From: Streptomyces sp. RPA4-2
GTDB lineage: Bacteria > Actinomycetota > Actinomycetes > Streptomycetales > Streptomycetaceae
Assembly (NCBI RefSeq): GCF_012273515.2
Contig: NZ_CP050975.2
Coordinates: 62,001 to 126,000, forward strand
Direction: 5' to 3'
Length of the DNA stretch: 64,000 nucleotides
The notes under the pieces are model-generated. The model was given only the letters and a program-made list of their open reading frames with translations, ran no database searches and had not been told where the DNA came from. The stretch's first letter is position 1. The number at the start of each line of letters is the position of its first letter. Positions 1 to 64,000 of this stretch are shown here, piece by piece. Both the position numbers and the translations under genes were made by a program.

Positions 1-951
1 GTCCTCATCGATCTTCATAAGGCTCGGCCGCAGGTCGGTCAAGATGTCCGAGAAGGGGGTGCCGACCGGCAACGAGCGCTCGACGCCGACCGGGGGACCC
101 GCGATCCGGCCTCGGAAGGCTGCTCGGCGCAGGAGAGCGTCCCGGTGGACCGGTACCGAAGGGGGTTCCTCTCCCCGGACGACGTCTTCGATCACTTCGA
201 CGTCCGCGATGCCCGCGAAAGCAGGTACTACCGCATCGACCAGTTCCGAACAGACGTGCATCACGTTCAGCAGGTGCCCCACCTGCGTGCGGACCGTGTC
301 CAGGAGAGTCAGACGATTCTGTGCGTTTTCCCGTTCTGTGACGTCGAGCGCCGATGTCACCAGGCCGACTACATCGCCGGCGGAGTCCTCCAAGCGGAGG
401 TAGGAGACGGAGTAGATGCGGCGCGTAGGCCGATCTGGTGTCTTGTCGCGCCGGACGAGCCGGTTCACCACCGGTTCCCCGCTCTCCAGGACCCTTTGCG
501 CCACGGCGGCTTCTTCCTCAGGGTCTGAGAATTCACACGCCTCGGTGAAATGCCTGCCCAACAGGTGCCGCACGGACGTGTCATGCCGTTCGCCGGCGAT
601 GGTGCTCATGCGGACCACGCGCAGCTGATGGTCGAGGACGTACAGTCTCACGGGAGAATGGGTGAACACAGCTTTCAAGATCGCCGCGTCCTGCCCCGAC
701 ATGGCATCGCCAGCCGTGAGGACCTGCCACACCACGGACGTACCTCGCAGTACTGGCTTGACCAGCACCGCAGCCGCATCCGAGAAATTCCCGCGCCCTT
801 CGCCGCCGGCAGCGGCCTCACGCATCAGCGTGGCCACCTGCCGGCCAAGGGCCTCCTCGGCAGACCACCCGAACAGATCCGCAGCCGGACGCCCCCACTC
901 GATCACCCGGCCACTCTCATCAATGAGCACGAGCACGTCACCGCTGGGCAT
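1..951 (-). CDS. PAS-domain sensor protein, 3' end outside the window
   Basis: An open frame of 317 codons runs off the left edge of the window. The ATG at 951 follows GGAGG by a normal distance (TGCTTTCGG spacer). The protein begins MPSGDVLVLIDESGRVIEWG, a typical PAS start. A first PAS-like unit spans about residues 1-60, and a second, about 80-190, ends in GLVTSALDVTEREN, the usual PAS/PAC tail. A linker then follows. In Streptomyces this arrangement commonly precedes GAF, SpoIIE-type PP2C phosphatase and HATPase_c domains, so the missing part is probably an output domain of that sort; that is inference. No signal peptide or membrane segment is visible, so it is likely a cytoplasmic sensor. 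Confidence 0.75.
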   Translation of the reverse strand, partial: MPSGDVLVLIDESGRVIEWGRPAADLFGWSAEEALGRQVATLMREAAAGGEGRGNFSDAAAVLVKPVLRGTSVVWQVLTAGDAMSGQDAAILKAVFTHSPVRLYVLDHQLRVVRMSTIAGERHDTSVRHLLGRHFTEACEFSDPEEEAAVAQRVLESGEPVVNRLVRRDKTPDRPTRRIYSVSYLRLEDSAGDVVGLVTSALDVTERENAQNRLTLLDTVRTQVGHLLNVMHVCSELVDAVVPAFAGIADVEVIEDVVRGEEPPSVPVHRDALLRRAAFRGRIAGPPVGVERSLPVGTPFSDILTDLRPSLMKIDED

Positions 952-1536
952 CCGAAAGCACCTCCGCCCCCATGCCTGCCCTCGCTGCGCCGGAGACTGG
1001 TCCGCTCGTCCGCCAGTTACACCGATCGGCTCAGCATGCGCCACACGAAATCTGTCGGCCTACTCCCGATTGCCGAGCTCGCTGTCCGGACGGCGGTGGG
1101 AGCAGCGGGCACCGGCCGCCCGCTCCGCCTCAGCCGCCCTCGCGATGCGACGGGCCGTAACCGGCCTCGGATCAGGCGCCGCCCTGCGCCGCTGGACACG
1201 GTCCCGCGAGATCGAACGATCCACAGGGCGAGGGCATCTGTGGTCGCAAGCCGCAGAGTGTTGAGGCAACGGGACTCGGAACTGAGATCTGCAACCCGAA
1301 CTGGTTGTGGAAGTCGGCGCCGACGTCACCCGCGACACCGCCGGCCGATGGCGCCACGCCGCCCGCCGGCATCGCCCCCACCGACCTCATGGAGTGGGTC
1401 GTGATCCGGTCTGCCGTTCCTTTGGGTGTCCTTGGGTGGTCGGTCGAACGGCACTGAGGCGTCTGCCGCAAGGGCGACCGGGACCGCCTTGGGGCGGCGT
1501 GCTGCCGGGCCGGGCTACGCGACGCTCCTCACGTGA
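952..1536. other. Intergenic stretch with a gene relic
   Basis: No intact gene is supported. Frames on both strands are short, lack ribosome sites and show mixed third-position bias. The only recognisable content is the DNA-ligase-like fragment listed separately. The upstream region of the PAS gene (952 to about 1050) must hold its promoter. Confidence 0.5.
1296..1396 (+). pseudogene. Relic of an ATP-dependent DNA ligase C-terminus
   Basis: In one frame the DNA encodes LVVEVGADVTRDTAGRWRHA followed by ARRHRP. This resembles the OB-fold tail of actinobacterial LigD/LigC-type ATP-dependent DNA ligases (VVEVGxDxARDxxGRWRHxxRxHRxRPDL, from memory). The usual RPDL follows only after a shift of frame, and there is no upstream ligase domain or start. 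It is a short decayed fragment; the family assignment rests on one motif. Confidence 0.45.
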
Positions 1537-2325
1537 TCAGTGCCAACTGCCCTGCATACCGTTGGTCTCGCCGGTCCCTAGAAGATTTTTCAGGAACCTG
1601 CCCGGCGCTCCGAGGAACTCGCGTGTCAGACGCACTGGGAGGGCCTGATCGAATTCGACCTGCTCCAGCCCGCCTTCATCGGAGATCTCCATGATTGTCG
1701 CGCCGGGGAGGGCGAGGAGTACCGGTGAGTGTGTGGCCACGAGGAATTGGCTGCCCTGTGCGGCAAGTTCGTGCATGCGGGCCAGGAGGGCAAGGCAGCT
1801 TTGGACGGAGAGGGCGGCCTCCGGCTCGTCCAGCAGATACAGTCCCCAGGGTCCGAAACGGTGGGTGGCCAGATCGAGGAACGATTCTCCGTGGGAGCGC
1901 TCATGCGGGGAGACCCCGCCGTAGGCCGGCAGCAGTGGCCGTCCTCCGGCTACGTTGAGCCTTTCGATCTCGCTGGCCACGTTGTAGTAGGACTCCGCCC
2001 GCAGGAAGAAGTCGGTGCGAGGCTTCTGGATCCCCCAGGTCAGGATCAGGTGGTTACCCAGCTCGGACTCGGTGGCGCGGGTGGCGAACCGGAAGTTGCG
2101 GCTACCGCCCTCGGGATTGAACCCCGCCGCCACCGCGATCGCCTCGATCAGCGTCGATTTGCCTGAGCCGTTCTCACCCACCAGGAACGTGACCCCCGGC
2201 GGCAGGTTGAGTGTGCCTGAACAGGCGAGTTGCCTCACAGCGGGAAGGCTGAAGGGGTACCGGCTGTCGTCGGCGCCCGGGTCCAGCCGGATCTGCTGGA
2301 TGAACCTGCCGTTTGCGGACGTCAT
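1537..2325 (-). CDS. AAA/ABC-type ATPase, predicted ATP-binding protein
   Basis: About 262 residues from ATG 2325; the frame stays open upstream, but this start fits the conserved opening of the fold. Walker A is FLVGENGSGKSTLIEA (about residues 45-60). The Walker B/D-loop region is LYLLDEPEAALS (about 165-176), followed by the H-loop FLVATHSP. This is the small single-domain ABC/SMC-like ATPase family often annotated AAA family ATPase, seen in anti-phage and DNA-repair settings but also alone. There is no nuclease partner next door, so a defence role cannot be claimed. A soluble cytoplasmic protein. Upstream stands a stretch without a gene; downstream is the ligase relic. Confidence 0.8.
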   Translation of the reverse strand: MTSANGRFIQQIRLDPGADDSRYPFSLPAVRQLACSGTLNLPPGVTFLVGENGSGKSTLIEAIAVAAGFNPEGGSRNFRFATRATESELGNHLILTWGIQKPRTDFFLRAESYYNVASEIERLNVAGGRPLLPAYGGVSPHERSHGESFLDLATHRFGPWGLYLLDEPEAALSVQSCLALLARMHELAAQGSQFLVATHSPVLLALPGATIMEISDEGGLEQVEFDQALPVRLTREFLGAPGRFLKNLLGTGETNGMQGSWH

Positions 2326-2784
2326 GAGGAACACGCCACGCTTGTGTGCAGGGCCGTGGCCTGATGCCTGTTCGGCGGCGAAAGTTCGTCGTTGGCCACG
2401 CGGGACTCCCGAACATCCTGGCTGCAAGGCGAAAGGCTGCGTTTCCGGGTCACGCTACAGGCCCTCGCCGACAGTTTGGGGGTAGGTGATCCCGAGCGAG
2501 ACCGCGCCCCTTGAGTTCTGCGGTTTCGGGAAGGGGAGTCCACTGACCCGAGCCGCAATGCGTTCTGGCCTGAGCAGGAGGCCCACGCCACCACGACGTC
2601 GGCCTGTGCCGACATCAACGTCGAGCCCAGTGGGCAGAGTCGCTGCTTCACGGTCTGTTTCAAGGCTGGTCGGCGACCCAGGACTGGCCCAGTATGAACA
2701 GCCTCGTCCCGTACCTCATCCCCAACCCGGGGTTCTGCCCGGCTGGCAGGCCGGCACGCGGAAAGCGAGCGCCCCGACGCCTGG
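2326..2784. other. Intergenic stretch, nothing supported
   Basis: No frame here has a credible start and consistent codon use. One + frame around 2530-2690 reads ESTDPSRNAFWPEQEAHATT and may be a decayed coding piece, but it has no recognisable family. Confidence 0.35.
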
Positions 2785-3180
2785 TCAGGCGGAGGTGAAA
2801 GCCTCCTCGGGAGCGTCGTCGAGGACGAATCCGTTGTCGAGCCGGACGCGGACCGTGACGCGGAGCATCCGTCGCTGGTAGGCGGCCCACTGCTCTTCCA
2901 AGGCCGCTACCTGCTCCTCCAGTTGCTTTCTGCTCGCCGACGGCATCTGGTGGCCGAAGTCGTCGAGGAGCGACTTCAGGCGCAGGTACTCACGGACCTC
3001 GTGGCTCTGCTGCCGGTGATGTTCTTCCACATGCTCGACGGTGCCCTCGATGCCCGCTGCCAGGGCCAGAGAGGCGGCGAAGGCACCCGTCTCCTCCGGA
3101 GGCTCCCCGGCCGGGGTCACCGACCCGGCCAACCGGAGATCAGCCGCCAGCCGCACCCGTTGGCCCACGTTCAGCGTCAT
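2785..3180 (-). CDS. Conserved hypothetical protein with coiled-coil stretch
   Basis: 131 residues from ATG 3180, chosen because GAAGGA stands at the right distance upstream; an ATG nine codons earlier (3207) has no ribosome site. The N-terminus MTLNVGQRVRLAADLRLAG suggests a small beta-barrel (SH3/KOW-like) opening. The middle, about residues 50-105, is charged and helical with heptad-like leucines (LEEQVAALEEQWAAYQRR) and may form a coiled coil. The C-terminus VRVRLDNGFVLDDAPEEAF is strand-like. No known family or motif is recognised. Cytoplasmic by composition. Confidence 0.55.
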   Translation of the reverse strand: MTLNVGQRVRLAADLRLAGSVTPAGEPPEETGAFAASLALAAGIEGTVEHVEEHHRQQSHEVREYLRLKSLLDDFGHQMPSASRKQLEEQVAALEEQWAAYQRRMLRVTVRVRLDNGFVLDDAPEEAFTSA

Positions 3181-3591
3181 GGTTCCTTCGTCTTCCTCGT
3201 CGGTCACCGGTGATCCGGTACACGTGGCGTCGCCAGGCGTACCGGAGGGGACAGGATCATCCCACCCTCACCTCCGGTTCCGACACGAACGAAGCCCTCG
3301 CCGACCCTCGCCTGCGCGACAGCCGCTCGCCCGGCGAGTCCCCTCCCTTCTGCCTCCGTCGCCCGCTCGCGCGGCTGGGCGGTGTTCACGAGAACGGGAG
3401 TCACTCAGCCTGGGCCCCGGCTGACACGGCCGTGGCGGAAGGCTGGGGGTGGAGGCCGGCACGCGGCGAGCGGTGGAACCGTTGGGGACCACCTGCTCCA
3501 AGGGCGGCTTTACTCGTCGTGGATTGAACGACTCATCGCGGCGTGATCGGCTAGGGCTGACATGACGCATGCGAGCGCTGCCGGAGGCCCC
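3181..3591. other. Intergenic stretch between divergent hypothetical genes
   Basis: No gene is supported. It must contain the promoters for the flanking divergent genes, but no clear -10/-35 pair or repeat is visible. Confidence 0.35.
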
Positions 3592-4038
3592 GTGCCGTAC
3601 TACCTGCTCACCGTGGCGGCCTCGCGGCGGACCAGCCTCGGGCTGCAGGTCGAACCCGCCGTGCGGATAAGGGAGCTGGCGTCACGGGTCAAGGACACCG
3701 ACGTTCCCATGCCCGGCGACCGGCTCCTGCTCCTCCGCCCCGACATGGGCACGTGGTGGATCGCCCCGCCGGCCTCCTTCGGCCTGGAGGCGTGGCAGAA
3801 GGGCCGCCTCGTCCACACCCGCAGCGACCCCGCCGGCCCGGATTTCACACCGGCCCTCGGCGGCCGAGGAGGCCCGGACGGGGCCCTCCCGGTGGGCACC
3901 GGGATCTGGCTCGACGACAACGCTCCGACCAGCGGTCACCGCACCGATGGCTGGCGTCGGATCATCGCCGGCATCGCCTCGGGTGGCTGGCATCAGGCGG
4001 AACCGGACGCGGTCGATACCACCGTCACCGACCGCTGA
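3592..4038 (+). CDS. Hypothetical protein
   Basis: 148 residues from GTG 3592, which has GGAGG six bases upstream; an ATG ten codons earlier (3562) lacks such a site and would give 158 residues. It begins VPYYLLTVAASRRTSLGLQV and contains LLLLRPDMGTWWIAPP around residue 55. Codon use is strongly G/C at third positions, so it is probably a real gene. No domain is recognised; there is no signal peptide or membrane segment. Confidence 0.5.
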   Translation: MPYYLLTVAASRRTSLGLQVEPAVRIRELASRVKDTDVPMPGDRLLLLRPDMGTWWIAPPASFGLEAWQKGRLVHTRSDPAGPDFTPALGGRGGPDGALPVGTGIWLDDNAPTSGHRTDGWRRIIAGIASGGWHQAEPDAVDTTVTDR

Positions 4039-4223
4039 TCCCTCGACCCCGGCAGAGCGCCTGCGGCGGCCACATGCCCGAGGCGCCGTCCCTGTTTGAA
4101 AAAGGGGGAGCCGCTCATCGGCGCTGCGGTCCTCGGCGAGTTGCCGGCGTACAGGTATGAGCGGCTCCCGGGCCTGCGCGCTGTCGGGCGCGTCCGCCTC
4201 CGTCGCTGTGAAAGGAAAGTCTC

Positions 4224-4898
4224 TTGTCCATGTCGATTCTCTATCGGGTTCGCGAGCCTTTTCCCGATGCGCCGAGCGCGCTGTCACGGGCGCGCGCGAT
4301 CATGCGCGAACTGTCCGACTGGAAGACCGTCCCCTGGCCCCAACTGGAGCTGGTCACCACAGCCGAGCAGTACGTGCACGCGGTTCGCACGTTCGGCACC
4401 GCGCTGGCCGCCTGGGACCGGGACCTGCCTGGATTCGAACCCGTCCGGGATGAACTGCGGCACCGCGGTGTCGCGTTCGACTGGGAAGAGCGGAGCTACA
4501 TGTTCATTACGGACATGCGGCTCCGCCCGGACCTGGCCGACCTGTGGCCGCTGCCCGAAGGTCTGTCCCTCTCCCTGGCCAGGACTCCGCCCTTCGGCGG
4601 CCCGGACAGCGAGCCCGAGGATGACTGCACCGAGGAGGAACTGGACCGGATGGTCTCCGCACTCGGGCCACTGACCATGGACGTCAGCTGGAACTGCGGC
4701 TGGCGGGGCCTGTCCGATTCCAAAGGCTGCGGCGTCCAGCTCTGCCTGAACAGCGTCTGGGCCGAGCAGTACGCCGAGCCGGCCCCCGGTGATTTCGGGG
4801 TCTGGGTTTCCCTCGGGTCCCGCGTCGCCTGGAGCCCGGCCGGCCAGGCATGGCTGCGCGACTCGGGACTGCCGCTCGGCGAACCCCAGACAGGCTAG
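4224..4898 (+). CDS. Hypothetical protein
   Basis: 224 residues from TTG 4224, seven bases after AAGGA; ATG 4230 is the alternative, with a 13-base spacer. An acidic soluble protein without recognised domain. It contains an acidic run (EPEDDCTEEELDRM) near residue 135 and a Trp-rich segment WNCGWRGLSDSKGCG near 153. Such proteins are common in Streptomyces as single genes of unknown role. Neighbours give no operon. Confidence 0.55.
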   Translation: MSMSILYRVREPFPDAPSALSRARAIMRELSDWKTVPWPQLELVTTAEQYVHAVRTFGTALAAWDRDLPGFEPVRDELRHRGVAFDWEERSYMFITDMRLRPDLADLWPLPEGLSLSLARTPPFGGPDSEPEDDCTEEELDRMVSALGPLTMDVSWNCGWRGLSDSKGCGVQLCLNSVWAEQYAEPAPGDFGVWVSLGSRVAWSPAGQAWLRDSGLPLGEPQTG

Positions 4899-5090
4899 TC
4901 ACCGGAACAGCCGTGCACGCCAACTCCCGCACCAGCATGGCGACTGGGGTGAAGTGACGCCGTCATCCGCGGCAGCGCGCGACACCAGCACCCTCGCTCG
5001 GCCTGACCGGCGCCCTGTGGCCCGCCGTACTCGCCGTCGCGCTCGCCGGCCTGATCGTGGTCGCGGTGAACCGCCGGGTCCTTCGCGTCG

Positions 5091-5381
5091 TCAGCCGACC
5101 CTGGACACCACGCCGTCCCGGGCTGCTTCCAGTACAAAGAGCCACGAGGCGACGTCCGGCTTGCGCCGCAGCAGAACTCTGCGCTCCCGCTCGGTCATGC
5201 CGCCCCACACCCCGAACTCGATACGTTCATCGAGTGCCTCGGCCAGACACTGCGTGCGCACCGGACACCGCATGCAGATCATCTTGGCCCGCTTCTGGCG
5301 CGGACTGTCCGCGAACAGCTCGTCCGCATCGGCGCTGCCGCACGCGGAGTTCTCTCTCCAGTCGGTCTTCGCACTCGTCAT
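5091..5381 (-). CDS. WhiB-family Fe-S regulator, WblA-like
   Basis: 96 residues from ATG 5381, preceded by GGAGAGG. The WhiB signature is complete: a first Cys (NSACGS), then ICMRCPVRTQC giving CxxC and CxxxxxC, the four ligands of a [4Fe-4S] cluster, then the GVWGG turn and basic RERRVLLRR. The order FGVWGGMTERERR plus a long tail (ASWLFVLEAARD) resembles WblA/WhiB4 rather than WblE or WhiB. WblA normally controls the switch from aerial growth and antibiotic production; this gene is not in the usual conserved chromosomal context that can be checked here, so it may be a paralogue. It acts by binding a sigma factor and DNA in the cytoplasm. Transcribed alone. Confidence 0.88.
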   Translation of the reverse strand: MTSAKTDWRENSACGSADADELFADSPRQKRAKMICMRCPVRTQCLAEALDERIEFGVWGGMTERERRVLLRRKPDVASWLFVLEAARDGVVSRVG

Positions 5382-5554
5382 GACGTCCCTCTCCCCCACG
5401 GCTGAGCGAGCTGATCACGCCGCTGCAGATCGCCGTCTCGGCTCGGTCCCCGGACCGCGCGCACCATCCCACTCCACCTCTCCCCATCGCGGCGTCGTCG
5501 CCCCGACGCTCCTGCCTGTGAAGCGCGCCTCTGTTCAGGGCTTCGGGCCTTTCT

Positions 5555-5842
5555 TCACTGTCCAGCCCGATATACGCAACGCGACCCGCTTCCTCTCAGG
5601 CTCATTGAAGGCTGCTGTACATCAACTGGCCGGTGAGCCTGCGCCATGAGTCGGGCCGGGTCGCCATCGGGCGCGCAGCACGCCTCCAGGAGCAGCGCCT
5701 GCCGTGAGGCCGGCTCCGTGTGCTTGTGCGTGCAGAAGTCGTCGTCGGCGGGCTGGGTGACTTCCGGTTCCTCGAGCTCCGCCACGTAGAGGGAGGCCGC
5801 CGTGGGTTCCGGGAAGAGGCCGAGTTCCCGTGTACGGGCCAC
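5555..5842 (-). CDS. Small hypothetical protein, start uncertain
   Basis: A minus-strand frame with strongly G/C-biased third positions between about 5640 and 5850. GTG 5842 would give 95 residues (VARTRELGLFPEPTAASL...). The frame continues upstream to about 5930 without an obvious start, and bias fades after about 5640, so the gene may be truncated or frameshifted at either end. Three cysteines (DDFCTHK, EACCAP) are notable. No family recognised. Confidence 0.35.
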   Translation of the reverse strand: MARTRELGLFPEPTAASLYVAELEEPEVTQPADDDFCTHKHTEPASRQALLLEACCAPDGDPARLMAQAHRPVDVQQPSMSLRGSGSRCVYRAGQ

Positions 5843-5939
5843 GGCGTCCTCGCAGGGGCGGTCGCTGCCCGCGCTGCCCCTCCGACCGCCTTCCGCAGGC
5901 GGTGCGTCGGCTTCGCCCCCAAGATCTCCGATTGCTACG

Positions 5940-5985
5940 CTCCGTAATTGGCAATTGCACTCGGTAATTGCTGGTTGGGTTTTCC
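5940..5985. promoter_or_regulatory. AATTG-rich upstream region
   Basis: Three copies of AATTG lie within about 25 bases (GTAATTGGCAATTGCACTCGGTAATTG), unusually AT-rich for this DNA, some 40 bases upstream of the secreted repeat protein. GCAATTGC is itself palindromic. It may be a promoter or operator; no regulator is assigned. Confidence 0.35.
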
Positions 5986-6014
5986 AGCCCGTCGTAGACA
6001 GCAGAGGAAGATTC

Positions 6015-6677
6015 ATGCGGATCCGCTTCGTCATGCCCGCCCTCGCAGCCGCGGCCGCGCTCACCGGCACGGCGTTCACCTTCACCGCTCCGACGGCGGC
6101 GGGCTCTTCGGCCCTGCACGAACTGACCTACGGCAGCAAGATCCTGCTGCAGAACCAGTACCAGGGCGACGGCGGCTACCTGGACACCAACGGCCTGTCC
6201 CAGCAGCACGGCGCCACGTACGACGTGAGCACCAACCAGACCCCCAACAGCCGCGGCCCCCAGACCTCCGTGTGGAAGGTCGTCTCCGCCACCGGCAGGG
6301 CCAACGGAAGCCACGTCACCAGTGGCGACGTCGTCTACCTCGTCAACCAGTACTCCACCGGCACCTACCTGGACACCAACGGGCACTCCACCCGCTCCGG
6401 CGCCAAGTACGACGTGTCGACCACCGCCACCAAGAACCGCGGCCCCGGCACCAGCAAGTGGCACATCTTCGGCGAGACGTCCTCTCCCGCCGACGGCCGC
6501 ATCCGCACCGATGACGTCGTCAACCTGCTCAACGACTACGGCTCCGCCAACGGCGGCTTCCTCGACGCCAACGGCCTCTCCGGCCAGCAGGGCGGCGCCA
6601 AGTACGACGTGACCACCAGTCACTACACCGACCGCGGCCCCGGCACCGGCTCCTGGAAGGTCCTTCCGGCCTCCTGA
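6015..6677 (+). CDS. Secreted protein with three beta-trefoil-like repeats
   Basis: 220 residues from ATG 6015 with AGAGGAAG upstream. The N-terminus MRIRFVMPALAAAAALTGTA is a Sec signal peptide with likely cleavage near TAAGSSA (about residue 36). The mature part is three copies of a roughly 58-residue unit: hydrophobic start (ILLQNQY, VYLVNQY, VNLLNDY), then GGYLDTNG or GGFLDANG, then GAKYDVST and RGPGTSKWKV. Three like repeats each ending in a Trp-containing strand suggest a beta-trefoil, the fold of many carbohydrate-binding and toxin proteins; that fold call is inference. No catalytic domain is attached, so it is likely a binding protein outside the cell. A strong terminator follows. Confidence 0.7.
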   Translation: MRIRFVMPALAAAAALTGTAFTFTAPTAAGSSALHELTYGSKILLQNQYQGDGGYLDTNGLSQQHGATYDVSTNQTPNSRGPQTSVWKVVSATGRANGSHVTSGDVVYLVNQYSTGTYLDTNGHSTRSGAKYDVSTTATKNRGPGTSKWHIFGETSSPADGRIRTDDVVNLLNDYGSANGGFLDANGLSGQQGGAKYDVTTSHYTDRGPGTGSWKVLPAS

Positions 6678-6712
6678 CCCCCCGCTCACGACCTACCCCG
6701 CCGGCCCCACGG

Positions 6713-6760
6713 CACCACGCGGGCCGGGCAGCTCACCGGAGCCGCCCGGCCCGCGTGGTG
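6713..6760 (+). terminator. Strong hairpin terminator
   Basis: Perfect 17-base inverted repeat (left arm 6713-6729, right arm 6744-6760, 14-base loop), 36 bases after the secreted repeat gene. Typical Streptomyces terminator without a T tract. Confidence 0.7.
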
Positions 6761-6877
6761 GCGCTCGACGCTCTGCCGGCGGGTGCGCAGCGGGACATCT
6801 TCCTCCCGCAAACGGGCTCTGCCCGCGGCCCCTGTGCCATCTGGTCCCCGCGCCTGGACATGCTTGGACGAACGCCG

Positions 6878-7029
6878 CCGTTCTTCGCTGGTGCCACATC
6901 ACGACCTTCACCTTCCGTCTTCGAGATCTCGAGCAGCTGACCTTCAACGGCGTCATCATCCAGACCGGCGCCGGGTCCTACCGCCTCGTCCGCACCAAGG
7001 CCCAGGCCGAACAGACCCAGGCCGGCTGA
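6878..7029 (+). pseudogene. C-terminal coding relic of unknown family
   Basis: About 50 codons with strong G/C third-position bias end at the TGA at 7029 and read WCHITTFTFRLRDLEQLTF then NGVIIQTGAGSYRL. There is no start codon or upstream domain in frame. The tail is reminiscent of the ends of ATP-binding proteins from insertion sequences (IstB-like), but this is a weak memory-based match. It lies just before the MerR-PP2C gene. Confidence 0.35.
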
Positions 7030-7140
7030 GTGGGAGACCATCGGACAGGGCCAGGCAGAAACCTTGGTTGACCTTCACCTTGGGGGAGCCCACAGCATCA
7101 GTGGGGCCGGGCGACGCGCTCGGCATGAGGAGGAGCGAGC

Positions 7141-8220
7141 ATGGGGTTGCTGACCATCGGGGCGTTCGCGAAGGCGTCCCGGCTGTCGCCGAAGGCACTG
7201 CGTCTCTACGACGAACTCGGCCTGCTGACCCCCGCCCGCGTCGACCCGGTGACCGGCTACCGCCTCTACGCACCGGAGCAGCTGGACCAAGCCCGGCTGG
7301 TCGCCTGGCTCCGCCGCCTGGGAATGCCCCTGGCCCGCATCCAGCACGTCCGCACGCTGAATGCGGTCGCGGCAGCGCAGGAGGTCCGTGCGTTCTGGGC
7401 CCAGGTCGAGGCCGACACCGCCGCCCGGCGGGACCTGGCCACCTTCCTCATCGACCACCTGTCATGGAAGGACCCCGCCATGTCCCCGACCGCCAAATCC
7501 CTGGGAATCCGTTACGCTGCCCTGTCCGACACGGGCCTCGTCCGTGAAAGCAACCAGGACACCGCCTACGCCGGACCCCGGCTGCTCGCCGTCGCCGACG
7601 GCTGCGGCAGCCAAGGAGCCCCTGCCAGCGCAGCCGCCATCGACGCGCTCAAGCGACTCGAGACCGCCGGCATCCCGGCCGGCAGTCTCCTCAACGTCCT
7701 CGAAGACGTCGTCGAACAGGCCAAGCGGGCCGTGTGCGACATCGCGGGGAGCAGCTCGTCGCCGGAAGACACCGGCACGACCCTCACCGCGATGCTCTGG
7801 ACCGGATCTCAGCTGGCCCTCGTCCATATCGGCGACTCCCGCGTGTACCTCCTGCGTGACGGAGAACTGTTCCAGATCACCCACGACCACACCATGGTCC
7901 AGTCGATGATCGACGAAGGACGTCTCGACCCGGAAGAGGCCGCCTCCCACCCTCAGCGGTCTCTGTTGGTCCGCGCTCTGGGCCAAGGAGCCGATACCAC
8001 CCCCGACATGCGCCTCCACGACGCCCAGCGGGAAGACCGATATCTGCTCTGCTCCGACGGCCTGTCGACCGTCGTGCCGACCCAGGACATCCACCGAGTG
8101 CTCTCCGAGATCAGTGAACCCGAGCAGGCCGTACGCGAATTCATCGCCCTCGCCAACAACTCCGGCGGCCCCGACAACGTCAGCTGCGTGGTCGCCGACG
8201 TTCTGGAGCTCCAGCAGTAG
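7141..8220 (+). CDS. MerR HTH fused to PP2C-type Ser/Thr phosphatase
   Basis: 359 residues from ATG 7141 with AGGAGGAGCGAGC before it. Residues about 1-70 are a MerR winged-helix domain (LLTIGAFAKASRLSPKALRL, YDELGLLTPARVD, GYRLY), followed by a short helical linker to about 110. Residues about 120-355 are a PPM/PP2C phosphatase: RESNQD, LLAVADGCG, TGTTLTAML, VHIGDSRVYLLRDG, YLLCSDGLS and GGPDNVSC supply the metal-binding aspartates. Usual PP2C has ADGMGG where this has ADGCGS. The linking of a DNA-binding head to a phosphatase suggests a one-protein switch that senses or acts on a phosphoprotein, probably under Hanks-type kinase signalling. No kinase gene is adjacent. Cytoplasmic; single gene. 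Confidence 0.85.
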   Translation: MGLLTIGAFAKASRLSPKALRLYDELGLLTPARVDPVTGYRLYAPEQLDQARLVAWLRRLGMPLARIQHVRTLNAVAAAQEVRAFWAQVEADTAARRDLATFLIDHLSWKDPAMSPTAKSLGIRYAALSDTGLVRESNQDTAYAGPRLLAVADGCGSQGAPASAAAIDALKRLETAGIPAGSLLNVLEDVVEQAKRAVCDIAGSSSSPEDTGTTLTAMLWTGSQLALVHIGDSRVYLLRDGELFQITHDHTMVQSMIDEGRLDPEEAASHPQRSLLVRALGQGADTTPDMRLHDAQREDRYLLCSDGLSTVVPTQDIHRVLSEISEPEQAVREFIALANNSGGPDNVSCVVADVLELQQ

Positions 8221-8564
8221 GAGCACGAGCGGCACGCACGTCGACTTGCACCAGGTCCGCTCTCAAGAACTCGTCCGTGAAGCCGACAGATACCGACTCG
8301 CCCAACAAGCCGGGAGAGCCGAGCCGACTTCGCTACCGCCGGGGGGGCAGCCGCGCGGCTCGTGCGGGAAAGGCGGCCGTGTCGCGCGCAGCCGGCAGCG
8401 TGCCGATGAAGGGCTCGTCCGGCCCGGGAGGGAGCGACCGTGCGTCCGGGACTTCCGATCGAAGCCGGCCGCATTCACCCGTTCGGAGTAATAGCGCGCG
8501 CGGGCGCTGCCGTGACCGGCAACGGTTGTAATCCGAATGGGGGAAGATCCCGAAGGGAGACGCC
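8221..8564. other. Intergenic stretch, nothing supported
   Basis: No coding frame with a start and family. The promoter of the small secreted protein at 8565 must lie here; no clear box can be assigned. Confidence 0.35.
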
Positions 8565-8783
8565 ATGCGTATCCGCCGAAGTATCGGACTCGCGATCGCC
8601 ACAGCAACCCTCACCGGACTCAGCCTCGCCGGCGCCGCCGCTGCTGCCGCTGCGCAGGTCAGCACACCCCAGGACAGCGTCACCCCGGATCAGTGCCAGC
8701 AAGGGGGCGGAACGGTGAGCAGCAGACCGTACGCCGGCCAGTACTGCTCGGGCGGCACGTTCAGCAACAGTCCCATCGAGTGA
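8565..8783 (+). CDS. Small secreted protein
   Basis: 72 residues from ATG 8565 with AAGGGAG upstream. The N-terminal MRIRRSIGLAIATATLTG with a long Ala-rich h-region and AAAQVS cut site is a Sec signal peptide. The mature peptide is about 40 residues, Gln/Gly/Ser-rich, with two cysteines (DQCQQGG, QYCSGG) that could form one disulphide. Family unknown. A hairpin terminator begins two bases after the stop. Confidence 0.65.
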   Translation: MRIRRSIGLAIATATLTGLSLAGAAAAAAAQVSTPQDSVTPDQCQQGGGTVSSRPYAGQYCSGGTFSNSPIE

Positions 8784-8785
8784 GA

Positions 8786-8807
8786 GGGGCGCCCCGCAGG
8801 GCGCCCC
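8786..8807 (+). terminator. Hairpin terminator
   Basis: GGGGCGCCC and GGGCGCCCC form a perfect 9-base stem with a 4-base loop immediately after the small secreted protein gene; it could also serve the convergent gene at 8838. Confidence 0.7.
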
Positions 8808-8837
8808 GACGCTTGAGGACAAGGGTCCACGGGCGGT

Positions 8838-9110
8838 TCAGCGAGGTTCGTGGGCTGCCAGCCGGCAGGCGCCGTTCGCGGCGCCGCCCGGCACTCCGGC
8901 CTCGGTCAGTCCGTTCACGCAGCCCTGGAGGTCGCCGTTCACGCCACGGTGGCACGCAGACGTGACGGTGCCGGCGTCGGCACCCGCCTGTCCTGCCATC
9001 TGAGTGCAGGCGGGGATGTCCGCGTGGGCGGCGGGGGCGAGGAGAGCCGGGGTGCCGAGCGCGAGTGTCAGGCCGGTGAGGACAGCGGCGACGCGGGACG
9101 ACGTGGGCAT
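8838..9110 (-). CDS. Small secreted cysteine-containing protein
   Basis: 90 residues from ATG 9110. It begins MPTSSRVAAVLTGLTLALG and has a clear Sec signal with cut site near AHADIP. The mature part (about 60 residues) holds four cysteines (PACTQM, SACHRG, QGCVNG, GACRLA), so two disulphides are likely. The pattern of cysteines in a short extracellular protein occurs in many Streptomyces secreted proteins of unknown role. The ribosome site GCAGGT is weak. It converges on the gene at 8565. Confidence 0.6.
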   Translation of the reverse strand: MPTSSRVAAVLTGLTLALGTPALLAPAAHADIPACTQMAGQAGADAGTVTSACHRGVNGDLQGCVNGLTEAGVPGGAANGACRLAAHEPR

Positions 9111-9692
9111 GGGGCGTACCTGCTTTCCGGGATTGTCACGCGGCCCGGTCCCGGCGGTGAACCGTGCGGGAAGGACGCCGAGCGGTGCTCGGCGAGGGCT
9201 CGCCCACGGCCTCCGCTCTCGGAGCGGCCGCATGGGAACAGCCGCGGGATGGATACGCGGCCTCTGGCGGGGCGGACACCACCGCAGGGTGCTGCGGAGG
9301 CGCACCTCCCGGTGCTTCCACCGTACGACGGGGGGCGTCTTGTCACGAGCCGATCAGCTCCGCCGCCGGCCGGCCTGCGGCCCCACAACCCACTGCCGGT
9401 GGCCGACATTGCCGGCCTCGCGTCGGCGCACGGCCCTGCTCGTTCCGGGGCGCGGCGACGGACCTGGTGCCCAGCCCGTCCGCTTCGACATCAGCAGCCG
9501 GCATCTCGCCGAGTACCTCTACTGGCTCATTTACATGTGTCCGGCTGACGCCTGGGCCGTGACCCGGTGCGGCATCGCACTCGTTCCCCGTCATCCGTGC
9601 CTGCTCAGAAAGGGCGCGGATGACCGATGACTTTTCGCGTCACTCCTTGTCTGCAGTGCGACAACCCGCAAGAGCGAGCCAGGGAGCACAAA
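9111..9692. other. Intergenic stretch, nothing supported
   Basis: Long frames on both strands here are unsupported by start sites, family or a consistent codon pattern. It carries the promoters of the divergent genes at its ends. Confidence 0.35.
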
Positions 9693-10136
9693 GTGACCGC
9701 AGAACGGACGACGGCCGAGCGTTTCTCCTACACGTCGGAACGGACGTTGGAAGCCCCTGTGGCGGGGGTCTGGAGTGCCTGGACCATCGCGGAGTCCTAC
9801 GCGCAGTGGTCCTATGCGGCCCCCGGGTCCGTCGAGATGGACGTACGGCCGGGCGGGGCGTGGAAGGCGACGGTGGTCACCCCGGACGGCGGCCGGTTCC
9901 CGCTGACCGGCTCCTACTCCGAGGTCGATGAGAATCAGCGTCTGGTGATCGGCATGGACGTACCGGGGAAGGACGAACCGGCAGTCATGACCGTCGAGTT
10001 CGTCGAGCAGGGTGCTCACCGGACACGCGTCGTGGTGAGCCAGACCTGCGACACCGCCGACGAGCGGGACTCCGCCGAGCAGGGCACCACCATGCTCCTG
10101 GACAGCTTGACGGCCTTCCTCAAGACCGCGACCTGA
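9693..10136 (+). CDS. SRPBCC/AHSA1-type lipid-binding-fold protein
   Basis: 147 residues from GTG 9693, preceded by AGGGAG; an ATG 22 codons earlier has no ribosome site. The sequence FSYTSERTLEAPVAGVWSAW then SYAQWSYAAPGS, VRPGGAWKAT and GRFPLTGSYSEVDENQRLV matches the activator-of-Hsp90-ATPase-like START superfamily, which forms a helix-grip cavity for hydrophobic ligands. Many are stress or antibiotic-resistance proteins; a specific ligand cannot be predicted. Cytoplasmic; single gene. Confidence 0.78.
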   Translation: MTAERTTAERFSYTSERTLEAPVAGVWSAWTIAESYAQWSYAAPGSVEMDVRPGGAWKATVVTPDGGRFPLTGSYSEVDENQRLVIGMDVPGKDEPAVMTVEFVEQGAHRTRVVVSQTCDTADERDSAEQGTTMLLDSLTAFLKTAT

Positions 10137-10202
10137 CGCACCGCAGGGCCCAGCGCCGGCGCTGTGGTCGGCGGGCAGGGGCGGCCGCTCACCCACGCGC
10201 CA

Positions 10203-10289
10203 CTAGGGCGTGTTGCGAAAGTCCCGTCTGCCTCGCGACGCCTGGCACGCCCTCCGGGCGGACGACGGGACTTTCGCAACACGCCCTAG
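10203..10289. repeat. 87-bp inverted-repeat element (MITE-like), copy 1
   Basis: Perfect 26-base terminal inverted repeats, 10203-10228 and 10264-10289, each containing GTGTTGCGAAAGTCCCG and bounded by CTAG, around a 35-base centre. It contains no gene. A second, diverged copy is at 37936-37998. The size and perfect arms are those of a miniature transposable element mobilised in trans, or of a transposon end pair. Confidence 0.7.
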
Positions 10290-10315
10290 CGCGACGACAA
10301 CGTGGATTCGACCCG

Positions 10316-10470
10316 TTGAATTCGACAACCCCGCCCCGCCACCCGCTCCTCCCCCGCCTGCTGTTCGTCCTCGACGACACCGGTCCGGCCGGTATCGCCA
10401 CCCGTATCGACGTCCTCCGCGCCACCGGATCCAATCCGGCGCTCTCCAGCTTCCACGGCGCTTGTCCCTC
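10316..10470 (+). pseudogene. Possible replication-relaxation protein tail, relic
   Basis: The frame reads PLLPRLLFVLDDTGPAGIAT then RIDVLRATGSNPALSSF. This resembles the C-terminal region of plasmid replication-relaxation family proteins of actinomycetes (LLFVLDGTGPAG, from memory). There is no start, no N-terminal domain and the flank is the inverted-repeat element, so it is a fragment of an old integrated element. Confidence 0.35.
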
Positions 10471-10480
10471 TCCGCACGAA

Positions 10481-10517
10481 GGCCCCGCCCCCCGAATTCG
10501 CCGGAAGAGGCGGGGCC
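10481..10517 (-). terminator. Hairpin terminator
   Basis: GGCCCCGCC (10481-10489) pairs with GGCGGGGCC (10509-10517). It sits 18 bases beyond the stop of the minus-strand gene 10535-11014. Confidence 0.6.
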
Positions 10518-10534
10518 GCCCTGCAGAAGGGGGA

Positions 10535-11014
10535 TCAGCCGACGTGGTACACGGTGACGGTCACGGATCCGTCCGGGCCGGGGACGGTGTACGCGCCGGG
10601 ACCGTGGAAGGGCTCGCAGCCCTGGGCGAGGACGTCGTCGGCGTTGATGCCCGTGTCGTCCTCACCGACATAGGCACACACCTCGCTGATGAAATGGTCC
10701 GCGAACCTGTGCGTGAAGCCGGCCTCCGGATAGCGCGGCACGGTGGGGGTGTTGATGTCCAGATCCGGATGCTCCCACAGGGTGGTCTCCCGCAGGCCGT
10801 CATCCTTCACGACGACCCGTCCGTAGGGTTCCGGCAGGTCGTTGTTGTCCTTCTCCTGCGGGTTGGAGAACTCGATCGAGTAGGTGACGAGCCCACCGGG
10901 ATACCGGGCCTGAGCAGCGGACTGCGCCTGAGCCGATCCGGCACTCACCACACCGGCCAGCAACAGGGCCGTCGAGGCGAGGGCCGCCAACCGGCCCATG
11001 GACGTAGGACGCAT
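10535..11014 (-). CDS. Secreted hypothetical protein
   Basis: 159 residues from ATG 11014 with AAAGGGGAT upstream. The start MRPTSMGRLAALASTALLLA and cut region GSAQAQS form a Sec signal peptide. The mature protein is acidic, with two cysteines (SEVCAYVG, AQGCEPF) about 30 residues apart and a C-terminal strand-rich part (GSVTVTVYHVG). No known domain is recognised. Single gene with its own terminator. Confidence 0.6.
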   Translation of the reverse strand: MRPTSMGRLAALASTALLLAGVVSAGSAQAQSAAQARYPGGLVTYSIEFSNPQEKDNNDLPEPYGRVVVKDDGLRETTLWEHPDLDINTPTVPRYPEAGFTHRFADHFISEVCAYVGEDDTGINADDVLAQGCEPFHGPGAYTVPGPDGSVTVTVYHVG

Positions 11015-11290
11015 CCCTGATCCCCTTTCACTCAAAGTAGCCGATTGGCTACGCACCGAAGATAGGCGGGGGATACGGCCTCGCGGCATGTGCACCGGGC
11101 AAACCACTCAGGCGTATGACCCAGAAGCTCTCCCACCACGGCCAGTACGCGGGGCGCCAACCCCCGGCAGCAGAAGGGGGATCTGCGGCCGGGGCGGGCG
11201 GGCGAACCGGAGTGGGACGGTTCTTCCGGCACTCGGATGTGTCTCACCTGCTGGTGCCGTCGTTCCAGGAGCCGGTTCGGTCTGTCCGTC

Positions 11291-11731
11291 TCAGCGCAGT
11301 TGCTCGGCCAGTCCGACGATGATGCCTTCCGGGCCGCGGAGGTAGCAGAGCAGATAGCTGTCCTCGAACCGGGCGATCTCGCCGACGAGTTCGGCGCCGT
11401 GAGGGCGCAGGCGGGCAACGGTGTCCTCGATGTCGTCGACGGCGAACATGACGCGGTGCGTGCCCAGGATGTTGTGCGGCCGGTTGCGCGGCCCGGCGCC
11501 GATCACCGCGGGGCTGCGGTACTTCGCCAGCTCGAGCCGGCTGTGACCGTCCGGGGTCCGGACCATCGCGATGTCACAGTGGACGCCGTCGAGTCCGGTG
11601 CACCGGTCGGCGAAGAGGCCCTCGACCTCCGCCCTGCCCTCCAGCTCCATACCGAGTTCCACGAAGAACGCGATGGCGGCGTCCATGTCCTCGACGACGA
11701 TGCCGACGTTGTCCATCCGCTGAATCGCCAT
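11291..11731 (-). CDS. VOC/glyoxalase-superfamily protein
   Basis: 146 residues from ATG 11731 with AAGGAGAAG upstream. Two babab units of the vicinal-oxygen-chelate fold are visible: MDNVGIVVEDMDAAIAFFVE with LGMELEGRAEV in the first half, and HRVMFAVDDIEDTVARLRPHG with YLLCYLRGPEGIIVGLAEQL in the second, where the last Glu of the family's metal site is in PEGIIV. Such proteins are metal-dependent lyases, dioxygenases or antibiotic-binding resistance proteins; the substrate is unknown. Cytoplasmic and monocistronic. Confidence 0.82.
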   Translation of the reverse strand: MAIQRMDNVGIVVEDMDAAIAFFVELGMELEGRAEVEGLFADRCTGLDGVHCDIAMVRTPDGHSRLELAKYRSPAVIGAGPRNRPHNILGTHRVMFAVDDIEDTVARLRPHGAELVGEIARFEDSYLLCYLRGPEGIIVGLAEQLR

Positions 11732-12182
11732 GCTGGCTTCTCCTTCTTCCTCGTGCGGCCGGTGGTGGCCACTGATGTCCCTGGGACGGAGCCGGTGGCA
11801 CGTTCTCGACATCCGCGGACCGCCGTACAGGCAGCGCCGTCCTCGCGCAGCGCGGCATGGAGAAGGAGCCGGAACGGGTGCGGGCGGCCCGTGCGCAGCG
11901 CACCCCCACCGCCGCTTGCCCCATGTACCCGGACGGCAGTGAGGACCTTGGTGACCATCGGTCAATGCAATGCGTTCACGGCATAGGCTCGCTGCCAGAG
12001 CAGCGGATCGCATGAAGAAACATCCCCCATAGGACTTTTGGCGCTGATTCTCCGGTATGAAAGAGAGTTCACGAAATCGTCCTACCCGGCCGTTCCGTTT
12101 CCGCGCGGGAGGGTCTTCGGTCCGCGTCCGGCGGCTGTGCTGAGCCTGCTGACGGACGTGTCTTTCGAGGGGAGCGAGTGGG
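11732..12182. other. Intergenic stretch between divergent genes
   Basis: No gene supported. A TTG-started frame at 12038 just upstream of the ATP-grasp gene was considered as a precursor peptide but its codons lack G/C third-position bias. Confidence 0.35.
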
Positions 12183-13058
12183 ATGACCGACCAGGGGAAG
12201 CCGTCCGGGGCCGCGGACGGCAGGTCCCGGCCCCTTCGGCGGAACTTCATCGCGAGCATGGAGCGAGCCGCCGCCCGCAGCGGGGCTGAGCTGCGGTGGC
12301 ACTCGGAGCGCTGGGTGGCGGAGTTGCGCAGGAACGGGCGCAGACGTCATGTCGTCGGGTACAACTTTCCCATCAATGACGCGTCGTCGGCGTTCATGGC
12401 CTCCGACAAAGTGGCCACGTCCGTACTGTTGTCGGATGCCGGCGTGCCCAACGTCCCGCACAGCCTTCTGCGGCTGCGGCCGGACGACTCCGTGGCGGAT
12501 GTGGTCGCCCGCCTGCCCTTGCCGGCCGTCGTCAAGCCGCTGAGCTCCAGTGGCGGGCGTGACGTGCACAGAGCGGGGACTCCGGTCCAACTGTTCGACA
12601 CGTTGGGCGCCTTGGCCACGCGGCACCCGGCATTGACGGTCTGCCCGTGGGTGCCCATCCGTCATGAGTACCGGGTGATCACACTCAAGGGCCGAACCGA
12701 GCTCGTCTTCGAGAAACGCTCCTCGGATCCGTCCACCGGACCCGCCTCCACGAGCTGGGACGACCCCGCCGAGTGGCGGCACAACCTCAAGCTCGGCGCA
12801 TCCGCGGTGCTCCTGGACGAGCCCGAGCTGTGCGTCGTGCTCGGCGGCCTGGCGCGGCGGGCGATGTGTGCCCTGGGCCTGAATTTCGGGTCGGTCGACA
12901 TCCTGGACGTCCTCGGAGACCTCTCCGTGATCGAGGTCAACAGCGGGGTGTGCCTGGAGCGTTTCAGCAGACAGGACGACGATTGCCACGCGGCCGCGGA
13001 GCGGGTGTACGCAGCCGCCGTCGCGGCGTGCTTCGCCCCCGACGAGGGGGAAGACTGA
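12183..13058 (+). CDS. ATP-grasp enzyme, RimK-like
   Basis: 291 residues from ATG 12183, with GGGGAGCGAGTGGG upstream. After an N-terminal 80 residues, the ATP-grasp domain is recognisable: SDKVATSVLLSDAGVPNVPH, LPAVVKPLSSSGGRDV (ATP-binding Lys and glycine loop), EYRVITLKGRTELVFEK, and the metal-binding end GSVDILDVLGDLSVIEVNSG (Asp and Glu-x-Asn). This family ligates a carboxylate to an amine or thiol through an acylphosphate; RimK relatives add amino acids or make ester and amide links in ribosomal peptides. No precursor peptide or partner enzyme is recognised nearby, so the substrate is unknown. Confidence 0.78.
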   Translation: MTDQGKPSGAADGRSRPLRRNFIASMERAAARSGAELRWHSERWVAELRRNGRRRHVVGYNFPINDASSAFMASDKVATSVLLSDAGVPNVPHSLLRLRPDDSVADVVARLPLPAVVKPLSSSGGRDVHRAGTPVQLFDTLGALATRHPALTVCPWVPIRHEYRVITLKGRTELVFEKRSSDPSTGPASTSWDDPAEWRHNLKLGASAVLLDEPELCVVLGGLARRAMCALGLNFGSVDILDVLGDLSVIEVNSGVCLERFSRQDDDCHAAAERVYAAAVAACFAPDEGED

Positions 13059-13130
13059 TGCGACGCCACCGCGGTGGGACCCGCTTCGGTTGCCCGGCCC
13101 GGTGCCTCGCGCTCTCGCGTGTCGGGCGAT

Positions 13131-13538
13131 TCACTCGCTTTCCACGAGTGTCCGGATGACCGTGCGCCATCGCTCGGCGATCTCCTCCCCATCGTCTTCG
13201 GCCATCCGCGGCAGCGGGCACAAGGCCGGGTGGCCGGCGTACACGCAGAGTCGGTCCACGATGAAGAAGGCCGGGGTACGGCGGCGGCGCATGGACGCCC
13301 ACGCGGTGTGGGTCTCCTCGACCAGCCCGCGGTCGCCCGTACGCAGGCCGTGCACCAGGGCGGCCGTCCACTCGCGCCACCCGGGGGAGCCGGCACAGGC
13401 TTCGACCACGGACGCGGTCTCTGCGGCGACACGACGGAAAGCCGTGTCATCACCCGCGAACCGGAGGGCCTTGGCTGCCAGGGAGGTACGCAGATCGAAC
13501 CAGGATCCGTATCGGCCCGGATCGCATGCGTCCTGCAC
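13131..13538 (-). CDS. Hypothetical protein
   Basis: 135 residues from GTG 13538; a GGAG lies about 14 bases upstream, so the start is uncertain. The protein is helical with repeated short charged helices (WREWTAALVHGLRTGDRGLV). No domain or motif is recognised, and there is no signal or membrane segment. It converges on the ATP-grasp gene; nothing indicates cooperation. Confidence 0.5.
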   Translation of the reverse strand: MQDACDPGRYGSWFDLRTSLAAKALRFAGDDTAFRRVAAETASVVEACAGSPGWREWTAALVHGLRTGDRGLVEETHTAWASMRRRRTPAFFIVDRLCVYAGHPALCPLPRMAEDDGEEIAERWRTVIRTLVESE

Positions 13539-13720
13539 AGTCCGGCGGCCGGCTCCAGCATGTCCAAGCGCCGATGAGGGGCGGGGCGGTGGTGGCTTCG
13601 GCGCAGGCGGGGATGGTCCCCGGGCTCGGTCACGTGGTCACGGCGGTGAAGGCTGCTCCCCCATGGCGTCGGCGGCGGCGTGACCGGACCTCTTCGCGCT
13701 GCCGACGTGTTCTCGGCGTC

Positions 13721-14830
13721 TCATCGAACGGCTCGTCCGTGAAGCGTCGGAAGAACCTTCTCGGCGATGCCGAGGAGAGCGCTGTCGTCCGGGAGAGCTC
13801 CGGACGTGCTCCACACGGTGGTGTCGTAGTAGCCGCCCCGGTCATCACGCTCGAAGGCCACGGACAGCGTCCTGGCCAGCGGGCCTTGTCCGACCGGTCC
13901 GCCGGATCCGCCGGATCCGTCACTCCCGAGATTGATCTCGATCTTCATCGTGTGATCCGAGGAGAGGACCGCGGGCCGGCCGAGGACCGTAAGGGCCTTG
14001 ATGTCCCTCTCGTTCCCGAACTTCATCAGCTTCACGTACTGGTCGGTCGACATCTTGTTGTAAGTGGCCGAGACATTCACGGTGTACGTGTCGAACGCGA
14101 CCTCGGCCTCCGGCTGGGCGACCTTCCCGTCGGTCAGCGGAGCGGTGTTGCTGGTGCCGGAAGCAGTGGTCGCCGTCTCGCCGGGCGTTCCGAGGAGCTC
14201 GGCCAGGTCCGGCCGGTTGAGCGCCTTGCACAGCTCTTCACCGGTCACCGGCTGGGGCGTCTTCTTGTAGGCCTTCGGCAGCTCCTCGTGCCCTCCGTCC
14301 GAACACGAGGCGGGCCGCGGGGAGTTGTCGTCGGACGGCATGAAGCGTGGGGCGGCCCACAGCACGGCCGCGATCGCCCCGAACACGGCCACGGCCGCGA
14401 CGGCCTGGGCCCACGCGTTGTGCTCCTTCTCCGGAGTGTCCGGGATGGAACGCGGCTCGGTTCCGGCCTGGTCCTGGGGCTGGGCCTGGAGCGGGGGCTG
14501 AGGCTGGGCCTGGAGCGGGAGCGGGAGCGGGGGCTGAGGCTGGGTTTGGGCCTGGAGCTGAGGCTGAGGCTGGGCCTGGGCGGCAGCGTCGACCGCCGCT
14601 CCGTCTTCGGGGGCCGCAGGACTCGGGCTCCGGCGTGCGCGCAGGGCCCGGACCACCGTGTGGACACGTATCGCGGTGAACACGAGGAACACCACGCCGA
14701 GGCCGGCCGCGACCCGATCGTGGTCGCGGACGGCGAGATACATGATGCGTACGCCGAGAACCGACCCGACCGCGATGAGCAGGGGCTCGCGGACCCAGAA
14801 CGGCAGGAGACGGAGGAGGAAACCGAGCAT
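13721..14830 (-). CDS. DUF6215-type membrane protein with Pro-Gln linker
   Basis: 369 residues from ATG 14830. Two membrane segments open the protein (LLRLLPFWVREPLLIAVGSV and GLGVVFLVFTAIRVHTVVRA), followed by a cytoplasmic linker of repeated Pro-Gln/Ala-Gln (about residues 82-125), a third membrane segment (AVAAVAVFGAIAAVLWAA, about 145-162) and a soluble C-terminal domain of some 200 residues (EELCKALNRPDLAELLG..., YVKLMKFGNERDIKALTVLG). This layout is that of the Streptomyces DUF6215 family, function unknown. The linker DNA is a run of imperfect six-base repeats and may vary in length between strains. Confidence 0.7.
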   Translation of the reverse strand: MLGFLLRLLPFWVREPLLIAVGSVLGVRIMYLAVRDHDRVAAGLGVVFLVFTAIRVHTVVRALRARRSPSPAAPEDGAAVDAAAQAQPQPQLQAQTQPQPPLPLPLQAQPQPPLQAQPQDQAGTEPRSIPDTPEKEHNAWAQAVAAVAVFGAIAAVLWAAPRFMPSDDNSPRPASCSDGGHEELPKAYKKTPQPVTGEELCKALNRPDLAELLGTPGETATTASGTSNTAPLTDGKVAQPEAEVAFDTYTVNVSATYNKMSTDQYVKLMKFGNERDIKALTVLGRPAVLSSDHTMKIEINLGSDGSGGSGGPVGQGPLARTLSVAFERDDRGGYYDTTVWSTSGALPDDSALLGIAEKVLPTLHGRAVR

Positions 14831-15145
14831 CCGGCGATCTCACCACACCAAGATCACATTCGCCGTGGTGGAAGCCACAGTTCCGGGCAGGTGCAGGGGC
14901 GGGTGCTCGTCGGCGAACTGCGCGAGCGCGGCGAGCCGGTCATCACCTGTTGCCGGGCCGCCGGGCGGTCGATCGGCCGGGGGCGGATCCGGGGCCGCAG
15001 TGGTCGCAGAAGTACCTGCGTTCGTCTCGATGCGGGTGCGGACCGCCGTGGGGCGCGTGATGCGGGATCCCGGTCGGCCGGGGGTGCGGCCGTGTTGCCG
15101 TCCAGGCAGGCGCCGGTGTTCCGGAGCGGGACGGCTCGGGCCGCG

Positions 15146-15574
15146 TCAGCTGTGGTTCAGGGACCACGCGACCTGGTCCTCGTACCAGCGGGCGGCGCTC
15201 ACGCCGTGCCACGAGGTCGCTTCCTCGACCTGGTCCTCGTACCAGCGCGCGGCGCTCACGCCGTGCCACGACGCCGCCTCGTCGACCTGGTCCTCGTACC
15301 AGCGCGCGGCACTGACACCGTGCCACGACGCCGCCTCGTCGACCTGGTCCTCGTACCAGCGGGCAGCGCTCACGCCGCGCCACGAGGCAGCTTCGCCCTC
15401 GTGGTCCGCGGCCCGTACGGAGCTCACAGTGGAGGTGGCGGACACGTACTGCGTGTGCTGCACGGGCGCCGAGGTCGTGGCTGCCGACGCCGAGCCGCCG
15501 GCTCCGAGAAGGACTCCGCCGGCCAGTGCCGTGGAGGCGAGTGCGATCGAGACGCGCTTGGTCATGCTGTTCAT
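15146..15574 (-). CDS. Secreted protein of four 19-residue tandem repeats
   Basis: 142 residues from ATG 15574, chosen because AAGGA is eight bases upstream; an ATG two codons earlier is too close. Residues 1-32 are a Sec signal peptide (RVSIALASTALAGGVLLGAG, cut near ASAAT). After about 30 Ser/Thr-rich residues come four nearly identical 19-residue units with the core SWHGVSAARWYEDQV separated by DEAA, EEAT or similar, then a short tail AWSLNHS. Each unit holds two Trp, one Tyr and a balanced charge pattern. No known repeat family is recognised. It could be a surface or matrix-binding repeat or a multi-core precursor; neither is shown. Upstream is the TetR gene with shared boxes. Confidence 0.7.
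   Translation of the reverse strand: MNSMTKRVSIALASTALAGGVLLGAGGSASAATTSAPVQHTQYVSATSTVSSVRAADHEGEAASWRGVSAARWYEDQVDEAASWHGVSAARWYEDQVDEAASWHGVSAARWYEDQVEEATSWHGVSAARWYEDQVAWSLNHS
15171..15398. repeat. Four direct 57-bp repeats inside the secreted protein gene
   Basis: Units begin at 15171, 15228, 15285 and 15342, each opening with ACCTGGTCCTCGTACCAGCG. The two central units differ at only a few positions, so recent duplication or gene conversion is likely. Confidence 0.9.
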
Positions 15575-15690
15575 GGTCATTTTCCTTGCGAGACTGCCGC
15601 GGTTTCGCCGGTCTGGCGGGCGCCGCTTCTATGTGAACCGCGATCCGGAAATCCCGGGTCAGTCGGCTGGCTACAAGGTCATTCGGAGGG

Positions 15691-15832
15691 GTGCCTCACG
15701 TTCGACTCCGCTACCGTACCCGAGGAGTGCCTCATGTTTGCGGTGAGGCGCATCACAGCACGTCGGAGGGGGAGAAATTGCGATCGGAAACATGACAACA
15801 GTCGAATTCGAGGGGAGCCTCATGTTACGCTC
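15691..15832. promoter_or_regulatory. Repeated GCCTCA(T/C)GTT boxes upstream of a TetR gene
   Basis: Three copies of GTGCCTCACGTT, GTGCCTCATGTT and GAGCCTCATGTT lie near 15691, 15727 and 15815. The middle one is a palindrome, GCCTCA (15729-15734) with TGAGGC (15744-15749). The last box ends just before the TetR start. They are candidate operators for autoregulation and perhaps for the divergent secreted repeat gene. Confidence 0.45.
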
Positions 15833-15837
15833 GCGCC

Positions 15838-16533
15838 ATGAGTCACCATCACGCCCCGTCCGCGAGCGAGACACCGGCGAAGCCCCTGCGCCGTGACGCG
15901 CAGCGCAACAGGGACGCGATCGTGGCCGCCGCTCGCACCGCCTTCTCCGAGCAGGGCCTCGGGGCGTCCCTGGAGGGCGTCGCCCGCGAGGCCGGCGTCG
16001 CGATCGGCACGCTCTACCGCCACTTCCCCACCCGGCTCGACCTGGTCGAGACACTCTTCAACGCGAAGTACACGGAACTGCTCATCGCCGCGGAGGAAGC
16101 CGCGGCCATGGACGACGCCTGGGAAGGGTTCTGCCGCTACCTGGAGAAACTCTGCCAGCTGCAGGCCTGCGACCGCGCCTTCAACGACCTGGTCTCGGCA
16201 CGGCTGCCCCTTCACGTGGCCGGCCGCGAGATGTACGAACGCGCCAAGGAAATCTGCGTCCAGATCATGCGCAACGCCCAGGAACAGGGTGTCCTGCGCA
16301 GCGACGTCACCGCGCAGGACATCGCCTTCGTGATCTGGTCCCAGGCCGGGATCATCCGGGCCACCCGTGCCGTCGCCCCCACCGCCTGGCGCCGCCACCT
16401 CCACCTGATGCTCGACGCCTTCCGTACCGAGGGCGCCCACGAACTGCCCGAACCTCCTCTGACCAGCGAGCAGGTCGACGAGACCCTCGTCACTCTCGAG
16501 TGCACCGAAGGGGACTGCCGCGAGCAGTCCTGA
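15838..16533 (+). CDS. TetR/AcrR-family transcriptional regulator
   Basis: 231 residues from ATG 15838. The N-terminal HTH is classical: RNRDAIVAAARTAFSEQGLG, ASLEGVAREAGVAIGTLYRHF, residues about 22-68. The ligand domain shows DLVETLFNAKYTELL and FVIWSQAGIIRATRA. These proteins repress neighbouring genes and release DNA on binding a small molecule. Operator-like boxes stand directly upstream, so it probably controls itself and perhaps the divergent secreted protein or the enzymes at 16689 and 17485. The ligand is unknown. Confidence 0.88.
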   Translation: MSHHHAPSASETPAKPLRRDAQRNRDAIVAAARTAFSEQGLGASLEGVAREAGVAIGTLYRHFPTRLDLVETLFNAKYTELLIAAEEAAAMDDAWEGFCRYLEKLCQLQACDRAFNDLVSARLPLHVAGREMYERAKEICVQIMRNAQEQGVLRSDVTAQDIAFVIWSQAGIIRATRAVAPTAWRRHLHLMLDAFRTEGAHELPEPPLTSEQVDETLVTLECTEGDCREQS

Positions 16534-16688
16534 CCGCGAGGGACGAGGCCGCGGACAACAGCCGCGCATCACACCGCGCCGGCGCCGCGCCGGACCGGTA
16601 CCTCGGCCGACCGGGCCGCGCGACACCATGCCGCACCCTCCAGCGCGCCCCCTATGCGCTGTTCCCGTAAGCGGGGACGCCTCCCGGC

Positions 16689-17321
16689 TCAGGCCGTGGC
16701 GGTCAGGGGTGCGGTGGCCTCCCAGACGAACCCGTCCGGGTCGCTGAACGGGCTGCCGGCGCCGGAGAGCACGAGCCGGTGCGATCCCGTTCCGTCGGCG
16801 GGGACACCCGCATCCTTGGCCAGAGCGCGGCGCTTGTACAGGGCCAGCTTGACGGGACCCGGCCCGGTGACGAACTCGACGTACTTGCCGCCGAAGCTCT
16901 TGCCCACGGTGAGTCCCTGCCCGACGTAGAACTGCTTGCTGGCCTTCACGTCCTCGACGCCCAGCAGGAGCACGAGCTCGTCGAAGTCCCGGGTGACCGG
17001 GCCCGTGTCCTTCTTCCCCGACGTCGCGATCTTCCAGATCGTGCCGTCCGGGGCCTGAACGACGCCGCCGTAGCCCCACAGCGACTTCGAGGCGGGCTTG
17101 AGGGCGGTGGCGCCGGCGTCGAGGGCCGCGCCGACCAGGGCGTCGACGTTGCCCGGCTGGGACACCACCAGCGACAGGGTGAACCCGCGGAAGCCGGTCG
17201 TGGGAGCTTCGCAGGCACGCAGGCGTACGTGCGACGGGTCCAGTCCGAAGGCGGTGGAGTAGAAGCGGGCGGCGGCCGTGGTGCCGGCCACCTCAAGGGT
17301 GACGGAATCGATGGACTTCAT
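16689..17321 (-). CDS. Glyoxalase/VOC-superfamily protein, two-domain
   Basis: 210 residues from ATG 17321. Two VOC modules are visible: DSVTLEVAGTTAAARFYSTA with VVQAPDGTIWKIATSG, then FDELVLLLGVEDVKASKQFY with FSDPDGFVWEAT. The second resembles resistance- or bleomycin-binding-like relatives. Metal ligands cannot be assigned securely. A longer frame upstream has no sensible start. The neighbouring divergent gene is a RibD-C type reductase. Confidence 0.78.
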   Translation of the reverse strand: MKSIDSVTLEVAGTTAAARFYSTAFGLDPSHVRLRACEAPTTGFRGFTLSLVVSQPGNVDALVGAALDAGATALKPASKSLWGYGGVVQAPDGTIWKIATSGKKDTGPVTRDFDELVLLLGVEDVKASKQFYVGQGLTVGKSFGGKYVEFVTGPGPVKLALYKRRALAKDAGVPADGTGSHRLVLSGAGSPFSDPDGFVWEATAPLTATA

Positions 17322-17484
17322 GGCTTCGACGGTAGGGGCGGCCGGGTCACCGACGCTTCTCGAAAACTGCCCGGTCCCTTGGAAAAAGTTGTGGGCCGCT
17401 GTCGATCCGGCCACGTCCCGTTCGACGTCATGGTGTGTGGCGCCTCGCCACACGGTGACGCGACAGGATCGGACGAGGAAGCAC

Positions 17485-18129
17485 GTGGATCAACTGCTGA
17501 AAGTCATGAACTTCAACGTCTCGAGTGACGGAATCGGTGCCGGTGAGCACCAGAGTCTCGAGAGTCCGTTCGGCCTTGACCATCCCGAGAGGCTGTTCGC
17601 CTGGGCCGGCGCCACGGCGAGCTGGCCCATGCGTACGGATCCCGGGGGGAGCCGGGGTCTCGACGACTATTTTACGCGGGACTTCGCACAAAACATCGGT
17701 GCCGAGATCATGGGCCGCAACAAGTTCGGGCCCCAGCGCGGGCCCTGGCAGAACCACGAGTGGCGCGGCTGGTGGGGGGAGGAGCCCCCGTTCCGCACGC
17801 CGGTGTTCGTCATGACCCACTACGAGCGCCCGTCGTTCACGCTCTCCGACACCACGTTCCACTTCGTCGACGGCGACCCGGCCACGGTTCTCGAAGCGGC
17901 GCGGGAAGCGGCACAGGGCAAGGACGTCCGGCTCGGCGGCGGGGTCACCGCCATCCGGCAGTTCCTTGCTGCCGACCTCGTCGACACCATGCATGTGGCG
18001 GTCTCGCCGGTGAAGCTCGGGTCCGGACTCCGGCTCTGGGAGTCCCCCGACGAGCTGCTCGACCGGTTCCACCTGGAGGTCGTGCCCAGCCCGAGCGGCG
18101 TGACGCACCACCTGTTCTGGCGAAGGTGA
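17485..18129 (+). CDS. Dihydrofolate reductase-like (RibD C-terminal) protein
   Basis: 214 residues from GTG 17485 with GAGGAAGC upstream. It starts VDQLLKVMNFNVSSDGIGAG, continues with IGAEIMGRNKFGP, FVMTHYERPSF, ATVLEAAREAAQGKDVRLGG and DTMHVAVSPVKLGSG, the pattern of the RibD C-terminal/DHFR-like NADPH-binding fold. Members reduce pteridines, pyrimidines or unknown substrates; most Streptomyces copies are uncharacterised. Cytoplasmic. Divergent from the VOC protein. Confidence 0.8.
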   Translation: MDQLLKVMNFNVSSDGIGAGEHQSLESPFGLDHPERLFAWAGATASWPMRTDPGGSRGLDDYFTRDFAQNIGAEIMGRNKFGPQRGPWQNHEWRGWWGEEPPFRTPVFVMTHYERPSFTLSDTTFHFVDGDPATVLEAAREAAQGKDVRLGGGVTAIRQFLAADLVDTMHVAVSPVKLGSGLRLWESPDELLDRFHLEVVPSPSGVTHHLFWRR

Positions 18130-18336
18130 CGCGAGGGCCCGCTCGAGGTCGGGCCGCGACGGCGCGGGCTGTGCGGGAGCGCAGCCACGCACCGGCTCGG
18201 CGTCGGCCTCCCCTTCCGGGGTGATCGCGTCAAGGTCCTGCCGGGACACCCTGGCCGCGCTGCGCTCGGGTCGCTCGCTCGCCACGCCCGAAGGCCGGTC
18301 GGCCGACCGGGGGCGCCAGCGAGGCGTCCCCGGGGG

Positions 18337-19206
18337 TTATTCCTCGGGGCGAATCCAGGTTCGGGCGAGTTCCGCGACCCAGGTGGCCGCCGCGCCGGGA
18401 TCGGGCGGGGGTGCGCCGACGACGACGAGTTCGGTGACGCCCGCCGCACCGAGTGCGGGGAGGTGCTCCGGGGTGCCGTCGCTCAGCGCGACGGCGACCG
18501 TGAGCTCGTCAAGAGCGCGACCGTGGCGGGCGCACTCGTCGGCGAGAACGGTGACACGCGCCGGGACGTCGGCCGCCGGGACGTTGAAGCCGTACCAGCC
18601 ATCGGCGAGCGTGACCGCGCGGCGCAGGGCAGCGTCGCTGTTGCCGCCGGCCACGACCGGGAGCCGGCCGCCGCGCAGCGGCTTCGGGTTGACCCGGATC
18701 CCGTCGAAGCGGGTGAACTCCCCCGTGAAGGAGGCCGGGTCGTCGGCCCAGAGGATACGCATCGCGGCGAGGTACTCCTCGGTGCGCCGCCCGCGCCTGG
18801 CGAAGGGGACTCCGAGCGCCGCGAATTCCTCGGCCGACCAGCCGACTCCGACCCCGAGGGTGAACCGCCCGGCGGAGAGGACGTCGAGCGTGGCAGCCTG
18901 TTTGGCGACCAGGACCGGATGGTGCTCAGGCAGCAGGAGGACGCCGGTGGCGAGCTCGATCCGGCTGGTGACCGCCGCCGCGAAGGTCAGGGCGAGCAGC
19001 GGGTCCAGCCAGTCCGCGTCCGCGGGCACGGCGATCCGGCCGTCCGCGGAATAGGGGTAGCGGGAGGCGGGTGTGTCCACGAGCACCACGTGTTCGCCGC
19101 ACCAGAGCCTCGCGAAGCCGTGCGTCTCCGCGGCCGTGGCCACCGAACGGATCACCTCGGGACGGGCACCGTCACCGATACCGAGCGCGTGCAACCCCAC
19201 TCGCAT
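18337..19206 (-). CDS. LLM-class F420-dependent oxidoreductase
   Basis: 289 residues from ATG 19206, which has GGAGGTGGAGA directly upstream. The bacterial luciferase-like barrel is evident: FARLWCGEHVVLVD, LLALTFAAAVTSRIELATGV, LLPEHHPVLVAKQAATLDVL, GRFTLGVGVGWSAEEF and LPVVAGGNSDAALRRAV. Members of this TIGR03619-like group use the deazaflavin F420, abundant in actinomycetes, rather than FMN. The substrate is not known. Cytoplasmic, monocistronic. Confidence 0.85.
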   Translation of the reverse strand: MRVGLHALGIGDGARPEVIRSVATAAETHGFARLWCGEHVVLVDTPASRYPYSADGRIAVPADADWLDPLLALTFAAAVTSRIELATGVLLLPEHHPVLVAKQAATLDVLSAGRFTLGVGVGWSAEEFAALGVPFARRGRRTEEYLAAMRILWADDPASFTGEFTRFDGIRVNPKPLRGGRLPVVAGGNSDAALRRAVTLADGWYGFNVPAADVPARVTVLADECARHGRALDELTVAVALSDGTPEHLPALGAAGVTELVVVGAPPPDPGAAATWVAELARTWIRPEE

Positions 19207-19318
19207 TCTCCACCTCCGGTTCCCCACCTCCGGCCGTCACCTCAAGCGTGAAGCACACGGGCCCCGGGCCCCTACTGTGCGCGGCTGTTCGTGGCGAGCG
19301 GCGCGGGGGGCAGGCGGT

Positions 19319-19408
19319 CGTTTCCCCGCGCGTGCGGGGATGGTCCCTGGCCGGTGGCCCACGCGCAGTCGCCGTACGGCTGCTCCCGCGGGGCGGGGGC
19401 GGCTCCGC
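19319..19408 (+). CRISPR. Relic of a type I-E CRISPR array, one repeat and one spacer
   Basis: Positions 19319-19347 form a 29-base unit with the hairpin core CCCCGCGCGTGCGGGG followed by ATGGTCCC, which is the type I-E repeat of actinomycetes. A 32-base spacer follows (19348-19379), and at exactly the expected place a degenerate 29-base unit starts CTGCTCCCGCG and keeps GCGGGG and a final TCC. That fits a terminal degenerate repeat. No cas gene is in the window. A 25-base direct repeat containing GGGGCGGCTCCGCG lies directly downstream (19404-19450). Confidence 0.55.
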
Positions 19409-19588
19409 GATGTTCGCGAGCGCGGGGCGGCTCCGCGGTGTTCGCGAGGTCGACGTTGCCGTCCCTCCGCTCCCCGTACACGCGGCTGCCGCGACCGCGC
19501 CCAAAATCCTCCCGCGACATCCGTGGTCAAGGCCTCTCGGTGGGAAAACTCAACACGTGAACGACGTCCAGTCCAGCGGGGAGTATCT

Positions 19589-19966
19589 GTGACCCGACCC
19601 GAAATCGCCCGCGCCCTCGGCGCCACCGTCCTCGCATCCGTCGGGACCGCCACCGCCTTCCATCACCTGTGGTGGCAGACCGGCGTGTTCTGGGCTCTCG
19701 CGCTCTTCCTGGCCCAGGGCACGGTCCGGGAACGCCGCGCACGCCACGACCGGCAGCGCCGGGCCCGCGTCGCGGCGGAACGTACCGAGCTGGCCGCCCG
19801 CGGCCCCGCACCGCTCCCGGTCCCCTGCTGCCCGATCTGGAAGTCCTCCCAAGGCGCCGTACACGGCGCCGACTGCACCCGGCCCCCACCCGCACGCACC
19901 ACACTCCACGACGCGGAGCAGCGCATCCTCGACCAACTCGACGACGACACCCGGGACACCGCGTGA
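19589..19966 (+). CDS. Small membrane-associated protein
   Basis: 125 residues from GTG 19589 with GGGGAG upstream. One membrane hairpin near the N-terminus (ATAFHHLWWQTGVFWALALF) is followed by a very basic segment (RERRARHDRQRRARVAAER) and a C-terminal part with CCPIWKSSQGAVHGADC, three cysteines. Function unknown. A second short frame begins at GTG 19963, overlapping this stop (GTGA), and encodes a 58-residue Pro-rich peptide that overlaps the next gene; it is not listed as a gene. Confidence 0.5.
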   Translation: MTRPEIARALGATVLASVGTATAFHHLWWQTGVFWALALFLAQGTVRERRARHDRQRRARVAAERTELAARGPAPLPVPCCPIWKSSQGAVHGADCTRPPPARTTLHDAEQRILDQLDDDTRDTA

Positions 19967-20068
19967 GCGGCCCGTCGCCCACGCCCGAAGGCGAACACAC
20001 CGCCGTCGCGGCGAGCCCGGCGCAGGATCCGGCGGCCGAGCCGCCGGTACCGTCGGCGCAGGCAGGCG

Positions 20069-20299
20069 TCACCGACGCCACAAGCCGGATATCAGCCTGG
20101 CCAGGAACACCCCCGCGCCGGCTCCCTTGCCGCAGATGATCAGGACACGCCGCGCATCGCCGTGCACCGCGTCGAGGACCAGGGCGGGGCCGGCGACCAG
20201 AGCGAACGCGGCCCCGGCGAGGATCACGGCCGAAACAGCGACGTACATCGACTCGACGGTGCTCTCATCCTTCTGCGCCTGCGATCGGGATGCCCCCAT
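20069..20299 (-). CDS. Small membrane protein
   Basis: 76 residues from ATG 20299. A single long hydrophobic stretch (MYVAVSAVILAGAAFALVAG) is followed by a loop and a weaker second one (IICGKGAGAGVFLARLISG). No family recognised. A CCCCC-ATT-GGGGG/ATTTTCCCCC repeat surrounds the start, so the ribosome site is not obvious and translation may be leaderless or regulated. Confidence 0.45.
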   Translation of the reverse strand: MGASRSQAQKDESTVESMYVAVSAVILAGAAFALVAGPALVLDAVHGDARRVLIICGKGAGAGVFLARLISGLWRR

Positions 20300-20476
20300 T
20301 GGGGGATTTTCCCCCGTGCGGCTCAGCCTCAATCTGCCTACGCATACGCCGGCGCCGTAGAGACGAACGATGTCCGCGCCTGCGCCGCGCAGGCGTGGCG
20401 GCTCGTCGAGGCAGACCAGGACCTACCGGGTCCGCTCGGCCGGGGTGCGGGGTCACCGGCTGTACTGCTAAATGCC

Positions 20477-21784
20477 TTAACCCGTGGTGCGGTAGGCAAG
20501 GGCCGTGTCGCTGCCGCTGTCCGGGGCGATGCCCACGTAGCCGTTCACGGCGACCGGGGCGATGCCCGGTGATGTCTCGATGTCGAGTCCGGTCCGGGAG
20601 TCGAGGACGACAGGACCGGCTCCCTCGGTGCCGGTGACCTTCCCGTAGACCGCGCCGTTGAACACCGCGGTGACCGAGGGAGCCACCCGGTCGGTGGCCT
20701 TGTCGGGGAGTTGCCAGACGAGGTCCGCGCTGGTGGCGTCGAGGGCGAACGCGTACGCGGGGGAACCGCCGCCCGTACAGACGATCACGGCTTTGCCGTC
20801 GTAGGTGCAGCCCATATCGGCGAAGGAGCCGTCGATCGTGCTCCTCACCTTGCCGGTGCGTGCGTCGAGAAGCTGCACGAACCTGTCGCCGATCCCCCAC
20901 CCCCCGGTGAACTGGACGAGGTGGGGGCCGGCCTCTCGGGCGGACGCGGCCCCGGAGGACTTGCGGCTGGTCCACAGCGGCCTGCCGGTGCTGATATCGA
21001 AGGCCGTCAAGTGCCTCTCCGTATAAGGGTCGGGGACGTTCGGCCCGACGACCGCGCCACCCGTGACGGCCCAGGGGGCGAGTTCCTTCTGCCAGAGGGT
21101 CTTGTGGGTGGAGAGGTTCACGGCATAAGTCATCTCGTTGTCGTCGTTGGAGGCTCTGACGACCGCGATGCCGTTCTCCACGCCGGCGACTTCGGCGCTC
21201 AGGGTCAGATACCTGTCGCGGGACCAGGCGGGGAGCACGATCTCGGTCCGCCATGCCGGACGTGAGGTCGCGGCCTCGACGCCGATGATCTCCAGGCCGT
21301 AGTCGGCCGGCGTGGTACCGGATCCCGGGATCTTGACCAGGAAGAGCGCGATGACTTCTGCGTCGGCTCCCGTTCCGCTGACGGCCGGTGGCCGAGGCGC
21401 CCTGCGCAGCACGTCGGTGACCTTGAACGCCGCTTCCCGTTCGGGGGTGACACGAGCGAGGACGGCGCCGGTGCCGGTGTCGACGGCCTGGAGGCTCTCC
21501 GGGGACCAGACGTAGGCCGTGGTCCCGTGCAGGGTGACCTGTCTGCCTCCCTCGGCTTCGTCGGGCAGGGGGACCGCGCTGGTCAGGTCGAAGAGGTGGG
21601 GCGAGGGGTAACTCGTCCTGGGCGTGGCCGAGGACGGATTTTTGTCGGCGGAGGAGCCGTCGGGGCGGCTGGAGCGCGGCCGTTCGGAACTCTCGTCCCC
21701 GTCATCGCCGCAGCCGGCCACCAGCAGCAGGGCCCCCAGCGCGCAGGCCCCGGCAGCCGCTTTGACGGTGTGTCCGAACCACAT
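20477..21784 (-). CDS. Lipoprotein with PQQ-like beta-propeller
   Basis: 435 residues from ATG 21784. The N-terminus has a lipobox, ALLLVAGC, so the protein is lipid-anchored on the outside of the membrane at Cys25. A Ser/Asp-rich linker follows to about residue 60. The rest shows repeated blades with the typical run AVDTGTGAVLARV, AFDISTGRPLWTS, LLDARTGKVRSTI, ALDATSADLVWQL and VLDSRTGLDIETS, a PQQ/WD-like propeller. Such lipoproteins in Streptomyces are of unknown substrate; no quinoprotein dehydrogenase motifs were noted. Single gene. Confidence 0.8.
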   Translation of the reverse strand: MWFGHTVKAAAGACALGALLLVAGCGDDGDESSERPRSSRPDGSSADKNPSSATPRTSYPSPHLFDLTSAVPLPDEAEGGRQVTLHGTTAYVWSPESLQAVDTGTGAVLARVTPEREAAFKVTDVLRRAPRPPAVSGTGADAEVIALFLVKIPGSGTTPADYGLEIIGVEAATSRPAWRTEIVLPAWSRDRYLTLSAEVAGVENGIAVVRASNDDNEMTYAVNLSTHKTLWQKELAPWAVTGGAVVGPNVPDPYTERHLTAFDISTGRPLWTSRKSSGAASAREAGPHLVQFTGGWGIGDRFVQLLDARTGKVRSTIDGSFADMGCTYDGKAVIVCTGGGSPAYAFALDATSADLVWQLPDKATDRVAPSVTAVFNGAVYGKVTGTEGAGPVVLDSRTGLDIETSPGIAPVAVNGYVGIAPDSGSDTALAYRTTG

Positions 21785-22090
21785 CGGAACCCCCTGACGG
21801 TGCGCCTGCGGGAACGGCGCCGCACCGGCCGTGCTCAGCGTAGCGCCGGATGTCCGGGCATGGACAGATCAAGCACCTGTCGCGATCCGGGATCCGTTGC
21901 GAGCACCGGGAGTTGTCGCGGAACGGAAGCGGTGGAAGTGAGGGTGGGGGTTAGGGGTGGGGTAGTGGTAGACGGGTCGGACGAGTGTGACTTGCCGCCC
22001 CCGGTCCGTCGGAGCCGGTCCTGTCTTTCCCGTAGGCTGCCCCGGGCATCCGTACACCAGTTCACCAGGTCGGCCGAAGAGGACTGGAAC
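21785..22090. other. Divergent promoter region
   Basis: No gene supported between the lipoprotein and the small membrane protein. A run of GGTGGGGGTTAGGGGTGGGG lies near 21942-21964; no operator is assigned. Confidence 0.35.
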
Positions 22091-22582
22091 GTGTTCATAC
22101 TGCTGGCCATCGCGGCTGTGCTCGCCGCCCCGTTATGGGGCATCGCCGTGGTCGTCAAACTGCTGTCCGTCGCCCTGCCCGGCCGGCGCACCGACTGGGG
22201 CGTGCAACTGCTGCGCTGGAGTGCCGGCATGACAGCGGCGGCCGCCGTCATGCTTCTGGCCATGGCGCTCGGCGCCGTCGAACTGTCCGACAACGAGTCC
22301 CGCTCGGGGGCGGACTCCTCGCCGGCGCCCGCCTGCCGCGACGCCGCACCCCACCTGGTGGACCGCCTCGCCGGCCACCGCGCCTCGTACCTCCCGCCGG
22401 CTTTCGACTGCGTCCTGGACGACGGGACGACATACCCCGGTTCCGAAAGCTACGTGTGGCTCAATGGCCTCGTCCTCACCTGCGCGGCCGCCTCCGTACT
22501 GCTGGCCGTGGGGGCCAGGTGCACCACCGGCCGGCAGACGGCGCGGCGCACGCACGTGCCGGCCCCCGAGGCACTGGGGTGA
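22091..22582 (+). CDS. Small membrane protein
   Basis: 163 residues from GTG 22091 with GAAGAGGA upstream. Three membrane segments: FILLAIAAVLAAPLWGIAVV at the start, MTAAAAVMLLAMALGAVEL near residue 50, and LVLTCAAASVLLAVGA near 135. Between the last two is an extracytoplasmic loop with two cysteines (APACRDA, FDCVLDD). Family unknown. Confidence 0.6.
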   Translation: MFILLAIAAVLAAPLWGIAVVVKLLSVALPGRRTDWGVQLLRWSAGMTAAAAVMLLAMALGAVELSDNESRSGADSSPAPACRDAAPHLVDRLAGHRASYLPPAFDCVLDDGTTYPGSESYVWLNGLVLTCAAASVLLAVGARCTTGRQTARRTHVPAPEALG

Positions 22583-22843
22583 CTCGAACGACAGGCCCGA
22601 GCCGCGAGCGGTGATCTCGCTGAGCTCACCGGCTGTCTCGACGCCGCGCCGCTGGTGGCCCGGCGGGCCGTCCTGCGCAAGGTGCCGGGCCGTGGCGTAC
22701 GCAACGCGTGGGAGGACCGCTTCACGCACGTGCGGCCGACGGCCGGCGCATGACTCCGTCCGGCCGGTCCGGCCACGGAGCGCCGGCGGCACGGCGCCCG
22801 CGTCGCGTCGCCCGGCCGGCCGGCTGCGGCTGAGGTGACTGCC

Positions 22844-23410
22844 TCACCAGGTGTGGGCGACATCTACCACCAGACGGTTGGAGAGCTGGGACACCTGGAA
22901 CGGCAGCCGGGCCCGCACGCCGAGGCCCACTTGCGTGACCCCTTCGAAGCTGGCCCCGAACTTCGCCTCGCGGAAGGTGCGGTAGCCGGTCAGGTCGACG
23001 CCCGGGAGCGCCTGGCCGCCCCGGCCCGGGTAGGTCGCCGCGTGAGTCTCCGGGTCGTAGGCGGGGGCGGACACCCTGATCTCGATGATCGCTCCGCCGG
23101 AGATCGGAATGCGGATGCCGGACGGGTCCTGATAGAACGCGTCGACGTAGTGCACGGTGTACCCGATCGGTTCGGTGCCCGCCGTGGGTACGTCGAAGAC
23201 CATGCGGTCGTAGCAGTCGTGCTCGCCGGTCCTGATGTCGGTCAGCGATCCGGCGTCGGTGTCCGCCGCGGTCTTCGGAAGGCTGCCCCAGCCGGCCGGG
23301 CACGCGACAGCGGTCGTGGCCGCGCCCGCCGTCGCGGGCGCGGCTACTCCCACGCCCACACCGGCCATCGTCAGGGCGGCCAGCACCGCCCCGTATCGTC
23401 TTGTGCGCAT
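22844..23410 (-). CDS. Secreted AMIN-like domain protein
   Basis: 188 residues from ATG 23410. The N-terminus MRTRRYGAVLAALTMAGVGV with ATAGAAT is a Sec signal. The mature domain (TDIRTGEHDCYDRMVFDVPT, GYTVHYVDAFYQD, LPGVDLTGYRTFREAKFGAS, LGVRARLPFQVSQLSNRLVV) has the recurring pattern of actinobacterial AMIN-like domain proteins, which are exported and may bind cell-wall polymer; binding is inferred from the family name only. Cys pairs at PAG and HDC. Single gene. Confidence 0.78.
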   Translation of the reverse strand: MRTRRYGAVLAALTMAGVGVGVAAPATAGAATTAVACPAGWGSLPKTAADTDAGSLTDIRTGEHDCYDRMVFDVPTAGTEPIGYTVHYVDAFYQDPSGIRIPISGGAIIEIRVSAPAYDPETHAATYPGRGGQALPGVDLTGYRTFREAKFGASFEGVTQVGLGVRARLPFQVSQLSNRLVVDVAHTW

Positions 23411-23805
23411 CGTTCCCCCTTGCGCCACGGTTCTCGGTTTCCTGCCATGTACGACATGCCGGTCACGGGATTGGTTGTACGGGCCGCCCCGAAAGTGGTG
23501 ATCCATCAACTCACCGGCCTCTCCGGCGCGGACGGGTACGGGGGCCGGCCGGCACCTGGTACGCACGAGGCGGCTCCTTCGCGGCGGCCCCGACGGGCGA
23601 CCGGTCGGCGTGGCGGTGGCTTCCGGCCCCGGCCGCAGCCCGCCCGCATCCGGCGCGGGAGCCGGCCGGCAGGAGTGGGGACGCGGCACTCCCAACACGT
23701 GTGCGTGAAGCGGGGGTCGGCAGTGCGAGTGGCCACCTGGCGGACCGGGTTGCGCCGCCCGGCGCGACCTCGTATGAGTTCTCCGGAACCTGCTGAGGTG
23801 GGGAT
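23411..23805. other. Intergenic stretch, nothing supported
   Basis: No gene can be supported on either strand between the AMIN-like gene and the SDR gene. Confidence 0.35.
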
Positions 23806-24591
23806 TCAGAGCAGCGAGGCGGTAAGTGCGGCAAGGCGCTTGCGGTAGTCCGGGTCGTAGGCCTCGGCCGCTGCCTGCGCCTCCTTCTCGCCGTCGTAGT
23901 ACCGCCCGGTGACGCCGGCCAGTTCGGGAGCGTCGACCAGGCGCCGGGTGGCCGCCACTCCCTGCTCCAGGGAGTCGACGACGTCCATGCCGGACGCGCG
24001 GGACATGGTCGTCGGCATGTAGGACGCGGGGTGGAGGCTGTTGACGGTGACGCCGCTGCCGGCCAACTTCTCGGCGAGGTCCAGGCCGTGGCTGATGAGC
24101 GCCAGCTTGGAGCGGCAGTAGGCGGCGATATCGGTGTAGGCGCGGGTGAGTTGCGGGTCGTCGAAGTCGATCGGCTGCTGCCCGACCGAGGCCACGTTGA
24201 CGACCCGGGAGGGCTTCGCCCGGCGCAGCAGCGGGAGCAGTTCCCGGGTCAGGAGGACGGGTGCCAGGTAGTTCACGGCCAGGCGCAGTTCGTGTCCGTC
24301 CGGGGAGGTCAGCCGGCTGGTGCCCGTGGCGTGGAAGCCGACTCCGGCGTTGTTGACGAGCACGTCGAGCCGGTCGTGCGTGGCGGCGACGTCGGCGGCG
24401 AGCCGCCGGACCTCGGTGAGCGAGGACAGGTCGGCCCGGTAGGTCTCGGCGCCTGTGGCCGCGGCGACCTCGGACAGACGGCCCTGGTCGCGGCCGTGCA
24501 GCAGCAGGGTGTGCCGGCCGTCGGCGGCCAGGTCCTCGGCGAGGGCGCGGCCGAGCCCGTCGGAGGCTCCGGTGATGAGGATCGTTGCCAT
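23806..24591 (-). CDS. Short-chain dehydrogenase/reductase
   Basis: 261 residues from ATG 24591, eight bases after AAAGG; a GTG three codons earlier lies inside that spacer. Rossmann start ILITGASDGLGRALAEDLA binds NAD(P), DRLDVLVNNAGVG carries the family Asn-Asn-Ala-Gly, VNVASVG the active-site Ser, and YCRSKLAL the Tyr-x-x-x-Lys. It is a complete classical-type SDR of unknown substrate. The divergent-side neighbours, a DJ-1/PfpI protein and a LysR regulator, suggest a small aldehyde or oxidative-stress set. Confidence 0.88.
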   Translation of the reverse strand: MATILITGASDGLGRALAEDLAADGRHTLLLHGRDQGRLSEVAAATGAETYRADLSSLTEVRRLAADVAATHDRLDVLVNNAGVGFHATGTSRLTSPDGHELRLAVNYLAPVLLTRELLPLLRRAKPSRVVNVASVGQQPIDFDDPQLTRAYTDIAAYCRSKLALISHGLDLAEKLAGSGVTVNSLHPASYMPTTMSRASGMDVVDSLEQGVAATRRLVDAPELAGVTGRYYDGEKEAQAAAEAYDPDYRKRLAALTASLL

Positions 24592-24830
24592 GTCGTACAC
24601 CTTTCGGGTCGGGCGGCACCGTGGGTGCCGCCCGACAGCGGTTTCGGGAAGGGATGAGGGCCCCGGGGGCGGCCGGGCTCAGAACCGGCGGACCGGTTCC
24701 GCCCCGGGGCTGCCCGCGGTGCCCGGTGGCCGGCAGGCGGCGGAGTCACGGTGGGATCCGGTCACCCCGGAGCGGGCGAACGCCGCGACCAGAGCGAACG
24801 CTCCACCGGCCAGGGGCCCGGACGTGCCGG

Positions 24831-25526
24831 TCAGCCGAGGGTCTTCAGCAGTGCGGCGGCAAGCGGCGCGGAGGAGGCGGGGTTCTGCCCGGTGTGCAGG
24901 GTGCGGTCGACGACGACGTGCGGCGCCCACGGTTCGCCCGCCGAGTAGATGCCGCCGAGGGCGACCAGCCGCTCCTCCAGCAGCCACGGCAGCCGGTCGG
25001 CCAGCCCGGTCTGCCGCTCCTCCGCCGCGCTGAAGCCGGTGAGCCGGTAGCCGGCGAACGGCGAGAGGCCGTCCGCGTCCTCCGTGGCGAGCAGCGCAGC
25101 CACTCCGTGGCACACCACGCCCAGCGGCGTACCGGCCGTATGAACGGCGCGCAGCAGCCGGGCGGAGTCGGCGTCCTGGGACAGATCCTGCAGGGGCCCG
25201 TGGCCTCCGACGTAGAAAACGGCGGCGTACCGGCCGGGGTCGACGTCCGCCAGGGTCAGCGGAGCACGGAGTTCGGCGGCGGCCTCCACGGCGGCCGCTA
25301 TCGCGGCGGCGCCGGCCGGCCCTCCGTTCACCTCGGGGGCGAGGCTGACGGGGTCGACCGTGGGGACGACGCCGCCCGGGGTGGCGACGGCCACCCGGTG
25401 GCCGGCCTCGGTGAAGGCCCGGTACGGGGCGGTGAACTCCTCGCCCCAGAAGCCCGTGGGGTGCTTGGTGCCGTCGGTCAGCGTCAGGTGGTCGGTGCCG
25501 GTCAGCACGAGAAGGATCTCTGACAT
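24831..25526 (-). CDS. DJ-1/PfpI-family type 1 glutamine amidotransferase-like protein
   Basis: 231 residues from ATG 25526. ILLVLTGTDHLTLTDGTKHP, GFWGEEFTAPYRAFTEAGHR, VAVATPGG, YAAVFYVGGHGPLQDL and the nucleophile elbow LGVVCHGVAALL give the fold and the Cys-His pair of the Hsp31-like glyoxalase III/deglycase group; the acidic E in WGEEF would complete the triad. Members detoxify methylglyoxal or repair glycated material. Divergent from the LysR gene at 25654, which probably controls it. A short decayed coding piece resembling a membrane-protein tail lies downstream (24680-24830). Confidence 0.85.
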   Translation of the reverse strand: MSEILLVLTGTDHLTLTDGTKHPTGFWGEEFTAPYRAFTEAGHRVAVATPGGVVPTVDPVSLAPEVNGGPAGAAAIAAAVEAAAELRAPLTLADVDPGRYAAVFYVGGHGPLQDLSQDADSARLLRAVHTAGTPLGVVCHGVAALLATEDADGLSPFAGYRLTGFSAAEERQTGLADRLPWLLEERLVALGGIYSAGEPWAPHVVVDRTLHTGQNPASSAPLAAALLKTLG

Positions 25527-25623
25527 GTGCGTGTACTCCCTGATCGGCCCCTGGTGTTCCGGGGGGCGCGGGGTCGTGTCCGCCGGCGTACCGCGGCGGA
25601 ACGTTGACGACCCTAGATCTCCT

Positions 25624-25668
25624 GTTCATCAGGAAACCAATAGAATCTCTCGAATGGTTCATCAGAAA
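25624..25668. promoter_or_regulatory. Direct repeats between DJ-1/PfpI and LysR genes
   Basis: GTTCATCAGGAA (from 25624) and GTTCATCAGAAA (from 25657) are 33 bases apart in the divergent region; the second overlaps the first codons of the LysR gene. They are candidate LysR-protein contacts. Confidence 0.35.
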
Positions 25669-26676
25669 TCCGATGAGAAATCCGATGGGAAGGCCGCTCG
25701 GTCCCGTACCGGCCGGCGCCCGGCCGAAGCCAGCTCGAAGGAGGCGCGGGAGGCCCGCTCGATCGCTCCGGCTGCCGACGGGCCCCTGGACATCGGATTG
25801 CTGCGGACCTTCCTCGCGGTCCACCGCGCCCGCTCACTGACCACCGCCGCCCGGATACTGGGAATCTCCCAGCCCACCGCGACCGCCCAGGTGCGCGCTC
25901 TGGAGCAGCAGCTCGGCCGGCAGCTCTTCGAGCGGCTTCCCCGCGGAGTGGCCCCGACCACGGTCGCCGACGAACTGGCCGGGCAGATCGCCGGGCCCCT
26001 GGATGCCCTGGCCGAGGTCGCCGACCGCGGCCGCACGGGACTGGAGGCACCACCGGAGCCGGTACATCTGGGCGGCCCCGCCGAGATGGTGTCGGCCCTG
26101 GCGCTGCCCGCCCTGGCGCCGCTCGCGGACCGCGGCGTACTGCTGCGCGTCACCCACGGACTCGCGGAGGACCTGCTCGACGGCCTGCACACCGGGCGGT
26201 TCGACCTGGTCCTGTCCGCGGTGCGGCCGCGCGGCCGTTCGCTGGTCTCGGTTCCGCTGATGGACGAGGAATTCGTCCTGGTCACGTCTCCGGCCTGGGC
26301 CGGGCGGATCGGACCGGTCGACTGCGACGACCCGGGCCCCCTCAGCGGCGTCCCCCTGGTGGCGTACGCCGAGGACCTGCCGATCCTTCGCCGTTACTGG
26401 CGCCATGTCTTCCGGACACGCCTGACCGCTCGGCCCGCCTTCGTCGTGCCGGACCTGCGAGGAGTGCTGGCCGCCGTGACCGCAGGAGCGGGGATCACGG
26501 TCCTGCCCCGCTACCTGTGCGAGACCGAGCTGGCATCCGGCGCACTGGTGCCGCTGCTCACACCGGACGACCCGCCCATCAACACCGGATTCCTGGTGGA
26601 GCGGACCGGCGCACCCTCCCGTGCGCCGGTCACCGCCGTCCGCGAACAACTCCTCACGGCAGCCCGCTCCTGGTGA
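25654..26676 (+). CDS. LysR-family transcriptional regulator
   Basis: 340 residues from ATG 25654. After a basic 45-residue N-terminal extension rich in Lys and Ser, the HTH is LLRTFLAVHRARSLTTAARI, LGISQPTATAQVRALEQQLG, RQLFERLPRG. The effector domain follows (VHLGGPAEMVSALALPALAP, FDLVLSAVRP, GAGITVLPRYL). The extension before the HTH is unusual; a start at a later codon is possible but there is no better ribosome site. It is divergent from the DJ-1/PfpI gene, the usual layout for a LysR protein and its target. Confidence 0.87.
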   Translation: MVHQKSDEKSDGKAARSRTGRRPAEASSKEAREARSIAPAADGPLDIGLLRTFLAVHRARSLTTAARILGISQPTATAQVRALEQQLGRQLFERLPRGVAPTTVADELAGQIAGPLDALAEVADRGRTGLEAPPEPVHLGGPAEMVSALALPALAPLADRGVLLRVTHGLAEDLLDGLHTGRFDLVLSAVRPRGRSLVSVPLMDEEFVLVTSPAWAGRIGPVDCDDPGPLSGVPLVAYAEDLPILRRYWRHVFRTRLTARPAFVVPDLRGVLAAVTAGAGITVLPRYLCETELASGALVPLLTPDDPPINTGFLVERTGAPSRAPVTAVREQLLTAARSW

Positions 26677-26857
26677 CGGCGGCAGACCCCGCGGGCTCCC
26701 CGGTCGGGCACGGACGCACCTCGGGCTCCGGGGCGGCGCCACGGCGTGGTGCATCGGCTCGAGGCCGGTGCACCCACGCCTGGCGGCGCCGGACCGGTGG
26801 CCGCCTCACTCATCAGGCGGCGCGCCGGCCCTCTTGGCGTGCCGGCGGGCCCAACTG

Positions 26858-27103
26858 CTAGGCGGCCAGCGTCTCGTTCGCTCGCGTGGTGCCCTCGCGG
26901 TCGGCGCAGTACCGCTCCAGCAGGGCGTCCGCGGCGAGCAGAGCCTGCTCGGCCGTCCGGGCCCCGGTCATCACGCACAGCGTGTACGTCACGTCGTCCA
27001 GTGCACGGCTGGTACGGCCGGTGGGGCGGACATCGTGTTCGATGCGCGTCTGCGCGAACCGGGCCAGTACCGCGCGCAGTTCCCTCTCCGCCGGAAGGAT
27101 CAT
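26858..27103 (-). CDS. DUF5133-type small protein
   Basis: 81 residues from ATG 27103 with AGAGGA upstream. The pattern MILPAERELRAVLARFAQTR and LDDVTYTLCVMTGARTAEQA matches the Streptomyces DUF5133 family (helix, then YTLCVxTGxR). Role unknown; members are often near regulatory genes. Soluble, cytoplasmic. Confidence 0.72.
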   Translation of the reverse strand: MILPAERELRAVLARFAQTRIEHDVRPTGRTSRALDDVTYTLCVMTGARTAEQALLAADALLERYCADREGTTRANETLAA

Positions 27104-27454
27104 GATGGTTCCTCTCCCCAGAACACAGCTCGCGTGACAGGTGGTCGGCATCGCGAGAAACAGGTCGCATGTATGGCATCTGACGCCGCGCTCGTCACTG
27201 AGCCGGCGTCAGGCAGGTCTACGTGTGCCCCGAGTCGAGCGGCCCATGCCACCGTGCGCGGGCACCGTCCCCCGGCCGGCTCGGCCCGCGCGATCGCCTC
27301 CGCCGCCCGCCCCGGCTCTCCGGCGGTTCCGCCCGGCCCCGCGAAGGTGCCGCACGGCCCCTTCGCGTCCCCCGCCCCGTCCGAGAAACACATGAGATTC
27401 CGCGGGAGTGGAGATCGTTCCGTAGGGCACACGGGGCGGCGGAGGTTGATGACC

Positions 27455-27625
27455 ATGGTTCCCGTTCTTCTTGTTCTTCTGCTCGCGCTGCTCCTCTTCG
27501 GTGCCGGTTTCGCACTCAAGGCCCTGTGGTGGATCGCTGTCGTCGTGCTGATCGTGTGGGTCCTCGGATTTGTGATCCGTCCTACGGCGAGCGGCGGTAA
27601 GCGCGGCCGCTGGTACCGCTGGTGA
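27455..27625 (+). CDS. Short hydrophobic membrane protein
   Basis: 56 residues from ATG 27455, nine bases after GGAGG; an ATG two codons earlier is too close to that site. Two contiguous membrane segments (VPVLLVLLLALLLFGAGFAL and LWWIAVVVLIVWVLGFVI) are followed by a basic tail GGKRGRWYRW. This short protein is conserved in Streptomyces and of unknown function. Confidence 0.75.
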   Translation: MVPVLLVLLLALLLFGAGFALKALWWIAVVVLIVWVLGFVIRPTASGGKRGRWYRW

Positions 27626-27682
27626 GCGGTCCTGAGAAGGTACTGAGTTCAGGTACTGAGTTCAGGTCCTGAGCAGGGCATT

Positions 27683-27728
27683 CACACGGGTGGGCCCCGA
27701 CGCCTCGGTGTCGGGGCCCACCCGTGTG
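27683..27728. terminator. Strong bidirectional hairpin terminator
   Basis: A perfect 19-base inverted repeat, 27683-27701 and 27710-27728, with an 8-base loop between convergent genes (hydrophobic protein on + and LysR on -). Core TGGGCCCCGAC/GTCGGGGCCCA. Confidence 0.85.
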
Positions 27729-27780
27729 TCGCGCCTCCGGGTCACCGCGGTGACGAAAGCGGCCGCGCGGACGGCGGTGT

Positions 27781-28716
27781 TCAGCGCGGGAGCACCCAGT
27801 CCGGCACCCACGTCCCGGCGGCGTCGTGGCCGGCCGTCGTGGCGGCGAGGTGAGCGCGGAGCGTGGCCAGCGCCGGGTGGGGGTTGTCGCGGTGCCAGAG
27901 GAGCGAGTGCGGGTAGACGGGCGTCGGGTCGGTCACCGGGATGCGGCGCAGGCCGTGGCCGGCGGGCCAGACGAGGCGGGTCTGCCCACCCATGAAGGTG
28001 GCCAGGGCCGGGGTGTCGGCGATGGTGTCGAGAAGCGCGTCCGAGCCGAAGTTGGGGCCGGTCGCCTCGATGGTGAGGCCGAACTCGGCGACGAGGTCGT
28101 CGTAGTAGGCGGCCCACTCGGTACCGGGGACGATGCCGGGCATCCAGATCCGGTGCCCGGCGAGCTGGGCGAGGGGCACCGACCGGGCGCCCGCCAGCGC
28201 GTGGGCGGGGCCGGTGAGGAGCTCGAGCGGCTCGTCGAGCACCCGGACGGACCCGATGTCCGTGGGAAGGGGCCGGCCAGGCACGGCGACGGCGCGGAAG
28301 GACGCGTCGATCGCACCGGAGCGGATGGCGGCGACGGCCGTCTCGATGTCGAACAGCATCACCACGTCGAGGTCGATCTCGGGGTGTGCGCGGTGGAAGC
28401 CGCGCAGCAGGCCCGCCGCCGCGCCGCGTGAGGCGATCACGTCGACGCGCAGCGGACGGCGGCCGGTGCGCACGGACGCGACCGCGCGTTCGGCGACGCG
28501 CAGCAGCTCGCGCGCGTGGGGCAGGAACGCCTGCCCGTCGATGGTGAGTCGGGCGCCGCGCGCGGTACGGGTGAACAGCCGCACGCCGAGGGTGCGCTCC
28601 AGCGCGGCGATGCGCTTGGAGACGGCCTGCTGGGTGACCGCGAGCTCGGCGGCGGCCTCCTGGAACTGCCCCGCGTCGGCGGCGGCGACGAAGGTCCGGA
28701 CGGTGTCGAGGTCCAT
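27781..28716 (-). CDS. LysR-family transcriptional regulator
   Basis: 311 residues from ATG 28716. The N-terminal HTH is DTVRTFVAAADAGQFQEAAA, ELAVTQQAVSKRIAALERTL, GVRLFTRTARGA. The effector domain begins about residue 90 (LRVDVIASRGAAAGLLRGFH). It is divergent from the MFS exporter gene at 28851, and the palindrome CACAACCGTTGGTTGTG lies between them, so control of that exporter is likely. Confidence 0.88.
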   Translation of the reverse strand: MDLDTVRTFVAAADAGQFQEAAAELAVTQQAVSKRIAALERTLGVRLFTRTARGARLTIDGQAFLPHARELLRVAERAVASVRTGRRPLRVDVIASRGAAAGLLRGFHRAHPEIDLDVVMLFDIETAVAAIRSGAIDASFRAVAVPGRPLPTDIGSVRVLDEPLELLTGPAHALAGARSVPLAQLAGHRIWMPGIVPGTEWAAYYDDLVAEFGLTIEATGPNFGSDALLDTIADTPALATFMGGQTRLVWPAGHGLRRIPVTDPTPVYPHSLLWHRDNPHPALATLRAHLAATTAGHDAAGTWVPDWVLPR

Positions 28717-28732
28717 ATCGGCACCCTATGGT

Positions 28733-28749
28733 CACAACCGTTGGTTGTG
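28733..28749. promoter_or_regulatory. Palindrome, probable LysR operator
   Basis: CACAACC and GGTTGTG around GTT, between the divergent LysR and MFS genes and 17 bases upstream of the LysR start. It fits a LysR-type recognition half-site pair. Confidence 0.55.
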
Positions 28750-28850
28750 GCCGGGCGGTCCCACGGTTGTTTGACCCCTGGGTGTGGCGCTCGCTTTGAT
28801 GCTTCCGGTCGCGGATCGGTTGTGCGGGTGAGGGGCGGGGAACGGCGGGC

Positions 28851-30143
28851 ATGAGAAGCGGGCAGCGGCTGGGACGTCTGCGCGGGCACGGGCCGGGACG
28901 TCTGCGCGGGCATCGGCTGGGGCGGCGGTTCGGGTGGTTCTGGGGAGCGTACGGGACCAGCGCGCTCGGCACGTGGCTCGCCTTCGGCGCGTTCCCGCTG
29001 ATCGCCATCCGGGTGCTGCACGCCGGACCGGCCGAGGTCGCCGCGCTCTCCTCCGTGGGCGCCGCGGTGGGCGCGGCCGTGGCGGTGCCGCTCGGTCCGT
29101 GGGTGGAGTTCCGTCGCAAGCGGACGGTGCTGATCGCCACGGACCTGGTGCGGTTCGCGGCGCTGCTGACGATTCCCGCCGCGTTCGCGCTCGGCGCGCT
29201 CACCTTCCTTCAGCTCCTGCTGGTCTCGGTCGTCGTCGCGGCGGCCGACATCACCTTCCGCGCCGCCTCCGGCGCGTACCTGAAGACGCTGCTGGCGGCC
29301 GAGGACCTGCTCGTCGCCAACGCCCGGTTCGAGTCCACGGCCTGGACGACCACGATCATCGGACCGCCGCTGGGCGGCGCCGCGATCGGGCTCCTCGGTC
29401 CGGTGGCGACGGTGGTGGCCGACGCGGTCAGCTACCTGCTCTCGGCCCTGGGCATCCGCGCGGCGGGCGGGCACGAGCCGCCGCCCGGACGCCGGGAGAC
29501 CGCACGCGTGCGGGCCGGGGACCTGCTCGACGGCTGGCGGTTCATCCTCGCCGACGCGACGCTGCGTCCGCTCTTCTTCAACACCGCCCTGTTCAACGGC
29601 CTGGTGATGGCCGCCCAGCCGCTGCTGGCCGTCCTGATGCTCGGCCGGTTCGGGTTCGCACCGTGGCAGTACGGCCTCGCCTTCGCCGCGCCCTCGATCG
29701 GCGGCCTGCTCGGCTCGCGGCTGGCCCGACCGCTCGTCACCCGGTTCGGGCAGCACCAGGTCCTGGTCGTGGCCGGGGCGCTGCGCGCACTCTGGCCCGT
29801 CGGCCTGGCCTTCGTCGGGCCGGGCACCGGCGGGCTGCTGCTGGTGACGGGCGTCGAACTCGGGCTCATCTTCTGCTGCGGAGTCTTCAACCCCGTCCAG
29901 GCCACCTACCGCCTCGAGCGCACCGCGACCGACCGGGTCACCCGCACGCTGTCCGCCTGGGCGGTGACGACCAAGGCCTCGACCGCGCTCCTGACGGCCG
30001 TCTGGGGCGTGCTGGGCAGCCTGTTCGGCCCGCGTGCGGCCATCGGACTGGCCGGCGTGCTCCTGCTGGCGACCCCGCTGCTGCTCCCCCGCCGCGCGGC
30101 GGCACGGCTCCCCGGTCCGCAGCCGTCACCGAGCCGCACCTGA
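28851..30143 (+). CDS. MFS exporter, EntS/MefA-like
   Basis: 430 residues from ATG 28851. A short basic repeat-rich N-terminus (RLRGHGPGRLRGHRLGRR) precedes about twelve membrane segments, starting FGWFWGAYGTSALGTWLAFG. The loop between helices 2 and 3 is PLGPWVEFRRKRTVLIATDL, the MFS signature in the drug-exporter/enterobactin-exporter (EntS-like) subfamily. It likely exports a small hydrophobic compound by proton exchange. A LysR gene is divergent to it. Confidence 0.85.
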   Translation: MRSGQRLGRLRGHGPGRLRGHRLGRRFGWFWGAYGTSALGTWLAFGAFPLIAIRVLHAGPAEVAALSSVGAAVGAAVAVPLGPWVEFRRKRTVLIATDLVRFAALLTIPAAFALGALTFLQLLLVSVVVAAADITFRAASGAYLKTLLAAEDLLVANARFESTAWTTTIIGPPLGGAAIGLLGPVATVVADAVSYLLSALGIRAAGGHEPPPGRRETARVRAGDLLDGWRFILADATLRPLFFNTALFNGLVMAAQPLLAVLMLGRFGFAPWQYGLAFAAPSIGGLLGSRLARPLVTRFGQHQVLVVAGALRALWPVGLAFVGPGTGGLLLVTGVELGLIFCCGVFNPVQATYRLERTATDRVTRTLSAWAVTTKASTALLTAVWGVLGSLFGPRAAIGLAGVLLLATPLLLPRRAAARLPGPQPSPSRT

Positions 30144-30343
30144 CGGGGCGCGCGGCCTTCACGGCGACCGGGCCGCGCCGCCCTTCCGGGAGCGGACCGG
30201 TGCCGGTCGCGTCGAGGGCCGCCGGTCTGCCTGCCTGTATGTCTGCCTGGAGAGGGCCGCGCTGTTCGGCATGGCGGTGGTGCCGGCGCCCCGCAGTACC
30301 CGGGCCGTCGCCCCCGCCACCCGGGTGCGGTAGGAAGTCCGGT

Positions 30344-30940
30344 GTGAACGACCAGACTCAACCCGCGACCGTTCGCGTGTTCATCGCCCTCGCCCCGCCC
30401 GACCACGCGAAGGAAGAACTGGCCCGGGAGCTGCGCCCCGCCTACGGCACCCACCCTCGCATGCGGTGGAACCGCATCGAGGACTGGCACATCACCCTGG
30501 CGTTCCTCGGGGAGCTGCCGGCCGGGACAGTTCCGCTCCTGCGACCGGCTCTCGCCGACCTCGCAGCCGACCACCAGCCCCTCCGTCTGGCACTCCGCGG
30601 CAGTGGAACCTTCGACGACCGGGTGCTGTGGAGCGGAATCGACGGAGACCTCGACGAGCTGCACATGCTCGCCGCCGATGTGCGCACCACCGTCAAGAAC
30701 TGCGGGGTCGCCTTCGAGGACCGGCCCCTGCGCCCCCATCTGACACTGGCCCGCGCCCGCCGGGGAGACCGGTCCTCGGCAGAAGAGATCGCCGAAGGGT
30801 TCGCAGGATTCACCGGCCGCGGATGGCCTGCCGAACGTCTGCACCTGGTCGGCAGCAACGCCGGCCGCAGCCGCGGACCGATCCACTACCGCGACATCGA
30901 CGCATGGGCCCTCGGCGACAAGGGCATCACCGGCTCCTGA
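30344..30940 (+). CDS. thpR: RNA 2',3'-cyclic phosphodiesterase
   Basis: 198 residues from GTG 30344. Two HxTx motifs of the 2H phosphoesterase fold are clear: HITLAFLG at about residue 47 and HLTLAR at about 133. The opening VRVFIALAPPDHAKEELARE and the end GPIHYRDIDAWAL match ThpR (LigT), which opens 2',3'-cyclic phosphates on RNA ends. The biological role in Streptomyces is unknown. It stands 200 bases after the MFS exporter, so perhaps not in one operon. Confidence 0.85.
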   Translation: MNDQTQPATVRVFIALAPPDHAKEELARELRPAYGTHPRMRWNRIEDWHITLAFLGELPAGTVPLLRPALADLAADHQPLRLALRGSGTFDDRVLWSGIDGDLDELHMLAADVRTTVKNCGVAFEDRPLRPHLTLARARRGDRSSAEEIAEGFAGFTGRGWPAERLHLVGSNAGRSRGPIHYRDIDAWALGDKGITGS

Positions 30941-31092
30941 ACGAACCGGCAGTGCCCGAGGGAACGGGATCGCCCCGGGTCCCCCGCGGAACTCGCCGCG
31001 CGATCACAGCGGGGTCCCGCGGGTGGTGCGGAACTGTCCCGCCGGTGGTACGGACCTGCGCGCTGCCGCCCCTACTGCCCCAACTACATGTA

Positions 31093-31355
31093 TTACAGGT
31101 CGAATTCGATGTGTTCCACGTCGGTGAACCGGACCTCCTCGAGGCTGCCGGCGCGGCGGCCGCCGTCCTGGAAGTAGACGTCCCTGAGCGCTTCGGCGGC
31201 GATCTGCTGGAGCCGCTGGTCGGTGGCGCCGGGCGGTAGATCCGCGCCCACGGCCCGAACCCGCGCCACTGCGCGCGCCAACTGCTTGACGACCTTGTGG
31301 TCCTCCGGCAGCCGTCCCGCGAGGCGTTCCTCGTCGGTGAGGTGGAGCGGAAGCC
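31093..31355 (-). pseudogene. Gene remnant beheaded at a TnpB-element end
   Basis: About 85 codons end at TAA 31093 and read HLTDEERLAGRLPEDHKVVK, QLARAVARVRAVGADLPPGA and FQDGGRRAGSLEEVRFTDVE. Codon bias is that of a real gene and the end looks natural, but the frame enters the terminal hairpin of an IS605-type element at about 31356. The N-terminal part is therefore lost. The family is not recognised. Confidence 0.55.
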
Positions 31356-31480
31356 CTTGACTTCCTCCTCGGCCTATAGGCCGGGGATTCCCGCCTGCTC
31401 CCGCCGCGCGGGGGCGGCGGACTGCTTCGGGTGGGTTGCTGCTTCGTCGCGCGGTGCCGGTACGAGTACCGGGCTCGCCT
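31356..31480 (-). mobile_element. Right-end remnant of an IS200/IS605-type (TnpB) element
   Basis: Read on the minus strand, the tail of a TnpB-like protein (THPKQSAAPARREQAGIPGL stop) runs into GGAATCCCCGGCC-TATA-GGCCGAGGAGG and the terminal AGTCAAG. This hairpin plus AAGTCAAG is the usual right end of Streptomyces IS605-family elements, the part that also forms the scaffold of the guide RNA. Most of the element is missing. Confidence 0.6.
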
Positions 31481-31540
31481 GCGCTTGGGGCCGGCAGGCG
31501 GCCGGGTCCCCGCTGGTAAAATGGGGGCACGCTTCGATGT

Positions 31541-31577
31541 CGCCGGGGCCCGTACCGAAGGGGTACGGGCCCCGGCG
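31541..31577 (+). promoter_or_regulatory. Perfect hairpin in the DEAD-box helicase leader
   Basis: A 16-base perfect stem (31541-31556 with 31562-31577, loop GAAGG) ends 32 bases before the helicase start. It could be a transcription attenuator, an RNA stability or temperature element that the helicase itself unwinds, or a terminator of an upstream transcript. Confidence 0.5.
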
Positions 31578-31609
31578 CGTTTCGGGCGTCGCATCGAGGA
31601 AGGTTCCCC

Positions 31610-33025
31610 ATGAACGCGAAGCCGCCAGTCTCCGGACTCCCCCGTGCCGGCGAGCACCAGTCGGCGACGGCGCCACAGGGTGAGCCCGCGACGCCGCAGG
31701 CGGTCTCCGCCGGTCTGCCGCCGGCCGCGTCCTTCGACGCGCTCGGGCTGCCCCCGGAGCTGGTGGGGACGATGAGCGGCCTCGGGGTGACGGAGCCCTT
31801 CCCGATCCAGGCGGCGACTCTGCCCAACGCGCTGGCCGGCCGCGACGTCCTGGGCCGGGCGCGGACCGGTTCCGGCAAGACGCTGGCTTTCGGGCTCGCC
31901 CTGCTCGTGCGGACGGCAGGTCTGCGCGCGGAGTCGAAGCGGCCGCTCGCACTGGTTCTGGTGCCGACCCGGGAGCTCGCGCAGCAGGTGAGCGACGCGC
32001 TGGAACCGTACGCGCGGACGTTGAACGTGCGGCTGGCGACGGTGGTCGGCGGTCTGTCGATCAACCGGCAGACGGCGCTGCTGCGCACCGGTGCCGAGGT
32101 GGTCGTCGCGACGCCGGGACGGCTGGCCGACCTGGTGTCGCGGCGGGACTGTCATCTGGGCCAGGTGCGGATCACGGTGCTGGACGAGGCGGACCAGATG
32201 TGCGACCTGGGGTTCCTGCCGCAGGTCTCGGAGATCCTGGACCAGGTCCGCGGCGACGGTCAGCGGCTTCTGTTCTCCGCCACGCTCGACCGCAACGTCG
32301 ACCAGCTGGTGCGGGGCTACCTGCACGACCCCGTCGTCGTCTCGGTCGACCAGGTGGCCGGCTCGGTCGCCACGATGGAACATCACGTGCTGAACGTGCA
32401 CGGCGCCGACAAGTACGCGACGGCGACCGAGATCGCGGCACGGGACGGCCGGGTGCTGATGTTCCTGGACACCAAGGCGGCCGTGGACCAGTTCACCCGG
32501 CATCTGCGGGCCAGTGGGGTACGGGCCGCCGCCCTGCACAGCGGGAAGTCGCAGCCGCAGCGGACGCACACGCTCGCCCAGTTCAAGGCCGGTGAGGTCA
32601 CCGTGCTGGTGGCCACCAACGTCGCCGCGCGGGGCATTCACATCGACGCGCTCGACCTGGTCGTCAACGTCGATCCGCCGGCCGACGCCAAGGACTACCT
32701 GCACCGGGGCGGGCGTACGGCGCGCGCCGGGGAGTCCGGGAAGGTGGTCACCCTGGTCACCCATGGCGAGCGGCGCGAGGTGAACCGGGTGATGTCCGAG
32801 GCCGGTATCCGGCCGACGGTCACGCAGGTGCGCTCCGGCGAGGAGTCGCTGACGGCCATCACCGGGGCGAAGCGGCCGCCGGCCGGGGCGAAGGGCGGCG
32901 GCCACGTCCCCTTCGGTGGCCTCGGCACCCGTCCGGGCCGTCCGGCCAAGGAGTCCCGCAAGGCCGCCGAGGCCCGCAAGGTCGCGGAAGCCCGCGCGGC
33001 GGCCCGGACACGCAAGGGGCGCTGA
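31610..33025 (+). CDS. DEAD-box ATP-dependent RNA helicase
   Basis: 471 residues from ATG 31610 with GAGGAAGG upstream. All core motifs are present: Q motif with EPFPIQAATLP, Walker A ARTGSGKT, PTRELAQQ, TPGRLADL, DEAD in VLDEADQMCDLGF, SAT, ATNVAARGIHI, and HRGGRTARAG. A disordered N-terminus (about 40 residues) and a Lys/Arg/Ala-rich C-terminal tail after residue 425 (KESRKAAEARKVAEARAAAR) flank the core; such tails bind RNA. It remodels RNA in the cytoplasm, often in cold adaptation and mRNA decay. A perfect hairpin lies in its leader and a perfect palindromic terminator follows. Confidence 0.93.
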   Translation: MNAKPPVSGLPRAGEHQSATAPQGEPATPQAVSAGLPPAASFDALGLPPELVGTMSGLGVTEPFPIQAATLPNALAGRDVLGRARTGSGKTLAFGLALLVRTAGLRAESKRPLALVLVPTRELAQQVSDALEPYARTLNVRLATVVGGLSINRQTALLRTGAEVVVATPGRLADLVSRRDCHLGQVRITVLDEADQMCDLGFLPQVSEILDQVRGDGQRLLFSATLDRNVDQLVRGYLHDPVVVSVDQVAGSVATMEHHVLNVHGADKYATATEIAARDGRVLMFLDTKAAVDQFTRHLRASGVRAAALHSGKSQPQRTHTLAQFKAGEVTVLVATNVAARGIHIDALDLVVNVDPPADAKDYLHRGGRTARAGESGKVVTLVTHGERREVNRVMSEAGIRPTVTQVRSGEESLTAITGAKRPPAGAKGGGHVPFGGLGTRPGRPAKESRKAAEARKVAEARAAARTRKGR

Positions 33026-33051
33026 CACCGGGCGACCTCGCCGTGCAGGTG

Positions 33052-33083
33052 ACGGATGTGGCACGTGCACGTGCCACATCCGT
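33052..33083 (+). terminator. Palindromic terminator
   Basis: A perfect 32-base palindrome (ACGGATGTGGCACGTG and its complement) 26 bases after the helicase stop; it can form a stem of 14 pairs. Confidence 0.75.
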
Positions 33084-33132
33084 AACGGGACATCGAGCAT
33101 CGGAGAAGGGTCCGAACACTCTCATCGATTGC

Positions 33133-33159
33133 TAGAATGATACCCACTGGGTATCATTC
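33133..33159 (+). promoter_or_regulatory. -10 box and perfect operator palindrome of the Fic gene
   Basis: TAGAAT (33133-33138) is a good -10 hexamer. It overlaps a perfect palindrome 33135-33159 with 12-base arms GAATGATACCCA and TGGGTATCATTC around one C. The palindrome ends three bases before the ATG, so no ribosome site fits and the mRNA may be leaderless. A repressor bound here would block initiation. Confidence 0.65.
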
Positions 33160-33162
33160 AGT

Positions 33163-34302
33163 ATGCTCTATCAGGTCCCGCGTCTCGCCGCCGTCGATCA
33201 CAGCGTCCTCGACGAGGTCACTCATATGCGCCGAGAACTACGGCAATTCGTACAGCAGAGCCCCATGAAATGGACTGCTGACCTGCGGCGCTCCCTGACC
33301 GCTTCGGCGATCGCAGCGTCCAACACGATCGAGGGCTACCAAGTCGACCCTCGGGACGTCGCAGACCTCATGGACGGTGAGCGCGAGGTCGTTGACGCGA
33401 GCGAGGAGAACAAGAGGGAGACCGTCGCCTATCAGCAGGCGATGACCTACATCCAGTCACTGTGGAACGTGGAGGACTTCGAGTACTCCAAAGGCCTCCT
33501 CAACGCCCTGCACTGGATACTGCAGAGTCACCACGCGGACCGGCCCGCCGGCCAGTGGCGCCGCAAACCCATCTTCATCACGGCCGCCGGCGACCCGCAT
33601 GCCACAGAGTACGAAGGCCCGCACGAGGACAAAATCCCTCAGCTGATGGGCGAACTGGTCGACTGGCTCAATCACGGAGACCTCGACGCCAACCCCCTCG
33701 TACGTGCCGCGATGGCTCACCTCAACTTGGTGAAGATCCATCCGTGGATCGACGGAAACGGCCGCATGTCCCGCAGTCTGCAGACACTCCTGATCGCGCG
33801 TGAGGGAGTCCTCGCCCCGGAGTTCTCCTCGATCGAGGAGTGGCTCGGCATGCCCGGGAACACGTGGGACTACTACAAGGTGCTGCGGGAGGTGGGCGGC
33901 TCGGTGTACTCCCCCGAACGTGACACTCTGACGTGGGTCAGATTCAATCTGCGCGCCTACCACCAGCAGTCCCAACGCGTCCGGCACCGGGTGCAGCGCT
34001 CGACGGACTGCTGGCTCCGCCTCGACGAGCAGGCCGACCGTCTGCACATGACCGAGCGTCAGATCACGGCACTGCACGAGGTCGCAATGACGGGCCGAGT
34101 GCGTCGCTCCCGCTACGAAAAGGCGGAAGGGCTCACCAACCAGCAAGCCACCCGGGACATCCAGGCACTCACCAGAGCGGGCCTTTTGACGCCGATCGGC
34201 AACACCAAGGCCCGCTACTACGTAGCGGGCCCCGACTTCCCCCGCAGCGTGCTGGAAACCGCCGACCGCCGCCACGTCATCAGCGACCCCTACCAGCAAT
34301 AG
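33163..34302 (+). CDS. Fic-family AMPylase-type protein with N-terminal inhibitory helix
   Basis: 379 residues from ATG 33163. The Fic motif is HPWIDGNGRMSR (His at residue 193), close to the consensus HPFxDGNGR. An inhibitory (S/T)xxxE(G/N) helix is present as SNTIEG at residues 53-58, so this is a class II, self-inhibited Fic. Before it stands a Fic N-terminal domain, and after about residue 290 a winged-helix tail (LTNQQATRDIQALTRAGLLT and IGNTKARYYVAG). Fic proteins transfer AMP or other nucleotides to target hydroxyls. The C-terminal winged helix suggests it also binds DNA, perhaps the palindrome at its own promoter; that is inference. Confidence 0.9.
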   Translation: MLYQVPRLAAVDHSVLDEVTHMRRELRQFVQQSPMKWTADLRRSLTASAIAASNTIEGYQVDPRDVADLMDGEREVVDASEENKRETVAYQQAMTYIQSLWNVEDFEYSKGLLNALHWILQSHHADRPAGQWRRKPIFITAAGDPHATEYEGPHEDKIPQLMGELVDWLNHGDLDANPLVRAAMAHLNLVKIHPWIDGNGRMSRSLQTLLIAREGVLAPEFSSIEEWLGMPGNTWDYYKVLREVGGSVYSPERDTLTWVRFNLRAYHQQSQRVRHRVQRSTDCWLRLDEQADRLHMTERQITALHEVAMTGRVRRSRYEKAEGLTNQQATRDIQALTRAGLLTPIGNTKARYYVAGPDFPRSVLETADRRHVISDPYQQ

Positions 34303-34335
34303 GACAGGACCGGCCAAAGGGCGGGCGCCGTGCGC

Positions 34336-34812
34336 CTATCCCTCGGCCGTGGTCAGCCAGGTGCTGATGCCCTTCAGTGCGCCGGGGCCGGAGTCGGAGC
34401 TGACGTTGCGGGCCAGGTCGGCCACGGAGACGGATCGCAGGGCGTCGCGCCAGGCGGTCTCGGCGTCGGCCATGGCGCGGCTGATGGCGCAGGGGGCGGG
34501 GCAGGACTCCGGCGGGGCGGCCAGCGGGCCGCGTTGGCGGATCTCGGTGCAGACGAAGGCCGGGCCGGGTCCGTCGACGGCCTCGACGACGTCGAGCACC
34601 GTGATCCGTGCGGGGGAACGGGTGAGGACGTAGCCGCCCGCCTTGCCCTGGACCGACCGGACGAGGTCGGCGCGGGAGAGTGCCTGGAGCTGTTTGGCCA
34701 GGTAGCTGGGCGAGACGTCGTGCAGTTGTGCCAGCCGTGCGGCCGGCACCGGTTCCTCCACCGAGGTCAGCACGACACAGCAGTGCAGCGCCCACTCGAC
34801 CCCACCCGACAT
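34336..34812 (-). CDS. Rrf2-family transcriptional regulator with Cys cluster
   Basis: 158 residues from ATG 34812; a GTG two codons earlier is possible. The winged helix is VEWALHCCVVLTSVEEPVPA, LAQLHDVSPSYLAKQLQALS, LVRSVQGKAGGYVLTRSPAR. Three cysteines follow, VCTEI then ESCPAPC (Cys at about residues 86, 104 and 108), the spacing of Fe-S or thiol sensors in this family (NsrR and RsrR relatives). It probably senses redox state or NO. It is divergent from the NAD(P)-binding protein at 34972, with twin palindromes between. Confidence 0.87.
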   Translation of the reverse strand: MSGGVEWALHCCVVLTSVEEPVPAARLAQLHDVSPSYLAKQLQALSRADLVRSVQGKAGGYVLTRSPARITVLDVVEAVDGPGPAFVCTEIRQRGPLAAPPESCPAPCAISRAMADAETAWRDALRSVSVADLARNVSSDSGPGALKGISTWLTTAEG

Positions 34813-34846
34813 CTTCACGGCTTCACTCTAATCCACCCTCCCCTTG

Positions 34847-34895
34847 ACTCGGACATCAAACGTCCGAGTAATATCTCGGACATTGAGTGTCCGAG
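34847..34895. promoter_or_regulatory. Twin operators CTCGGAC-N7-GTCCGAG
   Basis: First site ACTCGGAC ATCAAAC GTCCGAGT at 34847-34869, second CTCGGAC ATTGAGT GTCCGAG at 34875-34895. The centres are 27 bases apart. They sit between the divergent Rrf2 and NAD(P)-binding genes, so the Rrf2 protein probably binds both. Confidence 0.75.
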
Positions 34896-34971
34896 TAAGG
34901 GGCAGGGAGTGCATACTCGCCCCTTTGGCTATATAGCGGACATAACCCATCAAAGAAGGGCAGGACGTGTC

Positions 34972-35703
34972 ATGAAGATCGCGGTCATCGGCGGAACCGG
35001 GCTCATCGGATCGCAGGTCGTACGGGACCTGAACGAGGCCGGGCACGAGGCGGTCCCGCACTCGCTGTCCACCGGGGTCGACATCCTCACCGGCAAGGGC
35101 CTGGACGCGGCGCTCGACGGTGCCGACGTGGTCGTCAACCTGACCAACTCCCCCACCTTCGACGACGCCTCCCCCGCGTTCTTCCGGACCTCGATGGACA
35201 ACCTCCTGGCCGCGGCCGAACGCGCGGGCACCGGGCACTTCGTCATCCTGTCCATCGTCGGCGTCGACCAGGTCCCCGAGCTCGACTACTACCTCGCCAA
35301 GACCCTCCAGGAAGACCTCCTCAAGGCCGGCCCCGTCCCCTACTCCATCGTCCGCGCCACCCAGTTCATGGAGTTCATGGACGCCACCCTGTCCTGGACC
35401 GCCGACGACGACACCGTCCGCCTGCCCAGCACCCCCCTCCAGCCCGTCGCCGCGGCCGACGTCGCGGCCACCGTCGCCGAAGTGGCCGTCGGATCCCCCC
35501 TCGACGGCACCCTCGACCTCGGCGGGCCCGACACCTACCCGCTGGACGAGATCGGCCGCATCACCCTCGCCGCCAAGGGCGACAAGCGCTCGGTCACCGT
35601 CGACGACACCGCCGGCATGTTCGCCGTCCCCCAGGGCGACGTCCTCACCACCAAGGAAGGCGCCCGCATCGCCCCCACCCGCTACACCGACTGGCTGAAG
35701 TAG
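34972..35703 (+). CDS. NAD(P)H-binding SDR-like (atypical) protein
   Basis: 243 residues from ATG 34972 with AGGACG upstream. The nucleotide loop is MKIAVIGGTGLIGSQVVRDL, followed by ADVVVNLTNSP, HFVILSIVGVD and YYLAKTLQEDLLKAGPVPYS, the NmrA/HSCARG-like atypical SDR pattern. It lacks a convincing YxxxK, so it may sense the NAD(P) ratio or act as a quinone-type reductase rather than a classical dehydrogenase. Its control by the divergent Rrf2 regulator suggests a redox-stress role. Confidence 0.83.
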   Translation: MKIAVIGGTGLIGSQVVRDLNEAGHEAVPHSLSTGVDILTGKGLDAALDGADVVVNLTNSPTFDDASPAFFRTSMDNLLAAAERAGTGHFVILSIVGVDQVPELDYYLAKTLQEDLLKAGPVPYSIVRATQFMEFMDATLSWTADDDTVRLPSTPLQPVAAADVAATVAEVAVGSPLDGTLDLGGPDTYPLDEIGRITLAAKGDKRSVTVDDTAGMFAVPQGDVLTTKEGARIAPTRYTDWLK

Positions 35704-35809
35704 ACCCCGAGGGGTCCGCCGGGGCCGGCTCGCGCGGAACCCTCCGAAGGCACCCGTCCGCGGGGAAAACGGCGCGCGCCGGCCGGCCCGCGGGCGGTAC
35801 GGTCCCGAA

Positions 35810-36550
35810 ATGCTCGATGACGACGGCTACTTCGGAGAATCCATCGCGGCCGACTACGACGACTCGGCGGCGGACATGTTCCGGCCGGGCGCGGTCGACC
35901 CGGCGGTCGACATGCTGGCCGAGCTCGCGGGCGGCGGCCGGGCGCTCGAGTTCGGCGTCGGCACCGGCCGGATCGCGCTGCCGCTGGCCCGCCGCGGGGT
36001 CCCGGTGCACGGGATCGACATGTCCCGGGCCATGGTGGCCCGGCTGCGCGCGAAGCCGGGCGGCGACGCCGTCGGGGTGACGATCGGCGACTTCGCGACC
36101 TCGACGGTGCCGGGTACGTTCGCGGTGGCCTACCTCGTCTTCAACACGATCAACAACCTGACGACGCAGGACGCCCAGGTGGCCTGCTTCCGCAACGCGG
36201 CCGCCCATCTGGACCCCGGCGGCCGCTTCGTCGTCGAGGTGGGAGTGCCGGACCTGCGCCGGCTGCCGCCGGGACAGAACGCCGTCCCGTTCCACATCAG
36301 TTCGACACGATGGGCGTTCGACACCTTCGACGTCGCCACCCAGGCGATGAGTTCGCACTACGTCACGATCGTCGACGGACGCGCGGAGCACTGGTCCCTC
36401 CCCTTCCGGTACGTGTGGCCGGCCGAGCTGGACCTGATGGCGCAACTCGCCGGGCTGCGGCTGCGCGACCGCTGGGAGGGATGGACACGGGCCCCGTTCA
36501 CCGGCGAGAGCACCCGGCATGTCTCGGTCTGGGAGAAACCGGCCGGCTGA
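35810..36550 (+). CDS. Class I SAM-dependent methyltransferase
   Basis: 246 residues from ATG 35810. The SAM-binding glycine motif is ALEFGVGTGRIALPLARRG, the acidic second strand VHGIDMSRAMVARLRA, then GDFATSTVPG and PGGRFVVEVGVPDL. Substrate unknown. The opening DGYFGESIAADYDDSAADMF is typical of the small-molecule methyltransferase group. Single gene, about 100 bases after the NAD(P)-binding protein. Confidence 0.85.
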   Translation: MLDDDGYFGESIAADYDDSAADMFRPGAVDPAVDMLAELAGGGRALEFGVGTGRIALPLARRGVPVHGIDMSRAMVARLRAKPGGDAVGVTIGDFATSTVPGTFAVAYLVFNTINNLTTQDAQVACFRNAAAHLDPGGRFVVEVGVPDLRRLPPGQNAVPFHISSTRWAFDTFDVATQAMSSHYVTIVDGRAEHWSLPFRYVWPAELDLMAQLAGLRLRDRWEGWTRAPFTGESTRHVSVWEKPAG

Positions 36551-36647
36551 CCCCGGCCGGGGGGGCGGTGCGGGGGCGGTGCGGGGGCGGCACGGATCAT
36601 GACGGGGCCTCACCTCACGCTGCCCGCTCTACCGTACGGGGCCGGTC

Positions 36648-37325
36648 TCAGGTCGCCTGCGGCACCCACGTGGCGCCGGCCTGGGCGGCGCGGATGAAGG
36701 CGCGTACGTGGGCGGGCAGGACGGCGCCGTTGAGCCAGGCCAGGGCGATCGGCGCGCTGGGCAGGTCGCTCACCGGGACGGCCCTGATCCGCGGTGACAG
36801 GCCCGCCTCGACCGAGCGGAAGGAGAAGTGGAGTGCCTGCGTGGTGGTCAGGGTGTGGGTCAGCGCCTCCTGGGTGGTGAGGGTGTGGACGCGGCGGATC
36901 GGCGTTCCGGCGGGGGTGCGCGGGGGGACGATCAGGTCCCACACGGACTCCGGGAACCCCTGCGGCCGGTCGAAGGCGTCGTAGGAGGCGGCCTCCTCGA
37001 CCGACACCGTGTCGCGGGAGGCGAGCGGGTGGTCCGTGCCGACGAGCACGGCGCGGGCGTCGAAGCCGACCGGCGGGCCCACCGCGATGTCGTTCTCGTG
37101 CGGGCTGTACTTCACCAGCATGACGTCGACCCGGCGGGTGCGCAGCTGGGTGAACGACTCACGGACGCTGGACGGGACCAGGACGAAGTCCTCGATGCGC
37201 GCGCCGGTCCGGGCGATGACGCCCTTGGCGAGGTCCGGTGTCACGTGTATGCCGAAGCGGATCGCGGGGGCGTCGGTGGTACCGAGGCCGCGGGTGGTTG
37301 GCTCGGGGTCGGTCAGGTGGACCAT
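36648..37325 (-). CDS. LysR-type effector-domain protein without HTH
   Basis: 225 residues from ATG 37325 with GAGGAGCTC upstream. AIRFGIHVTPDLAKGVIART, VRESFTQLRTRRVDVMLVKY and YDAFDRPQGFPESVWDLIVP form the two-lobed LysR effector (periplasmic-binding-like) fold. It has no helix-turn-helix and no room for one: upstream DNA has no in-frame HTH coding. It may bind a ligand and heterodimerise with a full LysR protein, or be a trimmed gene kept by chance. Confidence 0.7.
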   Translation of the reverse strand: MVHLTDPEPTTRGLGTTDAPAIRFGIHVTPDLAKGVIARTGARIEDFVLVPSSVRESFTQLRTRRVDVMLVKYSPHENDIAVGPPVGFDARAVLVGTDHPLASRDTVSVEEAASYDAFDRPQGFPESVWDLIVPPRTPAGTPIRRVHTLTTQEALTHTLTTTQALHFSFRSVEAGLSPRIRAVPVSDLPSAPIALAWLNGAVLPAHVRAFIRAAQAGATWVPQAT

Positions 37326-38382
37326 GTCAGAGCTCCTCGGTGAGGGCGGCGTGGATGTGGAGGGTCGGGGACGCACCGGAAGGTGCGTGGGGGGCGTCGG
37401 GGGTGCTGTGGGGGGTGCGTCGGGGTGCTGTGGGGCGCCGTACGTCGGTCTCGGTGCGTGCGTACGGCGGTGAGCGTGCGTCCGTGGCCCGCCGGGCGGG
37501 GTACCGGACGCGGCGTCAGCCGGTCGCCGGGGCCGGTCGGTCCGTCCACGACGGCTCCGGCCGGGCAGGGGGCCGAGGGGGTGGGTCCCCGGGCGACGGT
37601 GACCCGCGCGGTGGGGTGGCGCGGGTCGCCGCCGGTGCCGTCGGCTGCGGCGCGGGCGCGGCGGTCCGGCCCTGTGCGGCGGGGATCGGTGAGAGAACGC
37701 CCGCCCGTCCTGGTGCGGGAGCGGCCCGTCGGCACGGAACACCGGGTGGGGGTGCCGCGCGGTGGGCGTCCGTACGCGGGCAGGCCGTGGCCGGTGTCCG
37801 CGGGACCGGGTGGCCGGGGTGCCCGAGAGCGGCCCGGTGGGCTCGCGTGGCGCGGGTGCGGTGCGGGGGTGGAGTGCCGCGCGGGGATGTGCGGTCGCCG
37901 GCGGCTGTCACCCACCGGCCGGTGGCCTGCGGGCACTGGGCCGTGTTGCGAGAGTCCCGCCTCCTGGCGGACGACGGGACTTTCGCAACACGCCCTGGTG
38001 ACGCGTGCCCCGCCCGGTGTCCGTGGTCCGGGCGCACGCGGGCCGTCCGGTTCCCGGTGTCGGTACATCCGGGAATCCGGTGGCCGCCCGGTGTCGGAGG
38101 GCGGGAGGCAGCGCGTGCGCGGGAGGACATCCCGGTGGCCAGGGCCGCTGACGCCGGGTCAGAGACCCGGTGCCCGGACGGGTTCGGCCTTGTCCCTGTC
38201 GCGCGGTCCGCCCGGCCGGCCGGTGCACCTCGCGGCGCCGCTGACGCTCAGTGGTGTACTCATGCCGTCAGCCTCACGGGTCGGGCGCACCGCGCGACAG
38301 CCGGGAGGGGCACATCTAATAATTCACTTACGGATCGCTTCCCGTTCGGACGGCGCGCGGCGCGGCGTTGGTGCGGGGTGGG
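37326..38382. other. Gene-free kilobase with the second inverted-repeat element
   Basis: No gene is supported across more than 1 kb. Long open frames exist on both strands but show no family, start site or coherent codon pattern; they arise from high GC. It holds the second MITE-like copy at 37936-37998. Confidence 0.5.
37936..37998. repeat. Inverted-repeat element (MITE-like), copy 2, shortened
   Basis: Arms TGTTGCGAGAGTCCCG and CGGGACTTTCGCAACA enclose a shorter centre than copy 1. The right 30 bases match copy 1 closely (CGGACGACGGGACTTTCGC), the left arm has diverged, and the element is 63 bp instead of 87. Confidence 0.65.
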
Positions 38383-38871
38383 TCAGGCCTGGCGGCCGAG
38401 GTCGGCCAGCGGCTCGCCGGAGAGGCGGAAGACGGTCAGTTCCTTGCCCTGGACCGAGGGGATCTCCGCGCCGAGCGACCGGTAGAAGGCGGCGGTCGGC
38501 TCGTTGGTGACCCTGCCCCACCACTGCATGTGGCGGTAGCCGCGCGTGGCGCACAGGCCGGCGAGGGTGCTCAGCAGGGCCGTGTCGAAGCCGCGTCCGA
38601 CCGCGTCCTCGCGGACGTAGATGTCGTCGATGTGGAGGGCGGTGCCGCGCCAGGTGCTGTAGACGAGGGCCCACAGGGTGTAGCCGACGATCTCGTCGGT
38701 CTTGTCGTCGACGGCGAAGTGGGCCCAGGCCACCGGGTGGGGGCCGAACAGGGCGCGGCGCAGTTCGTCCTCGTCGGTGCTGATCTGCTGGGTCGCCTCC
38801 TCGTTCTCGGCCATCCCGTGCACCATCGTGTGGAGCAGCGTGACGTCCTCGGCGGTGACTGGACGAATCAT
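38383..38871 (-). CDS. GNAT acetyltransferase, diamine-acetyltransferase-like
   Basis: 162 residues from ATG 38871, nine bases after GGGGA; another ATG three codons earlier is too close. MIRPVTAEDVTLLHTMVHGM, LWALVYSTWRGTALHIDDIY, VREDAVGRGFDTALLSTLA (acetyl-CoA loop variant of Q/RxxGxG/A) and WWGRVTNEPTAAFYRSLGA match the N-acetyltransferase fold close to SSAT-type polyamine acetyltransferases. The CoA loop reads RGFDTALL, not the usual RGIGKALL. Cytoplasmic; single gene. Confidence 0.85.
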   Translation of the reverse strand: MIRPVTAEDVTLLHTMVHGMAENEEATQQISTDEDELRRALFGPHPVAWAHFAVDDKTDEIVGYTLWALVYSTWRGTALHIDDIYVREDAVGRGFDTALLSTLAGLCATRGYRHMQWWGRVTNEPTAAFYRSLGAEIPSVQGKELTVFRLSGEPLADLGRQA

Positions 38872-39379
38872 GTGTGCCATCCCCTGATCCTGGTGATCCG
38901 ATGAACCGGCCGCGTGGGTGCGGCGAGCGGGCGGTGCGGCGTCGGGGTGCCGCGGCGGCCGGGCCCCCGGGGGCTCAGGTTCGCACGCGTGTGCAAAGGC
39001 CATGGATCGGCCGCGGGGGAACTGGTGGAATTCCCAGACTTTGCCGCGCGTCCTTCCCGGGGGAGGGTTCCGGAGGTAAATACGGGGGTGGGTGGGAGGG
39101 TTCGTGTCGTCCGTCTCCGGAATACCCTCGAATGCGGGTGGCCAAGCGGATGGGGACATGCTTGTACCACATGGTCGGCCGGGAGGAAAAGGCCTGTCGG
39201 GCTTCGTCCCGCTCTCTCGTGACGTTCCATTGTTTTCCCTACCACCTGCCTGTCGAGGTATCCGGCCGGTGGCTGCGGCGGCGAGAATTCATTGTCCGGA
39301 GGCGGCCCGCAGGTGTGGTGACACAAGAGCCCGGCGGTCGCGTGGCCGGAGTGACGATTCAACGCGCAGAGAGGCAGCC
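38872..39379. other. Left border region of the metabolite cluster
   Basis: No gene is supported. It separates the GNAT gene from the first cluster gene on the + strand and so must carry the promoter of the TrpB-like gene. No CTAG-containing promoter box like those at 54629 and 63071 is seen here. Confidence 0.45.
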
Positions 39380-40744
39380 ATGATAGAGCCGGTACGGTTC
39401 GAGCTCAGCGCCCGGGATCTTCCCGAGACCTGGTACAACATCGCCGCCGACCTCGACTATGTGGCGCCGGTGTTGAGCCCGGCGACCGGTAAGCCGGTCA
39501 CACGTGACGAGATGACCCGCACGATGCCGGAGGCGCTGGTCGACCAGGAGCTCAGCAGGGAAGCCGAGTTCGAGATCCCGGGAGAGGTGCGGCAGTTCTA
39601 CGCCCGGTGGCGGCCGGCGCCGCTGCTGCGTGCCCGTGGTCTGGAGAAGGTTCTGGACACGCCGGCGCGGATCTACTTCAAGTACGAGGGTGTGGCGCCG
39701 ACCGGCAGCTTCAAGCCGAACTCCGCGATCCCGCAGGCCTACTACAACAAGCGCGCGGGCCGTACCGGTCTGATCGCGGAGACCGGTGCGGGCCAGTGGG
39801 GCAGCGCGGTCGCGTTCGCGGCGTCCCTGTTCGGCATGGACGCCAAGGTGTTCATGGTGAACGTGAGTTTCCAGCAGAAGCCCTACCGGCGGGCGCTGAT
39901 GGAGACCTTCGGGGCGAGCTGCACGCCGAGCCCGAGCATGGAGACCGAGGCCGGGCGTGCGGTGCTGAAGGAGAACCCGGACCACCCGGGCAGTCTGGGC
40001 ATCGCCAAGTCCGAGGCGCTGCAGGTCGCCTTCTCCGACCCGCGCTGGGGCTACACCCGCGGCAGCGCGCTCAATCACGTGTGTGCGCACCAGACGGTGA
40101 TCGGGCAGGAGGCGCTCCTGCAGATGGAGATGGCCGGGGACTACCCGGACATCGTGGTCGGCTGTGCGGGCGGCGGCAGCAACCTGGCCGGGCTGTCGTT
40201 CCCGTTCCTGCGGGCGCAGTTGCACGGCGGGCCCAAGATCCGGTTCATCGCGGCGGAGCCGGCCGCGTGCCCTTCGCTCACGCAGGGGCGGATCGCCTAC
40301 GACTACTCCGACACCGCCGGGCTGACCTCGCTGACCCGCACGCACACGCTGGGCCACCAGTTCGTGCCGCCGTCGGTGCACGCGGGCGGGCTGCGGGCGC
40401 ACAACATCGCTCCGCTGGTCAGCCGGGTCGTGGAGGAGGGCCTGATGGAGGCGGTGGCGCTGCGTCAGCGTGACTGCTTCGAGGCCGGTGTGCTGTTCGC
40501 GCGTACCGAGGGCATCGTGCCGGCTCCCGAGTCGACGCACGCGATCCGCGGCGCGGTCAACGAGGCGATCCGGTGCCGTGAGGAGGGCGTGGGCAAGACC
40601 ATCCTGTTCGGCCTGTCCGGGCACGGGAACTTCGACCTGAGTGCCTACGACCGTTATCTGTCCGGCAGTCTCGCCGACGACAGCATCGACCCCGGCGCCC
40701 TCGAGCACGGGCTGGAGAGCATTCCCAAGCTGGTGAACGCCTGA
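39380..40744 (+). CDS. TrpB2-like PLP-dependent beta-substitution enzyme
   Basis: 454 residues from ATG 39380 with GAGAGGCAGCC upstream. The fold-type II layout is clear: RIYFKYEGVAPTGSFKPNSA carries the PLP lysine, AETGAGQWGSAVAF the catalytic Glu, and GCAGGGSNLAGLSFPFL the phosphate-binding glycine loop. Length and YYNK, FQQKPYRRALMET place it with TrpB2, the tryptophan-synthase-beta-like group. Where TrpB2 normally has SHKPN this has SFKPN, the pattern of threonine synthase and dehydratases. So it probably makes a non-standard amino acid by beta- or gamma-replacement rather than tryptophan. There is no TrpA in the cluster. It opens a run of genes that activate and modify an amino acid. Confidence 0.8.
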   Translation: MIEPVRFELSARDLPETWYNIAADLDYVAPVLSPATGKPVTRDEMTRTMPEALVDQELSREAEFEIPGEVRQFYARWRPAPLLRARGLEKVLDTPARIYFKYEGVAPTGSFKPNSAIPQAYYNKRAGRTGLIAETGAGQWGSAVAFAASLFGMDAKVFMVNVSFQQKPYRRALMETFGASCTPSPSMETEAGRAVLKENPDHPGSLGIAKSEALQVAFSDPRWGYTRGSALNHVCAHQTVIGQEALLQMEMAGDYPDIVVGCAGGGSNLAGLSFPFLRAQLHGGPKIRFIAAEPAACPSLTQGRIAYDYSDTAGLTSLTRTHTLGHQFVPPSVHAGGLRAHNIAPLVSRVVEEGLMEAVALRQRDCFEAGVLFARTEGIVPAPESTHAIRGAVNEAIRCREEGVGKTILFGLSGHGNFDLSAYDRYLSGSLADDSIDPGALEHGLESIPKLVNA

Positions 40745-40804
40745 CGCAGTCCGGGCCGCCCGCAAGCAGGAGCACAGCAGCAGGAGAAGGGACGGGACGA
40801 TCCC

Positions 40805-41785
40805 GTGAAACGTGTCAGCGCCGTGCAGTTCGTGGTCCTGGGGGTCATCTGGGGCTCCAGTTATCCCCTGATCAAGGTCTCCGGCGAGGGGCTGAACCCG
40901 GGGCAGCTGGTGCTGGCCCGGCTGGTCCTGGGGGCGGTGGTCCTGATCGGCATCGGTGCGGTGACGGGCGCGGGGCTGCCGCGCTTCGGCTTCGTGTGGG
41001 TGCACATCACCGTCACGACCGTGCTGGGCATGGTCGCGCCGTTCCTTCTCCTCGCCTGGGGCGAGCAGCACACCAGTGCCGCCATGGCCGGTGTGCTGAC
41101 CGGCGCGACCCCGCTGCTGACGCTGGCGCTGGCCACCGTGCAGCTGCGCAGTGAGCGGGCGACGGCGCGCCGCAGTGCGGGGCTGACGCTCGGCTTCGCG
41201 GGCATCGTGCTCGCCATCGCGCCCTGGAACGGTGCGACGGGCACCGCGGGCGGTGAGATGGCGTGTCTGGCGGTCGCCGTGATCTACGCGGGGCATGCGG
41301 TGTTCGTCCGCAAGTTCCTGTCCGACCGCGGTATCTCGCCGATGTCGTCGGCCAGTGCGCAGGTGCTGGTGGCGCTGGTCATCCAGGCGGCGCTCCTGCC
41401 GTTCCTGGGCTGGCGCACCCCGTCGTTCACCTGGTCGGTCTCCCTGAGCATCGTGCTGCTGGGGGTGTTCGGCACGGGGCTCGCCTATGTGCTCTACAAC
41501 CGGCTGATCGCGGACATCGGTGCGACCGGTGCCTCCGCGGTCAACTACCTCGTGCCGTTCATCAGTCTGGTGGTCAGCGCCGTCTTCCTCGGGGAGAGGT
41601 TCAGCTGGAACGTGCCGGTCGGCGGTGCGGTGATCGTGGTGAGCATCCTGCTCGGCGAGAACCAGCTGTCGCGGCTGGGGCGGCGTCCGGTCGTCACCGG
41701 TCCCGAGCCGGAGTTCACGCCGGCCGCGGTGGCCGTGGGCGCCGTGCAGGCGGAGCCCGCGGGTGAGGCGGGGCGCGTTCCCTGA
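40805..41785 (+). CDS. EamA/DMT-family exporter
   Basis: 326 residues from GTG 40805 with AGGAGAAGGGA upstream. Ten membrane segments in two EamA halves: FVVLGVIWGSSYPLIKVSGE opens the first, and MACLAVAVIYAGHAVFVRKF the second, ending GLAYVLYNRLIADIGATGAS. The family exports amino acids and small metabolites. Placed inside the cluster between the TrpB-like gene and the regulator, it likely exports the product or a toxic amino-acid intermediate. Confidence 0.87.
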   Translation: MKRVSAVQFVVLGVIWGSSYPLIKVSGEGLNPGQLVLARLVLGAVVLIGIGAVTGAGLPRFGFVWVHITVTTVLGMVAPFLLLAWGEQHTSAAMAGVLTGATPLLTLALATVQLRSERATARRSAGLTLGFAGIVLAIAPWNGATGTAGGEMACLAVAVIYAGHAVFVRKFLSDRGISPMSSASAQVLVALVIQAALLPFLGWRTPSFTWSVSLSIVLLGVFGTGLAYVLYNRLIADIGATGASAVNYLVPFISLVVSAVFLGERFSWNVPVGGAVIVVSILLGENQLSRLGRRPVVTGPEPEFTPAAVAVGAVQAEPAGEAGRVP

Positions 41786-41976
41786 CCGTGCGGGCGCGCC
41801 GCGGTGCCGCCGTGCGGGGTGAGGTCCCCGTGCGTACGCGGCGGGCCGGGCGCTGCCGGTCGCGGTGGGACGGATCCGGTGCGCGGCGCGCACAGCCGGG
41901 TGCGCGCCGGGTCCGGCGCGTTCACGAGCCGGGGCACCTGTGGTCCCGGTGCCTCATCCAGGAAGTTTGGAGGTTG

Positions 41977-42678
41977 ATGTCGCAGATGGCCGCCACCGAT
42001 CCCCGTACCCGGCCGATCCGGATCGCCGTTCTGGCCCGCCGGCCGCTGCTCGTCACGGCGCTGCGTGCCCTGCTGGGCGCGGAGGCGGAGCTGGAGGCGG
42101 TCGGGGTGGCCGATTCCCGGCCGCAGCTGCTGCGTCTGCTGGACGAGCAGGAGCCGCGGGTCGTGCTGATCGACGACTCCGATCCGGGCTGGGAGACCGG
42201 TGCCATCCTGCGTGCGGTCGCCGAGCGGGCCGGCGGGGTGGCGGTGGTGGTGCTCGTGGACCAGTGCGTGGACGAGACGGCGCTGGAGTATCTGCGGGCC
42301 GGGGCGGACGGGTTCGTGCCGCTCGACGCGGCGTTGAGCGAGATCGCCACCGCGATCCGCGCGGTCTCGGACGGGTACGCCGTGCTGCCGCCGCCGCTGA
42401 CGCGTCGGCTGGTGGATCTCCTGGTCCGGCGTGGGCCGGCGCAGGTGGTGGTGCCGCAGGTGTCGACGCTGACGTCGCGGGAGCGGGAGATCTTCGATCT
42501 GATCGCGGCGGGCATGTCCAACAGCGAGGTCGCCCAGGCGCTGGTGCTGAGCGAGAAGACCGTGAAGTTCCATGTGTCCAACCTGCTGCGCAAGCTCGGT
42601 GTGCGCAGTCGTGCGCAGGCCATCGTCCGTGCGTGGGACCGGGGTGTTCTGGCCGGCCCGGGGGGCGGGGGTTTTTAA
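41977..42678 (+). CDS. NarL/LuxR-type response regulator, orphan
   Basis: 233 residues from ATG 41977 (GGAGG four bases upstream; ATG 41986 is the alternative). A receiver domain (IRIAVLARRPLLVTALRALL, RVVLIDDSDPGWETGAI, ALEYLRAGADGFVPLDA) leads to a LuxR HTH: LTSREREIFDLIAAGMSNSE then VAQALVLSEKTVKFHVSNLL. No histidine kinase is adjacent. The phosphoacceptor region reads IDDSD, with an acidic residue at the expected place. It probably activates the cluster in response to a kinase elsewhere or without phosphorylation. Confidence 0.88.
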   Translation: MSQMAATDPRTRPIRIAVLARRPLLVTALRALLGAEAELEAVGVADSRPQLLRLLDEQEPRVVLIDDSDPGWETGAILRAVAERAGGVAVVVLVDQCVDETALEYLRAGADGFVPLDAALSEIATAIRAVSDGYAVLPPPLTRRLVDLLVRRGPAQVVVPQVSTLTSREREIFDLIAAGMSNSEVAQALVLSEKTVKFHVSNLLRKLGVRSRAQAIVRAWDRGVLAGPGGGGF

Positions 42679-43044
42679 GGTTCCGCGTTCCGCGTTGTCG
42701 TAAGAGACGGGTGTGAGCTTTTCTGGAACACGGGGTGTCGCCGCTGTGGTGACGAATGCTCGTCGAAATCGGTCCGGGCCGGGTGCAATTGACGGTCCGG
42801 GCCGTCGCGACGAGTTTTTCTGTTTTCCGGAAAGGGCCGTCGGTAATGTGTTCGTGGTGCCTGTCACGGTTTATCGGCGCGATGCATGCAATCCGGTCCT
42901 GATACAGGTCCAAAGAACGGGTACAAAACCAGGCCGCTAGTCCGAAGAAATCTGCTGGGCGACACCCTCAGAATGTTCGTGACGGTATATCCGGTCGGAG
43001 GACTCGAATGCTCGGGTCCCCCGACTTTCGATCAATGGGGAGTC
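42679..43044. other. Promoter region upstream of the ligase-carrier operon
   Basis: No gene supported. It is less GC-rich than its surroundings (for example 42800-42990) as expected for a promoter. A GTTCCGCGTTCCGCG direct repeat lies near 42679-42696. The LuxR protein may bind here. Confidence 0.45.
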
Positions 43045-44496
43045 ATGTCCAGATCGGTGGCGGCGGACGTCGCAGTGCGTGCGAGGCAAAGCCCGGACGA
43101 TCCGGCGCTGCTGTTCGGCGGCGGGCCGGACGAGGTCGTCACGTATGCCGAACTGGTCGGGGCGGCGGAGCGGATCGGTGCCGAACTGGCCGGCCGGTAT
43201 CCCGACACCCGCCGCCCGCTCGCGCTCCAGGCGTCGAAGTCGACCGTGGCGATCGCCACGGTCCTGGCCTGCATGCAGGCCGGACGGCCGCTGCTGCTGG
43301 CCTCCACGGAACTCGGCCGGGAACTTCTGGCCGAGCTGGTCGAACGCAGCGGCTGTCAGGCCGTACTGGGGGTCGTCGAGGAGCGTCTGACGCACCGTCC
43401 GGTGGCCGGCGACGCGCAGGGCGGGCCGGTGCTGCCGCAGGACACGAGTCTGCTGCTGACGACGTCCGGTTCCACCGGCGTCCCCAAGCTCGTTCCGCTG
43501 GGCGGGGCCGGCATCGACGCCTTCACCTCCTGGGCGGGCAGCGCGTTCGCGCTCGGCACCGGTACCCGGGTGCTGAACTTCGCCCCGCTCAACTTCGACC
43601 TCACCCTCCTGGACATCTGGGGGACGCTGCGGCACGGCGGCTGTGTCGTACCGGTGGACCACGACCGGTCCGTCGACACCAAGTACCTGCTCGGGCTGCT
43701 GGCGAGCACCCGGCCGCACGTCGTGCAGGCGGTGCCGATGTTCTTCCGTCTGCTGACCGAGGCGGGCACCGCCTGCGAGTTCCCGGGTGTGCGTGAGCTG
43801 CTGCTGACGGGTGATCACGTGCCGCGGTCGGTGCGGGCCGGGCTCGCCCGGCTCTTCCCGGCGGCGCGGCTGCACAACGTGTACGGCTGCACCGAGACGA
43901 ACGACAGCATGATCCACACCTTCTCCGCCGCCGAGGCGGCCGACCGGGAGGTGCTGCCGCTGGGCAGTCCGCTGCCGGGCGTACTGGTGGAGGTGGTGGC
44001 CGACGGGGAGGTGCTGCGGGGCGCCGGCAGCGGCGAACTGCTGGTCTCGACGCCGTTCCAGACCGCCGGGTACCTCGGCGAGGCCGGGGCCAAGGACCGG
44101 TTCGTCGTGCGCGGTGACCGTGTCTGGTACCGCACCGGCGACGTGGTCACCCGCTCCGCCGGCGGTGAACTGGCCCTGGTGGGCCGCACCGACTCGCAGG
44201 TCAAGGTGCGCGGTGTGCGGATCAATCTGGAGGAGGTCGAACGGGTCCTCCAGGGCCACGGAGGGGTCGCCGAGGCGGCCGTGGTGGCCGTGCCGCACGC
44301 CGTCTCGGGACGTGCACTGCACGCGTTCGTCCGTCGCAGCGACGACGCGGTGACCGGACTGCAGCTGCGCAGCTACTGCGCCGCCAAGGTCAACCGGGCG
44401 GCCATTCCCGCCGCCTTCCACCTGATGACCGACCCACTGCCGATCGGGCCCACCGGCAAGGTGAGCCGTCGCCTCCTCATGGAGAAGATCGAATGA
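43045..44496 (+). CDS. Amino-acid-activating AMP ligase (stand-alone adenylation domain)
   Basis: 483 residues from ATG 43045 with GGGGAG upstream. Adenylation motifs: LLTTSGSTGVPKLVP (A3), NFDLTLLDIWGTL (A4, with the Asp that binds the amino group of an amino acid), VYGCTETND (A5), VWYRTGDVV (A7), GRTDSQVKVRGVRINLEEVE (A8) and GPTGKVSRR (A10 Lys). The A4 Asp indicates an alpha-amino-acid substrate; the specificity code cannot be read reliably by eye. It is a free-standing A domain like the prolyl-AMP ligases that feed a carrier protein. Its stop overlaps the ATG of the carrier gene by four bases (ATGA), so translation is coupled. Confidence 0.88.
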   Translation: MSRSVAADVAVRARQSPDDPALLFGGGPDEVVTYAELVGAAERIGAELAGRYPDTRRPLALQASKSTVAIATVLACMQAGRPLLLASTELGRELLAELVERSGCQAVLGVVEERLTHRPVAGDAQGGPVLPQDTSLLLTTSGSTGVPKLVPLGGAGIDAFTSWAGSAFALGTGTRVLNFAPLNFDLTLLDIWGTLRHGGCVVPVDHDRSVDTKYLLGLLASTRPHVVQAVPMFFRLLTEAGTACEFPGVRELLLTGDHVPRSVRAGLARLFPAARLHNVYGCTETNDSMIHTFSAAEAADREVLPLGSPLPGVLVEVVADGEVLRGAGSGELLVSTPFQTAGYLGEAGAKDRFVVRGDRVWYRTGDVVTRSAGGELALVGRTDSQVKVRGVRINLEEVERVLQGHGGVAEAAVVAVPHAVSGRALHAFVRRSDDAVTGLQLRSYCAAKVNRAAIPAAFHLMTDPLPIGPTGKVSRRLLMEKIE

Positions 44497-44753
44497 CCAT
44501 CCAACGCGACATCACCGCGCACATCGTGGCGGAGTACCTGCCCGGCACCCCCGTCTCGGAACTGGACGCGTCCTACGACCTGCTGGAGAACGGGGTGATC
44601 AGCAGCCTGGATCTGCTGCGGCTCATCGAGTGGCTGGGTGACCGCTTCGACATCCCGTTCGCCGACCTGGAGATCTCCCCGGACGACTTCCGGTCCGTCT
44701 CGGCCGTCGAGAAGGTCGTCCGCCGCTACGCGGGCGTCACCGCTCCCGAGTAA
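44493..44753 (+). CDS. Acyl/peptidyl carrier protein
   Basis: 86 residues from ATG 44493, overlapping the ligase stop. [20 protein letters not shown] is the phosphopantetheine site; Ser38 in GVISSLDLL is the attachment residue. Length and the D/E-rich helices ([19 protein letters not shown]) fit a stand-alone carrier protein. With the ligase it makes an aminoacyl thioester. It is followed by the cupin and dehydrogenase genes that probably act on the bound group. Confidence 0.9.
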
Positions 44754-44800
44754 CCCCCCGCTCCCCCGCACGTCCACACCCAGGAGAAAGAAAGGAAACC

Positions 44801-45178
44801 ATGTTCATTCGCGAGAAGTCGCAGGTCACACCGGTCGAGTGGGGAAGCGGTCCGAGTCACCGCCTCCTGGTCGAAGCGGACAACATGGGCTTCGGGATCT
44901 GCCACACGGTCGTCCGCGCGGGCACGAAGTCACGGCTGCAGTACCGGCGCCATCTCGAGGCGTGCTACTGCATCTCCGGCTCGGGCCGCGTCGAGGCCGC
45001 CGACGGCAGCGTCGCGCAGGACCTGACCCCCGGTGTGCTGTACGTCCTCGACGAGCACGACGCCCACTTCCTGATCGCCTCTCCCGACCAGGACATGGAG
45101 CTGGTCAGTGTCTTCAACCCGCCGCTGAAGGGCGACGAGAGCCACGCGCTCAGCGACGAAGCCTTCTCCCAGTACTGA
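44801..45178 (+). CDS. Ectoine-synthase (EctC)-like cupin
   Basis: 125 residues from ATG 44801 with GGAGAAAGAAAGG upstream. The order [53 protein letters not shown] and [16 protein letters not shown] follows EctC closely, including the late FNPPLxGxExH. EctC closes N-acetyl-diaminobutyrate to the tetrahydropyrimidine ring of ectoine by water loss. The usual EctA and EctB genes are absent. So this copy probably cyclises or dehydrates the amino acid of this cluster. Metal-binding residues of cupin motif 1 appear altered ([10 protein letters not shown] has one His and one Glu). Confidence 0.82.
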
Positions 45179-45198
45179 GGATCGGAATCTCCCCCGTC

Positions 45199-46365
45199 AT
45201 GATGCGCTGGAGCGAGGAACAGCAGGAACTGCGTGAGGCGATCGGTGCCGTGGCCGCGAAGGTCGGCGCCGACCACCTCGAACGCGACCAGGCCGGCACG
45301 TTCGACCGGGACGGCTGGCAACGACTCAAGGACGTCGGCCTGTTCGGGCTGCCGTTCGATCCCCGGCACGGGGGGCTGGGCAAGGACCTGCTGACCACCG
45401 TCCACGTGCTGGAGCAGCTCGGCCACGACTGCCAGGACTCCGGGCTGAACTTCTCGGTCTCCACCCACATGGTCAGTACCGGTGTCCCGCTCCAGCGGTT
45501 CGGTTCGTCGGCGCTCAAGGCCCGCTACCTGCCGGAGATCTGTGCCGGCACGATGATCGGCGCGCACGCCATCACCGAGCCCTCCGGCGGTTCGGACGTG
45601 ATGGGGATGCAGACCACCGCCGTCCTGGACGGCGACGACTTCGTCCTCAACGGAAGCAAGTCGTTCATCAGCAACGCCTCGATCGCCGACGTGATCGTCG
45701 TCTACGCCCGTACCGGCGCGCCCGGGGATCTGGCCGGGATCACCGCGTTCCTGGTGCGCCGGGACTCGCCGGGGCTGTCGGTCGGCAACCCCATCTCGAA
45801 GATGGGGCTGCGCACCTCACCGCTGGCCGAGGTCTTCCTGGACGACGTCCGGGTGCCCCGCGACCACGTGGTCGGCAGCAAGGGCGCCGGGTTCCTCATC
45901 TTCGACCACGTCATGAAGTGGGAGATCCTGTGCGGCTTCGGGATCAACGTCGGGGAGATGCGCCGGCGCCTGGAGCGGTGCGTGGAGTACGCCCGCACCC
46001 GTACCCAGTTCGGCTCGGTCATCGGCGCGAACCAGTCGGTCGCCAACATGATCGTCGAGATGCGGATCGACCTGGAGACCTCGCAGAAGTGGATCTACGA
46101 CACCGCCGAGAAGGTGCAGTCCAAGGCCGACGCCGCCGGTGACGTCGCGATGACCAAGCTGGTGGTGAGCGAGGCGAACGTACGCTCCGCGCTGAACGCG
46201 ATCCAGGTCTTCGGCGGTTACGGCTACGTCAGCGAGTACGGAGTCGAGAAGGATCTGCGGGACGCCGTGGGCGGGCGGATCTACTCCGGCACCTCGGAGA
46301 TCCAGCGCCAACGACTGGCCACCCTCATGGGCCTGAACCGTCCGCTCAGGCCCGCGCAGGCCTGA
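45199..46365 (+). CDS. Acyl-CoA-dehydrogenase-like flavoenzyme acting on carrier thioester
   Basis: 388 residues from ATG 45199. The FAD domains are clear: IGAHAITEPSGGSDVMGMQT, LNGSKSFISNASIADVIVVY, KMGLRTSPLAEVFLDDVRVP and IQVFGGYGYVSEYGVEKDLR. The conserved end is IYSGTSEIQRQRLATLMG. In most members the catalytic Glu is in YEGTSE; here it is Ser (YSGT). Isovaleryl-CoA and prolyl-carrier dehydrogenases use a Glu in helix G instead, and MKWEILCGFGIN (Glu at about residue 240) fits that. It likely desaturates the carrier-bound acyl group. It follows the cupin by 20 bases. Confidence 0.88.
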   Translation: MMRWSEEQQELREAIGAVAAKVGADHLERDQAGTFDRDGWQRLKDVGLFGLPFDPRHGGLGKDLLTTVHVLEQLGHDCQDSGLNFSVSTHMVSTGVPLQRFGSSALKARYLPEICAGTMIGAHAITEPSGGSDVMGMQTTAVLDGDDFVLNGSKSFISNASIADVIVVYARTGAPGDLAGITAFLVRRDSPGLSVGNPISKMGLRTSPLAEVFLDDVRVPRDHVVGSKGAGFLIFDHVMKWEILCGFGINVGEMRRRLERCVEYARTRTQFGSVIGANQSVANMIVEMRIDLETSQKWIYDTAEKVQSKADAAGDVAMTKLVVSEANVRSALNAIQVFGGYGYVSEYGVEKDLRDAVGGRIYSGTSEIQRQRLATLMGLNRPLRPAQA

Positions 46366-46390
46366 GGATCTGGAAGGAATCCCGAGAAAC

Positions 46391-47110
46391 ATGGCAGAGA
46401 ACACCGGTGCCGCCGCTGCGGCCGGCACCGCCACCGAGACGGCCACCCTGGCCGCGACCGAGTTCCTGGACCACCGCTCGCCCACCGTCCGCGCGTTCGT
46501 CGACAAGACCCTCGCCCGCGCGAAGGAGAGCGACACCGCCACCCAGAAGGCGACAGCCCTCTACTACGCCGTCCGGGACGGCATCACCTACGAGGTGTAC
46601 GGCGCCGATCTGACCCGGCACGGCCTGAGCGCGACCGGCGTGCTGGAGAAGGGCTTCGGGTTCTGCGTCCACAAGTCCATCCTCTACGCGGCCGCGCTGC
46701 GTGCCGTGGGCATCCCGAGCCGGGTCTACTACGGCGACGTGCGCAACCACCTCGCCTCGCCGCGGCTGCGGGAGCTGGTCGGCGGGGACGTCTTCCGCTT
46801 CCACAGCCTGACCGTGGTCAACCTCGACGACCGGTGGGTGAAGGCGACCCCGGTCTTCAACAAGCTTCTCTGCCGGCTCTACAAGATCAAGCCGCTGGAC
46901 TTCGACGGCCGCACCGACAGCCTGTACCACCCGTTCGACGAGGACGGCCGCCAGCACATGGAGTTCATCCACGAGCACGGCTCCTTCGACGACGTCCCCT
47001 ACGACCTGGTGGTCGGCGGGATCAAGCAGGCGCACCCGCAGCTGTTCGCGAGCGCCCACACCACCGTCTCCGGATCGCTGGCCGACGAGGCCGCGACCGC
47101 GACGGTCTGA
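46391..47110 (+). CDS. Transglutaminase-like (Cys-His-Asp) protein
   Basis: 239 residues from ATG 46391 with GGAAGGAATCCC upstream. After an Ala/Thr-rich start, the transglutaminase core is GFGFCVHKSILYAAALRAVG (Cys nucleophile at about residue 93), HSLTVVNLDDRWVKATPVF (His, then Asp). This domain forms or breaks amide bonds. In andrimid biosynthesis a relative transfers a carrier-bound acyl group to an amine. In this cluster, next to a ligase, carrier and dehydrogenase, it may release the tailored group onto an amine; this is inference. Proteolysis or deamidation is the alternative. Confidence 0.82.
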   Translation: MAENTGAAAAAGTATETATLAATEFLDHRSPTVRAFVDKTLARAKESDTATQKATALYYAVRDGITYEVYGADLTRHGLSATGVLEKGFGFCVHKSILYAAALRAVGIPSRVYYGDVRNHLASPRLRELVGGDVFRFHSLTVVNLDDRWVKATPVFNKLLCRLYKIKPLDFDGRTDSLYHPFDEDGRQHMEFIHEHGSFDDVPYDLVVGGIKQAHPQLFASAHTTVSGSLADEAATATV

Positions 47111-47216
47111 GACGGCGTCCGGTGCGGCCCCACCCGGTCTCCCCCGCCGGGCGGCCGCACCGGACCGCCCCCGCACCCACCCACGCACACGCACACCCAC
47201 AGGAACGGAGATCGCC

Positions 47217-47735
47217 GTGCCGGCAGCGGCAGGAATCGTCGACGACCTCACCGGATACGCCGAGTACGCCGGCTGGTCGCACACGCTGCACCGCAGCCGT
47301 CCCGGAGGACACCTGGTACTGCCGGGCGCCTACCTGAAGTGGTACGACATCCGCGGCGCGGAACAGGAGGCGACGCCCGCGGTGAGCGACCGGGCGCGGG
47401 TGTTCCTGCGGGCCGAGGAGGCGGCCGGACGGCTGGCGTTCCGCAAGGAGTTCGGCTACGTGCTGCTGCACCGCTGCGGCGAGTACCACTTCATGCAGGT
47501 CTGCGTGTGGCGGGACCGCAACGAGCTGGTCCAGGCGATCTACGCCGACACCGGCGGCGGTTTCCGGCCCTACGAGCAGGAGCCCGGCCTGCAGCTCGCC
47601 GCCCAGGACGTCGTCGAACTGGACGTGACCGGGCACGAGCGGCGTGCCTGGTCGCACTACCTGCGATCGAAGCGTGACACCGCCGCGAAGCGGGCCTACC
47701 TCGACGACTTCGACACCGAACGCCCGGTGGGCTGA
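47217..47735 (+). CDS. Hypothetical cluster protein
   Basis: 172 residues from GTG 47217 with GGAACGGAGATCGCC upstream. No known domain. It shows VLPGAYLKWYDIRGAEQEAT, FGYVLLHRCGEYHFMQVCVW and LQLAAQDVVELDVTGHERRA: a soluble beta-rich protein with an RCGEYHFMQVCVWRDRNELV segment holding two cysteines. Its placement between the transglutaminase-like and nucleosidase genes, on the same strand, makes it part of the pathway. Function unknown. Confidence 0.7.
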   Translation: MPAAAGIVDDLTGYAEYAGWSHTLHRSRPGGHLVLPGAYLKWYDIRGAEQEATPAVSDRARVFLRAEEAAGRLAFRKEFGYVLLHRCGEYHFMQVCVWRDRNELVQAIYADTGGGFRPYEQEPGLQLAAQDVVELDVTGHERRAWSHYLRSKRDTAAKRAYLDDFDTERPVG

Positions 47736-47759
47736 CACTTGCGAAAGGCAGGAAGCGCC

Positions 47760-48530
47760 GTGTCCCTTCACCCGGTCACCGACCACGCGTTGTGCCCTCG
47801 CCTCCTCGGTGAGATCCGCTCCGACCGGCCGCTGATCGTCGCGGCCGTGGAGGAGGAGGCCGCCCACCTGGACGGCCGGTTCCCCCTCCTGGTCACCGGG
47901 ATGGGAAAGGTCAACGCGGCGGCCGCCCTCGCCCTCGCCCTGTCCCGGGGCGAGCGCCCCGGCGAGATCGTCAACCTGGGCACGGCCGGGGCGCTGAAGG
48001 AGGGCCTGTCGGGCCTCCACGAGATCTCCCGGGTCGTCCAGCACGACCTCGACACGGCCCTCCTGCACAAAATCAGCGGCCGCGTCTACGGTGCTCCCCT
48101 CACCGTCGGCGCGGGCCGCGGGCCCACCCTGGCGACCGGGGACACCTTCGTCACGGACTCCGCCGTCCGTGAACGGCTCGCCCTCGAGGCCGACCTCGTC
48201 GACATGGAGGGGTACGCCGTCGCCACCGTGGCACAGCACCTCGACATCCCCGTACGCCTCGTCAAGTTCGTCAGCGACAGCGCCGACGAGGACGCACGCA
48301 CCACCTGGCCCGAGGCCCTCGACCACGCCGCCGGGATCCTGGCCGGCTGGGTCGAGAAGCACATCCCTCACCCCGCACGCCCCGCCGTCTCCCCCGCCGC
48401 ACCCGCACGTCCGTCACCTTCACCGTCCACCCGCTGTCAGCGCCCCACGCCGCATAGGGCTGCACCGCCGACAGCCCCCGCACCCAAGGGAGCGCTGTGT
48501 CTCATCGCCTGTTCACTTCGGAGTCCGTGA
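47760..48530 (+). CDS. MTA/SAH-type nucleosidase
   Basis: 256 residues from GTG 47760 with AAGGCAGGAAGCGCC upstream. The purine-nucleosidase fold is seen in [80 protein letters not shown] and [15 protein letters not shown]. It likely cleaves S-adenosylhomocysteine or methylthioadenosine, by-products of SAM use. The last 50 residues (after HIPHPARP) are a Pro/Ala-rich tail without family counterpart, and its frame ends 34 bases inside metK. The natural end was probably near residue 205, so a lost stop is possible. Confidence 0.8.
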
Positions 48531-49708
48531 CAGAGGGACACCCCGACAAGATCGCCGACCAGATCAGCGACACCATTCTCGACGCCCTGCTGCGCCAGGA
48601 CCCCACCTCACGCGTGGCCGTGGAAACACTGATCACCACCGGCCTGGTGCACGTGGCCGGCGAGGTCGCGACCACGGCCTACGTGCCCATCGCCCAGCTC
48701 GTCCGGGACAAGATCCTGGAGATCGGCTACGACTCCTCCGTCAAGGGCTTCGACGGCCTGTCGTGCGGGGTGTCCACGTCGATCGGCACGCAGTCCCCCG
48801 ACATCGCCCAGGGCGTCGACTCCGCGTACGAGAAGCGCGCCGGGAACGGGGACAGCGACAACCTGGACCAGCAGGGCGCCGGCGACCAGGGCCTGATGTT
48901 CGGCTACGCGACGGACGAGACGCCGGAACTGATGCCGCTGCCGATCCATCTGGCGCACCGGCTCTCCCACCGGCTGTCCGAGGTCCGCAAGAACGGCACG
49001 ATCCCCTACCTCCGTCCCGACGGCAAGACGCAGGTCACCATCGAGTACGACGGCGACCGGGCGGTCCGGCTGGACACCGTCGTCGTGTCCTCCCAGCACT
49101 CCGCGGACATCGACCTGGACTCCCTTCTCGCCCCCGACATCCGGGAGTTCGTGGTGGAGCCGGAGGTGCGGGCGCTGGCGGACAACGGCATCAAGCTGGA
49201 CACCGAGGGCTACCGCCTGCTGGTCAACCCGACCGGCCGCTTCGAGATCGGCGGCCCGATGGGCGACGCCGGCCTGACCGGCCGCAAGATCATCATCGAC
49301 ACGTACGGCGGCATGGCCCGCCACGGCGGCGGCGCCTTCTCCGGCAAGGACCCCTCCAAGGTCGACCGCTCGGCCGCGTACGCGATGCGCTGGGTCGCCA
49401 AGAACGTCGTCGCCGCGGGTCTCGCCTCGCGCTGCGAGGTCCAGGTCGCCTACGCCATCGGCAAGGCGCGGCCGGTCGGCCTGTTCGTGGAGACCTTCGG
49501 CACCCACACGGTCGACGTCGACCGGATCGAGAAGGCCATCGACGAGGTCTTCGACCTGCGCCCGGCCGCGATCATCCGCGACCTCGACCTGCTGCGCCCG
49601 ATCTACGCGCAGACCGCCGCCTACGGCCACTTCGGCCGCGAGGGCGACGGCTTCACCTGGGAGCGCACCGACCGCGTCAACGCGCTGCGCACGGCGGTCG
49701 GCCTCTAA
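48497..49708 (+). CDS. metK: S-adenosylmethionine synthetase
   Basis: 403 residues from GTG 48497 (preceded by AAGGGAG). Full length and complete signatures: [19 protein letters not shown] at the N-terminus, [40 protein letters not shown] and [20 protein letters not shown]. It makes SAM from methionine and ATP. A Streptomyces chromosome normally has a housekeeping metK elsewhere, so this is probably a second copy supplying the pathway. It overlaps the nucleosidase frame by 34 bases. Its stop at 49708 directly abuts the TnpB element. Confidence 0.95.
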
Positions 49709-51905
49709 GAGTCACCCCGTAATGGGGTGCCATCCGTCCAGTTCCTGTTCGGGTGTGCCGCCACGAGGTGGGGCGTTCCCTACTGGGGCTGCTGTTCCGA
49801 CGTGGGCCTTGTGCCGCTTGTTCGCGGGTTGGGTCTCATTCGGGGTGGGCCGGTACCGGGCGGTGGTTTTTTGCCGAGCAGAGGCCCGCGGCCCCGGGGT
49901 TCCAGGGGTGCGGGCTGCCGCGTGGGTGCGGCCCCGGGTGGGGCGGGCACCGCGCTGCGGTTGACTCGACAGGGCTTCTTGCAGCCCTTCTGAGAAAAGT
50001 AGCTGTGTCATGCGGGCCTGGACAACGTCCAGGCCCGCAGTGCTGGGGTCGGCCGGGTCGGTGAAACGGACGTGTGAGGCAAGGGCTGCGGAGACCATGT
50101 CCCGGTCGGCGGTGAGCCCGCAGGAGATACAGCGGTGCACGCGTTCGGCGAGTGTCTTCCTGACTTCTGCGCCGCACAGGCAGGTCTGCGACAGTTTCGT
50201 CGTGAACGTCGACGCCCGCAGGAGGCGGCCACCGGCCTTCTCACACTCGCGGCCGATCGCGGTGATCAGACGGCCCGGCGTGGTGGCCTGGAGGGCTTTG
50301 CCCCACAGGCGGTACCAGGTGCGGATGTCGCAGTCCTCGACAGTGAGCCGCGCACCGTGAGTTCCCACGATCTGTTCGGCGATGCGCCGTGCACGGTGGT
50401 CTTTCGCCGCGGCTACGGTCGCAGCGGCCTCCGCGAGGCGGGCCCGGTTGAGGCGGTAGCCGGCCGACAGTCCGTCGCGCCGGTACGCCTGCCGCGGCAC
50501 ACCGGCTCTGTTCGCGCTCCGGGCACCGCCGGGAACCTGGTCGGTGCGAGCGGGCAGGCCGACTGTCTCGCGACGCTTGGTCCGGGCCTGCTGCCGTTTC
50601 GACGGCACGTACTGCACCGGGTTGGTGGCCCGGCGGGACCGGTCGAGTGCGCGTTTGCGCCCCCGTTCCTTCCGGCGGGCTTTCTCGAGCGCGGCGAGCT
50701 CGACGTCGGTGAGCTCGACACGACTGGTCTGTATCGTGCCGTCAGCGGGGTCGAACGTGCCCGGGAACGAGATGACGGACAGGTTGGTGACGTTCCCGTC
50801 GATGCCCCCGACCCGGTCCAGGCCGGCCGCGGCTTGGCGGCGGGCTCGGGTTTCCGGGGACGCGTACCCGCTGGTGAGGACCATCAGGTGCGCCTCGTAC
50901 GCCCACCCGCCGGGTGCTGACGTGTCACGGCGGCGGACAAGGTCGACCTTGTGCCAGGTGCTGGGGTTGTTCAGGAAGTGGAGCAAGCGGGGCCAGCGGC
51001 CGGCGCCGGACGGCAGCCGGACCGGGAGGACCAGGTCGCCGCGGCGGGAGTCCGCGCCGCCGGCGAACACCAGCGTGAGCGGACCGGTGTGGTCCCACCA
51101 GGTCGCGGCCCGGGTCCTGGGTGTGCCTTTCGCCGTGGTCTCACCGGTCGACACCCGGCCAGCGGGGCGGGTCGGTGCAGGCAGCCGTCGTGGCTGCTCG
51201 AGCACCTTCGTCCCCGCCGGTAACTCGGCCGCCTGCTCCGGCGTGAGCAAATGAGGGCCCAGGTCCCGGTGCCGGTAGGCGGAGAGGTGGCCGGCGAGCG
51301 TGCCGTGGAGCTTGAACGTCTCCCACTTCCGGCCCGTCGTGTGTGACCGGGCGCGGCCGGGTATCCGGGTGTAGTCCCACCAGGGTCCGGTCTTCGGACG
51401 GCCGGCCCTGCGACCTGAAGCGTCCGGAAACAGGTGCCGAGCGGTGCCTTCCCAGACCTCGTCGGCCTGGTGCATCACCAGAGCTTTGGTGACGTGATGC
51501 CCGAGGTGGCGGGAGCGTTCCATGTGCTGGTAGCCGCGTTGTTCCATCCCCTCCCGGGAAAGGCCCAGGACGGCACGCCACGCCTTCGCATCTTCCTCGC
51601 GGCGCACGTCGCCGGCCCAGTACGCGTCGACCGCAGCACGCGCGTCCCGCTGCAGTGCCCTCTTCACCGATCCCATCGCCGTATACAGCTGTTCCGCCCG
51701 GGACGCGTCCTCGGGGCGGTGGACGTCCAACGGCAGGCTGATGACCGCGAGTTCGGTGTCCTCACCACGTTTCCAGCTAGGCCCCTTGTTCTTCCCTCGG
51801 AACCTGCGCGCGGGAGTAGCGTCGGAAACAGAAGACACGCGTCGCGGACTTGCAGTCATAGGCCTTCCACCTCCTTTTCTGGACGCGCCGGGGTATGCAG
51901 ATCTG
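49709..51905 (-). mobile_element. TnpB-only IS605-type element
   Basis: Right end at the hairpin 49715-49733 (GTCACCCC/GGGGTG), directly after the metK stop; left end lies within about 51860-51960, not resolved by eye. It contains only tnpB. As in related elements, the RNA transcribed from this end would carry a guide read from flanking DNA, here the 3' end of metK in antisense. Confidence 0.5.
49712..51859 (-). CDS. tnpB: TnpB-family RNA-guided nuclease, unusually long
   Basis: 715 residues from ATG 51859. TnpB is normally about 380-450. The RuvC core is intact by eye: GGIDGNVTNLSVISFPG (first Asp, about residue 353), ARLTVEDCDIRTWYRLWGKA (Glu, about 520), the zinc ribbon CLCGAEV ... HRCISCGLTADRD with four Cys and the last Asp. 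About 300 extra residues precede it (basic, helix-rich), and a 90-residue Arg/Pro/Thr-rich tail follows the last motif. No TnpA is next to it. The stop is inside the terminal hairpin CACCCC-ATTA-CGGGGTG, four bases from the metK stop. It belongs to an IS605-type element inserted in the cluster. Confidence 0.85.
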   Translation of the reverse strand: MTASPRRVSSVSDATPARRFRGKNKGPSWKRGEDTELAVISLPLDVHRPEDASRAEQLYTAMGSVKRALQRDARAAVDAYWAGDVRREEDAKAWRAVLGLSREGMEQRGYQHMERSRHLGHHVTKALVMHQADEVWEGTARHLFPDASGRRAGRPKTGPWWDYTRIPGRARSHTTGRKWETFKLHGTLAGHLSAYRHRDLGPHLLTPEQAAELPAGTKVLEQPRRLPAPTRPAGRVSTGETTAKGTPRTRAATWWDHTGPLTLVFAGGADSRRGDLVLPVRLPSGAGRWPRLLHFLNNPSTWHKVDLVRRRDTSAPGGWAYEAHLMVLTSGYASPETRARRQAAAGLDRVGGIDGNVTNLSVISFPGTFDPADGTIQTSRVELTDVELAALEKARRKERGRKRALDRSRRATNPVQYVPSKRQQARTKRRETVGLPARTDQVPGGARSANRAGVPRQAYRRDGLSAGYRLNRARLAEAAATVAAAKDHRARRIAEQIVGTHGARLTVEDCDIRTWYRLWGKALQATTPGRLITAIGRECEKAGGRLLRASTFTTKLSQTCLCGAEVRKTLAERVHRCISCGLTADRDMVSAALASHVRFTDPADPSTAGLDVVQARMTQLLFSEGLQEALSSQPQRGARPTRGRTHAAARTPGTPGPRASARQKTTARYRPTPNETQPANKRHKAHVGTAAPVGNAPPRGGTPEQELDGWHPITG

Positions 51906-52003
51906 TCCGGTCGGCAGTCGGCTCGGCAATCACAAGGAGACTAACTGCCGCCGCTGACAACGAGCCCCGCACACAGATGCGTTGGCTGGCTACGATCACG
52001 GTC

Positions 52004-52763
52004 ATGCGTCTACGGCTCGCCCATTGCACTCCCACTGACCTGCGGGCATGGACCGGGCTGACCGAACCACAGCTGCACCGGCTCGTCGCACGGCTCTGGG
52101 AGAAGATGCCGGATGCAGGCCGCGGCCGGCCCTGGGCGCTGCCGTTCCTCGACCGGGTCCTCCTGCTCGTCCTCGCCTACCGGACCAACCTGACAATGCA
52201 GCAACTCGGTTTCCTGTTCGGCATCTCCGACTCCGCGGTGCACCGCACTGTCGACCGTCTCGCCAGCCCTCTAGCCGAACTCCTCGGGCCGCCGCCCACC
52301 GACCGCAGGGAACTCTGGCTCGTCGACGGCACACTCATTCCCGTCCACGACAAAGCAAGGACGGCGAAGTCGAAGAACTACCGGCGCAGTGTCAACGTGC
52401 AGGTCGTCTGCCGGGCCCGCGACCGACGCGTGGTAGCCGTCGGAGACGCCTGGCCCGGAAACCGCAACGACAGCGTCGTCTTCCGCGAAACAGTCGGACG
52501 AACCCTGTCCGACCATCCACGGCTACCGCGGAAACGACCGCATCCGCACACCCCGGCGTGGGCCGGACGGCCGGATCGTCAAAGACCGAAACCACCGACG
52601 GTTCCGTAAACGACGAGCCGTGGCCGAGCATGTGATCGCCCGCCTGAAAGACCACCAGATCCTCGGCCAATGCCAATGCCAATGCCGACGCCGCGGCAAT
52701 GGCATCGATCACGCCGTCGCAGGCGTCGCCGCACTCCACAACCTCAAGTTGGAAATCCGGTAA
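52004..52763 (+). pseudogene. IS5-type DDE transposase, frameshifted
   Basis: The first part, from ATG 52004, encodes the HTH and first catalytic region: PTDLRAWTGLTEPQLHRLVA, FLFGISDSAVHRTVDRLASP, ELWLVDGTLIPVHD (first Asp) and VVAVGDAWPGNRNDSVVFRE (second Asp). After the Asp-His region at about 52530 the frame changes by one; the tail GYRGNDRIRTPRRGPDGRIV, RRFRKRRAVAEHVIARLKD (catalytic Glu) and AVAGVAALHNLKLEIR ends at TAA 52763. A small deletion near 52530 thus inactivates it. Family IS5 (IS427-like) by motifs. Confidence 0.8.
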
Positions 52764-53105
52764 CCCACACTGCCACCCCACCCCGGCATGCCCGACAGCT
52801 CATTGCGGGACATCTCTTAGACCCGCCTCGCCACAGCGACGCGGTCCTGGCCGCCTCGCACACGTATCGGGCCCGGCGTCCTCAGGGGACGCCGGGCCCC
52901 GGTGTTCCCACGGGACGCCTGCGGCGGGCCGTGACGGGGCGGACTCCCCGCGGACGACGCGCGAAGCCGGGCCGGACACGGCGGCGCCGCCCACCCTGCA
53001 GGAAGCGGCCCGGCCGCTCCCCCGGGGCGAACCGGTTCTGGCTCCGGGGCTCGACGCCGCCGGGCCGAGGGTGGGCGGCGGGCCGGGGACGGGCGGACCC
53101 GGGGG
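52764..53105. other. Region between transposase relic and acyltransferase
   Basis: No gene supported. It carries a terminator-like hairpin at 52869-52899 and probably one end of the transposon relic (GCGGGACATCTCTTAG at 52805-52820). Confidence 0.45.
52869..52899 (-). terminator. Hairpin terminator
   Basis: Perfect 13-base arms GGGCCCGGCGTCC and GGACGCCGGGCCC with loop TCAGG, about 210 bases past the stop of the acyltransferase gene. Confidence 0.65.
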
Positions 53106-54470
53106 TCAGGCGTGGGGCGCGTACGCGTGCAGCCGCTTGGTCCACTCCGGTGCGGCGAGCGCCTGCGCGGCATTGCGCGGGACGCTGAAGTGCACGTCCC
53201 GGCTGTCGTCGTCCAGCGGCGTGGGAGTGACCAGGAGCGACCACGGCACGGGGCTGGCGGGGAACTCGAACCAGAACGGCCGTCCCGCGCCGAAGTCGAT
53301 CTCGTAGACGGGCAGCCGGCTGACGTTGTTGACCGCAACGGTTCCCCCGAAGGCGTCCAGGGCCATGCGGCTCAGGACGAGGTGGGTGCGGCAGGCGTCG
53401 CGCTGGGCCTGCAGGAAGGCGACTTCGTCGCGGACCCGGTCGGCGGTGATGCCGTCGACGGCCCGGCGGACGGTCGCGACGGTGTCGGCGAGGGAGGCGG
53501 CGCGCAGTTCTCCGGCCGGCAGGGCCGGGGTGACGTTGGTGACGGCGTTGCCCCAGTATCCGTCGGGCAGGGCCGCGCGCAGGGCGGAGCGCAGGCCGAC
53601 GACCATGCCGAGCCGTTCCACGCTGTCGTCGGGGCGCGCCCGCAGCTCGGCGAGGACCTTCCACAGGTGGGCGCTGAGGGCGTCGCCGCTGGAGACCCGC
53701 AGGCCGCTGCCGGCGAGCCCGGCGCGGGCGTGCTCCTTCAGCGCCCGTATCTCGTCGGCGGCGAAGCGCAGGGTGACGGTGCGCACGCGCCGCGCGCCGG
53801 CGTTGACCCGGAGGATGAAGCGGGCCTTCTGAGGTCCGGACACCAGGGCGTACTGGGTGCTGTGCCGTGCGGCGTCCGGCGCGGCGCCCTGCGCGACGCC
53901 GTCCAGGAGCGTGCGGGCGTACGGCGCCGCGCGGTGCTCCTCGCCGTGGTGGACGCGTGACCAGTGCCGCAGGAAGTCGAGGTATCCCGCGCCGTCGACG
54001 ATGCTGTGGTTGATCGCGATGCCGAGGACCGAACCGCCGCCGCGCATATGGGTGACCCGCACGGTCAGCAGGGGGGTGTCGTGCCCGACGATCCGGAAGG
54101 CGCTGGCCTTGTGGAGGTAGGAGCCGATGTCGTCCTTGGCCGAGCGGCCGAGTCCGTACGCGGGCATGGGCCGGTCGCTGTGGCTCTCGGTGAACGGGAC
54201 GCCCGCGTCGTCGCAGACGACGCTGAGTCCGCGGTCGTCGTCGCGGACCAGCCGTCCGGTCAGCAGCGGGTAGTGCGGCAGGGTCGCGGCGAGCGAGGCG
54301 CGCAGCGCAGCGGCGTCCAGCGTCCGGCGGTAGTAGAAGGTGCGCGGGGTCGCGAACGTGCCGGTCATGAGGTCGTAGACACTCAGGCGCACGCGCTCCG
54401 CGCTCGCCGCGCCGGCCCGGACGGTGACGGTGTGGTGCCGTGTCCGGGACGCAGCTGAAGAGTTGTTCAC
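53106..54470 (-). CDS. BAHD/condensation-like acyltransferase
   Basis: 454 residues from ATG 54470. The catalytic motif AINHSIVDGAGYLDFLRHWS is an HxxxDG, and EIDFGAGRPFWFEFPAS late in the protein matches the DFGWG-type motif of BAHD acyltransferases (plant and fungal; also trichothecene acetyltransferase relatives). Domains: FYYRRTLDAAALRASLAATL, LPHYPLLTGRLV in the first half; RFAADEIRALKEHARAG in the second. It would transfer an acyl group from CoA or a carrier to a hydroxyl or amine, for example on a sugar of the final glycoside. It is divergent from the 3-dehydrase gene across a shared promoter region. Confidence 0.8.
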   Translation of the reverse strand: MNNSSAASRTRHHTVTVRAGAASAERVRLSVYDLMTGTFATPRTFYYRRTLDAAALRASLAATLPHYPLLTGRLVRDDDRGLSVVCDDAGVPFTESHSDRPMPAYGLGRSAKDDIGSYLHKASAFRIVGHDTPLLTVRVTHMRGGGSVLGIAINHSIVDGAGYLDFLRHWSRVHHGEEHRAAPYARTLLDGVAQGAAPDAARHSTQYALVSGPQKARFILRVNAGARRVRTVTLRFAADEIRALKEHARAGLAGSGLRVSSGDALSAHLWKVLAELRARPDDSVERLGMVVGLRSALRAALPDGYWGNAVTNVTPALPAGELRAASLADTVATVRRAVDGITADRVRDEVAFLQAQRDACRTHLVLSRMALDAFGGTVAVNNVSRLPVYEIDFGAGRPFWFEFPASPVPWSLLVTPTPLDDDSRDVHFSVPRNAAQALAAPEWTKRLHAYAPHA

Positions 54471-54782
54471 TGTGCCTCACTGAGATCGGCCTGCGGGCGC
54501 GCCTGTTGACCTGACACTCCAGCGTTCCGCGGACCGGGCGAGGAAATCCCTAGTCCTCGTCCGCGGGCCGTCGTGGTGGGTGTGCGGGCGGCCGACGGCC
54601 GTGCGCGGGGCCGGTTTTGGTGGATCCCTAGACTTGTCCGGCAGCGCTGGGCACGCCGGTGCGCGGTGTGTTGGGCTGGGTTTCCCGGACGGCAGACACC
54701 GGTCCGGGGACCCCGCTCGCACTTCCTGCCGTCGAGGCCACGGCTCCGTCCCCGCCGGCAGCCACAGGGAGGCCACCAGCCG
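54471..54782. promoter_or_regulatory. Divergent promoter region with CTAG-containing -10 boxes
   Basis: Between acyltransferase (-) and 3-dehydrase (+). It contains GGATCCCTAGACT at 54622-54634, whose TAGACT is a good -10 hexamer for the + gene, and AAATCCCTAGTC at 54545-54556. The first box is almost identical to GAATCCCTAGACT upstream of the P450 gene at 63064-63076. CTAG is rare in this DNA. Confidence 0.55.
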
Positions 54783-56084
54783 ATGGGCAACGACAAGACA
54801 GAGATCCTCGACCTGGTACGCGAGTACCACCGCAGTAACGCGTCCTCGGGATTCGTGCCCGGTATCACGTCCGTCATGGCCTCCGGTGCCGTCCTCGACG
54901 AGGAGGACCGTGTCGCGATGGTCGAGGCGGCCCTGGACCTGCGGATCGCCGCCGGACCGAGCTCACGCAAGCTGGAACGCGCGCTGGCCAAGTACTTCGG
55001 CCTGCGCAAGGCGCATCTGACGAACTCCGGTTCGTCGGCGAACCTGCTGGCCCTCAGCTCGCTCACCTCGCCCCAGCTGGAGGACAGCCGTCTGGTGCCG
55101 GGCGACGAGGTGGTCACCGTGGCCGCCGGGTTCCCGACGACCGTCAACCCGATCCTCCAGAACGGTCTGGTGCCGGTCTTCACCGACATCGAGATCGGCA
55201 CCTACAACCCGACGCCGGAGCGCATCGAGCAGGCGATCGGGCCGCGCACGCGGGCGATCATGGTGGCGCACGCGCTCGGCAACCCGTACGCCGTCGAGGA
55301 GATCGCGCAGATCGCCGACGACCATGGTCTGTTCCTCATCGAGGACAACTGCGACGCGCTGGGCAGTACCTACAACGGCCGTCTCACCGGCACGTTCGGT
55401 GACCTGGCGACCGAGAGCTTCTACCCGGCGCACCACATCACGATGGGTGAGGGCGGGGTGGTCCTGACGGACAACCTGGCGCTGGCCCGCATCGTGGAGT
55501 CCATGCGTGACTGGGGCCGGGACTGCTGGTGCGAGCCGGCCGAGGACAACCGCTGCTTCAAGCGGTTCGAGCACCAGATGGGGACGCTGCCGGCCGGCTA
55601 CGACCACAAGTACATCTTCTCCCACGTGGGCTACAACCTGAAGTCGACCGACGTGCAGGCGGCCCTCGGGCTGCAGCAGTTGACGCACATCGACGAGTTC
55701 GGCAAGGCCAGGCGCCGCAACTGGGCGCGGCTGCGGGAGGGCCTGGACGGTCTTCCGCACCTGATCCTGCCGGAGGCGACGCCGGGCAGCGACCCGAGCT
55801 GGTTCGGTTTCGCCATCACCGTCGTGCCGGGGGCCCCGTTCGCGCCGGGGGCGCTGATCGACCACCTGGAGTACAGCAAGGTGGCCACCCGGCGCTTCTT
55901 CGCGGGCAACCTCACCCGTCACCCGGCGTACGAGGGGCGGGAGTTCCGGGTCAGCGGTCCGCTGACCAACAGCGACATCACCACCGAGAGCACGTTCTGG
56001 ATCGGTGTGTTCCCCGGCCTGACGGACGAGATGATCGACTACAGCATCTCGACGGTGAGCGAGTTCGTCACGCTGCCCCACTGA
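54783..56084 (+). CDS. NDP-hexose 3-dehydrase (E1/SpnQ type, PMP and [2Fe-2S])
   Basis: 433 residues from ATG 54783 with GGGAGGCC upstream. DegT/EryC1 aminotransferase fold but PLP lysine replaced by His: FYPAHHITMGEGGVV. The iron-sulphur Cys set of the E1 subgroup is present: DNCDALG, then DWGRDCWCEPAEDNRCFKRF. This enzyme removes the 3-hydroxyl of NDP-4-keto-hexoses with a pyridoxamine cofactor and an electron donor, as E1 in ascarylose and SpnQ in forosamine formation. Its presence points to a 3-deoxy sugar. It overlaps convergently with the glycosyltransferase gene by 17 bases at its end. Confidence 0.92.
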   Translation: MGNDKTEILDLVREYHRSNASSGFVPGITSVMASGAVLDEEDRVAMVEAALDLRIAAGPSSRKLERALAKYFGLRKAHLTNSGSSANLLALSSLTSPQLEDSRLVPGDEVVTVAAGFPTTVNPILQNGLVPVFTDIEIGTYNPTPERIEQAIGPRTRAIMVAHALGNPYAVEEIAQIADDHGLFLIEDNCDALGSTYNGRLTGTFGDLATESFYPAHHITMGEGGVVLTDNLALARIVESMRDWGRDCWCEPAEDNRCFKRFEHQMGTLPAGYDHKYIFSHVGYNLKSTDVQAALGLQQLTHIDEFGKARRRNWARLREGLDGLPHLILPEATPGSDPSWFGFAITVVPGAPFAPGALIDHLEYSKVATRRFFAGNLTRHPAYEGREFRVSGPLTNSDITTESTFWIGVFPGLTDEMIDYSISTVSEFVTLPH

Positions 56085-57315
56085 TGTCGGCCGGCCGGCC
56101 GGTGCGGTGCCGGCGGTGCTGCGCGGCCCAGCCCTGAAGGGTGTCGGCGGCGCGGGCGGCACCGCCGGCGTCGCGGACCGCGGCGCGCATCCGCCGCAGG
56201 GCGGCGGGGGTGCCTGGGTCGGCCAGCAGCCCGTTCACGGTGCGGGCGAGGACCTCGGCGTCGAGGCCGGTCCGCGACAGGGTGCGGCCGACCCCGCACT
56301 CCTCCAGCCGCTGTGCGCTGAGGCCGAGTTCGTGGGCGCGCGGGATGGCCACCACGGGCGTGGCGAAGTACAGGGCCTCCATGAGGCTGCCCATGCCGGC
56401 GTGGCAGACGAGGACGTCCGCGTGCGGCAGCACGGCGGGGTGCGGCAGCCACTCGTGGACCTCGACGTGCGCGGGCAGCGGTCCCAGCTGTGCGCGGTCG
56501 GCGCCGTGTCCGAGCGTCATCACGACGTGCCAGGAGGCCGGGTCGAAGGCCTGGGCGCAGGTGCGGAAGAAGTCGCCGCGGTCGCCCGACTCGGTGCCCA
56601 GGGACACCAGTGCGGTGCGCCGGCCGTCCGCCGGCGGCGACCAGAGGCCGGCCGGGGCCTCGGTGACCATGGGGCCCACGAACGCGAAGCGGTCGTCGAA
56701 GGTGTCGCCCTCGATCTGGAAGTCCCGCGGCAGGAAGACGAGGTTGTGCTCGTCCCACTCGGTGCCGTAGCGGCTCATCTCGTCCAGGCCGATGCCGTGT
56801 TCGCCCATGAACTCGATGAGGACGCCGGCGCCCTTGGCCATGACCGGGTCGGCCCGGTCCCACATCTGGGCGCGCAGGGAGAAGGTCTCGTTCGCCGCGT
56901 GGCTGGGGAACATCTGCACCGGCAGGGCGTCGAGGACCCGGGCGGCGACCCGTCCGGCGGCGACGTTCTCGAAGTCGTAGAGGACGGCGTCCGGGGGGTC
57001 CTGGGCGAGGGCGGTCAGGGCGGCGGGGAACACGGTGCGGATGGTGTCCACCAGCAACGCGTAGCCCTCCGCGGCCAGTTGGCCGGGGGCCGGGTCGGCG
57101 GCGCGGTAGAACTCGCCGCGCGCGGAGGTGTAGGTGACGGCGCGGGCGCCCGCCTCCTCGACCAGGCCGGCGTACCGCTCGTCCACGACGTAGGTCACCC
57201 GGTGGCCGGCGGCGATGAGCGCGCGGGCGACGCCGAGGCTCGGAGCGACGTGCCCGAAGTCCGCGAAGGGCAGGACGGCGCAGTGGAGCGGGCGGGGGTC
57301 GGTGCGGTGCGGCAT
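56068..57315 (-). CDS. Glycosyltransferase, MGT (GT1) family
   Basis: 415 residues from ATG 57315 with AAGGAACAG upstream. The opening HCAVLPFADFGHVAPSLGVA has the His base found in GT1 enzymes. The C-terminal nucleotide-sugar region shows LVSLGTESGDRGDFFRTCAQ, VHEWLPHPAVLPHADVLVCH, AGMGSLMEALYFATPVVAIP, the macrolide-glycosyltransferase pattern (OleD-like), which does not need an activator protein. It probably adds one deoxysugar to the aglycone. Its 3' end overlaps the 3-dehydrase gene by 17 bases. Confidence 0.9.
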   Translation of the reverse strand: MPHRTDPRPLHCAVLPFADFGHVAPSLGVARALIAAGHRVTYVVDERYAGLVEEAGARAVTYTSARGEFYRAADPAPGQLAAEGYALLVDTIRTVFPAALTALAQDPPDAVLYDFENVAAGRVAARVLDALPVQMFPSHAANETFSLRAQMWDRADPVMAKGAGVLIEFMGEHGIGLDEMSRYGTEWDEHNLVFLPRDFQIEGDTFDDRFAFVGPMVTEAPAGLWSPPADGRRTALVSLGTESGDRGDFFRTCAQAFDPASWHVVMTLGHGADRAQLGPLPAHVEVHEWLPHPAVLPHADVLVCHAGMGSLMEALYFATPVVAIPRAHELGLSAQRLEECGVGRTLSRTGLDAEVLARTVNGLLADPGTPAALRRMRAAVRDAGGAARAADTLQGWAAQHRRHRTGRPADISGAA

Positions 57316-57401
57316 CGGCTGTTCCTTCGGTACGGCGGTGGCCTCGGACGGTGCGCCCGCGGCCGCCGGGGAGAGAGGCGGGCCCGCTGCCGGGGAACCG
57401 G

Positions 57402-58004
57402 TCACGTGCCGCGCAGCGCCGCGTAGTGGGCGAGGCAGTCCTCGTAGCGCGGCAGCAGGCCTGTGCGGCGGGCGGTGGCGACGGCGACGGCCCGGGAGTC
57501 CTTGGCCGACATCAGCGGGGTCTCCGACAGCTGCCACGGTAAGTCCAGTTCGGCGTCGAGGGGGTCGATGTCGACCTGGGTGCCGGGGACGAACTCGGTG
57601 GAGCACAGGTAGGAGACGCAGGTGTCGTCGGTGAGGGCGAGGAAGCCGTGCACGAGCCCTTCGGAGACGAAGACGCTGTCGCCGGACTCGGCGCTCATCC
57701 AGTTCGCCTCGTGTGCGCCGAAGGTGGGCGAGCCGAGGCGCACGTCGACGACGATGTCGAGGATCGCGCCGCGTACGACGCACACGACCTTCGCCTGGCC
57801 GGGTGGCAGCAGGGTGCCGTGGAGCCCGCGCAGGGTGCTCTTGCGGGAGACCGAGTAGTTCACCTGCACGAGGGGCACCGGTCTGCCGATCTCCTCGGCC
57901 AGCCTGTCGTGGCGGAACGACTCGTAGAAGTTCCCGCGCACATCACCGATCTTGTGCGGTGTGATGTGGAAAGCGTCCGGCACAGCCATCTCTCGAACCT
58001 TCAT
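57402..58004 (-). CDS. dTDP-4-keto-6-deoxyhexose 3- or 3,5-epimerase
   Basis: 200 residues from ATG 58004. RmlC-like cupin: IGDVRGNFYESFRHDRLAEE, LVQVNYSVSRKSTLRGLHGT (the catalytic His in RGLHG), PGQAKVVCVVRGAILDIVVD, FVSEGLVHGFLALTDDTCVS (second His) and DIDPLDAELDLPW. Full length for the family. Whether C3 only or both C3 and C5 are inverted cannot be read. Its ribosome site is weak. In the same direction as the glycosyltransferase and divergent from the ketoreductase at 58196. Confidence 0.9.
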   Translation of the reverse strand: MKVREMAVPDAFHITPHKIGDVRGNFYESFRHDRLAEEIGRPVPLVQVNYSVSRKSTLRGLHGTLLPPGQAKVVCVVRGAILDIVVDVRLGSPTFGAHEANWMSAESGDSVFVSEGLVHGFLALTDDTCVSYLCSTEFVPGTQVDIDPLDAELDLPWQLSETPLMSAKDSRAVAVATARRTGLLPRYEDCLAHYAALRGT

Positions 58005-58195
58005 GGTGGCAGCACCATAGGGCGGGCCGGTCGAGGACCGTTGAAGAGCCGCACAGGGCACGGTCGAGTCGAACGGTCCTGGAGGGGTCCTCGATCGCCG
58101 GATGCCACAGTGACCGCGCAAAACCGACGTCCGCCGCCGTGGCGCACGGGACGACGTACGGGTGCGGGGCGACCCGGGCCAAAAGGGGGAGCGGC

Positions 58196-59179
58196 ATGTC
58201 GCTGGTCGGTACGCAGGGAGTGCCCGGAGCGCCGGGCGGATCGTCCGGCCGGGTGGTCGTCCTCGGCGCGACCGGTTTCGTCGGCCGGCACGCGGGCGCG
58301 GCCCTGGAGGCGGCCGGTCATGAGGTCCTCGCCGTCGCGCGGCAGGCCGCGAAGACCCCGGCCTCGTGGCAGTTCTGCCCGATGGACCTGGTCAAGGACG
58401 GGCCGGCCGCGCTGACGCGGCTGATCGACGCGGAGCGTCCGGTGGCCGTCGTCAACGCGGCCGGCGTGGCCTGGTCGTCGTCGGTCGGCGTCATGCGGCA
58501 GGGCAACCAGCTGCTCGTGGAGCAGCTGCTGGCGGCGCTGGACGCCGCCTCGTGGCAGCCGCGCCTGGTGCATCTGGGCTCGGTGCACGAGTACACGCCG
58601 CAGCCCGCGGGCGTCCTGCTCGCCGAGGACTCCCCCACCCGCCCGGGGACGGACTACGGGCAGTCGAAACTGCTCGGCAGCCAGGCCGTCCTGCGCTCCG
58701 CCCAGGAGGGCCGGACGAACGCGGTGGTGCTGCGGCTGTCGAACGTCATCGGCTCCGGGATCCCGCCCGGCAGCCTGCTGGGCCGGGTGGCGCGGCAGCT
58801 GCTCGCCCGGCCGGCGCCGGGTGAGCCCGTCACGGTGCAGCTGTCCCCGCTGCGCAGCAGCCGGGACTTCGTCGACGCCAAGGACGCGTCCGAGGCGGTG
58901 GTGGCCGCGACACGGACGCCGCGGGCGCGGGGCAGGGTGGTGAACATCGGCAGCGGCACCTCGCTGCATGTGCGCACCGTGGTCGACCGGCTGATCGCGG
59001 CGAGCGGGCGGGCGGTGCGGCTGGTCGAGGACACCGGCGGTACGGTGCGGCCCGCCGCGGACGCGGACTGGATGTGCGTGGACGTCACCGCGGCGCGTGA
59101 GCTGCTGGGCTGGTCGCCCCGCCGCGGGCCCGAGGAGGCCGTACGGGACCTGTGGGAGGCGGCGGAGTGCTCCGTCTGA
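58196..59179 (+). CDS. NDP-hexose 4-ketoreductase
   Basis: 327 residues from ATG 58196 with AAGGGGGAG upstream. Extended SDR: RVVVLGATGFVGRHAGAALE (NAD(P) loop), VNAAGVAWSS, GSVHEYTPQP (Ser), DYGQSKLLGS (Tyr-x-x-x-Lys), VVLRLSNVIGSGIPPGSLLG. This is the UrdR/LanR-like group that reduces the 4-keto group of deoxysugars, the last step before transfer. C3-C4 stereochemistry cannot be predicted. Divergent from the epimerase gene. Confidence 0.85.
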   Translation: MSLVGTQGVPGAPGGSSGRVVVLGATGFVGRHAGAALEAAGHEVLAVARQAAKTPASWQFCPMDLVKDGPAALTRLIDAERPVAVVNAAGVAWSSSVGVMRQGNQLLVEQLLAALDAASWQPRLVHLGSVHEYTPQPAGVLLAEDSPTRPGTDYGQSKLLGSQAVLRSAQEGRTNAVVLRLSNVIGSGIPPGSLLGRVARQLLARPAPGEPVTVQLSPLRSSRDFVDAKDASEAVVAATRTPRARGRVVNIGSGTSLHVRTVVDRLIAASGRAVRLVEDTGGTVRPAADADWMCVDVTAARELLGWSPRRGPEEAVRDLWEAAECSV

Positions 59180-59334
59180 GCCGCGCCGCCGGGCCGCGTG
59201 CGGCCGGCGGCGCGCCGACGCGTGGGCGCGGGCACGGGGAGACCGGTGACCTGGCCCGCCGAACAGCTCACCGCGCGGGCACGCGGGCAGGGAAGGGCCG
59301 GGGGCGGGCGTGAGCCCGTCCGGCGGCTCCCTGG

Positions 59335-60123
59335 TCAGCCCGGCAGCAGGCTGAGGTCGGCGGTGGTGACCCGGTCCATGAGGACGTGCTGGCGGATCTG
59401 CTGCAGTCCCGCGGAGGGTTCCAGGCCCAGTTCGTCACGGAGCAGTTGGCGCAGCCGCTGGTAGACCTGGAGGGCCTCGCTGCTGCGGCCGCAGCGCTGG
59501 AGCGCGATGATGAGGCCGCCCTGGAACCACTCGTGGAGCGGGTAGGTGCTGGCCAGTTCCTTGAGTTCGGCGACGAGTTCGCGGTGCTGGCCGAGTCCGA
59601 GCCCCGCGGTGATGCGCAGCTCCAGGGCGTGCATGTGGAGCTCCTCCAGGCGCAGCGCGTACGCCTGGAGGCAGGGGCCCTGGCCGATGTCGGCGAACGG
59701 CTGGCCGGACCACCAGGCCAGTGCGGTCTGGAGGCGTTCGGTGGCCGTGCGGGCGTCACCGGCCTCGATCGCGGACCGTGCCTGGACGGTGAGCCGTTCG
59801 AACTCCTCGGCGTCGTAGTCGCCGGGGGCCACCCGCAGGATGTAGCCGGTGGCCCGGGTGACGAGCGGTCCCGTTCCGGCGGCCGTCTCGTCGTCGCTCT
59901 GCAGGAGTTTGCGCAGCTGGTAGACGTAGGTCTGGACGGTGGCGGTGGCGCTGCGCGGCGGGGTGCGCTCCCACAGTTCGCCGGCGATCGCGGAGATCGA
60001 CACCAGGGTGTTGCGGCGGGCCAGCAGCAGCGCCAGCATCTGGCGGACCTTCGGAGCGGTGGGTGTCACGGGCCGTCCGTCCCGGGTCACCTCGAGCAGT
60101 CCCAGGGTGCGGAAGGTCAGCAT
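59335..60123 (-). CDS. SARP-family pathway activator
   Basis: 262 residues from ATG 60123. The N-terminal winged helix (LTFRTLGLLEVTRDGRPVTP, RQMLALLLARRNTLVSISAI, GELWERTPPRSATATVQTYV) and the bacterial transcriptional activation domain (DAEEFERLTVQARSAIEAGD, ELHMHALELRITAGLGLGQH, QVYQRLRQLLRDELGLEPSA) make a small SARP like ActII-ORF4 or RedD. It lacks the ATPase of large AfsR proteins. Its start overlaps the rmlB stop (ATGCTGA), so it is translated with the sugar gene. It is probably the activator of this cluster. Confidence 0.93.
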   Translation of the reverse strand: MLTFRTLGLLEVTRDGRPVTPTAPKVRQMLALLLARRNTLVSISAIAGELWERTPPRSATATVQTYVYQLRKLLQSDDETAAGTGPLVTRATGYILRVAPGDYDAEEFERLTVQARSAIEAGDARTATERLQTALAWWSGQPFADIGQGPCLQAYALRLEELHMHALELRITAGLGLGQHRELVAELKELASTYPLHEWFQGGLIIALQRCGRSSEALQVYQRLRQLLRDELGLEPSAGLQQIRQHVLMDRVTTADLSLLPG

Positions 60124-61127
60124 GCGGGGGTCCCGGTCGCGGGCCCGTCGGCCTCGGTGGCGGCGGGCTCCCACCAGTCGCGGTTGTCGCGGTACCAGGC
60201 GACGGTCTCGGCGAGGCCCTCGGTGAAGTCCTTCTGCGGTTTGTAGCCCAGCTCGGTGTGGGCCTTGCTCCAGTCGACCGAGTAGCGGCGGTCGTGGCCC
60301 TTGCGGTCGGTGACGTACTCGACCTGGTCCCAGGACGCGCCGCACGCCTCCAGGAGGCGTTCGGTGAGCCGCCGGTTGTCGAGCTCGGTGCCGCCGCCGA
60401 TGTTGTAGATCTCGCCGGCCCGTCCCCGGGTGCGGACCAGTTCGATGCCGCGGACGTGGTCGTCGATGTGCAGCCAGTCGCGCACGTTCATCCCGTCGCC
60501 GTACAGCGGGACCTTCCTGCCCTGCAGGAGGAGGCTGACGAAGAGCGGGATGATCTTCTCGGGGTACTGGTGGTGGCCGTAGTTGTTGGAGCAGCGGGTC
60601 ACCCGTACGTCCAGGTCGTGGGAGCGGTGGTAGACCAGGGCGAGCAGGTCGCTGGCGGCCTTGGAGGCGGCGTAGGGCGAGTTGGGGTTCACGGACTGCT
60701 CCTCGGAGCAGGAGCCGGTCGAGATGGAGCCGTAGACCTCGTCGGTGGAGACGTGCACGAAGGTGCCGATGCCGTGCTGCAGTGCGGCGTCCAGGAGCAC
60801 CTGGGTGCCCATGACGTTGGTGCGGACGAACTCGGCGGAGCTGGACAGCGAGCGGTCGACGTGCGACTCGGCCGCGAAGTGGACGACCTGGTCGTGCTCG
60901 GCGATGAGGGGGCCGACGACGTCCGGGTCGCAGATGTCGCCGACGACGAGCCGGAAGCGGGGGGAGTCGGCGACCTCGTCGAGGCTGGCCCGGTTGGCGG
61001 CGTAGGTGAAGGCGTCCAGGACGGTCACCGAGACGTCGTCGGGGCCGAGGGGGCCGAGGAGGGTGCGGACGTAGTGGGAACCGATGAAGCCGGCACCGCC
61101 GGTCACCAGGATGCGTGTCTGACTCAT
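60117..61127 (-). CDS. rmlB: dTDP-glucose 4,6-dehydratase
   Basis: 336 residues from ATG 61127. RILVTGGAGFIGSHYVRTLL (NAD loop), VVHFAAESHVDRSLSSSAEF, HVSTDEVYGSI (Thr, Asp-Glu), SPYAASKAASDLLAL (YxxxK) and RCSNNYGHHQYPEKIIPLFV are the hallmark RmlB motifs. It turns dTDP-glucose into dTDP-4-keto-6-deoxyglucose, the entry step for the sugars of this cluster. A thymidylyltransferase partner is not in the window. The upstream DNA holds a 13-base tandem repeat; the stop overlaps the SARP start. Confidence 0.93.
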   Translation of the reverse strand: MSQTRILVTGGAGFIGSHYVRTLLGPLGPDDVSVTVLDAFTYAANRASLDEVADSPRFRLVVGDICDPDVVGPLIAEHDQVVHFAAESHVDRSLSSSAEFVRTNVMGTQVLLDAALQHGIGTFVHVSTDEVYGSISTGSCSEEQSVNPNSPYAASKAASDLLALVYHRSHDLDVRVTRCSNNYGHHQYPEKIIPLFVSLLLQGRKVPLYGDGMNVRDWLHIDDHVRGIELVRTRGRAGEIYNIGGGTELDNRRLTERLLEACGASWDQVEYVTDRKGHDRRYSVDWSKAHTELGYKPQKDFTEGLAETVAWYRDNRDWWEPAATEADGPATGTPAC

Positions 61128-61247
61128 CGGGATTGCGGCGCCAGGTACCCCGTCGGGGTCGCGGTTGACGCCGTCCTCCTTCCTCGTGTGTGCGGTGTGG
61201 TGCGCGAATCCGGCCGGTGGGCCGGTCTGTTCGGGGCAACGGCTCGG

Positions 61248-61325
61248 GGCCGTGCGTTCGGGCCGTGCGTTCGGGGCGTGCGTTCGGGGCGTGCGTTCGG
61301 GCCGTGCGTTCGGGCCGTGCATTCG
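61248..61325. repeat. Six 13-bp tandem repeats GGCCGTGCGTTCG
   Basis: Exact or near-exact copies starting at 61248, 61261, 61274, 61287, 61300 and 61313; units alternate between GGCCG and GGGCG. They lie between rmlB (start 61127) and the end of the next gene (61334). Confidence 0.9.
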
Positions 61326-61333
61326 GGGCGGTG

Positions 61334-62587
61334 TCAGCGGCCGGCGACCAGTTGTTCCAGTTGGCCGACCAGGGCGCGCGGGCTGGGCAGGGCCGCGGAC
61401 TCGTCCCGCAGCCGTCCCGCGGCGGCCGCGAACGACGGCTCCTCCACGAGCATGCGGGTGTGCACGAGGACCTGGCCGGCGTCGACGTCGCTGTGGTGGA
61501 CGAAGATTCCGGCGCCGGCCTTCTGCACGGCGCGCCCGCGCAGTTCCTGGTCGGCGACGTTGGTCGACAGGGCGAGCTGCGGGACGCCGTTGACGAGGGC
61601 GGTCGCGAAGGAGCCCCAGCCGCCGTGGTGGATGACGGCGGAGCAGGTGGGCAGCAGCGTGTTCAGGGCGATCCCGCTGACGGCGCGCACGTTGGGGGGC
61701 AGGTCTCCGAGCTGTTCGGCCTGTTCGGGCATGAGCGCGGCGACCACGTCGACATCGAGAGCGCCCAGGGACCTGAGGATGTCGTGGAGGGGGACGTAGT
61801 CACCGCCGTAGGCCTCGCTGTTGGTGCGGCCGAGCGTGACGCACACCCGGGGCGACTTGGGCCGCTCGCGCAGCCAGTCCCACTGCACGGCGGGGCCGTT
61901 GTAGGGGATGTAGCGCATGGGCAGCTGGTGCAGTTCGCTCGGCAGTCGCAGGCTCGGGGGCAGGGTGTCGATCGTGAACTGGCCGTTGAGGAGTTCCTCG
62001 TCGCAGGACACGCCGTAGGTGCGGGCCCGTTCGTCGATCCACTCGGCGAGCGGGTCGGTGCGCTCGGCCTCGGGGACCTCGCGGGCGAGGTCGACGAAGG
62101 TGCGCCTGGCCTGTCCGTACACGTCGGCGCACCACAGCAGGCGGGCATGGGCCGCGCCGCAGGCGCGTGCGGCGACCGCGCCGGCGTAGGCGATGGGGTC
62201 GCGGATGACGAGGTCGGGCCGCCAGTCGCGGGCGAGGGCCACCATGTCGTCCATGACGGGGTCGTTGTAGCGGGCGAAGCCCCAGGGCACGCTGATCTCG
62301 TAGCGTTCGCGCAGGGTGGTCCAGTCGACCTGGCCGGGGCCGAGGTGGCTCCAGTTGGCGACGTCGGCGTCCTGGGACTCGCGGGCGAGGGCCATGTCCG
62401 CGTGCAGCAGGGTGTGGTCGTCGGTGCCCACGGGGGCGGCCACCAGACCGACCCCGGTGATGGCGGGAGTCAGCGACGGAGAGTTGGCCATCAGCACGTC
62501 GTGCCCGGCCGTGACGAAGGCCCAGGCCAGCGGCACCATGGTGTTCAGGTGCGACTTCTCCGACAGGCCGGCGAACAGAACGCGCAT
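61334..62587 (-). CDS. Glycosyltransferase, activator-dependent type (DesVII/EryCIII-like)
   Basis: 417 residues from ATG 62587 with GAGAGGAT upstream. MRVLFAGLSEKSHLNTMVPL, GQVDWTTLRERYEISVPWGF and CVTLGRTNSEAYGGDYVPLH, with the nucleotide-sugar region VIHHGGWGSFATALVNGVPQ, follow the GT1 enzymes that need a P450-like helper (DesVIII/EryCII). The helper itself is not seen; the P450 at 63210 has an intact oxygen-activation motif and is probably a true oxygenase. The enzyme likely adds the second deoxysugar. Confidence 0.87.
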   Translation of the reverse strand: MRVLFAGLSEKSHLNTMVPLAWAFVTAGHDVLMANSPSLTPAITGVGLVAAPVGTDDHTLLHADMALARESQDADVANWSHLGPGQVDWTTLRERYEISVPWGFARYNDPVMDDMVALARDWRPDLVIRDPIAYAGAVAARACGAAHARLLWCADVYGQARRTFVDLAREVPEAERTDPLAEWIDERARTYGVSCDEELLNGQFTIDTLPPSLRLPSELHQLPMRYIPYNGPAVQWDWLRERPKSPRVCVTLGRTNSEAYGGDYVPLHDILRSLGALDVDVVAALMPEQAEQLGDLPPNVRAVSGIALNTLLPTCSAVIHHGGWGSFATALVNGVPQLALSTNVADQELRGRAVQKAGAGIFVHHSDVDAGQVLVHTRMLVEEPSFAAAAGRLRDESAALPSPRALVGQLEQLVAGR

Positions 62588-62693
62588 GGCATCCTCTCGT
62601 TCGTAGGAGGTCCGCGGCCGGGCCGCGGGACATCGAAGAGGGCCCGGCGGAAGGTGAGCCGGGCGCTGTCGCCCGGCCGGCTGCCGGACCCGC

Positions 62694-62891
62694 TCAGTCC
62701 TCCTGGAGGGTGATGGCACCCAGCGGGCAGGATTCGTGCGCTTCGCGGATCGCCTCGTGGTGGTCGCCTCCCGGCCGTTCGATCAGGAGCAGGGCGCGTC
62801 CGTCGGTCTCGTCCTGGTCGAAGACCTCGGGCGCGATCAGTACGCACTGACCCGCTCCCATGCACTTGTCCTGGTCGATCGCGATGTCCAT
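62694..62891 (-). CDS. 3Fe-4S ferredoxin
   Basis: 65 residues from ATG 62891 with GGAAGGCC upstream. Cys ligands are in KCMGAGQC and ESCPLGAI (CxxxxxC plus a late CP), the 3Fe-4S type typical of ferredoxins serving Streptomyces P450s. DIAIDQDKCMGAGQCVLIAP and VFDQDETDGRALLLIE are standard. It is close to, and divergent from, the P450 gene, so it is its probable electron donor; it may also serve the 3-dehydrase reductase. A ferredoxin reductase gene is not seen. Confidence 0.93.
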   Translation of the reverse strand: MDIAIDQDKCMGAGQCVLIAPEVFDQDETDGRALLLIERPGGDHHEAIREAHESCPLGAITLQED

Positions 62892-63209
62892 GCCGGCCTT
62901 CCGCGTCGGGCGGTACGGGGGTGGCGCCCCGCTGCCGGGGCGTGCCCATCTTGGGGCGCGGGCAGGCCCGTTGCCGCGGTGGGCCGTCACTGTCTGGGAT
63001 TTCCTCCAGAGATTGCGCCCGCCGCCGTGCCCTCGCGCGGGGGCCCGGCGGGCGGTACTCGGTGAATCCCTAGACTGCGCGGCCGTTCCTGGCCCCGCTC
63101 CGGCGCCGCGTGCTGGAGTGACGCGAGAGCCGGGCCCGTCGGGCGCCGGTCGAATTCGGCGCGTCGCGGGCCGCGACGCGACCGGGCCGCACGAGAGGGG
63201 GAACCACTG
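62892..63209. promoter_or_regulatory. Divergent promoter region of ferredoxin and P450 genes
   Basis: GAATCCCTAGACT (63064-63076) carries a TAGACT -10 hexamer 134 bases before the P450 start. The box is nearly the same as that upstream of the 3-dehydrase gene (54622-54634). It is preceded by G-rich repeats suited to a SARP, which binds direct repeats upstream of -10. Confidence 0.55.
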
Positions 63210-64000
63210 GTGGCGGAGGAAGGCACCTCGGACGTCGGTGTGACGCGGGAAGTGGCGGATCCGGCGCCGGGACCCGGCATCGGCAAGGCTCCCTCGGTGG
63301 AGCCGGACGGCGGGACGACGCTGCTCGCCTGGCTCGCGCGGATGCGCGAGGAGTGCCCGGTCTGGCGTGACGAGGCAGGCCAGGTGCACCTCTTCCGGTA
63401 CGAGGACGTCCAGCGTGTCCTCGCGGACCCGGCGACGTTCTCGTCCGACACCGTGGGCCGTCTGTCGGGCGGTGAACGCCAGGCTCCGCGCGGCACCCTC
63501 CTGCTGCTGGACCCGCCGCTGCACGGCAAGATGCGCCGCCTGGTCAGCCGCGCCTTCACGCCGGGGCTGATCTCCGGTCTCGAACCGTGGATCACCGAAC
63601 TGACCGCGGAGCTGCTGGAGTCGGCCGGCGGTGACCGCTTCGACCTGGTGGACGTGCTCGCCAACCCGCTGCCGGTCACGGTGATCGCGCGGATGCTCGG
63701 TGTGCCGACGGCCGACCGGGATCTGTTCCAGGGGTGGGCGGACCAGCTCCTGTCGACGGACCCGGAGGATCCCGCGAGCGTGCGGCGGATGGAGGAGACC
63801 GGCGCCACCATCTCGGCGTACCTGCAGGGCTTCATCGACGAGCGGCGCCGGGAGCGGCAGGACGACCTGCTGGGCACCCTGGTGCACGCGGAGCTCGACG
63901 GCGAGCGCCTGGACGACGAGGACATCGCGAGTTTCGCGACCCTGCTGCTGCTCGCGGGGCATGTCACCACCTCGGTGCTGCTGGGCAACACGCTGATGTG
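63210..64000 (+). CDS. Cytochrome P450, 3' end outside the window
   Basis: 263 codons are visible from GTG 63210, after GGGGGAACC. The C helix DPPLHGKMRRLVSRAFTPGL, the K-rich region and the I helix LLLLAGHVTTSVLLGNTLM are present; the I helix holds AGHVTT, the acid/alcohol pair position for oxygen activation, so it is probably a functional oxygenase and not a P450-like helper. The haem Cys and ExxR lie beyond the window. It probably hydroxylates the aglycone. Ferredoxin is divergent. Confidence 0.9.
   Translation, partial: MAEEGTSDVGVTREVADPAPGPGIGKAPSVEPDGGTTLLAWLARMREECPVWRDEAGQVHLFRYEDVQRVLADPATFSSDTVGRLSGGERQAPRGTLLLLDPPLHGKMRRLVSRAFTPGLISGLEPWITELTAELLESAGGDRFDLVDVLANPLPVTVIARMLGVPTADRDLFQGWADQLLSTDPEDPASVRRMEETGATISAYLQGFIDERRRERQDDLLGTLVHAELDGERLDDEDIASFATLLLLAGHVTTSVLLGNTLM

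Follow-up and report, generated by a model that had tools for sequence, protein, structure and literature searches.

Gene content and organization of the block

The window analyzed here, a 64,000 bp stretch of contig NZ_CP050975.2 from Streptomyces sp. RPA4-2, contains at 39380–49708 a block of 11 plus-strand genes accompanied by a divergent acetyltransferase gene. A sequence-only reading had named these 11 genes and put them in a single run, and all of them were found as placed. The likely starts of the LuxR (41977), ligase (43045) and nucleosidase (47760) genes were chosen from the sequence. The features are as follows:

38383..38874 (about), minus strand: divergent GNAT acetyltransferase (Acetyltransf_1)
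39380..40744, plus strand: TrpB2-type PLP enzyme (NF009057, TIGR01415)
40805..41785, plus strand: EamA/DMT exporter (PF00892)
41977..42678, plus strand: LuxR/NarL-type regulator (GerE; Response_reg 30.1 bits, cut-off 30.2)
43045..44496, plus strand: stand-alone adenylation enzyme, the ligase (AMP-binding, PF00501 and PF13193)
44493..44753, plus strand: carrier protein with Ser38 (weak match to NF052616, 38.8 bits)
44801..45178, plus strand: EctC-like cupin (Ectoine_synth, PF06339, 115 bits)
45202..46365, plus strand: acyl-CoA-dehydrogenase-like enzyme (PigA model best, below cut-off)
46391..47110, plus strand: transglutaminase-like protein (Transglut_core, PF01841, 58 bits)
47217..47735, plus strand: 172-residue protein of no family (44 homologues)
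47760..48530, plus strand: nucleosidase (PNP_UDP_1; PRK05634, 226 bits)
48497..49708, plus strand: MetK (S-AdoMet_synt domains)

The ligase and carrier genes overlap by 4 bases, and a 366-base gap precedes the ligase gene. A scan of the block revealed one promoter-like site (0.4 expected) and one terminator-like site (2.8 expected).

The block is collinear with a locus of S. cavernae (L014) at 82–88% DNA identity, and its part from the GNAT gene to the 172-residue gene is collinear with a locus of Streptantibioticus silvisoli (L015) at 76–86% identity, where the EamA gene is missing. Because this order is kept at both loci, the block is not a chance assembly. The GNAT gene (same family) lies beside the TrpB2 gene in both and is a member of the conserved block; it possibly serves self-protection through N-acetylation. 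Relatives of EamA were detected at the TrpB2 loci L014, L038–L040, L066, L072 and L080.

A conserved cassette with varying neighbors

To describe the surroundings of the cupin gene in other genomes, 80 similarity-ranked EctC-like loci were fetched. Genes for the ligase and the dehydrogenase-like enzyme stand beside the cupin gene at 60 of them, and these 60 include a carrier gene at 59 loci and a transglutaminase-like gene at 52. The five genes thus form one cassette. Its neighbors fall into three sets that do not overlap among the 60 loci: a PsuG-type C-glycosynthase (Indigoidine_A/PsuG family, PF04227) at 17, in some cases together with a HAD gene; an SMR exporter set at 23; and TrpB2 at 17, to which the window is added. 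The absence of overlap between TrpB2 and PsuG has P = 0.001 with kinship ignored, and shared ancestry may be a partial cause of the exclusivity. The neighbor sets interleave in a quickly built core-protein tree, with 11 label changes against a shuffled mean of 32, and the TrpB2 label needs four gains or losses, at least three of them forced by well supported branches.

The specificity code of the window ligase, read at positions that we take to correspond to GrsA numbering, is DLLQLTVDSK. Of the 65 ligase codes compared, 51 match the pattern DLLQ[LVI]T[VIL]DSK and 14 deviate from it (L010 at three positions). The window code is identical to that at six of the 17 PsuG-type loci (L050, L051, L061, L070, L071, L073) and differs from the rest at one to three positions. 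We propose that the ligase would load glutamine or its cyclic amidine. The carrier, with Ser38 as the candidate site of the pantetheine arm, stayed under the cut-off of NF052616 (38.8 bits, cut-off 130) and of AmcB (21.1 bits).

The cupin passed the PRK13290 model (134 bits, cut-off 128), and the residues aligned to the iron ligands (E53, Y81 and H89) are retained in all 63 cassette copies compared. Like the solitary (orphan) EctC proteins, whose function is described as unclear in passages of PMC6344544 and PMC5924519, it belongs to the Ectoine_synth family and is encoded outside an ectABC operon; it differs from them in that its genomic setting suggests a function, namely glutamine cyclization toward an aminopyrrole. 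The EctC of Halomonas elongata is described in PMC5924519 as converting L-Gln to ADPC with very low efficiency. We therefore propose, from the setting of the gene, that the cupin is a glutamine cyclase.

The dehydrogenase-like enzyme, with Glu241 presumably as the catalytic base, was closest to the PigA model (387 bits, cut-off 500) and also missed the cut-off of the RedW prolyl-PCP dehydrogenase model (353 bits, cut-off 650). PigA and RedW form a pyrrole on a carrier, and in both cases, as in the window, an acyl-CoA-dehydrogenase-like enzyme goes together with a ligase and a carrier. However, the window enzyme lies under both cut-offs and its proposed substrate is a cyclic amidine, not proline; it would aromatize a carrier-bound aminopyrroline to an aminopyrrole. 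Activation of an amino acid followed by carrier-bound work of a cyclase and a desaturase, as suggested earlier, is the natural reading of these gene families. The transglutaminase-like protein has a candidate Cys92/His138/Asp146 or 147 triad, assigned from the motif, and is proposed to be the release enzyme. The transfer to an amine that had been suggested for it is possible, but release of an acid fits better.

The same set of roles is found in the showdomycin cluster (sdm) of Streptomyces showdoensis (Palmu 2017; Ren 2021). As outlined in the review PMC8724604, the cyclase SdmE acts on L-Gln, the ligase SdmC and the carrier SdmD follow, so that cyclization precedes loading, and oxidation and hydrolysis complete a route from glutamine to 2-aminopyrrole-5-carboxylate formed on the carrier; the C-glycosynthase SdmA and then the phosphatase SdmB carry out the late steps. 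The window likewise encodes a ligase, a carrier, a cyclase, an oxidase and a release enzyme together, matched to the sdm proteins by role only. SdmE is presumably an EctC-like protein, as its role also suggests. No member of the PsuG/YeiN-type C-glycosynthase or HAD phosphatase families was found within positions 32001–56000 of the window, which has TrpB2 and the 172-residue protein instead. The earlier statement that the genes recall no described pathway thus holds for the whole set but not for the five genes that match the showdomycin cassette by role.

TrpB2 and the proposed product

The TrpB2-type enzyme is a full match to its family: it passed NF009057 (648 bits, cut-off 366) and TIGR01415 (570 bits, cut-off 519) and retains the catalytic Lys112 and Glu134 motifs. 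It differs from other members of the family in the lack of TrpA in the block, in its own cassette-tied clade and in the proposed nucleophile, an aminopyrrole and not indole. No trpA-type partner was detected by family matches among the block proteins, which speaks against a tryptophan synthase complex encoded here. The cassette TrpB2s group in one clade (support 100/100), whose 20 rows are all cassette-linked, L096 included; L095 and L017 are the same contig, which leaves 19 distinct loci. Among the next TrpB2 rows (L097–L102), the four inspected had no EctC or dehydrogenase match. The surroundings of L102 contained a single ligase match (31%). A TrpB match above 250 bits was present in 19 of 150 Streptomyces genomes.

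The 172-residue protein matched no family of Pfam or NCBIfam at E 0.001; a profile search of PDB gave nothing up to E 10, and one of Pfam gave scattered weak matches (best E 0.012, in at most three of 45 members). Its gene is present at 11 of the 60 cassette loci, all 11 of which contain TrpB2. Four of the 17 TrpB2 loci have an arylmalonate-decarboxylase-like gene, and all four lack the 172-residue gene; the two genes might replace each other.

From these data we suggest that the cluster uses 2-aminopyrrole-5-carboxylate to build a C-linked amino acid, that is, an amino-acid counterpart of showdomycin, and we put the probability of this reading at roughly 0.55. In the first step, the ligase would put L-glutamine, or its cyclic amidine, onto the carrier; the cupin would join the side-chain amide to the alpha-amine and close the ring; the dehydrogenase-like enzyme would oxidize the ring to carrier-bound 2-aminopyrrole-5-carboxylate; and the transglutaminase-like protein would free the acid. 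In the second step, TrpB2 would convert serine to aminoacrylate, which the electron-rich ring carbon adjoining the amino-bearing carbon would attack, by analogy with indole C3 in tryptophan synthase and with the reaction of the aminopyrrole with ribose 5-phosphate during showdomycin formation; 3-(2-amino-5-carboxypyrrolyl)alanine would result. More speculatively, the 172-residue protein, or air, might modify this product, possibly to a thiol-reactive maleimidyl-alanine, with EamA as the exporter, GNAT as the protection of the producer and the LuxR protein as the regulator. Our literature search found no work on TrpB2 with aminopyrrole-type chemistry; most subscription journals lay outside its coverage, so such work may be published.

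Alternative readings and wider meaning

As judged from sequence, the nucleophile of TrpB2 could differ from the aminopyrrole, or TrpB2 could make a separate building block. In the latter case the aminopyrrole cassette is read correctly, and a beta-substituted alanine or tryptophan made by TrpB2 is amide-joined to the carrier-bound pyrrole acid by a ligase or by the transglutaminase-like protein, a type of protein that is able to act on acyl groups. Next to TrpB2, L018 and L028 encode ATP-grasp ligases that have an L-amino-acid-ligase domain and would also be compatible with a free amino-acid product, and TrpE, TrpG, TrpD and IGPS-family genes lie near TrpB2 in L072 and L080, where they would suit plain tryptophan supply. 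However, with 52 of the 60 cassette loci carrying the transglutaminase-like gene and only 17 carrying TrpB2, many loci have the former without the latter, so it is not the particular partner of TrpB2; in addition, TrpB2 occupies the place held elsewhere by PsuG, which forms a C–C bond on the same pyrrole. We consider a separate amino acid rather unlikely.

The last two genes of the block bear on a supply of SAM, which had been suggested to be the cluster's own. If SAM were a substrate, a cluster enzyme would use its aminobutyrate or methyl part, the nucleosidase would remove MTA/SAH and MetK would replenish SAM. Both genes lie on the strand of the 172-residue gene: that of the nucleosidase starts 24 bases past it and overlaps metK, and the two are collinear in L014. 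Nevertheless, among the 80 fetched loci only L014 has the pair, i.e. one of the 11 loci where TrpB2 and the 172-residue gene occur together; it is missing from L015, whose TrpB2 is 89% identical, and from the nine others. Apart from MetK and the nucleosidase, no recognized SAM-using enzyme was found at 39380–49708. The nucleosidase, a single copy in the searches of this genome, passes only the generic PRK05634 model (226 bits, cut-off 129) and is below the MTA/SAH-specific PRK05584 (70.4 of 169) and TIGR01704 (50.8 of 73.8); it is thus a nucleosidase as suggested, but MTA/SAH is not established as its substrate because the specific models were missed. MetK is the second copy in the genome (the other, 90% identical, is at G000:C1:1895042), and more than one metK match occurs in 21 of 61 Streptomyces genomes including this one, in two of them via fragments only. 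The pair borders a deoxysugar/glycosyltransferase cluster and is probably accessory or part of that cluster, not core. An own SAM supply is therefore weakly founded, and SAM as a substrate appears improbable.

Two further roles of these genes were considered and rejected. Self-resistance via the second MetK was set aside on a FastTree tree in which the window and L014 copies are on long branches and, with weak support, not sisters. SAM-derived azetidine chemistry was dropped since the nucleosidase–MetK pair is not conserved and Pfam showed no methyltransferase-type fold among the block proteins.

It had also been suggested that TrpB2 acts first and that its product, a non-standard amino acid, is the one loaded by the ligase and then cyclized or desaturated on the carrier. 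Unusual amino acids are frequent substrates of stand-alone adenylation enzymes, and TrpB2 is the first gene of the run. Against this, TrpB2 follows the cassette at 13 of the 17 fetched TrpB2 loci, and the ligase code is near-identical with and without TrpB2, which makes TrpB2 an unlikely source of the loaded amino acid; the matching showdomycin route, as outlined in PMC8724604, starts from glutamine. This order of events is very unlikely.

Least credible is the formation of ectoine from N-acetyl-diaminobutyrate by the cupin and its conversion by the cassette to a pyrimidine acid: the Ectoine_synth family and the retained metal-ligand-aligned residues suit it, but family matches turned up neither ectA nor ectB in the block, an aminotransferase/ectC/PhyH set like ectBCD lies elsewhere in the genome at 2.388 Mb, and the position of Asn-38, which touches the substrate carboxylate in Paenibacillus EctC according to PMC6344544, is occupied by Cys, Ala or Thr in each of the 63 cassette copies, a weak argument as the other EctC of this genome has His there.

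It can be tentatively supposed, as a real but less than even chance, that the glutamine-derived aminopyrrole acid is a common bacterial carbon nucleophile served by swappable C–C modules. PsuG would lead to C-nucleosides; the TrpB2 clade to C-linked aminopyrrolyl (or maleimidyl) amino acids; and divergent TrpD with TrpF, TrpC and TrpA (S. xanthii, Sanguibacter) to a fused pyrrolopyrrole, with the aminopyrrole replacing anthranilate. On this view, glutamine cyclization would be what many solitary EctC proteins do, a possible function for proteins whose role is left unresolved in passages of PMC5924519 and PMC6344544. If the proposed pathway is right, amino-acid antimetabolites that parallel showdomycin would constitute a new class, and TrpB2 enzymes would carry out a reaction new to their family, on named substrates. 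The exchange of a sugar-joining for an amino-acid-joining enzyme on one building block would exemplify modular pathway evolution.

Gene block and its borders

The window covers positions 62001-126000 of a single-contig genome of 9.86 Mb. All 11 genes that the sequence-only reading had placed at 39380-49708 were found there, all on the + strand. The run opens with genes for TrpB2-type enzyme, EamA exporter and LuxR-type regulator; after a gap of 366 bases comes a ligase/carrier pair whose genes overlap by 4 bases. The remaining genes encode, in order, the EctC-like cupin, acyl-CoA-dehydrogenase-like enzyme, transglutaminase-like protein, 172-residue protein, nucleosidase and MetK. The block also includes a divergent GNAT gene, because this is kept next to TrpB2 at the loci of both S. 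cavernae (L014) and S. silvisoli (L015).

Features of the block and its 3' surroundings
about 38383-38874, divergent from the 11-gene run: GNAT gene, member of the block
39380-49708, + strand: the 11-gene run
49708-53093: 3.4 kb between MetK and the sugar cluster; only ~250 bases at that place in L014
49712-51859, - strand: TnpB-like gene inside that stretch
53094-64000: deoxysugar/glycosyltransferase cluster with RfbH-like aminotransferase, macrolide-type glycosyltransferase and dTDP-glucose dehydratase
61226-61316: tRNA-Pro (cgg; ARAGORN), on the opposite strand to the dTDP-glucose dehydratase frame and overlapping its 5' part

DNA of L014 is collinear with the window from GNAT through MetK, and a second collinear block starts at 53094. 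The match to L015, which is without EamA, starts at GNAT and goes no further than the 172-residue protein. Window and L014 thus have in common the nucleosidase and MetK, which border a sugar cluster; among the 80 EctC-like loci fetched, these two genes were found at L014 only. Another MetK, matching the window copy at 90%, is encoded elsewhere in the genome. A second MetK is not rare: among 61 Streptomyces genomes, 21 (that of the window counted) gave more than one metK match, 2 of these through fragments only.

The showdomycin-type cassette

The genome collection gave 414 EctC-like loci, of which the best 80 were sampled; given the make-up of the query alignment (the window cupin, 17 homologues and three plasmid copies), these 80 form a similarity-ranked rather than unbiased EctC sample. 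With gene tags assigned at a threshold of 45 bits, EctC, ligase and dehydrogenase occurred together at 60 of the 80 loci (cassette loci), 59 of which have the carrier and 52 the transglutaminase-like gene, whose product is a putative release enzyme. The hosts include actinomycetes, Vibrio, Grimontia, Halomonadaceae, roseobacters and Burkholderia, and cassettes were also present on three plasmids inspected. The other 20 loci are without the ligase and dehydrogenase set; some of them lie on short contigs, and Corynebacterium contributes ten. Seven Corynebacterium loci without the cassette (L049, L055, L059, L062, L063, L065, L074) all have ThiG-family and DAO-family (ThiO-like) genes nearby (families named from L062 and L055), and a role of their EctC-like genes linked to thiamine genes is possible.

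The gene content of the cassette corresponds by role to that of the showdomycin cluster. The intermediate to which oxidation and hydrolysis lead in that pathway is reportedly 2-amino-1H-pyrrole-5-carboxylic acid; the title of the original paper speaks of 'a pyrrole intermediate'. In the account given in a review on C-nucleoside biosynthesis (PMC8724604), the cyclase SdmE converts L-Gln to 2-amino-1-pyrroline-5-carboxylate, and activation by SdmC and carriage by SdmD are followed by oxidation and hydrolysis to the next intermediate. SdmA then attaches the ribose part, and SdmB cleaves off the phosphate. EctC itself is described as converting Gln to the cyclic amidine ADPC with very low efficiency (PMC5924519).

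The ten-residue code of the window ligase, DLLQLTVDSK, is identical at six loci with a PsuG-type C-glycosynthase gene. Its generalized pattern, DLLQ[LVI]T[VIL]DSK, matches 51 of the 65 ligases compared across all locus types, and the other 14 differ at 1-3 positions. Since the codes, compared among cassette ligases, are near-uniform, all types most likely load one and the same amino acid. In a comparison of 63 cassette EctCs (60 from genome loci, three from plasmids), every one retained the residues that align with the iron ligands. At the position of Asn-38, which in the Paenibacillus enzyme is described as touching the free carboxylate (PMC6344544), 27 of these proteins have Cys, 34 have Ala and 2 have Thr. 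A thioester-masked carboxyl would fit this pattern; the argument is weak because the other EctC of the window's genome carries His there.

The observation behind the sequence-only reading, which proposed an amino-acid tailoring cassette with its own SAM supply and knew no described pathway with this gene set, is confirmed, and its interpretation is partly right. The core is of a known kind, the showdomycin type. The variant with TrpB2 and its 172-residue partner was not found described in the open-access literature searched.

TrpB2 and the other variable neighbours

Among the 60 cassette loci, TrpB2 is present at 17, the Indigoidine_A/PsuG family at 17 and an SMR exporter at 23, and no locus has any two of them (families named from one tested member each). 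The zero overlap of TrpB2 and PsuG has P = 0.001 if the loci are independent, which they are not. SMR loci variously add MarR, DsbA-like, deaminase and arylmalonate-decarboxylase-like genes. Gram-negative SMR loci (L029, L030, L036, L042, L046, L052, L056, L064, L077), from Vibrio, Grimontia, Alteromonas, Halomonadaceae, roseobacters and kin, carry the MarR, DsbA-like and arylmalonate-decarboxylase-like genes, and some the deaminase.

On a quick tree built from the concatenated core proteins (ligase, EctC and dehydrogenase; 64 rows, with SH-aLRT as the sole support measure) the neighbour sets interleave, with 11 label changes versus a shuffled mean of 32. The TrpB2 label requires 4 gains or losses, at least three of them forced by well supported branches, and the sister group of four TrpB2 loci from Actinokineospora consists of nine PsuG loci (support 92).

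The cassette TrpB2 proteins form a single clade of 20 rows (support 100/100), made up of 18 cassette rows (window counted), L095, which is identical to S. hygroscopicus L017 and apparently from the same contig, and L096, which is surrounded by a full cassette. Around four of the six next outward rows (L097, L098, L099 and L102 of L097-L102) there were no EctC or dehydrogenase matches, and one of the four loci gave a 31% ligase match.

The gene for the 172-residue protein occurs at 11 of the 60 cassette loci, all 11 with TrpB2; six TrpB2 loci are without it. The protein has 44 homologues; 12 alignment columns are invariant, among them a KWYD run and an HE pair. It gave no family or PDB match. 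It was found in 7 of 295 genomes of the genus (the window's counted), four matches being weak or broken.

Proposed coupling and its rivals

Beyond the observed gene content, conservation and phylogeny of the block, we propose that the cassette would convert Gln to 2-aminopyrrole-5-carboxylate, which fits published chemistry, and that TrpB2 would join this acid to serine-derived aminoacrylate. Later oxidation to a maleimide is speculative, as are product export and acetylation as self-protection. No TrpA is found among the proteins of the block, so the nucleophile is not supplied in the manner of tryptophan synthase. ATP-grasp ligases are present at six TrpB2 loci, and those of L018 and L028, both tested, have an L-amino-acid-ligase domain. 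This would be expected of a pathway that packs a free amino-acid product into a dipeptide. L016-L019 have the cassette with TrpB2; L018 (4939-18721) adds PabAB-like, pterin-binding (DHPS-like) and glutamate-mutase E chain genes as well as two ATP-grasp amino-acid ligases. A B12-binding protein is encoded at L016, and these extra families are partly common to the four loci.

A real rival is that TrpB2 makes a free amino acid, attached later through an amide bond. A role in tryptophan supply suits L072 and L080, where TrpB2 is close to TrpE, TrpG, TrpD and IGPS-family genes. Both loci (L072, 5610-20372; L080, 5595-20360) carry TrpB2, EamA and the cassette; L080 also has a FAD/PLP-decarboxylase-type frame and a P450, with matching families in L072.

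At L009 (S. xanthii plasmid, 9712-17050) and L076 (Sanguibacter, 5701-12945; no transglutaminase-like match in its cassette), the cassette lies beside a divergent TrpD-like gene (Glycos_transf_3) and genes for TrpA, PRAI and IGPS, and the chorismate-binding (TrpE-like) family is absent at both loci, as if aminopyrrole replaced anthranilate in a tryptophan-like route. Recruitment of a trpF near the showdomycin cluster is reported in PMC13055916.

The main support for C-C coupling by TrpB2 is that a single dedicated lineage of this enzyme stands where other loci, with probably the same building block, have a C-glycosynthase.
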